A model generated the notes under the pieces. The model saw only the letters and a list, made by a program, of their open reading frames with translations, ran no database searches and was not told where the DNA came from. The translations under genes and the position numbers were made by a program. A DNA stretch of 40,224 nt from Desulfobacterales bacterium S7086C20 (lineage in GTDB: Bacteria > Desulfobacterota > Desulfobacteria > Desulfobacterales > C00003060): assembly GCA_001751075.1 (NCBI GenBank), contig MAVP01000004.1:1-40224 (forward strand), written 5' to 3'. How positions within the stretch are numbered: position 1 is the stretch's first letter; the number at the start of each line of letters is the position of its first letter. Of the stretch, positions 1-40,224 are shown piece after piece.

Positions 1-296
1 TACGTTTCCACCATTGGTCCCCATTTCTTCTGTACCTCGGCGGGAACCTTGGCATAACCGTAACCAGGCAGATCTACGAAAAAGAACCTATCATTGATGG
101 AAAAGAAATTGATCATCTGCGTGCGCCCTGGCGTAGCGCCGGTCTTAACCAATTTCTTGACCCCCAACATAGCATTAATCAGCGAAGACTTTCCCACATT
201 GGAACGTCCCGCGAAGGCAATTTCCGGTCTATCAGATAAAGGGTATTGGGAAGGTTTTAGACCACTGACAACAAATGCGGTAGATTTAATCTTCAT
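1..296 (-). CDS. engB: Ribosome biogenesis GTP-binding protein EngB/YsxC (N-terminal part, cut by window edge)
   Basis: The minus strand from an ATG at 296 runs open to base 1, so only about the first 98 residues are visible. It has the Ras-like G1 loop GRSNVGKSS, the conserved switch-I threonine in TPGRTQ, and the G3 motif DLPGYG. These are the hallmarks of the EngB/YihA/YsxC family, a circularly unpermuted GTPase needed for late assembly of the large ribosomal subunit. It is the last gene seen of the hisI-hisG-aminotransferase-engB operon. A 228-bp inverted-repeat element now separates it from the aminotransferase. Removing the element and one target duplication restores an ATGA overlap in which the aminotransferase TGA shares bases with this ATG. 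That both supports this start and suggests ancestral translational coupling. The C-terminal half (G4, G5) lies outside the window. Confidence 0.93.
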
Positions 297-309
297 TCAT
301 TCAACTGTG

Positions 310-537
310 ACGGTTTTGTAAAAAGTCGACAAACAGACGACACAGTAAAAAGCTCCAGATGCAAGGCGCGCGTACTGTTTTAAAGCCACTTTAGCGGCGC
401 CATCTTTAAGAATGAGACGTACTTATCGTACGTCGCAGTGATTTACCCTGTTAAATCGGCTTCGCCGTCTCGTGTAGCGAGAATTTAACAGGGCGGGGAT
501 GAAGCGCAACGCCGCAGATGGACTTTTTACGAAGTCG
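310..537. mobile_element. Solo copy of inner inverted-repeat element (MITE-like), 9-bp target duplication
   Basis: Non-coding 228-bp element flanked by the direct repeat TCAACTGTG at 301-309 and 538-546. Its ends are imperfect inverted repeats (about 15 of 19 positions pair) sharing the core GTAAAAAGTC, read inward from 318 and, on the other strand, from about 530. Read on the minus strand it matches the inner part (about 5884-6061 and 11904-12081) of the two larger elements in this window. It differs from them mainly by an extra segment of about 50 bases (see 446-493). It contributes the last codons and the stop of the aminotransferase gene. No ORF of its own is convincing, so it would be non-autonomous. 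Confidence 0.8.
446..493. other. 48-nt perfect three-way-junction palindrome inside the solo element
   Basis: Outer stem CCCTGTTAAAT (446-456) pairs perfectly with ATTTAACAGGG (483-493). Between them lie two adjacent hairpins: CGGC/GCCG with a 3-base loop (457-467) and TCTCG/CGAGA with a 5-base loop (468-482). Every base other than the two loops is paired, with no unpaired base at the junction. The segment is absent from the two related elements at 5744 and 11764, where a few unrelated bases (ACGAAAG) occupy the spot. It is therefore an insertion into, or a loss from, the family. No function can be assigned from sequence. Confidence 0.75.
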
Positions 538-1675
538 TCAACTGTGCCATATAACGTTCAATCCTATCCAACCCTTCGGCGATATTGTCAGCGGAATTGG
601 CATAGGAAAATCGAATATACCCCTGGGCATTCGCCCCAAAATCGACACCGGGGGTCACACCGACGTGTGCGTTTTCCAGTATATCGAAGGCCAGCTTGTA
701 CGAATCACCTGAAAACCGCTTGGCATTAGCAAGGACATAAAAGGCCCCGGTCGGCTCCACAGTAATACCGAAACCAATTTCTTTGAGCCGCTTTATCATA
801 AACTTGCGACGTTCATCATATATAGAGCGCATCTTCGCCACATCAGGGGCGGCACCTTCCAACGCGGCAATCCCGGCCCACTGGCTTATAGCGCTAGCCG
901 AAATAAAGAAGTTCTGCTGAACCTTCTGAATGGCTCTAACAAAAGGCTTCGGTGCCAGCAAATAACCCAACCGCCAGCCTGTCATGGCATAGGCTTTAGA
1001 AAAGCCGTTGAGCACAAAGGCCCTGTCCGTATACTCTAAGATGGAATGCTCTTCACCCTCGTAGACGAGACCATGATATATCTCATCAGAGATAACATAG
1101 GGAGACAGATTAGAAATGGCCTCCATCCGTTCTTTCGATAGAAGGTTACCCGTCGGGTTGGATGGCGAGTTGATTAAAACGGCCTTGGTCTTGGCATCTA
1201 GTTTTTGCTCTATGATTTCAGGCCTAAACTGAAATCCGTCATCTTCATACACTGGCACAGTAACCGGCTCGCCACCTACAAAGCGCACAAAGTTGGGATA
1301 ACAGGCATAATGGGGATCTGAAATAATGACCTTGTCTCCGGACTCAAGAAGTGCGGCAAACAACATGAACATGGCAGGTGATGTCCCAGAGGTAACAATC
1401 ACCTGATCCGGCTCGAAAAATACCCCGTAACGTTGTTTGTAATAATGGCAGATTGCCTCTCGAAGTTCTATCAAGCCGAGGCTGTGTGTATAGTGCGTCT
1501 GCCCATTTTCTACGGCTCGAATCGCTGCTTCTTTTATACACTGGGGAGTATCAAAATCAGGCTCCCCCACCTCCAAATGGACTACATCAATGCCCGCACG
1601 CTCCATGCTGTGGGCCTTTTCCAATACGTCCATCACAATGAAAGGTTTGATTTTCTGAGTCCGTTCAGAGATCAT
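527..1675 (-). CDS. PLP-dependent aminotransferase, class I/II (aspartate/aromatic type)
   Basis: A 382-residue fold-type I aminotransferase, the usual length for the family. Visible landmarks are GEPDF near 37-41, the SPSNPTG loop with N173, D197 and Y200 in SDEIY, the PLP-binding lysine K227 in NGFSKAYAMTGWR, and the substrate-carboxylate-binding arginine region near the C-terminus (YIRFSYA). It should transfer an amino group between an amino acid and a 2-oxo acid in the cytosol. The exact substrate cannot be read, though position after hisG hints at amino-acid synthesis. The start ATG at 1675 has only a weak ribosome site. The last three residues (TTS) and the TAA stop come from the inserted element at 310-537. 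The rebuilt ancestral end is QLNE followed by TGA overlapping the engB ATG. Confidence 0.92.
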   Translation of the reverse strand: MISERTQKIKPFIVMDVLEKAHSMERAGIDVVHLEVGEPDFDTPQCIKEAAIRAVENGQTHYTHSLGLIELREAICHYYKQRYGVFFEPDQVIVTSGTSPAMFMLFAALLESGDKVIISDPHYACYPNFVRFVGGEPVTVPVYEDDGFQFRPEIIEQKLDAKTKAVLINSPSNPTGNLLSKERMEAISNLSPYVISDEIYHGLVYEGEEHSILEYTDRAFVLNGFSKAYAMTGWRLGYLLAPKPFVRAIQKVQQNFFISASAISQWAGIAALEGAAPDVAKMRSIYDERRKFMIKRLKEIGFGITVEPTGAFYVLANAKRFSGDSYKLAFDILENAHVGVTPGVDFGANAQGYIRFSYANSADNIAEGLDRIERYMAQLTTS

Positions 1676-1696
1676 AGGTCAATCTTTAAGTTCATA

Positions 1697-1908
1697 GTAA
1701 CTACTCAGGTGAGTAGGTTGAAGGCTGAAGGTTGTTAGGAAAAACTGAAATACAGCTCATTATGAAGCCATGTTTGGTGCGAAAATCTGCTCTCTTTCCA
1801 CCAAAGTGCGTCAATCATGCTTTTTTTATTCCTTCAGCCTTCGCGCAGCGCAGGCGCTTGCGCCGCGTGCAGTCTAAACAGCTTCAGCCTGACTACGTGA
1901 GTAGTCAC
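1697..1908. mobile_element. Second MITE-like inverted-repeat element, 8-bp target duplication AGTTCATA
   Basis: A 212-bp non-coding segment between hisG and the aminotransferase, flanked by perfect direct repeats AGTTCATA at 1689-1696 and 1909-1916. Its ends are inverted: GTAACTACTCAGGT on the left against GTGACTACTCACGT on the right (12 of 14 match). Each end also forms its own short hairpin (CTACTC/GAGTAG at 1701-1716; GACTAC/GTAGTC at 1891-1906). Inside are repeats of GAAGGCTGAAGG in both orientations and a GGCGC/GCGCC hairpin. It is unrelated in sequence to the element at 310-537. Removing it puts hisG and the aminotransferase 16 bases apart. Confidence 0.72.
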
Positions 1909-1911
1909 AGT

Positions 1912-2787
1912 TCATATTACTTTATTCAATGGATACTCGATAATTCCTTCGGCGCCGTTTTTTATCAGTTCAGGTATGAGATCTCGTACTACAGAAGAAT
2001 CTACCACTATCTCAACGGCAAACCAGTCCGAGTGATAGAGGTGGGACACGGTAGGGGCATTTAAGCTCGGAAGCAAACCCACAATTTTTTCCAGGTTTTC
2101 CTTGGATACATTTGTCTTCAGTCCAACCATCTTCTCAGCCTGTAGGGCACCCTTTAGGAGGAGGGCAATATGCTCAATCTTTCCACGTTTTTCCGAATTC
2201 GCCCAAGCCTCGTGATTAGCAATCAATTTCGTGTTCGTCTGAAGTAATTCGTGTATGATCTTAAGCCCGTGAGCCTTTATGGTAGAACCGGTTTCGGTAA
2301 CCTCCACAATAGCATCAGCCAAACCTGAAACGACCTTGGCCTCGGTGGCACCCCACGAAAACTCCACTTTCACGCTGATGCCCCGCTCTTGAAAGTAGTT
2401 CCTGGTAAAATTCACCATTTCAGTAGCAATCTTTTTTCCTTCCAAATCCTCCAACCTGCCAATCTTAGAATCGTGTGGAACAGCCAGCACCCACCGTGCA
2501 GGCCTTTGACTAACCTTTGAATATACTAAATCTGCAACTATCTCAACATCCGACTCAGTCTCATATATCCAGTCTATACCTGTAAGACCCGCATCAAGCG
2601 TACCACTTTCCACATATCGGGACATCTCTTGTGCACGACAAATAGAACACTCGATGGTCTCATCATTGATCTCCGGGAAGTAGCTTCGACCATTCACATT
2701 GATCTTCCAACCCGAATGTTTAAACAAAGCAATTGTAGCATCTTGAAGACTCCCCTTAGGAATCCCTAACTTTAGTTTTTCTTTCAC
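1912..2787 (-). CDS. hisG: ATP phosphoribosyltransferase, long (self-regulated) form
   Basis: Catalyses the first step of histidine synthesis, condensing ATP and PRPP to phosphoribosyl-ATP. The protein starts [12 protein letters not shown], carries the PRPP-loop region near [14 protein letters not shown], and ends in an ACT-like regulatory segment. At 291 residues it is the long form that does not need HisZ. I chose the GTG at 2787, not the further upstream ATG at 2847. The protein similarity begins there, the hisI stop lies one base before it, and an AAGGAGG site sits about 12 bases upstream within the end of hisI. The stop codon falls in the left target duplication of the 1697-1908 element but is intact. 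Confidence 0.95.
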
Positions 2788-2788
2788 C

Positions 2789-3163
2789 TTATTTGTACAC
2801 CTCCTTAGGATCGAAAACCTTTTCACCGACCACCCGTATCGATCCATCCTCTACTTTCTTGAAAAAACAGCTCCGATACCCTGTATGACAAGCAGCACCG
2901 CCCACTTGCTCTACTCTAAGAAGCACTGTATCATCGTCGCAGTCTATAAGAATCTCGTTGACCAACTGAACATTACCGGAAGTCTCGCCCTTAACCCAAA
3001 GCTCTTGCCGACTGCGACTCCAATAGGTCGCCTCTCCTGTTGTGAGGGTCTCTTGCCAAGCCTGCTCATTCATGTAAGCAAGCATAAGGACTTCACCGGT
3101 CTTGCTGTCTTGAACAATGGCTGGAATTAATCCACCACATTTTGCGAATGCTAGAGTTATCAT
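2789..3163 (-). CDS. hisI: Phosphoribosyl-AMP cyclohydrolase
   Basis: A 124-residue single-domain HisI, without a fused HisE. It opens the adenine ring of phosphoribosyl-AMP in the third step of histidine synthesis. The Mg2+-binding signature DCDDD (D74, D76, D78) and the Zn2+ cysteines C75, C92 and C99 in [13 protein letters not shown] match the characterised archaeal enzyme pattern. It is the first gene of the operon that continues into hisG, with one base between its stop and the hisG GTG. A perfect TATAAT lies about 67 bases upstream of its ATG. Confidence 0.95.
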
Positions 3164-3229
3164 GATCCGTGTTTATTAGTAAAAACGTACCGGTCATGTC
3201 AATAATTTTAATTTTAATCTGCAACCACT

Positions 3230-3235
3230 ATTATA
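3230..3235 (-). promoter_or_regulatory. Candidate -10 box of the hisI operon
   Basis: TATAAT reads on the minus strand in the divergent gap between hisI and the PBP1A gene, giving a leader of about 60 bases to the hisI ATG. The hexamer at -35 with 17-base spacing is poor. A TTGACA at 3202-3197 is also present but would give almost no leader. Only the -10 is convincing. Confidence 0.35.
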
Positions 3236-3334
3236 TCTAAATATGAGGTCTTAGCAGACTTCCTTGCTTGTTATTGTTATTTTTGTTAAACAGTGGATCA
3301 GAAAATTCACGATGCAATTGAAGGGCATATCAAA

Positions 3335-5743
3335 ATGGACGATTCTCACGGGCAAGTTGGCGCAAAACAAACCAAGTTTGCTTCGCAAAAAGGAAACCTC
3401 TTAAAAAGGGTCTTATACCTTCTTTACTTAACTACCCTTGTCCTGTCCGTCATTACAGGCCTCTTCATGGGTGGGGCATACTTCTATTTCACAAGAGACC
3501 TACCCAAGATATCTTCTCTTAGAGATTATAGCCCCCCAATTATTACTGCCGTCTACTCTGATGATAACCGTAAGATCGCAGAATTCTACAAGGAACGCAG
3601 GATTATCGTACCCATTTCGAAAATCCCAAAGACACTCATAGACGCCTTTCTTTCAGCTGAAGATGCACGATTTTATGAACATAAGGGGATCGACTTTTTC
3701 GGTATTGCCAGGGCATTTTTGAAAAATATTGAAGCAGGCTCTATCATCCAGGGAGGAAGTACTATTACCCAACAGGTAGCAAAATCTTTTTTCCTGTCCG
3801 CCAAGAGAAGTTATTCGCGCAAGATCCGGGAGGCTATACTTGCCTATCGCATAGATAAGACCTTTAGCAAGGAAGAAATCCTGTTTCTTTATCTGAACCA
3901 GATATACTTGGGACATGGCGCCTATGGTGTTACAGCGGCAGCGGAGAATTACTTTGCAAAAGGAGTATCTGAACTAAATTTGTCCGAATGTGCCATGCTC
4001 GCCGGTCTTCCTCAAGCCCCCAGCCGTTACTCACCATTTATTCATCCCGAACGAGCTAAGCAACGCCAAGTCTATGTCTTAAACCGTATGATTACCGAAG
4101 GCCATATTACAAATCTTCAAGCCACAGAAGCCATAAACTTAAAGCTTGAGGTAAAGAGCAGACCCAATTGGTACATAGAAAATGTCCCATATTACACGGA
4201 GTTCGTCCGACAATATATCGAGGAAAAATATGGCAAAGATGTTCTTTATAAAGAGGGACTCAAGGTCTATACGGCTGTAAATATCGAAATGCAAAAAACC
4301 GCTGGAGCCTCGTTGAATGATGGGCTAAAAGCTATGGATAAAAGACAAGGATACCGCGGTCCTGTCAAACACCTGGAATATGAAGATATTGAAAGCTTCT
4401 CTCAGCAAATCAAAAAAAGACTTGTCAATCAGCCCCTCGAACCTGATCAAATAACACAAGGCATAGTAGTAGCAATAAACGAGGATGATACAGAGGCTAC
4501 TGTCCGCTTGGGAAGCGAGTTGGGGCAACTCCATATAAGTAATATGGAGTGGGCAAGGGAACCTGACCCGGAAGTCCCCTCCTATAATGCATCACCGGTA
4601 AGGAGGATAGGCGATGTTCTTAAGGTAGGCGATGTAATACTTGTCAAGATCAAAAACAAACAAGATAAAACAGACCTGTGGGAACTAACCCTAGAACAAA
4701 TTCCTGCCGCACAAGGCGCAATCCTTTGTATCGAGACTGAGACCGGACATGTAAAAGCCATGATAGGCGGCAGGGATTTTAGGACAAGCCAGTTCAATAG
4801 GGCTGTGCAATCCAGGCGACAGCCCGGTTCTGCCTTCAAACCGGTCATTTATGCAGCTGCCCTTGACAAGGGATTCACACCTGCCAGCATTATTATAGAT
4901 TCAGCCCTAGTATTTGAAGACACGGAAAGAGACTTCACATGGAAACCCAGCAATTATACGGAGACATTTCACGGACCAACCCTTTTCCGGACAGCCCTGA
5001 CTCACTCTCGGAACGTAGTAACTGTAAAGATATTGAAAGATATAGGCATTGACTATATCATCGATTACGCCAGGAAACTCGGTATAGAATCGAAAATGAG
5101 TCGCAATCTATCCATTGCCCTTGGATCTTCGGGGGTCTCGCTCCTAGAACTGGTTCGTGCATACTCTGTTTTTGCCAATCAGGGATATCGCATAAGGCCG
5201 TGCTTTGTCACAAAGGTACTCGATCGTGACGGAAATGTTCTTGAACACAACTATCCTGAAAGTGAAAAGGTTATTGACAAGACTACCGCTTATATCATTA
5301 CGAACCTGCTTCAAGACGTAGTTAAACGAGGCACCGGTTGGCGTGTCAAAGCCCTTGGCCGTCCTGCCGCCGGCAAGACCGGCACCACCAACAACCTCTA
5401 CGATGCATGGTTCATGGGATACACACCACGTTACACCACTGGAGTCTGGATAGGTTTTGATGAAGAAAAACCATTGGGGAAAAATGAAACGGGTTCAAGG
5501 ACCGCAAGCCCTGTCTGGTTGTCCTTCATGAAGGCTATCTTGAAAGACAAACCCATCCAGGTCTTCCAGGTACCAGATGGTGTCGTCTTCGCTAAGATTG
5601 ATGCAGAAACAGGACTTTTGGCGATCCCCGAATCAAAAAAGACTATCTTCGAGTGCTTCAAGGAAGGAACCGTTCCCACGCGATATACAAAAAAGCCCGA
5701 GTCAATTACAGAGCGGGACCAGCTATTCAAAAACGATATGTAA
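3335..5743 (+). CDS. Penicillin-binding protein 1A (bifunctional transglycosylase/transpeptidase)
   Basis: Builds and cross-links peptidoglycan at the outer face of the inner membrane. From ATG 3335 the 802-residue protein has a short cytosolic tail, one membrane anchor (about 25-55), and a GT51 domain with the catalytic glutamate E109 in SAEDARFYEHKG and GGSTITQQ. An OB-like linker follows, then the transpeptidase domain with S499xxK502 (PGSAFK), SRN (S558, N560) and KTGT (K681). Length is typical for PBP1A. An earlier in-frame GTG at 3293 exists but lacks a ribosome site, whereas GAAGGG lies 9 bases before ATG 3335. The TAA stop (5741-5743) is also the left 3-bp target duplication of the repeat element that follows. 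Confidence 0.93.
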   Translation: MDDSHGQVGAKQTKFASQKGNLLKRVLYLLYLTTLVLSVITGLFMGGAYFYFTRDLPKISSLRDYSPPIITAVYSDDNRKIAEFYKERRIIVPISKIPKTLIDAFLSAEDARFYEHKGIDFFGIARAFLKNIEAGSIIQGGSTITQQVAKSFFLSAKRSYSRKIREAILAYRIDKTFSKEEILFLYLNQIYLGHGAYGVTAAAENYFAKGVSELNLSECAMLAGLPQAPSRYSPFIHPERAKQRQVYVLNRMITEGHITNLQATEAINLKLEVKSRPNWYIENVPYYTEFVRQYIEEKYGKDVLYKEGLKVYTAVNIEMQKTAGASLNDGLKAMDKRQGYRGPVKHLEYEDIESFSQQIKKRLVNQPLEPDQITQGIVVAINEDDTEATVRLGSELGQLHISNMEWAREPDPEVPSYNASPVRRIGDVLKVGDVILVKIKNKQDKTDLWELTLEQIPAAQGAILCIETETGHVKAMIGGRDFRTSQFNRAVQSRRQPGSAFKPVIYAAALDKGFTPASIIIDSALVFEDTERDFTWKPSNYTETFHGPTLFRTALTHSRNVVTVKILKDIGIDYIIDYARKLGIESKMSRNLSIALGSSGVSLLELVRAYSVFANQGYRIRPCFVTKVLDRDGNVLEHNYPESEKVIDKTTAYIITNLLQDVVKRGTGWRVKALGRPAAGKTGTTNNLYDAWFMGYTPRYTTGVWIGFDEEKPLGKNETGSRTASPVWLSFMKAILKDKPIQVFQVPDGVVFAKIDAETGLLAIPESKKTIFECFKEGTVPTRYTKKPESITERDQLFKNDM

Positions 5744-6107
5744 GGGCTCGCTCAAGAATAACTTCGCAGAATTCGCGCTCAGATTTGGGTTGGATTTGCC
5801 TGATCCGATTGAGCAAAACCACAGGCATAGCAGGCTATTTCGAGGATTTTGCGAATGAGAATCGGGCAAAGACAGCCTGAAGCTTGACGACTTCGTAAAA
5901 AGTCCATCTGCAGCGTTGCGCTTCATCTTTCGTCACTGCGACGTACGATAAATACGCCTCATTCCTCAAGACAGCGCCACTGAAGTGGCTTGAGAACAGT
6001 ACGCGCGCCTTGCATCTGGAGCTTTTTACTGTGTCGTCTGTTTGTGGACTTTTTACGAGTCCATCAAGCTAAGTTGCGAAAATGTTAAGTTATTTTTGAG
6101 CGAGCCC
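5744..6107. mobile_element. 364-bp composite MITE-like element, copy A (3-bp target duplication TAA)
   Basis: Bounded by TAA at 5741-5743 and TAA at 6108-6110. The terminal inverted repeats span about 21 bp with one mismatch, beginning GGGCTCGCTCAA at the left and ending TTGAGCGAGCCC at the right. A second, nested inverted repeat (26 bp, four mismatches) lies at 5881-5906 and 6045-6070, enclosing the unit that also occurs alone at 310-537. A hairpin with GCCACT/AGTGGC lies near 5981-5995. It differs from copy B at 11764-12127 at only 6 positions and has equal length. It has no credible coding sequence. It fills the whole gap between the convergent PBP1A and CBS-protein genes. Confidence 0.88.
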
Positions 6108-6113
6108 TAAACG

Positions 6114-6815
6114 CTATGGTATCCTTACTCTGCGCTTCTCAATTTCTTCCATCGACTCCCTGGAAGAGTAGAGCACCAAGAACTTGTCCTCCAGTTCTTT
6201 GACTAAACCTCTGAGCTTGTCCTCCGCTATAGTACCACAACGGATGTACACATTTCTGCGGCCCTCTTCGGCAGTCTCTGCTGCTGCTGTGGAAAGGATA
6301 CTGACAATGCGCCCACCGTAGGACCGGATAACATCTGCCGGCTCCTTAATGGAACCGGCCCGATCCTCAAGGCTAAACGCGAACTGAATGCCACCGGTAT
6401 AAACTCCAGTGATGTTGAGCAATACCTTAAAAATATCGGTCTGGGTTATTATACCTATCAAGGCGTTCTTATTATTTATAACGGGAAGCGAAGAAATTTT
6501 ATTCTCCACCATCAATATGGCCGCAAATTCGACAGTCTCATCAGGCTTCACATAGGCTGGTTCCTTTGTCATCAGATCTTTGATCTTCATAGAAGAAAGG
6601 AGATAATTGAGCTCATACACATCCAGTGTGGTTGCCTTTGAGGGTGAAGCGTCTCTTAGATCTGTATCAGTCACAATCCCTACTAGCTTACCTTTCTCAT
6701 CTACTACCGGTAGCGAGCGTATTCTCTTTTCTTTCATTAAAATAGAAGCCTTCATCATAGACATATCTTCAGTTACAGTTATAACATCAGTCGTCATCCA
6801 CCCTTGTATCAACAT
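6114..6815 (-). CDS. CBS-pair protein with C-terminal ACT-like domain (AcuB-like)
   Basis: A 233-residue cytosolic protein. Residues 1-60 and about 75-135 form two CBS motifs (MTTDVITV...GIVTDTDLRD and MTKEPAYVKPDETV...GIITQTDIFK), which usually bind adenine nucleotides. From about 140, an ACT-like fold starts FSLEDRAGSIKEPADVI, typical of amino-acid or ligand sensing. This arrangement matches proteins annotated AcuB. I took the ATG at 6815 because AGGGGGAT precedes it; an in-frame start further up at 6860 has no such site. It lies 89 bases after livF on the same strand, so it may be the last gene of the liv operon and sense its substrate or energy state. That role is inferred. Confidence 0.85.
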   Translation of the reverse strand: MLIQGWMTTDVITVTEDMSMMKASILMKEKRIRSLPVVDEKGKLVGIVTDTDLRDASPSKATTLDVYELNYLLSSMKIKDLMTKEPAYVKPDETVEFAAILMVENKISSLPVINNKNALIGIITQTDIFKVLLNITGVYTGGIQFAFSLEDRAGSIKEPADVIRSYGGRIVSILSTAAAETAEEGRRNVYIRCGTIAEDKLRGLVKELEDKFLVLYSSRESMEEIEKRRVRIP

Positions 6816-6904
6816 AGAACATCCCCCTGTGCTAACAGCCAAAGAATGACGGTTTCGCAAAAAAACGTCGGCCTTTCGCTTTATGCCTTTGGCCCGTATT
6901 GGGA

Positions 6905-7612
6905 CTAGATACCCAAATATGCCTCCCGTATCTCGTGAGACTTCCTTATCTTTTCCGATGTCCCTTCTGCTTTGATTGTCCCCTCATGCATAATATAGAC
7001 ATAATCGGAAGCATTGAGTGCGGCTTCAGCGTTCTGCTCAACCAAGAGTATTGTTAAACCAATCTCGGCTTTCAGTTTTTCAACTGTCGCAAAAACCTCA
7101 CCAACAAGCTTGGGGGCCAGGCCTTGGCTTGGCTCATCTAGCATGATAAGCGTTGGCTTGGTCATAAGCGCACGCGCTATGGTGACCATCTGTTGTTCGC
7201 CACCACTGAGTGAACCCGCCTTTTGCTTGGCCCGTTCCTTCAAAACCGGGAAAAGGGTGTACACCAGGGCAAGCGACTCGTCCATAGACTTCAAGGCCTC
7301 TTTCCGGTAAGCCCCCATCACCAAATTTTCGTGAACCGTCATCTCAACGAATAAGTGTTTACCTTCTGGCACAAGTGTAATCCCTAGGTCTACTTTTTTG
7401 TGGGCAGGCAACCGTGTCACATCTTCTCTCTCATAGGTGATGCTTCCCCGCCAGGGTTCTACCGAACCCAATATGGTCCAAAGGAGTGTCGATTTCCCCA
7501 CCCCATTAGGCCCGAGTAGAGACGTGATCGCACCCCTTTTCACCTCAATGCTCGGCTGCCACAGGACCTGCATGGACCCGTAGCCCGACTCAAGATTCTC
7601 GACCTTCAGCAT
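6905..7612 (-). CDS. livF: Branched-chain amino acid ABC transporter, ATPase LivF
   Basis: A 235-residue ABC ATPase of the LivF type. Walker A is GPNGVGKST (34-42), the ABC signature is LSGGEQQM, and Walker B is LIMLDEPSQGLAP. It is one of the two cytosolic ATPases that drive uptake through LivH-LivM. The start ATG at 7612 is preceded by AAAAGGAAA. It lies 39 bases after livG on the same strand, and the order livK-H-M-G-F is the standard one. The substrate may be a branched-chain amino acid or another small amide or organic acid. Confidence 0.95.
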   Translation of the reverse strand: MLKVENLESGYGSMQVLWQPSIEVKRGAITSLLGPNGVGKSTLLWTILGSVEPWRGSITYEREDVTRLPAHKKVDLGITLVPEGKHLFVEMTVHENLVMGAYRKEALKSMDESLALVYTLFPVLKERAKQKAGSLSGGEQQMVTIARALMTKPTLIMLDEPSQGLAPKLVGEVFATVEKLKAEIGLTILLVEQNAEAALNASDYVYIMHEGTIKAEGTSEKIRKSHEIREAYLGI

Positions 7613-7651
7613 GTACTTTCCTTTTACCCCTTCCTTCGTTCAGATGACGCT

Positions 7652-8425
7652 TTACGACGTCTGGTTCGTTACCAGATCTTTCTTGGATTTCTCGGACGGT
7701 CCTCCCAAGTATACTTCTATCACCCTCGGGTCGCTTAGGACATCCGCTGTAGGACCATCCACAAACGTTGCCCCCTGGTGCATCACTACTACCCGTTTTG
7801 CAAGCCCTGCCACAGCCCTCATGATATGTTCGACCATGGCCACTATGGCGATTTTTTCCTTTTCCTTAATCCGGATAAGTAAGTCAACCATGTAATCAAT
7901 ATCCTTTGGATTCATTCCGGCCATGGCCTCATCCATTAGCAAAAGCTTGGGCTTCATAGCAAGGGCACGGGCAATCTCCACCATCTTCTTTTCCACCGGC
8001 GTAAGATTACCTGCTAGCTTTTCCCTGTGGGGCTGCAGACCAACTAGATCGATATATCGGTCGGCCATTTCCAAGGACTCATCTACGTTGATCCTACTGC
8101 CCAAGGTGCCGAACATGGCACCAATGGCCACGTTCTCACGGACCGTAGCAGAACCAAAAGGTCTAGGGATTTGAAAGGTTCGGCCCAGGCCTAGTGGCGC
8201 CCGCCGGTATGCCGGCAAGCGGGTAATGTCCCTATCTTCGAAAATGACTTTCCCCTCTTCGGGGAAGAAAACGCCGCTGATAACGTTGAAGAGGGTCGTC
8301 TTGCCAGCGCCGTTAGGGCCTACAATGGCGATCAACTCCCCCGAGGCCAACTCCAGGCTAACATTGTTCACAGCCAACAGCCCCCCAAAACGTTTCGTGA
8401 CATTCTCGAGCCGCAATAGAGACAT
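7652..8425 (-). CDS. livG: Branched-chain amino acid ABC transporter, ATPase LivG
   Basis: A 257-residue ABC ATPase. Similarity begins at MSLLRLENVTKRFGG, so I placed the start at the ATG at 8425 with AGGTGA just upstream, eight bases after livM. The reading frame stays open further upstream inside livM, but that part is not LivG-like. Walker A is GPNGAGKTT (36-44). The usual LSGGQ-type signature is degenerate here, reading LTPVEKKMVEIARAL, and Walker B reads LLLMDEAMAGMNP with alanine after DE in place of proline. Both variants occur in some LivG subgroups, so it is probably functional as the partner of LivF. Confidence 0.94.
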   Translation of the reverse strand: MSLLRLENVTKRFGGLLAVNNVSLELASGELIAIVGPNGAGKTTLFNVISGVFFPEEGKVIFEDRDITRLPAYRRAPLGLGRTFQIPRPFGSATVRENVAIGAMFGTLGSRINVDESLEMADRYIDLVGLQPHREKLAGNLTPVEKKMVEIARALAMKPKLLLMDEAMAGMNPKDIDYMVDLLIRIKEKEKIAIVAMVEHIMRAVAGLAKRVVVMHQGATFVDGPTADVLSDPRVIEVYLGGPSEKSKKDLVTNQTS

Positions 8426-8433
8426 ATGGTCAC

Positions 8434-9435
8434 CTACAGAAGATACCGCTCCAAGGCGGTGCCCCGAACCCTGTTCTTCAACATACCAACGACCCCCTCC
8501 GGGAACAAGACGATGATAATGATTATGATGGGAGCGAATATTAGGAGCTGAAATCCAGGCCATATTATCGCTAACCAATACTTTGACAGCCCATAGATAA
8601 GTCCTCCCACGACTGGTCCGAGAAGAGTACCTGCACCGCCAAGCAGAACTACTACTATGCACTCCACTGTATAATGTATTACAAACACATCACCAGGAAA
8701 AACGTAACCCAGCTTCAACCCCCAAGCCACTGCCCCGACACTGGCCCCGAGTAAGCCGCTGGTCAAGAAGGCAATTGTCTTATACTTCGTTGTATTGACT
8801 CCCATGACCTTGGCAGCATCTTCATCTTCTTTTACTGCAGTTAAGGCATAGCCAATTTTGCTTCTCATATAATGGATATTCAAGAAAGCAGCTAAGGCGG
8901 CTATGATGAAAACCGCCAGATCGGCCCAGAATGTAGTAAGCTGGTTAGCTGTCTCCCTTCCCACGGCCTGAATTAGCGACCCAGAAAATATCAGGCCTTC
9001 AGAGCCACCCCAGAGTTTTGCCCCCTCTATGAAGTGTCTAAGCCCCTCATTTATACCTATACAAGCGATGGCAAAATACGCGCCCCTGAGTCTTAAGGCA
9101 ATGAACGCTTCAAGCAGTGCCGACAAAGAGGCAAGCAAAAGGGCAAGGAGGAACCCTATGAAAACGATCCAAATACCAAGCCCTTCAACCTGATAGAAGT
9201 ACGTTATCCCCAATGACATCCCATAGGCACCCAAGGCTATGAAGGTTACATAGCCAAAATCCACATAGCCCGTCATCCCCATGAATATGTTCCAGGACTG
9301 CCCCAGGGCACAATAAAAGGCAAGCAACGCCACCAACTGCCACATTCCAGGCACAGTCAAGCCAATCAAGAATAGGATGAGGTACGCGGAGAAGACAGGA
9401 ATGAGAGGATAGTACAAAGATATATTCTTCTTCAC
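8434..9435 (-). CDS. livM: Branched-chain amino acid ABC transporter permease LivM
   Basis: A 333-residue polytopic inner-membrane protein of the LivM family, with about eight to ten hydrophobic segments. It has the conserved YVDFGYVTFIALGAY region early on, and near the end a GGAGTLLGPVVGG coupling-helix region followed by LLIFAPIIIIIIVLFPEGVVG. Together with LivH it forms the translocation channel. It starts with GTG at 9435 directly after the livH TAA (no gap), with no strong ribosome site of its own. That suggests translational coupling to livH. Confidence 0.94.
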   Translation of the reverse strand: MKKNISLYYPLIPVFSAYLILFLIGLTVPGMWQLVALLAFYCALGQSWNIFMGMTGYVDFGYVTFIALGAYGMSLGITYFYQVEGLGIWIVFIGFLLALLLASLSALLEAFIALRLRGAYFAIACIGINEGLRHFIEGAKLWGGSEGLIFSGSLIQAVGRETANQLTTFWADLAVFIIAALAAFLNIHYMRSKIGYALTAVKEDEDAAKVMGVNTTKYKTIAFLTSGLLGASVGAVAWGLKLGYVFPGDVFVIHYTVECIVVVLLGGAGTLLGPVVGGLIYGLSKYWLAIIWPGFQLLIFAPIIIIIIVLFPEGVVGMLKNRVRGTALERYLL

Positions 9436-10320
9436 TTACTTGCCCAGAAGTCCAGTAGGTTTCAGCAAAAGGAGGAAAAATAGCATCCAAAAGGCCAGAG
9501 ACACTGTCAAAGAGAAAGGGGCGACTCCCGGTATCTGTGCAAACAAGACGTAAGCGCCGTTCTCTATAAGGCCAAATATCAGACCGGCGAAAAAAGCCCC
9601 ATATGGGGAGCTAAGCCCACCCAACACAGCTATGACAAAAGCCTTCAGGGTATAGGTTCCTCCCATGTAGGGGTTGATACCCACCGGAATAAACATCGTA
9701 AGCAAGACCCCGCTCATGACGGTCAAGCCAATCCCGATGGCAAAGCTCAGTGCATAGATCCAATCCACATTAACGCCACAAACCCTAGCCCCTTCGCTGT
9801 CCTCAATAACGGCCCTTACTGCGGTTCCCAATCTTGTCTTGCTAAACCACAAGTACAGAAACAAGGCTATCACTATGCTCCCGACGAACGCATAGATTTT
9901 GCTCAGGGGGATGGTAGTTATGGCCAATTCTATCTTGCCCAGTCCCCAATTGTAGCCCCTGAAATCGGCGCCAAAAATCAGCTTGGCAATCTCCTCCAAA
10001 AGAATGCCTATTGCAAACGTGGCGAGAAGTGTGGTCAGCTCTGGGGCCTCTACGAGTCTCCTTATCACAGTGTAAAAGAAGAAGAAACCTAATGCCATAC
10101 CTATGACAAAGGCTGCCGGGATGGCTATCAGCGGGGATAGGCCCAAAGCGGTGAACATGGTCTGTGCCACAAATGCTCCAACCATGATAAACTGACCGTG
10201 TCCGACATTTACGACATTGATGACGCCGAATATCAGGCTCAACCCCATTGTGGCCAAGCCATAAACACCGCCAAGGAGCAGCCCATGGGCCAGATTTCCC
10301 CCCAAGAGCTCAAGAATCAT
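9436..10320 (-). CDS. livH: Branched-chain amino acid ABC transporter permease LivH
   Basis: A 294-residue integral membrane permease with about eight hydrophobic segments. It has the LivH hallmarks NVGHGQFIMVGAF near the start and GGLSSPYGAFFAGL before the last helices. The ATG at 10320 has GAGG seven bases upstream. It follows livK after 95 bases that contain only a weak AACAAC/GTTGTT hairpin (10381-10399). That hairpin could reduce read-through, so that the abundant binding protein exceeds the permease; this is a guess. Confidence 0.95.
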   Translation of the reverse strand: MILELLGGNLAHGLLLGGVYGLATMGLSLIFGVINVVNVGHGQFIMVGAFVAQTMFTALGLSPLIAIPAAFVIGMALGFFFFYTVIRRLVEAPELTTLLATFAIGILLEEIAKLIFGADFRGYNWGLGKIELAITTIPLSKIYAFVGSIVIALFLYLWFSKTRLGTAVRAVIEDSEGARVCGVNVDWIYALSFAIGIGLTVMSGVLLTMFIPVGINPYMGGTYTLKAFVIAVLGGLSSPYGAFFAGLIFGLIENGAYVLFAQIPGVAPFSLTVSLAFWMLFFLLLLKPTGLLGK

Positions 10321-10415
10321 GCTTGCCTCTTTTGCTTCAGTACGTAAGTTGTGAAATTCGTGTCCTCGTCTATGTGACAGAACAACTTATTTTGTTGTTA
10401 CTTCAGTATGCTTCA

Positions 10416-11666
10416 CTAGAAAGCGGGCTTCGGATAGATAGGCTTACCGGTTGCCGCCTCTGGGGGCCAAACAATAACCCTTTTGCCATCCTCCTGCCAC
10501 TGCATGTCTATCATGGAATGACCTATCTGCATTCCTGTATCGTCGACATCCCATCCTCCGTAGAAGGACATGAACTTCAATTTGCCAAGGGCAGCCCTTA
10601 CTTTATCTTGACCAATAGAATCAGCCATTTCCACCGCCTTCACATAGGCCAAGACCTGAGCCCCTGCTTCTGCGGCATGATACTCCGGTATCATATCCTT
10701 GCCCACAGCCTTTTTGAACAGAGCCACAAATTCGTCCTGACTCGGGCCAATCCAATCCAGGCCTTCTTTTTTGGCCCCAGCAGCAGAATATGTAACGCCG
10801 TATTCCCAGTGGGACGGACCCATCACACCTTCTGCCAGACGACCGCCCAAGGCCTCGTAGTACGAAGGCAACGTTACAGATGCCACCAGCGATAAGGCTT
10901 TGACCTGAATACCAAGGTCTGACATCTGTCGCGTAAAGAGCTGACCATCTTCGTAATGTCCTCCCCCGATAACTATGTCTGGTTTTTTTGTCTTGAGATC
11001 AGAAAGGAGAGGAGTTAGATCGGTCACACCCTTAGGGTAGGTCCTCTTGAAAACTACCTCGAACCCGAGTGCTTTGGCGTGCTTCTCTGCACCGCCCATG
11101 GTCATTCGGGCGAATTCTGAGTCCTCATAGGCTAATGCGACCTTCTTGACCTTAGGATCAATGTGATGAATCATGTCGAGGGTTCCCTCGTGATACTTGC
11201 TCCCAGGTCCTATTGTTTGCACAATATACTTAAACCCCTGCTGGAATATCCGATCACTAGCACCGCCGTGATCCATATAGACCATACCATATCTCTCAGC
11301 CACCGGAGCTCCGGCAAGGGTGAGACCCGAGCTATATGCGGAGAAAACCACGTTCACTTTGTTGACCGTGATCAGCCGTTCGATGAAGCTTGTTACACCC
11401 TCTTTTTTCGATTCGCAGTCATAATACTTGTAATCAAGCGGGACCTTCTTCCCATCCACAGTAACTCCACCATGCACATTGTTGACCCAGTCAATACATG
11501 CCTTTATCCCCCCCACAGCCTGTTCTCCGGCTTTAGCATATTTTCCGGAAAGACACGCAGGATGGCCAATTACGACCTTATCCTTAGCACCAAAGGCATA
11601 CATCGGAAAAAGAAAAGCCAATGTAACAACAAAACCTGCAACCGCCATACACGACCTGCTTTTCAT
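10416..11666 (-). CDS. livK: Periplasmic substrate-binding protein LivK type (Peripla_BP_6)
   Basis: A 416-residue precursor with a clear Sec signal: basic start MKSRSC, a hydrophobic stretch to about 25, then AFGA as a cleavage site. The mature part begins KVVIGHPACLSGKYAKAGEQ, the type I periplasmic-binding fold of branched-chain amino acid, amide or urea receptors. It should capture substrate for the downstream LivHMGF channel. AAAGGAGG precedes the ATG at 11666 by seven bases. It is the first gene of the liv operon and lies directly downstream of repeat element copy B. Confidence 0.93.
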   Translation of the reverse strand: MKSRSCMAVAGFVVTLAFLFPMYAFGAKDKVVIGHPACLSGKYAKAGEQAVGGIKACIDWVNNVHGGVTVDGKKVPLDYKYYDCESKKEGVTSFIERLITVNKVNVVFSAYSSGLTLAGAPVAERYGMVYMDHGGASDRIFQQGFKYIVQTIGPGSKYHEGTLDMIHHIDPKVKKVALAYEDSEFARMTMGGAEKHAKALGFEVVFKRTYPKGVTDLTPLLSDLKTKKPDIVIGGGHYEDGQLFTRQMSDLGIQVKALSLVASVTLPSYYEALGGRLAEGVMGPSHWEYGVTYSAAGAKKEGLDWIGPSQDEFVALFKKAVGKDMIPEYHAAEAGAQVLAYVKAVEMADSIGQDKVRAALGKLKFMSFYGGWDVDDTGMQIGHSMIDMQWQEDGKRVIVWPPEAATGKPIYPKPAF

Positions 11667-11719
11667 AACATCCTCCTTTCTTGTTTACCTTCAAATCCAA
11701 ACAAAACGCATTTCAGAGC

Positions 11720-11748
11720 TAAGTAATCTAGATATTTAACATTGTCAA
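11720..11748 (-). promoter_or_regulatory. Candidate promoter of the liv operon
   Basis: A perfect TTGACA (11748-11743, minus strand) lies about 55-80 bases upstream of livK, with a weak -10 (TACTTA, 11725-11720) after 17 bases. It sits 15 bases inside the end of the repeat element, so the insertion stopped just short of the promoter. Only the -35 is strong. Confidence 0.35.
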
Positions 11749-11763
11749 GCAATTCAGCCGTTA

Positions 11764-12127
11764 GGGCTCGCTCAAGAATAACTTTGCAGAATTCGCGCTC
11801 AGGTTTGGGTTGGATTTGCCTGATCCGATTGAGCAAAACCGCAGGCATAGCAGGCTATTTCGAGGATTTTGCGAATGAGAATCGGGCAAAGACAGCCTGA
11901 AGCTTGACGACTTCGTAAAAAGTCCATCTGCAGCGTTGCGCTTCATCTTTCGTCACTGCGACGTACGATAAATACGCCTCATTCCTCAAGACAGCGCCAC
12001 TGAAGTGGCTTGAGAACAGTACGCGCGCCTTGCATCTGGAGCTTTTTACTGTGTCGTCTGTTTGTGGACTTTTTACGAGTCCATCAAGCTAAGTTGCTAA
12101 AATGTTAAGTTGTTTTTGAGCGAGTCC
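11764..12127. mobile_element. 364-bp composite MITE-like element, copy B (3-bp target duplication TTA)
   Basis: Same length and orientation as copy A at 5744-6107, differing at six positions by direct comparison. It is flanked by TTA at 11761-11763 and TTA at 12128-12130. The right TTA is the TAA stop of tsaD read on the other strand. It has the same outer and nested inverted repeats and no coding capacity. It separates tsaD from livK, which are both on the minus strand. Confidence 0.88.
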
Positions 12128-13129
12128 TTAGAGTCTCTTCAACTTGGAATAGGCATCCAAGTCAAGCGCGGCGGTCTTTCCCTCACGCAGGTAGTGATAA
12201 CCCACAGCGGCAATCATGGCTGCATTGTCCTTACAAAGATCGGCCTCGGGGATGTGAACACAAATACCCGCACGCTCTGCCTCGTACCTGATACGTTCAC
12301 GTAGCCTACTATTTGATGCAACGCCTCCCACAACAGCCAGATGTTCGCACCTTTTGGTCTGAACGGCTAAAATAGCTTTTTGGACCAAAACATCAACCAC
12401 AGCTTCTTGAAATCCGGCTGCAATGTCGTGGATGCTCAGGGCGGATCCTTTTTCCTGGCCATGCACAAAACGGGCTACAGCTGTCTTGATACCACTGAAG
12501 CTAAAATCAAATTCTTCGTTCTTGAGCAATGCTCGTGGAAACTTAATACGCTCAGAATCCCCCTTACGAGAAAGCTTGTCAATAACCTCCCCACCAGGGT
12601 AACCAAGGCCTAGTAATTTAGCCACCTTGTCAAAGGCCTCACCGGCAGCATCATCTCTAGTATGTCCCATGTGTTCGGAATGTGTCGGATTAATCACATA
12701 TTCAAGATTGGTATGACCCCCTGACACCAACAGGGCCACAAAGGGAAAGGCAGGTGGGTCTGGTTCCAGATAAACGGAAATGATATGGCCCTGAAGATGG
12801 TCAACCCCAACAAGCGGCAGCCCTCGTGCATAAGAGTATGCCTTTGCAAAGGAAAGGCCCACAAGAAGGGCTCCTACAAGCCCGGGCCCACAGGTCACCG
12901 CAATGCCATCCAGACTATCGCCATTAAGGCCGGCAGGGCTCAAGGCCTCATCAACAACGGGGACAATCTTTTCGATGTGTTTCCGAGAAGCAAGCTCCGG
13001 CACGACACCACCATAGGCGTGATGTACGGCCACCTGAGACCAAACCACATTGGACATTATGTGGGTTCCATCAGATACCACGGCAGCGCCTGTTTCATCA
13101 CACGAAGTTTCTATGCCCAGGACTTTCAT
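12128..13129 (-). CDS. tsaD: tRNA N6-adenosine threonylcarbamoyltransferase TsaD
   Basis: A 333-residue member of the Kae1/TsaD/YgjD family, which transfers threonylcarbamoyl to A37 of ANN-decoding tRNAs together with TsaB and TsaE. It begins MKVLGIETSCDETGAAV and has the metal-binding histidines H111 and H115 in HLQGH. It also has the ASNSRLRERI region and CKDNAAMIAA near the C-terminus. Length and start fit the family. Its TAA stop is exactly the right target duplication of repeat copy B. Confidence 0.97.
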   Translation of the reverse strand: MKVLGIETSCDETGAAVVSDGTHIMSNVVWSQVAVHHAYGGVVPELASRKHIEKIVPVVDEALSPAGLNGDSLDGIAVTCGPGLVGALLVGLSFAKAYSYARGLPLVGVDHLQGHIISVYLEPDPPAFPFVALLVSGGHTNLEYVINPTHSEHMGHTRDDAAGEAFDKVAKLLGLGYPGGEVIDKLSRKGDSERIKFPRALLKNEEFDFSFSGIKTAVARFVHGQEKGSALSIHDIAAGFQEAVVDVLVQKAILAVQTKRCEHLAVVGGVASNSRLRERIRYEAERAGICVHIPEADLCKDNAAMIAAVGYHYLREGKTAALDLDAYSKLKRL

Positions 13130-13150
13130 AAAGTATTTGGCCTAAAATGT

Positions 13151-13180
13151 GTTATAATCTTAAGAGTTTCAACGTAACAA
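13151..13180 (-). promoter_or_regulatory. Candidate tsaD promoter
   Basis: Minus strand: TTGTTA at 13180-13175, an 18-base spacer, then TATAAC at 13156-13151. This would start transcription roughly 15 bases before the tsaD ATG at 13129. Matches are 4/6 and 5/6 to the sigma-70 consensus. Confidence 0.4.
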
Positions 13181-13231
13181 TATTCTCAATGGACCGAAAG
13201 ATCAAGACAAATAGAGGCAAAAGGTTTTTCC

Positions 13232-13261
13232 TTGACAACTATCGAGAAAGTTTCCTAATTT
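13232..13261 (+). promoter_or_regulatory. Candidate promoter of the dikinase gene run
   Basis: Plus strand: TTGACA at 13232-13237, an 18-base spacer, then TAATTT at 13256-13261. It lies about 100 bases before the ATG at 13358. The -35 is perfect and the -10 is weak (3/6). Confidence 0.35.
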
Positions 13262-13357
13262 ATTGTAGTTGCGTCCCTTTTAACATGTTATCATCAGCAA
13301 AACTATCACCTGCCTGTTTTGGCATTTGCTTATAAGTTGCTCTGAAATCAAATTCTT

Positions 13358-16300
13358 ATGAAAAGCATAGCCTCTGAAGATACCTGCTCAACACGAACCG
13401 CCCATATCACTGGCTTGAAATCAAAGGCCCTCCAAGTCAATTTAGAAGAAACCGATCAGGCCGTAACCATTGACCCTAAGTATCTACCCCTAGTAGAGGT
13501 GGTCGAAACCCTTCCAGGACTTGTTCAACAAACAGAGGGGCTTTTGTGTGAATTGAACCATCCGTTCAAGAATTGGACTTATATCATCCAAGAGATGCGC
13601 AATTATGCCCTAAGAAATTTCTCCGTATACAATGAGCAACCAAAAGGCTGTCAAGTAATAGAGATTATCTTGAATGAATGGCTCAATGCGCTCAGGAGCT
13701 CATCAGACCAGTCAGTCCACACCATGGCACTGGACAACATTGTCTATTATGTTGAAAAAATTGTAGTTGACGGAAGAACTCATCTCAAAGAGTCTATGCC
13801 GGTTTTGTCGCGTGTTTTTGAAGATCTGGCTAAGTTGCCACAAGAGTTTTTCTTCCTTCTGTCAAGTGGATACTACCAGGTAAAACGGATCGGTGAAGCC
13901 GCAGTGCAATTGAGAGAAGATGAATTTGATTTCCTTCGGTTCAACCCCTTGTTTCGAAAGACACTTAAAGTATCCTATCAATACTGGCTCTCGCAGGAAG
14001 ACCCGTCAAAATGGTTTGCCTCAGATACCAAAGAATCTCACCAAGAGCTAGTACATGAAGAGATCTTTAAAGAGATATCTCACGCATCACTTCGCAGGTC
14101 TATGGAAAAGCTAAAACGAATTACGCAAAAGGGATCTCTAAAAGACGAATTGTATGAACTTCTAACACTTCCTGATTATATCGACATTGTAGAATCTTAC
14201 AAGGAATTGCCATACGGGATTGAACAGCTTGAAACCGATACCCGCAGAATGGGACTCATCAAGACTCTTAAAAGCCTGCTTAAGATCATAGAAATAAGAG
14301 GACTTTCCTCAATACACGAAAATGCACTCGGAAGACTTAACCATTGCCTTGCCGGGATAATTCACGTTAAACATGATGAAAAGGCTGAAACCCTCCTTCG
14401 AAGAACCTTTGAAGCCCTGAAACAAAGTATGCAAAAGTTCCCGGAGGCAGCTCTTCATGCCTTGGAAAACATAGGCAAAGAGATATTCAAGAGCAATGAC
14501 AGTGACATGGTCGAGCTCTTTATTCGGCACACGGTTGACCTGGGATTTCAATGCCCGGATATAAAGGGAACTACAACCCAATGGAAAGTACAGGTTAACC
14601 CCGCCCATCTTACAAACATCAAGGTTTGGCTTCACCTGATTGAAAATAATCCCAAGTGGAGCAAAAAACTAATCTCCGCCTTGATCACCAATCTTAAGCT
14701 TGCAGGGCTTTATATCAGAGATACCGATCTTTTCCAAAAGGAGATCAGCCTGTTCTTAAACAGCCCTGTCGCCCCTGTTTATAACCTAGCCAAACAACTT
14801 GCAAAGCTTTTCCCCGTCTATTTCAACGAGATAAATGCTGAGGGCGAGCTAAGAGATGTTTCTACGGAACTTGATGAACTTTTAAAGCGCCAAGACAAGC
14901 TCATCCACTTCCTTCGCAAACAGTCCCATGTGGAAAGCAACAACCTCCTCATAGGTTTTGCTCTGGCAATCGTAGATTTTTGGTTCACCAGAGACAAGAG
15001 CATCCTTACTCACTATGTACCTTCGGAGATTCTAGAACAAATTGATGACACCGGCATACATATTGACGGTGTTCACAAAGTTATAAAACAACTCTTCCGG
15101 GAAGTCGGCATTGACAATGCCCGCCATATCCTCGATTTTGACATGGTGGTGATTAAAAATCACCTATCTGCAGTCCCGGACAAGCTGGAATTTAATAAGC
15201 AACGCGTAATCCTCTTGGTCCGTTTTTTAAAGCTCCTTGATCAAAAGTACGATCTCATCCATTTCAAAACAAACGACTTGTTGGATAGGGCCGCCCACAA
15301 GGAATTACCGAAGACAGAATATCTCAAAAAGGCTCTGCAAAGTACTGACTTGATCACCCGGTTGCAAGGAATCCTTGACTATCTGAAATTGCTCAAACAG
15401 ATCATTTTATCGTCCGAACAGTTTACGATTTCCGAAGATATCTACCATAAGCGTCATATTGCCGCCGACATTCCTTCTATGTACGGAACGTATCAAGAAC
15501 GGAAATTTGACGCCCTAGGCTTTTCTTTCCGGTTAGAAAATCTGACCAATGTCTTATTTGAAAAGCTCTTGGTATCTATCAAACTGACATTTTTAACTCG
15601 AACCACCTTCTCTCAAATCGCCGACTGCATGCACCTGCTTGTCCAGGCCATGGAACTCGACGGAATAGTCGTAACTCCCCTAAAACGTTGCCTGAATCTC
15701 CTTAATCATGCGATTGAATTAAGGCGCTTTTCCTTTACCCAGTATTTAGACATTTTCCGGGAGTTTTCCCGAGCCGAGCAACAAATTCTCAAAACGCATT
15801 ATACAAGTATCTACAAGGAGCACTTGGGCCCCATTATTCACCAATTGGGCGCCAAGAGAATTATGGGAAGATATTTTGTCAAAACCGAAACAGAAATCTC
15901 TGAAGAAATTGTGGGCAAGGTTTCTGAAACTTTTTTTCGAGATATAGTAGCAAACACCTTTGGTTTTCAGTATCTGGATAACTTTATAAGCAAGGTCATT
16001 CACACGCTTTCCCGAGAATCTGAGGAGCTTAGTGGAAACAACCTAGATCTTTTGCTAAGTTACGACCCCAACAGAACCTTATCGGGAATCCAAAACCCCA
16101 TACCTGCCATAGAAGATCCAATCACCCTTGGCAGCAAAGGTTACAATCTGATCAAACTCGTTGCCCTGAAAATGCCGGTGCCTAGTGGGTTTATCATCAC
16201 GACTGAAGTCTTCAGGTGTTTCAACGCTATTCGGGCGTTTGAAAGGGCAAACGAAGACCTGAGGGGAAAGATCCTTCTTCAAATCAAAGAGATTGAAAGA

Positions 16301-17587
16301 CTCAGTAACAGGCATTTTGGCAACCCTGATAATCCCCTGCTTTTATCTGTCCGGAGCGGATCTACGGTCTCTATGCCGGGGATGATGAATACTTTCCTCA
16401 ATGTTGGACTTAACGAAACAATTGTGGAAGGTCTCATAAAAAGGACAGGCAATCCTTGGTTCGCTTGGGATAATTACCGACGTTTCCTCCAATCGTGGGG
16501 TATGTCTTACGGAATGGAGCGCGATGTCTTTGACGCCATTATCAATGATCACAAGATCAAACATGGCATAGGACAAAAAGGAGAATTCACCCCTGAACAA
16601 ATGCACAAAGTCGCACTAGCTTACAGGGAAACATTACGTGATGCACGTGTTGCCATGACGGACGATCCCGTTGAGCAACTATTTCAGGCCATACAACGGG
16701 TAATCTATTCGTGGGATTCACAAACAGCCACCACATACCGGGATATCATGGGGATATCGAATGACTGGGGCACTGCTGTCATTGTCCAAAACATGGTCTA
16801 TGGCAACTTAAACGATGAAGCCGGTTCGGGCGTTGTCTTCACACACAACCCTCACGCATCAGTTGACAAGGTGACACTATGGGGTGATTATACAATGGGG
16901 AACCAAGGTGAAGACGTAGTTTCCGGGCTGGTCAGAACAGACTCTATCTCATTGGAACAAACAGCGGCTCTGGGAAGAGAACAAGATTGCCCGCTGGAAA
17001 AGGCCCTCCCAGAGATCTTTAATGCCCTGAGGCAAGCAGCCAAGGTCCTGATCTATGAAAACGGGTGGAGTGCTCAAGAAATAGAATTTACCTTCGAAGG
17101 CCCAACTGCTGAAAAGCTTTACCTTTTGCAGTCTCGAGACATGGTGGTAAGCCACGGAAAGCGATTTCCTGTCTTTATCCCTTCTGCTAAGCTTAAAGAA
17201 GCCTTCCTGACTAGAGGTGTCGGCGTAGGCGGGGGCGCTCTGAGTGGAAGGATCGTTTTTTCACACAACGACATCAATTTCTTCCGCAACAAAGAACCGG
17301 ATACACCTATCATCCTGATTCGCTTTGATACCGTCCCTGATGACATACGAGAGATATCTGCCGCAGACGGGCTTTTGACCAGCAGGGGCGGCGCTACGTC
17401 TCATGCATCTATTGTAGCAAATCAATTGGAAAAGACCTGTGTCGTCGGATGTTCCAAATTAATGGTTTACGAAAAGGCGGGCTATGGGATTATCAGTGGA
17501 CACACCGTCAAGTGTGGAGACTTTTTAAGTATAGATGGTCAGAATGGTTTTGTTTACCAGGGACAACATAACACAACTATTAAATAA
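13358..17587 (+). CDS. PPDK-like dikinase (ATP-grasp plus phosphohistidine domain) with about 915-residue N-terminal extension and no PEP/pyruvate barrel
   Basis: A 1409-residue protein. From about residue 920 it matches the ATP-binding domain of pyruvate phosphate dikinase/PEP synthase: LGSKGYNL (G925-K927), SVRSGSTVSMPGMMNT with R999, and an end at YLLQSRDM. A swivelling phosphohistidine domain follows, with H1349 in TSRGGATSHASIVA. It then stops at about 1405, so the C-terminal TIM barrel that binds PEP or pyruvate is missing. The first 915 or so residues are mostly helical-looking, with no motif I know and no signal or membrane segment. Chemistry by family: ATP phosphorylates the histidine, which passes phosphate to an acceptor. 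Here the acceptor would have to be bound by the N-terminal part or by a partner. Rifampin phosphotransferase and glucan-water dikinase show that the acceptor domain can be swapped. No strong ribosome site precedes the ATG. A GAPDH relative follows after 31 bases. Confidence 0.8.
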   Translation: MKSIASEDTCSTRTAHITGLKSKALQVNLEETDQAVTIDPKYLPLVEVVETLPGLVQQTEGLLCELNHPFKNWTYIIQEMRNYALRNFSVYNEQPKGCQVIEIILNEWLNALRSSSDQSVHTMALDNIVYYVEKIVVDGRTHLKESMPVLSRVFEDLAKLPQEFFFLLSSGYYQVKRIGEAAVQLREDEFDFLRFNPLFRKTLKVSYQYWLSQEDPSKWFASDTKESHQELVHEEIFKEISHASLRRSMEKLKRITQKGSLKDELYELLTLPDYIDIVESYKELPYGIEQLETDTRRMGLIKTLKSLLKIIEIRGLSSIHENALGRLNHCLAGIIHVKHDEKAETLLRRTFEALKQSMQKFPEAALHALENIGKEIFKSNDSDMVELFIRHTVDLGFQCPDIKGTTTQWKVQVNPAHLTNIKVWLHLIENNPKWSKKLISALITNLKLAGLYIRDTDLFQKEISLFLNSPVAPVYNLAKQLAKLFPVYFNEINAEGELRDVSTELDELLKRQDKLIHFLRKQSHVESNNLLIGFALAIVDFWFTRDKSILTHYVPSEILEQIDDTGIHIDGVHKVIKQLFREVGIDNARHILDFDMVVIKNHLSAVPDKLEFNKQRVILLVRFLKLLDQKYDLIHFKTNDLLDRAAHKELPKTEYLKKALQSTDLITRLQGILDYLKLLKQIILSSEQFTISEDIYHKRHIAADIPSMYGTYQERKFDALGFSFRLENLTNVLFEKLLVSIKLTFLTRTTFSQIADCMHLLVQAMELDGIVVTPLKRCLNLLNHAIELRRFSFTQYLDIFREFSRAEQQILKTHYTSIYKEHLGPIIHQLGAKRIMGRYFVKTETEISEEIVGKVSETFFRDIVANTFGFQYLDNFISKVIHTLSRESEELSGNNLDLLLSYDPNRTLSGIQNPIPAIEDPITLGSKGYNLIKLVALKMPVPSGFIITTEVFRCFNAIRAFERANEDLRGKILLQIKEIERLSNRHFGNPDNPLLLSVRSGSTVSMPGMMNTFLNVGLNETIVEGLIKRTGNPWFAWDNYRRFLQSWGMSYGMERDVFDAIINDHKIKHGIGQKGEFTPEQMHKVALAYRETLRDARVAMTDDPVEQLFQAIQRVIYSWDSQTATTYRDIMGISNDWGTAVIVQNMVYGNLNDEAGSGVVFTHNPHASVDKVTLWGDYTMGNQGEDVVSGLVRTDSISLEQTAALGREQDCPLEKALPEIFNALRQAAKVLIYENGWSAQEIEFTFEGPTAEKLYLLQSRDMVVSHGKRFPVFIPSAKLKEAFLTRGVGVGGGALSGRIVFSHNDINFFRNKEPDTPIILIRFDTVPDDIREISAADGLLTSRGGATSHASIVANQLEKTCVVGCSKLMVYEKAGYGIISGHTVKCGDFLSIDGQNGFVYQGQHNTTIK

Positions 17588-17618
17588 GATGGATTCGTAA
17601 AACAAGGAGGATGTAACC

Positions 17619-18860
17619 ATGGGAAAAGGCACACTTGGGATCAATGGCTTGGGGCGTATCGGAAAGCTTTCCTTATGGCAACATATAGGGAGAAAGGATT
17701 TCTCTGAAATTGTCATAAACATCGGGCGAACAGTCGGGTCAGGCCTTGAGGATGTGGCTACGTTTATTGAAAGAGATTCCTCATATGGCACTATGCACAA
17801 TTATATAAAAGGTTACAAGGCAGGCCGTATGATCACCAACATTGATGAAAAGTCGGGCTCCATGTTAATCGACGGCATCAAGGTTACAATTCTGTGCGAG
17901 GCCCGCAATCCGAAAGACATTCCCTGGAAATCTCACGGAGTCGACTTGGTAGTCGAGTCAACAGGCCAGTTTCTTGACCCTACCCTGCCCCCGGACGCAC
18001 CGAAAGGATCCGTGCGCGGCCATTTAGCCGCCGGGGCAAAGAAGGTAGTCGTATCGGCGCCTTTTAAGATAATAGACAAAGCAAGCCCCATGCCTAAAGA
18101 TGCCATTACCACAGTATTGGGCATCAACGAAGACGATTATGACTCGGGCAAACATGACATAATATCGAATGCCTCATGTACCACAAACTGCCTGGCCCAC
18201 ATGATAAAGCCGCTATCAGATTATTTCGGTTTTGAGCGGATACTTACGGCATCCATCGCAACCGTGCATGCCGCCACGGGCTCTCAGTTGGTCCTTGATA
18301 GAGCCCCCAAGGCGGGAGCCGGAGACCTTCGGCGAAATCGAAGTGTTTTCAACAACATTATTTTGACAACTACAGGGGCAGCCAAGGCTTTGCTTTTGGT
18401 TATGCCCAAGATGAAAAAAATAGGGTTCATTGCCGAATCCGTCAGAATACCAGCCACTACCGGCTCACTTATCATTCTGGTCATTGATGTTCAGGATGCA
18501 CCCGGCTCAGAACCCATAAAACGCGAATTGATCAATAAAGTCTATAACGATGCCGCTCAAAGAGACAAGAAGGGATATCTCCAGTACTCAAACGAACAGA
18601 ATGTCTCCTCGGACATCGTTGGTCACCCCCTGGGAACAGCCATTATAGAAGGCAAAGAGACCCATACACGCACCGCAACAATATCTTTTGACCTAAAACG
18701 CTTGCCGGGCTATTCGCCGGAGGTCGAGGCATGTCTTGGCCGTAGCGTTGTCGACATTCCCATAACAAAGATAGTCGTGTACGGGTGGTACGATAACGAA
18801 ATGGGCGGATACACTCACATGCTCACGGAACGCACAGTATCGATAGCATCCAGGCTATAG
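17619..18860 (+). CDS. Glyceraldehyde-3-phosphate dehydrogenase family protein, long variant
   Basis: A 413-residue relative of type I GAPDH (usually about 335). It keeps the NAD-binding start LGINGLGRIGKLSL, the catalytic cysteine C187 in SNASCTTNC, the general base H217 in ATVHAATGSQ, and WYDNEMGGYTHML near the end. Oddities: the usual Asp after the second strand (NDLTD-type) is replaced by NIGRTVGSG, so coenzyme choice may differ. C187 to H217 is 3 residues longer than the normal spacing. There are insertions before the cysteine and in the C-terminal half. AAGGAGG lies eight bases before the ATG. It sits right after the dikinase gene and is probably co-transcribed. It could be glycolytic, gluconeogenic, or a specialised paralogue. 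Confidence 0.88.
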   Translation: MGKGTLGINGLGRIGKLSLWQHIGRKDFSEIVINIGRTVGSGLEDVATFIERDSSYGTMHNYIKGYKAGRMITNIDEKSGSMLIDGIKVTILCEARNPKDIPWKSHGVDLVVESTGQFLDPTLPPDAPKGSVRGHLAAGAKKVVVSAPFKIIDKASPMPKDAITTVLGINEDDYDSGKHDIISNASCTTNCLAHMIKPLSDYFGFERILTASIATVHAATGSQLVLDRAPKAGAGDLRRNRSVFNNIILTTTGAAKALLLVMPKMKKIGFIAESVRIPATTGSLIILVIDVQDAPGSEPIKRELINKVYNDAAQRDKKGYLQYSNEQNVSSDIVGHPLGTAIIEGKETHTRTATISFDLKRLPGYSPEVEACLGRSVVDIPITKIVVYGWYDNEMGGYTHMLTERTVSIASRL

Positions 18861-18887
18861 TAATAAGGATTGACAATATACCAACCT

Positions 18888-18926
18888 TTTTTTAGGGTGC
18901 GCCCTGATTGGGCGAACCCCAAAAAA
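18888..18926. promoter_or_regulatory. Long hairpin between the GAPDH-like and dynamin-like genes
   Basis: Left arm (18888-18904: six T, then AGGGTGCGCCC) pairs with right arm (18910-18926: GGGCGAACCCC, then six A) over 17 positions with two mismatches, around the loop TGATT. The U-tract is on the 5' arm and pairs with the A-tract, so it is not a classical intrinsic terminator on either strand. A TTGACA at 18870-18875 lies upstream, and its expected -10 would fall at the base of the hairpin. It may be an attenuator, an mRNA 3'-end stabiliser or an operator. It divides the enzyme pair from the GTPase/ATPase pair. Confidence 0.55.
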
Positions 18927-18947
18927 GTCACCCACATATAGGTAAGT

Positions 18948-21227
18948 ATGGAACATTACGATCACATCAAGAACAAGTTGCTTGATATCAACAAAGAGAT
19001 TCGCCGCACCATCCAAACTGCCCTTTCCTCTGACGGTCTAAGCGCTCAATCCCTCGAAACATGGCACTCAACAACAGAGCGCATCCAAAGGCAACTTACT
19101 GAAGAGACCATTCGGATAGCAGTAGTGGGCTCTATCAAGTCCGGCAAGAGCACGTTAACCAATTTTCTGTTTGGCGGAGACTATGTAAAAAGAGGGGCCG
19201 GAGTTGTAACCTCTATTATAACAAAGATTCGTCCCGGCAACGATATAAAGGCCAAGCTCGAATTTAAAACATGGGGCGATGTCAATGCCGAGATGAATCA
19301 AGCGCTTGTCCTTTTCTCATCCACAGAATCGAATATGAACGGAGAAGACTTTGACATCAATCGTGAACAAGACCGCCTTCGGTTAAAGCACGACCTGTCA
19401 AAGCTCGATGCGAAACAACTCATCTCTGATGATGCGCGTGATCCAAACAGTGTCCTCTTGATTGAATATCTGAAGGGATATGAGCGGGCAAAGGCCTTTG
19501 TCTCCTTTGAACGGGAAACTACATTGCTTGAGTCAGGGGAATTTGACAAACAAAAAGAATTTGTAAGCGATGAGTCACTTGCAGTTTATTTAAGGGACGT
19601 GTCATTAACCCTTAAGGCCCCGGATGGTTTTGGAGAAAATCTTGAGATTGCAGACTGCCAGGGAAGTGACTCACCGAATCCTTTACATCTTGCAATGATA
19701 CAAGACTACCTCATTCAAACCCATCTGATAATCTACGCTTTGAGTAGTAGGACTGGATTGCGACAGGCAGATATTAAGTTTCTTACCCTGATGAAAAAGA
19801 TGGGGCTTGCCAAAAATATTATTTTTGTTTTTAATTGCGATTTCACCGAACATGAGAACCTATCGGATCTTAAGCAACTTCTTGCCAGGACAAAAAATGA
19901 ACTAAACATGGTCGTAGAATCTTCCCGTGTTTTTGCCTTCTCAGCCCTTTACAACTTGTTCGGCAAGCTTGACTCTCAAGACAGTGGACCTCAAGAACTT
20001 TCTCGCAAAGACCGGCTTCGCTTAGAGCAGTGGTGTGAAGAAACAGATATGGTCGCCTTTTCAGATCAAGAAACAACCAGGTTTTTAGACGATGTCATTC
20101 AGAAGGTATCTGTAGGCCAGTTTAACTTGCTCCTGGAAGCGAATGTGGAGCGATTATCAAACATTGCCTCTGGGATGAAAGAATGGATCCGGATCAGCAG
20201 GGATTTATTGCAAAAGACCGCCGGAGAGGTTCAAGAGGCATTTGCAAAAATGGATAAAAAGCGTAAAGCCTCAAACCAGATAGTAGCAACAATAAAGGAC
20301 ACCTTAGACGGTACAACACGCAAGCTAAAGCGTTATCTTGGAACGGAGGTAGACCGCTGTTTTGATGTAAAATACGGAGAGATTGCACAAGAGATCATTC
20401 GATTTATTAATGCTTACAACATCTCTGTACGAGACTATAAGAATGACCTTCAAAACTCCGGCTTCCTACTTACTTTATATCACATCTTTCAGACCCTGCA
20501 ACAAGCCACCAATCGTTTCATAGCCGAACAAATCAACCCGAAGATCGTTCAATTCATCGGGCAACAAGAAGAAGAGATAAAAGAGATGTTCCAGCAGGTA
20601 AGTGGTCCGTACGGTCTAATGATTCAAGATGCTGTTGATCAGCACCACCAGACCATGGAAGAACTCGGTATTGATGTGGCAAAACGACCCTTCAAGGAAA
20701 TTGGCTGCCCTGATATCCCTTCCGTAAAAAGTGATATCCGCTTGAGTATGCCACACCTGGCAAGCACTATGCAATATTCGACACGTATTAAGACAGAAGC
20801 TATTTTAAAGCTGGGATTATATAATACATTAAAAGGCATCAAGAAACTATTCAGAAGGCCTGCTGCAGAACAATTGCATAGTGCAATGCGTTCACTCGAA
20901 CATAGTGTGCGCCGTATAAAAGAGCAGATGGGGGAATCGATAGCAGAGCATTTCACGGATTATAAGGAGAATCTGAAGTTCCAATATGTCTTTACGTTAG
21001 TCGATGCCATGTCGAGCAGGCTATACGAAAACCTTACAGATCAGATAAAGGCCTTTACTGGTGATCTGTCCAACATGAAAGGCCTCTTTGAAAATGAAAA
21101 GAAGACCAAGGGGGAACTGTCTGAAGAACTCTTGTCTATGGAGAGATCTCTCGATAGTGTCATGGCGAGGATAAAAGAGATACAAGAAGTGGCGGAAGAA
21201 CGGAGAATTGGAGGATATAATGGCTAA
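18948..21227 (+). CDS. Dynamin-family large GTPase (bacterial dynamin-like protein)
   Basis: A 759-residue cytosolic protein. Residues about 55-350 form a large G domain with the P-loop GSIKSGKST (61-69), a G2 threonine in GVVTSIIT, G3 DCQGSD (D236, in place of DxPG), and G4 NCD (296-298, in place of N/TKxD). The remaining 400 residues are charged and helix-rich, with heptad-like stretches and a coiled-coil-like end (about 700-755), as in stalk domains. There is no obvious transmembrane paddle. Bacterial dynamin-like proteins bind and remodel membranes. Its last eight bases overlap the ParA gene, so the two are translationally coupled and probably work together. It has a weak ribosome site (AGGT) before the ATG. 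Confidence 0.78.
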   Translation: MEHYDHIKNKLLDINKEIRRTIQTALSSDGLSAQSLETWHSTTERIQRQLTEETIRIAVVGSIKSGKSTLTNFLFGGDYVKRGAGVVTSIITKIRPGNDIKAKLEFKTWGDVNAEMNQALVLFSSTESNMNGEDFDINREQDRLRLKHDLSKLDAKQLISDDARDPNSVLLIEYLKGYERAKAFVSFERETTLLESGEFDKQKEFVSDESLAVYLRDVSLTLKAPDGFGENLEIADCQGSDSPNPLHLAMIQDYLIQTHLIIYALSSRTGLRQADIKFLTLMKKMGLAKNIIFVFNCDFTEHENLSDLKQLLARTKNELNMVVESSRVFAFSALYNLFGKLDSQDSGPQELSRKDRLRLEQWCEETDMVAFSDQETTRFLDDVIQKVSVGQFNLLLEANVERLSNIASGMKEWIRISRDLLQKTAGEVQEAFAKMDKKRKASNQIVATIKDTLDGTTRKLKRYLGTEVDRCFDVKYGEIAQEIIRFINAYNISVRDYKNDLQNSGFLLTLYHIFQTLQQATNRFIAEQINPKIVQFIGQQEEEIKEMFQQVSGPYGLMIQDAVDQHHQTMEELGIDVAKRPFKEIGCPDIPSVKSDIRLSMPHLASTMQYSTRIKTEAILKLGLYNTLKGIKKLFRRPAAEQLHSAMRSLEHSVRRIKEQMGESIAEHFTDYKENLKFQYVFTLVDAMSSRLYENLTDQIKAFTGDLSNMKGLFENEKKTKGELSEELLSMERSLDSVMARIKEIQEVAEERRIGGYNG

Positions 21228-22005
21228 GCAAAGGACTCGAATCGTTTCAGTGGTCAATGAAAAGGGAGGGGTTGGAAAGACTGTAACCGTTTTGAACCTG
21301 GCAGCAGCTCTTTCGTTAAGGGGAAAGAATATTTTGGTCGTTGATATGGATCCTCAGCTTAATACCACCAAGGGCTTGGGGTTTACCTCCGACGAAAACG
21401 ATCTCTCAGTTTATGACGTTATAAAACCAGACAACCCTGTTTCAGCTGATTCCGTCATTTCAAATACGTCATGGGAACATCTTGATCTTCTCCCTTCTCA
21501 TATAGATCTGTCCGGTATTGAGATAGAACTGGCAAATGAGCTGGGTCGAGAAAATAGACTTAAAGACGCTCTAAAACCTTTTTCGGGACAATACGATTTT
21601 GTCCTACTCGACACACCACCTAGTCTTTCTTTGCTTACAGTTAATGTCCTTGCCTTCGCACGTGAAATCCTCATCCCCTGCCAGACACATCCCTATGCAT
21701 ATAGTGCCTTGGACGAACTTCTTGAGACTATCTCGATTATCAAAGAAGAGATCAATCCGAAGATAGAAGTCATGGGAATTGTCGCTACTTTTTTTGATCA
21801 GCGAACAAGGGTCTCAAAAAAGATTCTCGAAGACCTACGTTCAGACATACGTTTCAAACAGAAGGTCTTTAACACTGTCATTCGAATCAACACCACAATC
21901 GCCGAAAGTGCTTACTACAACAGGCCCGTAGTCTTTTTCAGACGTTCCAGCACAGGGGCAACAGATTATTTGGCCTTGGCAGACGAGATCTTGGGAGAGA
22001 TCTAA
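21220..22005 (+). CDS. ParA/Soj-type ATPase coupled to the dynamin-like GTPase
   Basis: A 261-residue ParA with the deviant Walker A KGGVGKT (K15-T21, signature lysine K15), Walker A' VVDMDPQLNTT, and Walker B FVLLDTPPS. Such ATPases form ATP-bound dimers on the nucleoid or membrane and position cargo. I chose the ATG at 21220, not an in-frame start at 21208, because GGAGG lies at ideal spacing. There is no ParB gene or parS-like repeat nearby. The partner gene is instead the overlapping dynamin-like GTPase. The TAA stop is followed at once by GGGCTCG, the same junction seen at the two 364-bp elements. Confidence 0.9.
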   Translation: MAKQRTRIVSVVNEKGGVGKTVTVLNLAAALSLRGKNILVVDMDPQLNTTKGLGFTSDENDLSVYDVIKPDNPVSADSVISNTSWEHLDLLPSHIDLSGIEIELANELGRENRLKDALKPFSGQYDFVLLDTPPSLSLLTVNVLAFAREILIPCQTHPYAYSALDELLETISIIKEEINPKIEVMGIVATFFDQRTRVSKKILEDLRSDIRFKQKVFNTVIRINTTIAESAYYNRPVVFFRRSSTGATDYLALADEILGEI

Positions 22006-22260
22006 GGGCTCGTCACTCAATAACTGTCACATCTTGCTGGTCTTTTGGGCTAGGCAGTTTTTTGCTTTCCTCGATTGGTCATATACCTCGGTATGCTATC
22101 GCTTCCCCTATTTACCTCAGCTCTTTACCCTGCCATTATTTTGACACCCAGATGTCCTGAAAATGACACCTGGTTACATCCAAATCCCCTTTTACCGCAC
22201 CAGTTCGCACTTGCCAACACGCTTTACCGTTCTGGCACGCTTTGTGCTGTCTTATGAAAC
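22006..22260. repeat. Gene-free stretch with a relict of the 364-bp element's end
   Basis: Immediately after the ParA TAA stop, GGGCTCG (22006-22012) and CTCAATAACT (22016-22025) match the outer end of the 364-bp elements (GGGCTCGCTCAAGAATAACT) with a 3-base insertion and a 2-base loss. No matching right end is visible. A short imperfect inverted pair (CCAGATGTC/GACACCTGG) lies near 22149-22174. I see no convincing gene here. Confidence 0.45.
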
Positions 22261-22488
22261 ATGGACATTGAAAACATTGAAACAGTGTTGAAGAAAGAGT
22301 TAAACAGTGTCGAAAAGAGATTAGACAGGACCCAAAGCGTTCATTCAGCAGCCTGGATAGGTACCGGTCTGGGACTAGGTTTGATCCTTGCAACCATGAC
22401 AAGTCAAATACCCATCCTTGTTGCAATGGCCGCTGGTGGTGTGCTTTTAAACATCGCCGCAACGCAAATCATTTCACGGAAAAGATAG
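22261..22488 (+). CDS. Small membrane protein, unknown function
   Basis: A 75-residue ORF whose ATG follows an in-frame TGA two codons upstream. Residues 1-30 are charged and amphipathic (IETVLKKELNSVEKRLDR). Residues about 31-70 are hydrophobic and glycine-rich, enough for two short or one long membrane segment, and the end is basic (SRKR). No ribosome site is obvious, which lowers confidence. The composition looks protein-like. It might act with the dynamin/ParA pair as a membrane anchor, but it is 255 bases away and that is only a guess. Confidence 0.45.
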   Translation: MDIENIETVLKKELNSVEKRLDRTQSVHSAAWIGTGLGLGLILATMTSQIPILVAMAAGGVLLNIAATQIISRKR

Positions 22489-22678
22489 TCTCTGCTCATT
22501 ACCCTCCAATGTTGCATAAACCCTAACGTTACAAAAGTCGAGGATACCGCAGACCTACAGATCTTGATCGGGTGGCGGAGACATTCCCCTTGACTTATCC
22601 GGAAAATTACGAAAACATTTAGCTGTTAGCAATTGACTAAAGACTAACCACACAGTTCGAAAAAAGGTGGCCAATACC

Positions 22679-23719
22679 ATGTCAAAAGTTACTCTGTTGA
22701 TCACAGGCGGCTGCGGGTTTATTGGATCGAACTTTATCCATTACATGGCCGAAAAGCGACCTGAATGTAATATCATTAACCTGGACAAACTCACCTATTC
22801 AGGAAACCAGGATAACCTCAAGGGGCTGAACGACAGTTCTCACTATCGCTTTGTTCAAGGGGATATAAGAGATGAGAAACTGGTCACTTCCCTTTTTAGA
22901 GAAAACGACGTGCAGGCCGTCATACATTTTGCCGCAGAATCCCATGTAGACAGGTCCATTTTGAATGCAAAAGCCTTCGTTCGAACAAATGTGGAAGGAA
23001 CACATGTCCTGCTCGAAACGGCCACACACTACTGGCGAGAAAGACTTTCCAATGATCCATCCTTTCGATTTGTTCATATCTCAACAGACGAGGTATATGG
23101 CACCTTGGGCCAGTATGGGCTTTTTCGTGAAGACAATCCCTTGAAACCCAACTCTCCCTATTCGGCTACAAAGGCCGGGGCAGACCTTCTTGCACGCGCT
23201 TATTTTGAAACCTACGAACTTCCTGTCTTGATTGTGCGGCCGTCAAATAACTACGGACCATACCAGTATCCTGAAAAATTCATCCCACTTATGATCGCCA
23301 ATCTGATGGAAGACCGCCGGGTGCCAATCTATGGCAAGGGGCTAAATGTACGAGACTGGATCTTTGTCACAGACACCTGCCAGGCTATTAGTGCTATATT
23401 CGAAAAGGGTAAACCGGGGCAGGCCTATAACGTGGGGGGAGAGTCAGAAAAACGCAACATTGATGTCGCCCAAGATCTCTTGCACCTGTTCAACAAGGAC
23501 GAATCATCGCTTGAGTTCGTCACCGATCGGCCTGGACACGATTTGCGTTATGCCTTGGACAACGCAAAGATCAGAACCGAGCTTAAATGGGCGCCGGTCA
23601 CTAAGTTCGAAAAGGGTATCCGTGAGACAGTAGCATGGTATCAAGCCAACGAGTGGTGGTGGAAACCACTGAAAGAAAGGCTTTCAAAGGAGAGCAAAGG
23701 ATTTTGGAGCGGATCATGA
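22679..23719 (+). CDS. rfbB: dTDP-glucose 4,6-dehydratase
   Basis: A 346-residue extended short-chain dehydrogenase. It has the NAD-binding motif GGCGFIGSN, the active-site triad region STDEVYG with T136, D137 and E138, and YSATK (Y161, K165). It converts dTDP-glucose to dTDP-4-keto-6-deoxyglucose for O-antigen or other surface sugars. I chose the ATG at 22679 because AAGGTGG lies eight bases before it; an in-frame GTG at 22667 overlaps that site. Its TGA stop overlaps the next gene's ATG (ATGA). The partner genes rfbA and rfbC are not in the window. Confidence 0.95.
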   Translation: MSKVTLLITGGCGFIGSNFIHYMAEKRPECNIINLDKLTYSGNQDNLKGLNDSSHYRFVQGDIRDEKLVTSLFRENDVQAVIHFAAESHVDRSILNAKAFVRTNVEGTHVLLETATHYWRERLSNDPSFRFVHISTDEVYGTLGQYGLFREDNPLKPNSPYSATKAGADLLARAYFETYELPVLIVRPSNNYGPYQYPEKFIPLMIANLMEDRRVPIYGKGLNVRDWIFVTDTCQAISAIFEKGKPGQAYNVGGESEKRNIDVAQDLLHLFNKDESSLEFVTDRPGHDLRYALDNAKIRTELKWAPVTKFEKGIRETVAWYQANEWWWKPLKERLSKESKGFWSGS

Positions 23720-24558
23720 AAGTCATAGTTACAGGATCTCAAGGAATGCTCTCCCAGGATCTGATTCCGATTATTTCGACAGAACATGAAACGGTTTCTT
23801 TAGCCGCAAATGAGCTTGACATTACAAACAAAGAAAAAGTCTTCGATGTCATCGGCGAAAGCAAAGCAGACCTTGTAATCAATTGTGCGGCCTACAGCCA
23901 GGTTGATCAAGCAGAAACGGAGATTGAACAGGCATTTCGAATAAATGCTTACGGCGTTCAGCAGTTGGCCCTCGCCTGCCGGCAACACCGATCCACGCTC
24001 TGCCACATCAGTACCGATTACGTATTCGACGGTACGAAGAATGAGCCTTATCAACCTTTTGACCAGCCTAACCCAATTAGTCGCTATGGTGCGTCAAAAC
24101 TGGCCGGAGAAAAATTCGTCCAGTCTATTCTCAACCGTTACTACCTAATCAGAACCAGTTCTTTGTACGGAAAGAATGGCAATAACTTTGTCCATACAAT
24201 CTTGCAACTGGCTGGAAAGGGAGGCCCTCTCAAGGTTGTTTGTGATCAGCAGATGTCCCCGACATGGACAGTAAATCTGGCCCAGGGGATCTTAAGATTG
24301 ATCTCTACAGGCAATTTCGGGACATATCACCTTACTGACAGGACCAATGGCGGCATTAGCTGGCACGAATTTGCCGGCCGGATCCTTGAAAGAAAAGGAA
24401 GCCATGCCGAGATCGAGCCAATAACAACAAAACAGTTCGCACGACCTGCAAAAAGACCTGCATACTCTGTGTTAGACACAAGCCTTTTTACTCTGTGCTC
24501 CGGCTACGAGCCCTTGCCGTGGGAAGAGTCGCTGAAGCGCTTCCTGGAAACCATCTAG
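23716..24558 (+). CDS. rfbD: dTDP-4-dehydrorhamnose reductase
   Basis: A 280-residue RmlD. It has the glycine-rich nucleotide site TGSQGML near the N-terminus, STDYVFDG (T100, D101) and YGASK (Y124, K128). It reduces the 4-keto group in the last step to dTDP-L-rhamnose. The ATG at 23716 overlaps the rfbB stop by ATGA, with GGAG upstream. An upstream in-frame start at 23635 lies inside rfbB and is not family-like. Adjacent to rfbB, it points to surface polysaccharide synthesis. Confidence 0.94.
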   Translation: MKVIVTGSQGMLSQDLIPIISTEHETVSLAANELDITNKEKVFDVIGESKADLVINCAAYSQVDQAETEIEQAFRINAYGVQQLALACRQHRSTLCHISTDYVFDGTKNEPYQPFDQPNPISRYGASKLAGEKFVQSILNRYYLIRTSSLYGKNGNNFVHTILQLAGKGGPLKVVCDQQMSPTWTVNLAQGILRLISTGNFGTYHLTDRTNGGISWHEFAGRILERKGSHAEIEPITTKQFARPAKRPAYSVLDTSLFTLCSGYEPLPWEESLKRFLETI

Positions 24559-25857
24559 TTGGACTTTTTGTTCAACATATCTCCCCTTGTCAAACTTGCC
24601 CTGATATTTGTCCTGATTATTGTCTTGATAAGGCAAAAGCTCTCTCTTGGCGCCGCCCTTACTATGGGTGCCATAATACTGGGATTGTGGTTTCACCTCT
24701 CGCCATTTAAGGTATGTGTCTCCGTGATCAACTCTCTTACCTCCATTGAAACAATCATACTCTTTCTTGTGATCACCTTAATCCTTGTCCTTAGCCATTC
24801 CTTAGAAACAAGCGGGCAAATGAGACGCCTCTTGAACTCTTTTGAGGGCATTAGCCGGAACACCCGGCTGAACCTGGCCCTTTTCCCGGCCATTATAGGC
24901 CTTCTTCCCATGCCCGGAGGCGCTGTTTTCTCCGCCCCCATGGTCTATGAAATAAGCAGAAAGGAGGATCTTTCAGCCCGGCGCAAGGCACTTATCAATT
25001 ACTGGTTTCGCCACATATGGGAGTTTTTCTGGCCACTCTATCCAGGAGTCATCCTGACATGCGCACTTTCAGGCATTGACATGGGGACTTTCATACTGAT
25101 TCAATTCCCGTTGACCCCGTTCATGGCCTGCGTTGGATATTTCACACTGTTAAGATCGGTCCCTGTCCAAAAGGAGTCAGCGCCAAGGCCTCCTATCGGA
25201 GATCGACGTAGATTTCTCGTAGAACTCCTTCCAATACTAATAGTCGTTGGTGGGGCCATTATTTTTGGGACTGTTATCTATCTTATCGGAAATGTATGGG
25301 CGCCATTTAAGGAAGTAAGAAAGGAAATTCCTCTGATCACAGCCCTTATCACAAGTGTATTCTGGGTTTGGCGATACAACCGAATGACCGTTATGGACAT
25401 AAAAGCAATATTCCTCAACAAATCTCTACTTTCCATGCTCTTTATGATCGCAGGCATTATGATCTTTCAGGGTGTCTTAAAAGACAGCCACGCAGTTTCA
25501 GAAATCAGTCAGAGTCTTACTTCCGCCAGAGTGCCGGTTATCCTTGTGATCGTGATACTGCCATTTTTGGTTGGAACCGTTACAGGCATTAGCGTTGCTT
25601 TTGTAGGGGCAACTTTTCCCATTATCTTTTCTCTGATAGCAGACACTCCAATGGCCGACCAACTCCATGCCTATACCGTATTGGCATTTTGTTCAGGCTA
25701 TCTCGGAGTGCTCCTTTCTCCCCTTCATGTCTGTCTTGTTTTAACCTGTGAATATTTCCACACGACATTGATGCAAATATACAGAAGACTTTTGTTCCCA
25801 AGCGCAATACTTGCCGGCGGCGCGCTCTTGTCGTTTTGGATAAACCGTTTGCTCTAA
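24559..25857 (+). CDS. DUF401 family membrane protein (predicted transporter)
   Basis: A 432-residue polytopic membrane protein with about ten to eleven hydrophobic segments. The family-like core is LLPMPGGAVFSAPMV, followed by YWFRHIWEFFWPLYPGVIL, and near the end VAFVGATFPII and FCSGYLGVLLSPLHVCLVLTCEY. This is the pattern of DUF401, a predicted permease family distantly like gluconate or citrate transporters; the substrate is unknown. The start is a TTG directly after the rfbD TAG. No good ribosome site is visible, and the next in-frame ATG (24664) would remove the first membrane segment, so TTG is favoured. Confidence 0.85.
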   Translation: MDFLFNISPLVKLALIFVLIIVLIRQKLSLGAALTMGAIILGLWFHLSPFKVCVSVINSLTSIETIILFLVITLILVLSHSLETSGQMRRLLNSFEGISRNTRLNLALFPAIIGLLPMPGGAVFSAPMVYEISRKEDLSARRKALINYWFRHIWEFFWPLYPGVILTCALSGIDMGTFILIQFPLTPFMACVGYFTLLRSVPVQKESAPRPPIGDRRRFLVELLPILIVVGGAIIFGTVIYLIGNVWAPFKEVRKEIPLITALITSVFWVWRYNRMTVMDIKAIFLNKSLLSMLFMIAGIMIFQGVLKDSHAVSEISQSLTSARVPVILVIVILPFLVGTVTGISVAFVGATFPIIFSLIADTPMADQLHAYTVLAFCSGYLGVLLSPLHVCLVLTCEYFHTTLMQIYRRLLFPSAILAGGALLSFWINRLL

Positions 25858-25971
25858 CAACCACCGGAGAAAGATTGACTGAATGTGGAGAATTGTTGTA
25901 TTAGCATTTGCATATATCTCAATTGCTTTCTTTTATATGACCACGAATTGTGTAGGGTGGAAAGGACCTCA

Positions 25972-27870
25972 ATGAAAAACGTTGCATCGGAGAAACAACC
26001 AAAGCCTTATAAATTAAAAAAACCGATCAAGACCACTCAAACGGTACATAATCCACAACCCGATTATTCGCGACCTATCCTGGAATTATCAGCCGAGGCC
26101 AGGGACAGGATATTGTCCAGATTGGAGTTTCTTTACGGCAAGACAGTTGCAACGGTTTATACAGGAGAACTAGAGCGGATACTTAGGGTTTACTATGCAC
26201 ATAAGTCTGAGGAAATGATCGAAAGAGACAGGGACTTTGACGCTTCAGAACGTTTCACTGAAAAGGACGTAATCCTTATCACCTATGGAGATCTCCTGTA
26301 CGGCAAGGAGCGCTCCCCCTTGGCAACCCTTGCCAAGTTCTGCGACACTTATCTGGAAGGAGCGATAAATACGCTGCATATACTTCCATTTTTCCCGTAT
26401 TCTTCCGACCGAGGATTTTCTGTCGTCGATTTTGAAACGGTTGATCCAAACCTGGGATCGTGGGAAGACATAGAAGACTTGGAGGGACGATATCAGCTCA
26501 TGTTTGATGGAGTAATAAACCATATTTCATCAAGGAGCCGTTGGTTTCAGGAATTCTTAAACGGCAATCCCTACTACAAACACTTTTTTATCACCTTTGA
26601 CTCCCCTGATGAGCTAACCAAAGAACAACGCAGCATGATCTTTCGACCCCGAACCTCTGATATCCTTACAGAGTTTTACACAATCAACGGCAAGAAATAT
26701 GCCTGGACAACCTTTTCCGAAGATCAGATAGACTTGAATTTCAAAAATCCTGATGTCCTGATGCGGACCATCGAGATACTCCTTGCCTATGTCCGCCGCG
26801 GTGCAGACATCATCCGCCTCGATGCCGTTACCTACTTGTGGTGTCAACCCGGAACGCAGTGTGTACACCTGGAGCAAACACATGAGATTGTAAAGCTCTT
26901 CCGTGACGTCTTGAATATAATTGCCCCTACAGTTGCTGTAATTACTGAAACTAATGTCCCACACAAGGAAAACATCTCCTATTTCGGAAACGGTCACGAT
27001 GAAGCGCAGATGGTATATAACTTTACCTTGCCTCCCCTTGTCCTTCATACCTTATATGCCGGCGATGCTACAGCTCTTTCAAAATGGGCTGTCGAGCTTG
27101 AGACACCTTCAGATACCACCACGTTTTTTAACTTTCTAGACTCCCACGACGGAATTGGGATTCTAGGGGTACGAGACATCCTAAACAAGGAAGATGTGGA
27201 TTCCATCATCCAAAAGGCAAAGGAACATGGCGGGTTTATATCGTATAAGACGGCCGAAGACGGCACCGAACAACCATACGAGATTAACGAAACCTGGTTT
27301 AGCGCCCTCGATGATCAAGAAAGTGATGAAGATATTACCTTCCAAGTAAAAAGATTCGTTGCTTCCAGAGTCATTGCCCTTGTCCTTCCGGGGGTACCTG
27401 GAATATACCTCCATGGATTGATCGGCACCCCCAATGACGTTGCTGCAGTTTTGTCGAGCCAATCAAAACGTGATATTAACCGTACTGTTGTCGATGCTAA
27501 AGCTATCACCGAGGCATTAGAAGACCCCCTTTCCAAGATCTCCCGCATTAACAGGGAACTGGGAAGGCTCATTACGATCAGGACAAATCAGCGGGCATTC
27601 CACCCCAATGCACCACATCGGGTTTTAATGATCTCTCCTAATGTCTTCAGTGTCCTGAGAATATCTCCTGAAGGAGATCAGCGCATATTGGCCCTCACCA
27701 ACGTAACCGACAAGATATGCCGCCTTGAAATCACCCTTTCCGACCTTCAAACAAAGGAGATGCGCTGGTATGATCTGGTAAGTGAAATGGAGTGGATGGC
27801 CGAGGATGATCGACTCTACGTTACCTTGCAACCCTATGATGTTGTCTGGCTTGAATCACTGAACGGGTAA
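25972..27870 (+). CDS. GH13_18 sugar phosphorylase (glucosylglycerate/sucrose phosphorylase-like)
   Basis: A 632-residue alpha-amylase superfamily protein. The (beta/alpha)8 barrel shows the nucleophile D284 in RLDAVTYLW, the acid/base E326 in ITETNVPH, and the transition-state aspartate D393 in FLDSHDG. An early HILPFFPYSSDRGFSVVDF is typical of GH13 subfamily 18, which phosphorolyses sucrose, glucosylglycerate or related alpha-glucosides to glucose-1-phosphate. In an anaerobe that could use compatible solutes, glucosylglycerate is a reasonable guess, but specificity cannot be read here. I used the ATG at 25972, preceded by AAAGGA; the frame is open upstream to 25885 without a ribosome site. 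About 75 extra N-terminal residues precede the catalytic domain. Confidence 0.88.
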   Translation: MKNVASEKQPKPYKLKKPIKTTQTVHNPQPDYSRPILELSAEARDRILSRLEFLYGKTVATVYTGELERILRVYYAHKSEEMIERDRDFDASERFTEKDVILITYGDLLYGKERSPLATLAKFCDTYLEGAINTLHILPFFPYSSDRGFSVVDFETVDPNLGSWEDIEDLEGRYQLMFDGVINHISSRSRWFQEFLNGNPYYKHFFITFDSPDELTKEQRSMIFRPRTSDILTEFYTINGKKYAWTTFSEDQIDLNFKNPDVLMRTIEILLAYVRRGADIIRLDAVTYLWCQPGTQCVHLEQTHEIVKLFRDVLNIIAPTVAVITETNVPHKENISYFGNGHDEAQMVYNFTLPPLVLHTLYAGDATALSKWAVELETPSDTTTFFNFLDSHDGIGILGVRDILNKEDVDSIIQKAKEHGGFISYKTAEDGTEQPYEINETWFSALDDQESDEDITFQVKRFVASRVIALVLPGVPGIYLHGLIGTPNDVAAVLSSQSKRDINRTVVDAKAITEALEDPLSKISRINRELGRLITIRTNQRAFHPNAPHRVLMISPNVFSVLRISPEGDQRILALTNVTDKICRLEITLSDLQTKEMRWYDLVSEMEWMAEDDRLYVTLQPYDVVWLESLNG

Positions 27871-27892
27871 AAGTGTTACCACGGTAGTTACT

Positions 27893-30247
27893 TCATCTCT
27901 TTACTCTTTTGATAAGTTCCAAAAACTTGCTTCCATATTTTCTCATAGTTATCTCACCTACTCCGACAATGTCCAGTAGTTCTTCACGGGTTTCAGGCAG
28001 TTTTTCCGCCATTTCCTGCAGCGTTCGATCCTGAAAGATACAATAGGCCGGCAAACCTTCCTCTCTGGCGAGCTCCAGGCGAAGGTTCCTGAACCTGTCG
28101 AAAACATCTCTTTGGGGTCTGAATTTTGTGGGCCTTAGGCTCGGAATTTCGCAGACCTCCTTTTCTACCCCGGAAAGATGGATTATATCTTTTCCTTTCA
28201 TCACACTTTGACCGTAACCGGTAAGTTCCAAGACCGCATATATCTTTTCTCCCATTGTAGTTCGACGAGATGCAACACATCCTTTTGAAATGAGTTCCCT
28301 TATCCACTCTTGAACCTGGTCCTGTGTAAATTCGGAAAGCAGCCCGTAAGTAGACAAACGTTGAAGTTCAAACTGAAAAACCATTCGATCCTTAGAACCG
28401 GTAAGGACCTTGGCGGCCATAGTCTGACCGAAACGCCCCTTCAGCCTAGCGATACCGCTTAGTATCTTAACAGCCAATACAGGCTCACTTTGAGACGAAT
28501 CCCGATCATTCCCGCCGCCCTCTCTACACCTATCACAAGCCATGCACAGGCCATTTTTTACCTGTTCTCCAAAGTAACGCAGCAATATGGCCCTTCGACA
28601 GTTCTTGCTGCCTGCATAAGCCATAACTTGATCTAATTTTTCCAGCTCATAAGCCTTGCGGAGCTGAAGGGCCTCAAAATCTATCTTTACCTCAGAAGAA
28701 TCAATGCGTTGGCAAACCCGCAGACCACGACCGCGAAAGGCAGGAATATAAGTCGCCTTAGGTGATGCCCCTATCTCGGCAAGTTGTTTTCTCAACGCTC
28801 CGGCAGACATATCAGAACGTACAGCAAGATCATCACAGAGAAACTGCACTCCGTCAATGAGTTCCTGTTCATCGTAAAGGTGTTGTAAGGTGCGGATGAG
28901 GTTACGTTTGTTTTTAGCCCTGGGCGAAAGGGTTGTCAGAAACTCTTGTGGAGTAACATGGAGGAATAACTCCGCGCGGTTATCATATCGGTTAAGCCTT
29001 TGAACAACACCGGCATCTTCCAAGATCTTGACACAAGAAGCCACAGCCAGTTCAGAAAACCTTTCCGAACACATCCCGGCTATCTCACGATATGTAAGCC
29101 AAACGAGATCCTCAGGACGCTGTTTTAACACCTTGTATACAGAAAATATTGTCTTGCGCGCCGGGTAGCGTGCCTCTATGAAAAATTCCTGCAACCTTCT
29201 GTCAGAAGGATTGTATAAGAGCAAGCAGGTGGCAGGCTCCCCATCCCGACCGGCCCGTCCACCTTCTTGGTAATAGGCCTCCATGGTTCCAGGAAAGGCA
29301 TGATGAATCACCATACGGATATCTGACCGGTCTATGCCCATTCCAAACGCGTTTGTGGCTACTACTAGATCACTACGACCTTCCATGAAACGCTCCTGAA
29401 CACTGGTCCTTTCCGCCTCTTCAAGGCCGGCATGGTAGGCCTCCGCCTTTATATTCTGCTGTCCCAATTTGGAAACAATGCTCTCTACCTTTTTTCTCGT
29501 TCCCGTATAGATAAGGGTTGCCCCGGAAAGCCGGTTCAGACGCTCAGAAATTACTCCCTGTTTTTCCTTCTCATTATTCGTCTGAAGAACCTCCCAGAAC
29601 AAATTGCGACGATCAAAGCCCGTGATGAACTGCTCCGGCGCTCGAAGTCCCAACTGCCTAATGACGTCACTTCGCACCCGCTCGGTGGCTGTAGCCGTAA
29701 GCGCCACCACTTGTGGACGGCCCAAGCGCTCCAAGGCCTGTCGGATCTTAAGGTAAGCAGGCCTGAAATCATGGCCCCACTGTGAAATACAATGTGCCTC
29801 ATCCACAGCCACCATAGAAACCTTATTTCTCTTTAAGGTATCAATAAAATAACGGTTTCTTAGTCTCTCCGGAGCCACATACACCAATTTCACTTTCCCT
29901 GCCGCAATGTCAGCAAGCGCCTCATCTTGCTGCTTAAGTCTCATCAGGCTGTGAATGGCTGTTACCGGCAAATCGAGAACACGCAAAGAATCGACCTGAT
30001 CTTTCATTAGGGCGATCAATGGAGAGATGACAAGGGTTGTGCCACTGCGAAGAAAAGCAGGCACCTGATAGCATAGTGACTTTCCTCCACCCGTCGGCAT
30101 TATGATAAGGGCATCTTCTCCAGCCAGTATTGCCTCTAAGATCTCTCTTTGGCCGAATCTGAAGTCCTGAAAACCGAATACTCGTTTTATAAAGGACAAT
30201 GCCCGTACTATCGGTGCATCTCGAAATTCGGGAGTGGCTATCGGCAT
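27893..30247 (-). CDS. recQ: ATP-dependent DNA helicase RecQ
   Basis: A 784-residue RecQ, somewhat longer than the 600-720 usual in bacteria. Motif I is MPTGGGKS (K56), the DEAH box is VDEAHCISQWGHDFRP (149-152), and motif VI reads HHAFPGTMEAYYQEGGRAGRDG. A zinc-binding part has cysteines in NCRRAILLRYFGE and CMACDRC. An RQC winged helix follows, and a single HRDC domain closes the protein (about 715-784). It unwinds DNA 3'-5' in recombination and fork repair. It converges on the GH13_18 gene with 22 bases between stops and no visible terminator. Confidence 0.96.
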   Translation of the reverse strand: MPIATPEFRDAPIVRALSFIKRVFGFQDFRFGQREILEAILAGEDALIIMPTGGGKSLCYQVPAFLRSGTTLVISPLIALMKDQVDSLRVLDLPVTAIHSLMRLKQQDEALADIAAGKVKLVYVAPERLRNRYFIDTLKRNKVSMVAVDEAHCISQWGHDFRPAYLKIRQALERLGRPQVVALTATATERVRSDVIRQLGLRAPEQFITGFDRRNLFWEVLQTNNEKEKQGVISERLNRLSGATLIYTGTRKKVESIVSKLGQQNIKAEAYHAGLEEAERTSVQERFMEGRSDLVVATNAFGMGIDRSDIRMVIHHAFPGTMEAYYQEGGRAGRDGEPATCLLLYNPSDRRLQEFFIEARYPARKTIFSVYKVLKQRPEDLVWLTYREIAGMCSERFSELAVASCVKILEDAGVVQRLNRYDNRAELFLHVTPQEFLTTLSPRAKNKRNLIRTLQHLYDEQELIDGVQFLCDDLAVRSDMSAGALRKQLAEIGASPKATYIPAFRGRGLRVCQRIDSSEVKIDFEALQLRKAYELEKLDQVMAYAGSKNCRRAILLRYFGEQVKNGLCMACDRCREGGGNDRDSSQSEPVLAVKILSGIARLKGRFGQTMAAKVLTGSKDRMVFQFELQRLSTYGLLSEFTQDQVQEWIRELISKGCVASRRTTMGEKIYAVLELTGYGQSVMKGKDIIHLSGVEKEVCEIPSLRPTKFRPQRDVFDRFRNLRLELAREEGLPAYCIFQDRTLQEMAEKLPETREELLDIVGVGEITMRKYGSKFLELIKRVKR

Positions 30248-30333
30248 ACCTTACCCGCTCCTCTCATCGAGTTTCTTTTTCACCTTGAGTTTGCTCCGCC
30301 CTTTGAACTCTTTGGTTTGTTCCCATTTTATTT

Positions 30334-30735
30334 CTACGGACATTCGGAACGTATGCCTGACACATCCTCCTTTTGGACAACATGAAGATGTATTTTTTCA
30401 TCCTTTCCGCTGAATTGCTCGAATATCTCTTTTGAAAGAAGATCGACGCTTTCAACATGATCGGTTGCTATGACACAGCGAAACCTGTTCATCCCCTTTT
30501 GGTCTCGTTCCGCCTTCCCGGCAGCAAGCATCTTCAGTAAGTTGGCCCTTACAAGAGAAAGATCATCTGTTTCCAGTATGAAAATCAGCAACCGTCCTCC
30601 TATTGCGATACGTCGCGTGTACGGCTCTTTGCTGCTATCACTGGCACTACACTCGATCACGTTAAAAACCTCTTCCGGACAATCACACCCCAGGATCTTT
30701 TGGGCAAACCTTTTGATATTTTCGTTCCCAGCCAT
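30334..30735 (-). CDS. Hypothetical protein with CxC motif
   Basis: A 133-residue protein I cannot name. The start at ATG 30735 is supported by AAAGGGGG six bases upstream; the frame extends to 30879 without such a site. It begins MAGNENIKRFAQKILGCDCPEEVF, followed by alternating strands (RLLIFILETDD) and helices, and ends in a strand HLHVVQKED. The early CDC could bind a metal or be redox active. There is no signal or membrane segment. It lies 86 bases before recQ on the same strand and might share a transcript. Confidence 0.72.
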   Translation of the reverse strand: MAGNENIKRFAQKILGCDCPEEVFNVIECSASDSSKEPYTRRIAIGGRLLIFILETDDLSLVRANLLKMLAAGKAERDQKGMNRFRCVIATDHVESVDLLSKEIFEQFSGKDEKIHLHVVQKEDVSGIRSECP

Positions 30736-31255
30736 ATTACCCCCTTTCTTCAAGAAATCCCCTATAGCCACAAAAAAGCCCCGAATCCAATCAAACCCAA
30801 TCTTTCTCTTTGTAGGTGAGAAGGGCGTTGGAATACGAGGCCATATTCTTTCTATCACGTTGATGCAAAAAGTCAACAAAAAAATCTGTTGGGAACATCC
30901 CTATCAGATCACTATATGTAAAACGGATACACACAAAAGAAAAGAGGCTGCCGAAATCACGATAACAACTTGTTATTACTTAGTAGTCCCAACTGGGGTT
31001 GAACCCGTGTCTTCGGCGTTCGGGTGAGCTGACGACGAAGTCCCCTTTTTCAAGGGGGGGAAGCAAGAGGAATCCCGTAAGTTTTTGAGATTTATTTCTC
31101 TGGATCCATGAATGCGGTGAGATTTGTCACATAATGACTAGAAAAAAAGACCGGAGAGCCTAAGTGGCCGTCCATCCAAGCTGAATATGTTTCCTGCTAT
31201 ATTGAAATCAATCGACTTTAAAAAGACACGTCTGAGCCCTGAATCGTTATGGCGT
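30736..31255. other. Gene-free stretch between the N-ATPase operon and the CxC protein
   Basis: No gene is convincing in these 520 bases. They hold a hairpin CCCCTT/AAGGGG (31042-31057) and a putative terminator at 31142-31172. Around 30985-31005 there is a sequence resembling a tRNA T-arm (GGGTTCAACCCC on the minus strand), but no cloverleaf can be completed. Confidence 0.5.
31142..31172 (-). terminator. Putative terminator of the N-ATPase operon
   Basis: On the minus strand, about 85-115 bases after the atpG stop, GACGG and CCGGTC arms (with one bulged base) are followed by seven T. The stem is short and imperfect, but the T-run and position after the last operon gene fit intrinsic termination. 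Confidence 0.35.
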
Positions 31256-32146
31256 CTACTTGGTCAATACTTCGAAGCCAGAGATAAGATCAAAAAGCTC
31301 TGCGTCGATTGTGCTCTGCCTAAGTTGATGGAATTGGCCATTTAACACTTGAAGACGCTCCTCCACGTTTCGTTCCGCCACTTGCATGGCAGCAAGCCGG
31401 CTGGCGTTCTCGCTGGCCAGGGATTCGGCAAACGCCTGATACAGGGCAACGAAAAGATACTCTCGAATCAAGGAAGAAAAGAGCGCCCCCCTTTCCATGG
31501 TGTATTGGGGAAGGCAACGACATGGCCAGGGGGTTTTTTTAAGGCCTTCAAACCACTGGGGGTCCATGGGCAGCAGATGGACCGTGTGGGGATCATAGGA
31601 GGCGCCTGATTTGGGCCTGTTGTAAAAAAGAACAATCTGGCCGATTCCTTGCCCGGACTGCCATGACTCGAGCTTTAGCACCATATCTTGGACCGCCGAG
31701 GTGATGGCTGTCACCGATCCCGGTAAAGAGGTCGATTCTGCAACCGACCGGCCAGCCTCTTGAAGGCGAGAAAGAACGCGCATGCCAACGGCCATGATGA
31801 GGCCGGATTGGTTGCCCGTTTGAAGGGCGGTCAGTGTTTCGACGGCATGATGAACAATGACGTCGTTAAACTGGCCCACCATGCCCTGGTTCGAACCGAA
31901 TACAACGGCTCCCAGGCCGCCGTCCACGGCCTGCTGGGGGATCAGGGGGGGGGACATGAGATCCGCTTTTTGTTGCAGCAGGACCTGAAAACCCATGTCC
32001 ACGGCGCGGGAATATTCGTCAAGGGACTCGACGGCCCGTTCGTACTGCCGGATACTCACTGCAGCCATGGCTTTCATGGTCTTGACCACGCCGTGCAGGT
32101 CTTCGGCGCTTCTAATTTTCCTTCTTAATGACTCAATCGTTTCCAT
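31256..32146 (-). CDS. atpG: N-ATPase gamma subunit
   Basis: A 296-residue gamma subunit forming the central stalk that couples c-ring rotation to the alpha3beta3 head. The N-terminal helix METIESLRRKIRSAEDLHGVVKTMKAMAAVS and the C-terminal helix (NVEERLQVLNGQFHQLRQSTIDAEL) form the expected coiled coil; the middle is divergent from F-type gamma, as is normal for N-ATPases. The start at ATG 32146 has AGGACAGG upstream; an in-frame TTG at 32164 is less likely. It is the last gene of the operon, 33 bases after atpA. Confidence 0.93.
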   Translation of the reverse strand: METIESLRRKIRSAEDLHGVVKTMKAMAAVSIRQYERAVESLDEYSRAVDMGFQVLLQQKADLMSPPLIPQQAVDGGLGAVVFGSNQGMVGQFNDVIVHHAVETLTALQTGNQSGLIMAVGMRVLSRLQEAGRSVAESTSLPGSVTAITSAVQDMVLKLESWQSGQGIGQIVLFYNRPKSGASYDPHTVHLLPMDPQWFEGLKKTPWPCRCLPQYTMERGALFSSLIREYLFVALYQAFAESLASENASRLAAMQVAERNVEERLQVLNGQFHQLRQSTIDAELFDLISGFEVLTK

Positions 32147-32179
32147 GAGACAACCTGTCCTCAAATCCGGTCTCTATCT

Positions 32180-33730
32180 CTATAGGGGGCCTTCTTTTTT
32201 CTCCAGCTCGCTTTCTGATAGGGCGGTGCGGGCCGTATCCAGGAGCCGTTTACGGTCCTCGTCTCCAAGCTTCTCACCGGCTTCGATCCGCGAACAGATC
32301 TCGGGAAGCACTGTAGTTGCCGTATTGCGAATGGTCGCCTCTGCAGCGGCCACCTCGTCCGGAGCGATGCCATCCAATAGACCCTCTGAGCCAGCCAGCA
32401 GGACAGCCATTTGCTCTGCCACCGGAACGGGGGCATACTGGGGTTGTTTGAGAATCTCCCGCACCCGACGTCCATGTTCCAGAGTCCTTCTGGTTTCCTC
32501 ATCAAGGCGCGTTCCAAAACGGGCGAAGGTCTCCAGTTCTTCAAATTGGCTGTACGAAAGGCGCAGGTGGCCGGCCACGGCCCGGTAGGCGGGAAGTTGG
32601 GCCTTTCCACCTACACGGGATACGGATTTGCCCACATCCACGGCAGGCAGCACCCCTTTCTGAAAGAGGTCGGGTGACAAATAGATCTGACCGTCGGTGA
32701 TGGAGATGATATTGGTCGGGATATAGGCAGACAGATTCTGAGCTTCTGTTTCAACGATAGGCATGGCGCTCAGGGAACCGCCTCCCTGTTCTTGTCTGAG
32801 ACGGGTGGAGCGTTCCAGGAGCCTGGAATGGATATAAAACACATCACCGGGAAAGGCCTCCCGTCCGGGGGGGCGTCGCAAGAGCAAAGACAGCTCCCGG
32901 TAGGCCTGAGCATGGCGGGTCAAATCGTCGTATATGATGAGCACATCGCGGCCCTGTTCCATGAAATACTCTGCCATGGAGGTGGCCGCATAAGGCGCCA
33001 CGAATTGCAGACCTGGTGGATCATCTCCTTCCGCTACCACGACAATGGAGTAGTCCATGGCCCCATGCCGACGGAGGTTCTCCGCCAGTTTGGCCACTGA
33101 AGAGCTTCGCTGCCCGATGGCGCAATAGATGCAAAGTACGCCCGTGTCTCGCTGATTCAGGATGGTATCCAGGGCAATGGCTGTTTTTCCGGTTTGCCGG
33201 TCACCAAGGATGAGCTCCCGTTGTCCCCGCCCGATGGGGATCAAGGCATCGATGACCTTAATGCCCGTCTGCAGGGGAACAACGACCGGGGCCCGATCCA
33301 TGATTTCAGGGGCAGGCCGTTCCACCGGAAGACGTGTGGCGGCCCGAATAGGACCGAGATTGTCCAGGGGGCGGGCCAGAGGATCGACCATCCGTCCCAC
33401 AAGGCCTTCGCCTACGGGCACCTCCATGACCTTGCCGGTCCTTCGTACTTCTGATCCCGCCTTCAGCGAAGGACTGTCGCCCAGCAGGACCACGCCCACC
33501 TCGGTGGGGTCCAAATTGAAGACCATGCCAAACCCACCATCGGTAAACCGGACGAGCTCTTCCGATCTTACGGTAGGCAACCCGTCCACCCGGGCAATGC
33601 CCTGGCCCACAAAGGTCACCCGGCCTACTTCTTGTCCCTTTAATTCGACCAGGTGCCCTGCCAACACGTCGTCCAGGGTCTTGAAGGTGTCGTTCAAAAA
33701 GGATTCTAAGAAGGGGGCCTTAGGTTTCAC
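32180..33730 (-). CDS. atpA: N-ATPase alpha subunit
   Basis: A 516-residue alpha subunit of the catalytic hexamer, binding nucleotide at the non-catalytic sites. P-loop GDRQTGKT (176-183), the arginine-finger region [10 protein letters not shown], and the C-terminal helical domain are present. It starts with GTG at 33730, whose bases overlap the atpF stop as GTGA; the nearby ATG is out of frame and closes quickly. It is placed between atpF and atpG as in other N-ATPase operons. Confidence 0.96.
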
Positions 33731-34596
33731 TCATGGTCTCCTGGGATAGTATCTCCTGGGACGGTCTCTGGGGGCGTCTGGAGAATCTCCGGGGGGTCTT
33801 CCTGCTCTTTGGGTGGGGGTTGTATCTCCTGTCGAACCCGCCCTGCCTCAAAGGCCCGGGAAAAATCGGTTTCCAGACTTTCCAAATACGCTCCGAGGCT
33901 CCAGGCTATCTTGTAGCCATGTATAACAAGTTCTATTCCGCAAACAACGTCCGGCGTCGTTTCCAGGGTCAGATCTACCGGGCCGGTCTTCAGGGACTCC
34001 AGAAAACCCGAAATGCCCTGAACCGCATCCTGTGGCAGGTCAAAGGCGGTCCGCAACACGGCCTTGCCTTGCGATCGGTCCATGGCCTGTCTGAGTTTTT
34101 CGCCTTCGTCTTCCTTCAAGTTCCGAAGACGTGCTTCGAACACCCGGGCAATATGGATTTCCACGTCCATGTCGGCCATTTCTTGCAGTGCCTGCCGTGC
34201 CAGGGCATAAGCATGCTCACCCACACGGTGTTGCAGGTCCCGTAAAAAGGCGTCCTTTTCTCGATCAAGGGCCTCGTACCAGTTGGCGCGAACGCCCTCA
34301 ACCTCTGTTCGCACCCCATGCACCATGGTCTTTCGCATCTCCTCCACGTCATGCTTCATGGCAGAAAGGAGCTCGGCACGCTGCCCGTCCAGTTGCCTGT
34401 TCTTCTCCTCGTAGCGGGCCTGTTCCTGCTCGGCGGCATCCCTGTGCATTTGGGCCTCTTTGAGGCGAGAGGCGATCTTTTGCTCCCGCTCGTCCATGGC
34501 CTTGATGATAGGTCCATAGAGAAAACGCTTGAGGAGGTAGACCAGGACGAGAAAGTTGAGCACCTGGGCGCCAACGGTGAACCAGTCAATGAGCAT
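33727..34596 (-). CDS. atpF: N-ATPase b subunit, extended with a delta-like C-terminal part
   Basis: A 289-residue protein, far longer than the usual b subunit of about 160. The first 30 residues hold one membrane helix ([19 protein letters not shown]), followed by a long charged coiled coil to about 150 that forms the peripheral stalk. Residues about 165-245 resemble the C-terminal part of the delta/OSCP subunit ([36 protein letters not shown]). A proline- and acid-rich tail follows. No separate atpH is present, which fits N-ATPases, where the b protein takes over this role. It has a GGAGGATAGCGGCC ribosome site before its ATG. Confidence 0.93.
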
Positions 34597-34601
34597 GGCC
34601 G

Positions 34602-34880
34602 CTATCCTCCAGCCTTTGAGATCAAGTGGTCCCAGAAGGGATTGGCAAAGATCAGAATCATGGCTACGACAAAGGCATAGATGGCCGTTGACTCCACCAT
34701 GGCCAGGCCCACAAAAAGGGTCCTGGTAATGGTGTTGGCCTTATCTGGCTGTTGCGCAATGGAACTCAACGCCTGGGCCAGGGCACGGCCTTCCCCAAGG
34801 GCTGGGCCAATGGAACCAATGCTTACAGCCAGGCCTGCCGTGATAATGGATGCTGTTCCTATCAAACCCATGTTATCCAT
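34602..34880 (-). CDS. atpE: N-ATPase c subunit (Na+-type, two carboxylates)
   Basis: A 92-residue hairpin of two membrane helices that forms the rotor ring. The first helix carries GEGRA with E30. The second carries VEST with E63, S64 and T65. E63-S64-T65 is the Na+-binding signature of sodium-type c subunits. The extra carboxylate E30, where classical Na+ rings have glutamine, is the two-carboxylate motif known from Fusobacterium nucleatum. Ion choice (Na+ or H+) still cannot be settled from sequence. The start at ATG 34880 follows AAGGAGA; a longer frame to 34979 lies inside atpB. It overlaps the end of atpB by eight bases. Confidence 0.95.
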   Translation of the reverse strand: MDNMGLIGTASIITAGLAVSIGSIGPALGEGRALAQALSSIAQQPDKANTITRTLFVGLAMVESTAIYAFVVAMILIFANPFWDHLISKAGG

Positions 34881-35592
34881 GTGAGCTGTCTCCTTTCTCA
34901 ACGTCATAGGTGGGTGGTGTTTCTTCCCGTTTGCGAACACGGGCTGCTGCTGCGATATAGACCATAGCCAGAATGGCAAATATGTAGGCCTGGATCAATC
35001 CGGTGAGCAACCCGAGAGCTTGCATGACCACCGGGAATATCAAGGGTGTGACGGCAAGAAGAATGGCTGCGATCATCGATCCGCTCATGACATTGCCAAA
35101 AAGCCGCACAGCCAGTGCCAGGGTCCGGGACAGCTCCCCCATAATGTTGAAAGGGAGCATGAATACGGATGGCTTGATGTAGTCGGTAAAATAGGCAAGC
35201 CCTCTGCGGGTGATACCATACAAAGGCACGGCCACAAAAACACAGGCCGCCAGAGCGACCGTTGTGGAAAGAGATCCCGTAGGCGGTTCATAGCCGGGAA
35301 TAACACCCAGAAGGTTACAGGTGGCTACAAAAAGAAACAACGACCCGATAAAGGGCAGAAAGGGGTCGGGGTCTTGCCGGCTTACGTCGCGAATCTGGTC
35401 TCTCATGCCGGCAACTAGCACTTCAAGAAGATTTTGCCAACGGGACAGCCGGGTCCCAGTGGAAAGCTTGCGGGTCACCAACCACGACCCAACGACCATG
35501 AGCGCCATGACGGCCCAGGTGAAAACAATGGTTGCGTTGAGGGCCACAGGCCCCCATTGTACCAGCACAACGGCGTCAGGGCTAATTCGCAA
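34873..35592 (-). CDS. atpB: N-ATPase a subunit
   Basis: A 239-residue integral membrane subunit with about five helices. It forms the ion half-channels and contains the essential arginine R163 in LALAVRLFGNVMSG, equivalent to the invariant channel arginine. It starts with TTG at 35592, chosen because AAAGGAGG lies seven bases upstream. It overlaps the end of atpR by 11 bases and the start of atpE by eight. The C-terminus is charged (RVRKREETPPTYDVEKGD). Confidence 0.95.
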   Translation of the reverse strand: MRISPDAVVLVQWGPVALNATIVFTWAVMALMVVGSWLVTRKLSTGTRLSRWQNLLEVLVAGMRDQIRDVSRQDPDPFLPFIGSLFLFVATCNLLGVIPGYEPPTGSLSTTVALAACVFVAVPLYGITRRGLAYFTDYIKPSVFMLPFNIMGELSRTLALAVRLFGNVMSGSMIAAILLAVTPLIFPVVMQALGLLTGLIQAYIFAILAMVYIAAAARVRKREETPPTYDVEKGDSSHG

Positions 35593-35905
35593 GAGAACCT
35601 CCTTTGTTCGTTTCAGAACCTGAAAGAAGACGACCGGGCCCCCACCAACGGACGGCCACGGTGCGAAAAACCAAAAAGCCCGCCAGGGCGATCAACAATC
35701 GTTCCCATCGGCCCCCCATGACCACGTAGAAACCCAACAGGGTTGCGGCCGTGCGAACCACGAAGCTGGCAAAGCTCAACAGCCCAGGTCGCTCGGCCGA
35801 GAGAATACGACGTACGGTGAGCCAGAGGCCGCCGAAGTAGAACAATCCCAGCACGATGCCGGCGCCAAAAACAAGGAACAGCCACAACAGGTCATGGGCG
35901 GTCAT
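35582..35905 (-). CDS. atpR: N-ATPase subunit AtpR
   Basis: A 107-residue hydrophobic protein with three membrane segments (about 5-30, 43-62 and 68-85) and arginines in the helices (LTVRRIL, FVVRTAATLLGFY). The family is specific to N-ATPase operons and is thought to help assemble the c-ring or membrane sector. It has GAAGAGGAA before the ATG at 35905 and overlaps both neighbours (atpQ by 14 bases, atpB by 11). Confidence 0.9.
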   Translation of the reverse strand: MTAHDLLWLFLVFGAGIVLGLFYFGGLWLTVRRILSAERPGLLSFASFVVRTAATLLGFYVVMGGRWERLLIALAGFLVFRTVAVRWWGPGRLLSGSETNKGGSLAN

Positions 35906-36228
35906 TATCGTGTTCCTCTTCCAAGGTCTTTTGCTCGCGGTTCAACCAGAACCACGCGTTCAGGCAGCCCAGCATAACACCGATGATGAGAAGCATGAGG
36001 GTCCATGAATAGCGACTGGGCAACTTCAGGTCGATCCATACCCCCAAGGCCACACCGAGAACCGTGGGAATAGCCACGGACCAGCCGACCAGACCGAACA
36101 TGCCCAGGCCGAACCAGACTGTCTGATCCTTTTGTCGACGGGCCCGCATCTTGCGGGATTCTTTGATTCCCACCTTCTTTTGGAGGTCATGGCGCAAGTC
36201 CTTTTGCGGCGTCTCGGCTGGACCCGGG

Positions 36229-36236
<8 letters not shown>
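35892..36236 (-). CDS. atpQ: N-ATPase subunit AtpQ (AtpI-like)
   Basis: A 114-residue protein with a charged N-terminus and two membrane segments (about 40-70 and 77-98), of the ATPase gene 1/AtpI type. The start at ATG 36236 overlaps the atpC stop by eight bases, as atpE overlaps atpB; the upstream open frame lies inside atpC. A role in membrane-sector assembly or Mg2+ supply has been suggested for the family. The gene pair atpQR is the diagnostic mark of the N-ATPase operon. Confidence 0.9.
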
Positions 36237-38305
<2,069 letters not shown>

Positions 38306-39442
38306 CTATCCTCCCCCCCTTACCCTTTGCTTAGCCTCCGATTTCCCAGACTTGGGCAAAACCACGCTGAAAACAGCCCCCTTGCCCAGCTCGCTATCCA
38401 CCCGTACGTACCCTCCATGGGCCTCGATAATGGTTTTTACACCGGCCAATCCCAGACCAAATCCTCTCTTTTCCTCTGTGCCCGCCCCTCGGTGAAAGGC
38501 ATCAAAAATAAAAGGTAATTCATCAAGGGGTATGCCAATACCATCATCTTCTACCTTCACAATAACGTCTTGGACCGTTTCCTGGGTTGTTACGGTGATG
38601 GTGCCTTGTTCCTTTGAGAACTTCAAGGCATTGTCCACAAGATTGGTAAATGCCCTGCGTAACGCTCGGACATCAGCCTCAATTAGGGAGAGCACTTCTT
38701 CATTTTCGAGTTTGAGCTTGATTCCACGTTCTGAGGCCATGAGCTGGTAGGAATCCACAATCCCCATCAGTTCTTTATCCAGCGAAGTAGCGGCAAAATT
38801 CAATTTCAATTTCCCTGTCTGCAGTCGTGAGAGTTCCAAAAAATCATCAATCAGCAATTCAAACTTGTCCGATTCCTTTTTGATAATTTCAAGATATTGT
38901 TCTTGCTTTGCTTCATCAATGCCCTTGAACTTTTTCAAAAGACGCAGTGCAAATCCTCCGATAATGGTGAGAGAGGACTTCATGTCATGGGCAAACATTG
39001 AAATGAGATTGTCCCTCTCCCGTTCCAAAGCTTTTAGACGGGAAATATCCTGAAAGGACTCGACACCACCGAGGAGGTGGCCAGAATCGTCAAATAACCC
39101 AGCGGCATTCATCCTGACTGGAACGGTTTCCCCTAATTTGTTGCGAATAGTTGTCTCGACAAGAGCAACGGGTTTTTTACCTTTTACAGCGGCCCTCAAG
39201 GGGCATTGGTCATGACACATCCCCCCCTGCAGTATATCGCCACAAAAATGGCCCATGGCCTCTGCCTCTGTATACCCGGTCACTTCCTCCGCCCAGGGAT
39301 TAAAACCAGTAATCCTCAAATCTGCGCTGACCGTGAGAACCGCGGTCGGAAGGCTGTCAATGACAAATCTATAGAAAGACAGGTCATGCATATCTCCGTT
39401 ATTCCCTTTAGTCTCATTTGAACCTTTGGCAATACCGTTCAT
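38306..39442 (-). CDS. PAS-domain sensor histidine kinase
   Basis: A 378-residue cytosolic kinase without membrane segments. A PAS domain spans about 20-130 and includes a cysteine-rich loop CGDILQGGMCHDQC, common in PAS domains of anaerobes and possibly binding a metal or redox cofactor. A HisKA domain has the phosphoacceptor H152 in MFAHDMKSSLT. The HATPase part has the N box NLVDNALKFS, G1 DDGIGI and G2 GFGLGLAG. I took the ATG at 39442, which has GAGGGGG just before it; an in-frame ATG at 39454 overlaps the stop of the upstream pseudogene. No response regulator is visible in the window. Confidence 0.9.
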   Translation of the reverse strand: MNGIAKGSNETKGNNGDMHDLSFYRFVIDSLPTAVLTVSADLRITGFNPWAEEVTGYTEAEAMGHFCGDILQGGMCHDQCPLRAAVKGKKPVALVETTIRNKLGETVPVRMNAAGLFDDSGHLLGGVESFQDISRLKALERERDNLISMFAHDMKSSLTIIGGFALRLLKKFKGIDEAKQEQYLEIIKKESDKFELLIDDFLELSRLQTGKLKLNFAATSLDKELMGIVDSYQLMASERGIKLKLENEEVLSLIEADVRALRRAFTNLVDNALKFSKEQGTITVTTQETVQDVIVKVEDDGIGIPLDELPFIFDAFHRGAGTEEKRGFGLGLAGVKTIIEAHGGYVRVDSELGKGAVFSVVLPKSGKSEAKQRVRGGG

Positions 39443-39450
39443 TATCCCCC

Positions 39451-39834
39451 TCATTTAGTATCATTTGGGATTCGCGTTTCGAGCATTTCAACAACATAAC
39501 CCTGCAAAACAGAAGCGACAATCATGTGGCCAGTCAGAATGACGACAAATTACACCCCAAAGTAATGAGCCATTAAAGGCAATAGAGGAATCTTTATCGC
39601 CCTACTATAGAGAAAGGTCGCAATTAAACCACTTCTCATCCCTTGATTTCGGAGTTCACTCAATAAAGGATACCAGACGTAAATAGGCCCATGGCTTAGT
39701 GTCCCCGTGAAAACGGCTAAAAACCACCCCTTAATGCCAGTGCCTTTGCCGACATATTTTCATATATTCCCAAAATTAACCAAATGATTCATAAACCCCA
39801 TAAGCTTTTGTTGATATGCTTCTTTCATGCTCAT
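39451..39834 (-). pseudogene. Permease pseudogene (COG0701/DUF318-like) with two in-frame stops
   Basis: On the minus strand from ATG 39834 (AAGGC upstream) one frame of 127 codons reads through to the TGA at 39451-39453, interrupted by a TGA (codon 25, NFGNI*KYVG) and a TAA (codon 85, YFGV*FVV). The sequence between and after the stops is coherent and family-like: GIKGWFLAVFTGTLSHGPIY, then VWYPLLSELRNQGMRSGLIA, then RAIKIPLLPLMAHYFG. That resembles the short predicted permeases of COG0701. Conservation on both sides of the stops indicates recent decay. Its final TGA overlaps an ATG of the kinase, so the two were once coupled. Confidence 0.75.
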
Positions 39835-40224
39835 GGTTTTTCGCCTTTTTTTGATTTAATGATTTGGGAATTGCAATCTATACGGTTTCAAGAAGTAACC
39901 GTCAGATCACCTCCTTTCGAATTTGTCCACGTTCTTCGACCAAACGCTTTTGATACCCTCCAGATTAGCCCCATGTTCTACCCTGAGATCAACTGCCATC
40001 CGTAGAATAGCACAAAACACTCACACACGCCATGAAACCGAGTAACGAGAGCTATCCCGTGCGATCGGAGATAATATCCGCGTAGATCGTGAGGCGTTTG
40101 TGCTATCAACCCACACGGCAGCTCCGGACGCCATGAAAAAGAGCGAAATTGATCCAAAGAGGAACAGTCAGAAAATCAATCATTTACGCCCCGACTGATG
40201 AGTGACGGTTCGATGCTTTTCACA
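39835..40224. other. Decayed region at window end
   Basis: No secure gene. The minus strand holds a 30-codon ORF (39907-39999, MAVDLRVEHGANLEG...) that ends within a perfect AAAGGAGGTGATC ribosome-binding sequence (39906-39918). No ATG, GTG or TTG lies at a useful distance after that site; an ACG stands where a start would be expected. This suggests remnants of genes upstream of the permease pseudogene. Confidence 0.3.

Follow-up and report, generated by a model that had tools for sequence, protein, structure and literature searches.

Dikinases of the PPDK/RPH superfamily form a large and little explored group (PMC4844700). In the first partial reaction of PPDK the enzyme is phosphorylated on histidine, E + ATP + Pi <=> E-His-P + AMP + PPi (PMC5556012). 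Rifampin phosphotransferase (RPH) and the two-component phenol-type dikinases PpsAB, CreHI and HpeHI likewise combine an ATP-grasp domain with a swivelling histidine domain, and carry an acceptor domain for substrates other than PEP (PMC4844700, PMC12167813). The window considered here, that is, the whole stretch of 40,224 nucleotides from Desulfobacterales bacterium S7086C20 that was analysed, encodes a dikinase in which ATP-grasp and phosphohistidine domains stand in the same order, and with the same catalytic residues, as in PPDK (TIGR01828; C. symbiosum 1kbl). Whereas PPDK has a C-terminal PEP/pyruvate barrel, this protein has instead an N-terminal solenoid of 915 residues. It is an undescribed enzyme, widespread in sulfate-reducing and related anaerobic bacteria. 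The features of the locus are as follows.

13358..17587, + strand: dikinase gene, exactly the limits of its ORF (ATG start, 1409 aa; Pfam PPDK_N and PEP-utilizers)
13358..16102, + strand: all-alpha solenoid, residues 1-915, proposed acceptor-binding part (family searches without match; AlphaFold2; Foldseek)
14597..14938, + strand: most conserved solenoid segment, residues 414-527 (invariant in 38-39 homologues)
15428..15508, + strand: conserved beta hairpin, residues 691-717 (main strand pair in the solenoid of the AlphaFold2 model)
16127..17143, + strand: PPDK-type ATP-grasp domain, residues 924-1262 (PF01326; 1kbl alignment; Foldseek match to 1kbl; invariant catalytic residues)
17306..17548, + strand: phosphohistidine swivel domain, residues 1317-1397, H1349 codon at 17402-17404 (PF00391; 2fm4; invariant GG.TSHA)
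17619..18860, + strand: GAPDH paralogue, 413 aa, the partner gene, directly downstream of the dikinase (PF00044/PF02800)

A PPDK-like catalytic half

Pfam places PPDK_N at residues 924-1202 (3.7e-32) and PEP-utilizers at residues 1317-1397 (4.7e-17), and residues 18-511 of C. symbiosum PPDK align with residues 924-1406 of the dikinase (3.7e-82). In Foldseek, 1kbl matches the ATP-grasp domain (E 5e-28; 31% identity over the core) and the swivel domain of 2fm4 matches its counterpart with a TM of 0.83 to the target. Through the 1kbl alignment the catalytic set of PPDK maps to K927, R999, E1241/E1243, Q1258, R1260 and H1349; K927, R999, E1243, Q1258 and R1260 match the catalytic positions K22, R92, E323, Q335 and R337 of PPDK. 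All of the mapped residues are identical in 39/39 homologues, the GG.TSHA motif around H1349 is invariant among the homologues aligned, and no intact homologue has lost a catalytic residue, so the intact ATP-to-histidine half claimed in the preliminary description is established at the level of sequence. As that description also claimed, the PEP/pyruvate barrel is missing: the Pfam scan found none, and the protein ends after the histidine domain. The score against the PPDK family TIGR01828 is 383.9 bits, below the cut-off of 843.45. Judged by its conserved residues, the dikinase should charge its histidine with ATP and then hand the phosphate to an acceptor.

An analogy with rifampin phosphotransferase had been drawn earlier. 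It stands for the ATP-grasp and swivel domains, with weak matches to 5hv1-5hv3 (E about 2e-4), but not for the domain order, which is ATP-grasp, acceptor, histidine in RPH and solenoid, ATP-grasp, histidine here. A RIF-binding domain between ATP-grasp and histidine was not found, the Foldseek match being weak, limited and in a different order, and the score against NF041857 is 28.5 bits, compared with a cut-off of 999. Although RPH, PpsAB, CreHI and HpeHI share with this dikinase the pairing of ATP-grasp and swivelling histidine with a non-PEP acceptor part, the acceptor parts are unrelated, and the ATP-grasp domain is PPDK-like, unlike the PEP-synthase-like domain of RPH and the phenol-type enzymes. 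Alpha-glucan, water dikinase (GWD) resembles our protein in joining a large N-terminal part to histidine and ATP-grasp domains, but in GWD the histidine precedes the ATP-grasp, the opposite order, and the Pfam scan found neither the GWD phosphohistidine family PF22973 nor carbohydrate-binding parts in the dikinase. True GWD-like genes lie elsewhere in the same genome; the stretches searched around them contained no solenoid motifs, and kinship with GWD was rejected. A polymer acceptor had also been suggested, but nothing was found in its support.

The solenoid and its conserved residues

The N-terminal part had been described as unrecognisable, and it remained so: residues 1-915 matched nothing among Pfam, NCBIfam or PDB sequences, and neither a Pfam family nor a PDB sequence matched residues 1-922 convincingly, even when a 38-row profile was used or 38 members were scanned singly. 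The AlphaFold2 model of this part (mean pLDDT 83.3) is helical throughout, and Foldseek returned only generic HEAT/importin solenoids with TM below 0.2. On the PDB-sequence profile search, the 38-member Pfam scan and Foldseek, a known acceptor domain in residues 1-915 was rejected.

Conservation is concentrated in two places. Segment 414-527 carries H417, DTDLFQ and FPVYFNEI.AEG.LR.VST..DE...R.D..IHF.RKQ.HVES, of which H417, D455, Q460, R499, T503, D506, D513, R520, K521 and H524 are identical also in a distant dikinase family that lacks the GAPDH paralogue. The hairpin at 691-717, with low pLDDT at its tip, carries E.IY.KRHIA..IPS.YG.Y.E.KF, and its K698, R699, H700, I705, P706, S707, Y712, E714 and K716 are identical across the close and distant families. 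In total, more than 30 solenoid residues, many of them charged and many basic, are the same in the distant family, which suggests a putative small-molecule site. Since that family keeps these residues without the GAPDH paralogue, we favour a shared small molecule over a partner protein as the ligand.

A GAPDH paralogue as constant partner

The full-length architecture is kept by dozens of homologues and is therefore far beyond chance. The dikinase is present in 75/247 genomes sampled from the window's phylum, where it is single-copy and reaches about 30% of genomes, and in 23/197 sampled from the Thermodesulfovibrio phylum. Counting the close dikinase family, the GAPDH paralogue is found in the identical 75 and 23 genomes, and in the five mixed families of the first sample (f45, f50, f51, f89 and f93) both genes were present or absent together. 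The two adjoin in 39/47 loci, even in the single Chloroflexota bin; in the remaining 8/47 loci the paralogue lies elsewhere in the genome (8/8), and in eight genomes the separated paralogue adjoins pgk. Some dikinase copies look broken: the frame is split or carries stops in G120, G252, G357, G361 and G380, and in G120 the GAPDH paralogue is nevertheless intact. Both observations count against the model proposed below. No paper on the pair was found in the literature outside subscription journals.

The paralogues of this module are 400-450 aa long, about 75-120 residues longer than class-I phosphorylating GAPDH. The copy in the window scores 321.3 bits against TIGR01534 (GAPDH-I), below the cut-off of 367.2. 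Its NAD-binding and catalytic domains (PF00044, PF02800) are present, and like class-I enzymes it retains C187, H217, T220, T252-G253, R276 and WYDNE, residues that from sequence would serve catalysis and substrate-phosphate binding. The paralogues differ in a longer S-loop and in an N-x-G-R motif with invariant R37 where class-I GAPDH has the region of NAD-site Asp32, and they share 32-38% identity with the gapA encoded in their own operons. That the module replaces canonical GAPDH or PGK across the board was rejected, as both usually coexist with it. In three near-complete genomes (G084, G120 and G252), however, the paralogue is the only GAPDH-I match and pgk is present; the variant may be the sole GAPDH in Thermodesulfobacteria-like genomes.

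Frequent neighbours of the pair are gapA, pgk and tpiA, for example in the operon orders gapA-dikinase-GAPDH paralogue-pgk-tpiA (L105) and dikinase-GAPDH paralogue-gapA-pgk-tpiA (L043, L061 and L056). A pgk gene was found in 24/24 module genomes tested, the genome of the window having only two divergent copies. In Syntrophobacterales and Thermodesulfobacteria-like genomes the dikinase lies in an rpoN-rapZ context, which could hint at regulation and to that extent counts against the model below; in Syntrophobacterales it follows rpoN-hpf-ptsN-rapZ-EIIA. A strict tie to sulfate reduction through AMP and PPi was rejected: aprA, present in 53/75 module genomes, missing in 22 and found in 46 genomes without the module, is enriched yet dispensable. 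The partner, the link to gapA, pgk and tpiA and the conserved site within the solenoid are new relative to the preliminary description. Partner and link together narrow the acceptor to the triose-phosphate step, and the pairing suggests that three-carbon sugar metabolism includes a step not recognised so far.

Candidate reactions

We propose a dikinase of three parts: a solenoid acceptor part, an ATP-grasp domain and a swivelling phosphohistidine domain. The ATP-grasp domain would bind ATP and, if it works like that of PPDK, also inorganic phosphate, a use of Pi suggested by its PPDK-like sequence. H1349 would receive the beta-phosphate with release of AMP and PPi, and the swivel domain would then dock onto the solenoid, where conserved residues of segments 414-527 and 691-727 would bind a small anionic molecule as acceptor of the phosphate. 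Our tentative preference is for a small molecule at the 3-phosphoglycerate (3-PG), 1,3-bisphosphoglycerate (1,3-BPG) or glyceraldehyde-3-phosphate step. More doubtful is the narrower proposal that 3-PG itself is the acceptor and that the dikinase interconverts 3-PG and 1,3-BPG as an alternative to phosphoglycerate kinase; the leading candidate reaction would be 3-PG + ATP + Pi <=> 1,3-BPG + AMP + PPi. The GAPDH variant would reduce 1,3-BPG or, in reverse, produce it, perhaps with NADP(H). The pair would then follow the logic of a kinase with an acyl-phosphate reductase, usual in PGK/GAPDH, ProB/ProA and ArgB/ArgC, with the dikinase as the activating half. Given pgk in every module genome tested, the proposed step is dispensable for making 1,3-BPG, which counts against it.

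The main rival is regulatory: the solenoid would clasp the GAPDH paralogue, or canonical GAPDH or PGK, and the phosphohistidine would phosphorylate it, so that ATP, AMP and PPi switch triose flux. We consider this version of the protein acceptor suggested earlier unlikely, albeit a serious contender. Alpha-solenoids usually bind proteins, which speaks against our preferred model and for this one, and the perfect co-occurrence with one protein, the family-specific insertions of the paralogue and the rpoN/ptsN/rapZ neighbourhood in several lineages would all fit. However, the distant family shares the solenoid residues and lacks the paralogue, and short motifs with so many invariant charged positions resemble a ligand or catalytic site more than a docking surface. 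A triose-level kinase for an unphosphorylated compound (dihydroxyacetone, glyceraldehyde or glycerate), feeding the GAPDH variant or TPI, would suit the gapA, pgk and tpiA neighbourhood equally well, and small-molecule dikinases of the superfamily (RPH, HpeHI) do phosphorylate hydroxyl groups, but we judge it improbable, as neither transporter genes nor glycerol or glyceraldehyde genes are recurrent neighbours of the dikinase and a single-copy, widespread gene resembles central metabolism more than a catabolic add-on.

It is very improbable that the enzyme is a PPDK or PEP synthase in which an unrelated part binds pyruvate: its catalytic half is closest to PPDK, but the missing barrel, the presence in the same genome of further genes with stronger PPDK_N matches and the usual length of PPDK/PpsA, and the unexplained GAPDH paralogue all argue otherwise. 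Scarcely credible is a substitute for enzyme I of the nitrogen PTS that would supply the EIIA/PtsN proteins of the rpoN operon. The gene order in Syntrophobacterales and the presence of the dikinase in 14/17 sampled genomes without enzyme I would agree with such a role; yet many loci, the window included, have no PTS genes nearby, and the Pfam scan found no PEP-utilisers_N domain (PF05524) of enzyme I in the dikinase. Replacement of enzyme I was rejected, as 61/75 dikinase-bearing genomes also have it.

What is new here is a dikinase with an unrelated acceptor part that, for the close family in the sampled genomes, is always accompanied by a second GAPDH. Should the 3-PG/1,3-BPG step be where it acts, one of the most familiar reactions in metabolism would gain an AMP/PPi-linked enzyme, and sulfate reducers, syntrophs and Thermodesulfovibrio-like bacteria, which are expected to be rich in AMP and PPi, would have an alternative to phosphoglycerate kinase. 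If the dikinase is instead regulatory, it would be a new means of controlling that same step. On either reading, two genes with only generic domain labels acquire a testable joint function.

Architecture of the dikinase

The reading frame first described as a dikinase is genuine, and a gene for a GAPDH paralogue starts 31 bases downstream:

13358-17587, forward strand: dikinase, 1409 aa
17619-18860, forward strand: GAPDH paralogue, 413 aa

A Pfam scan of the dikinase matched only PPDK_N (residues 924-1202) and PEP-utilizers (1317-1397), bearing out the preliminary description, in which the PEP/pyruvate barrel was missing. C. symbiosum PPDK aligns with residues 924-1406 (3.7e-82), and in Foldseek PPDK (1kbl) matches the core of an AlphaFold2 model of residues 240-1409 (mean pLDDT 84.8; E 5e-28). 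The window dikinase shares this core and the catalytic-residue equivalents with PPDK but lacks its barrel. Loss of catalytic residues in relatives, named earlier as grounds for rejecting the assignment, was not seen: K927, R999, E1241/E1243, Q1258, R1260 and H1349 are identical in 39/39 homologues. Given this conservation, the ATP-to-histidine half should be functional.

Residues 1-922 gave no credible match to PDB sequences with a 38-row profile and none in Pfam member by member, in line with the first description, in which the N-terminal part matched nothing recognised. An AlphaFold2 model of these residues (mean pLDDT 83.3) and the longer model agree that this part is all helices save one long hairpin (692-713) with a low-confidence tip. 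Foldseek with the 1-922 model returned importins, FANCI and other solenoids at TM < 0.2, a generic likeness of fold without assigned function. Structure prediction, one of the checks originally proposed, yields a helical solenoid and no known acceptor domain with an assigned function.

Distribution and linkage to the GAPDH paralogue

A genome scan found 56 dikinase loci, almost all matched across both halves where the contig permits; the organisms named include Desulfacinum, Desulforhabdus, Desulfoferrobacter, Thermodesulfovibrio, other Desulfobacterota MAGs and one Chloroflexi MAG. Among 247 genomes of the window's phylum, each at least 90% complete, 75 carry the dikinase, nearly always as a single copy of about 1400 codons. 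In the Thermodesulfovibrio phylum the close family is present in 23/197 genomes and a distant family in 8 more. Apparently broken copies occur in the sampled genomes G120, G252, G357, G361 and G380. The single occurrence among 251 genomes of the Chloroflexi bin's phylum could be explained by MAG binning.

The GAPDH-paralogue profile separates cleanly from canonical GAPDH (full-length 2e-172 or better versus 4.5e-52 or weaker). Of the 47 loci with room for it, 39 have the paralogue immediately behind the dikinase and in the same orientation; for the remaining eight (8/8) it is encoded elsewhere. Dikinase and paralogue genomes are the identical set in the window's phylum (75 and 75 of 247), and the close family and paralogue likewise coincide in the Thermodesulfovibrio phylum (23 and 23 of 197), even though in about one fifth of the 75 genomes the two genes are far apart or on separate contigs. 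Since the Fisher value (2.5e-65, window's phylum) ignores phylogeny, a fairer sign of linkage is that families f45, f50, f51, f89 and f93 each mix genomes with both genes and genomes with neither. A correlation of 0.94 between the dikinase and paralogue distance matrices would also be expected from shared descent alone.

The paralogue retains catalytic Cys187 and His217, T220, T252-G253, R276 and WYDNE, and for this reason probably works as a phosphorylating dehydrogenase on a substrate like that of GAPDH. Whether a GAPDH uses NADPH is affected by positions 32-35 and by an arginine close to the 2'-phosphate (PMC3728087); as the NAD-binding Asp32 position is substituted and followed by an invariant Arg37, our guess from sequence is that the cofactor is NADP(H).

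Gene neighbourhoods

Genes gapA, pgk and tpiA recur on both sides of the pair, as at these loci, where neighbours were named by reading translations rather than by per-gene family search:

L056: dikinase, GAPDH paralogue, gapA, pgk, tpiA, secG
L043 and L061: the same order up to tpiA
L105: gapA, dikinase, GAPDH paralogue, pgk, tpiA

The order GAPDH paralogue-pgk, with the dikinase elsewhere, is found in G070, G107, G136, G184, G193, G224, G263 and G283. Considering homologous GAPDH-I types only, the sole GAPDH-I match in G084, G120 and G252 must be the paralogue; pgk is present in all three. At L096, L098 and L102, from three genomes, translations read as aroC and a glycogen/starch-synthase-like gene precede the dikinase, with gapA between in two.

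Other genes in the window and on its genome's contigs were recorded:

18948-22005, forward strand: dynamin-family GTPase then ParA-type ATPase, directly after the paralogue (close relatives have similar large and ParA-type genes there)
32180-38006, reverse strand: a cluster that includes two ATP-synthase subunits of the alpha/beta type (PF00006) and may be an N-type ATPase operon
Contig C3 (L093), 1098-4217 and 4198-7677: a pair of adjacent genes resembling glucan-water dikinases, the second unusual in having a xylose-isomerase-type TIM barrel (PF01261) fused ahead of GWD phosphohistidine and ATP-grasp domains

The window's own genome gave no strong PGK match; the only hits were two divergent PGK-domain ORFs of 287 and 238 bits (L108, contig C93; L109, C22), and contig C7 carries gapA and tpiA together with no pgk between.

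Candidate reaction and acceptor site

GAPDH-fold enzymes are often partnered with a carboxylate kinase, as in PGK/GAPDH, ProB/ProA and ArgB/ArgC. The same logic accommodates a dikinase that is tied to an obligate GAPDH variant and lies in gapA/pgk/tpiA operons; by analogy, the dikinase would be the activating kinase half and the paralogue the reductase half. The first candidate acceptor would be 3-PG, with Pi use and PPi release of the PPDK type, and the reaction could run either as a gluconeogenic drive or to recover ATP from AMP and PPi. Of the dikinase genomes, 53/75 carry aprA, a marker of sulfate reduction, which is thus overrepresented among them but not required.

The distant family (L085-L092, e.g. 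L085:4742-9097; 1450-1510 aa, Thermodesulfovibrio phylum) shares the putative solenoid site, differs from the window dikinase in its first ~150 residues and showed no constant neighbour gene at these loci. Across 11 sequences, five of them distant, the identical solenoid residues include H417, D455, Q460, E491, R499, T503, D506, D513, R520, K521, H524, K630, Y631, E693, K698, R699, H700, S707, Y712, E714, K716, Q795, R861 and D874. A profile search found no GAPDH paralogue in the genomes carrying the distant family. Because these genomes keep the same solenoid residues, any ligand that both families share is less likely to be the paralogue itself than a small, anionic compound or a protein present universally. 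Within its superfamily the dikinase represents a new variant, its putative acceptor part and its obligate partner both being new.
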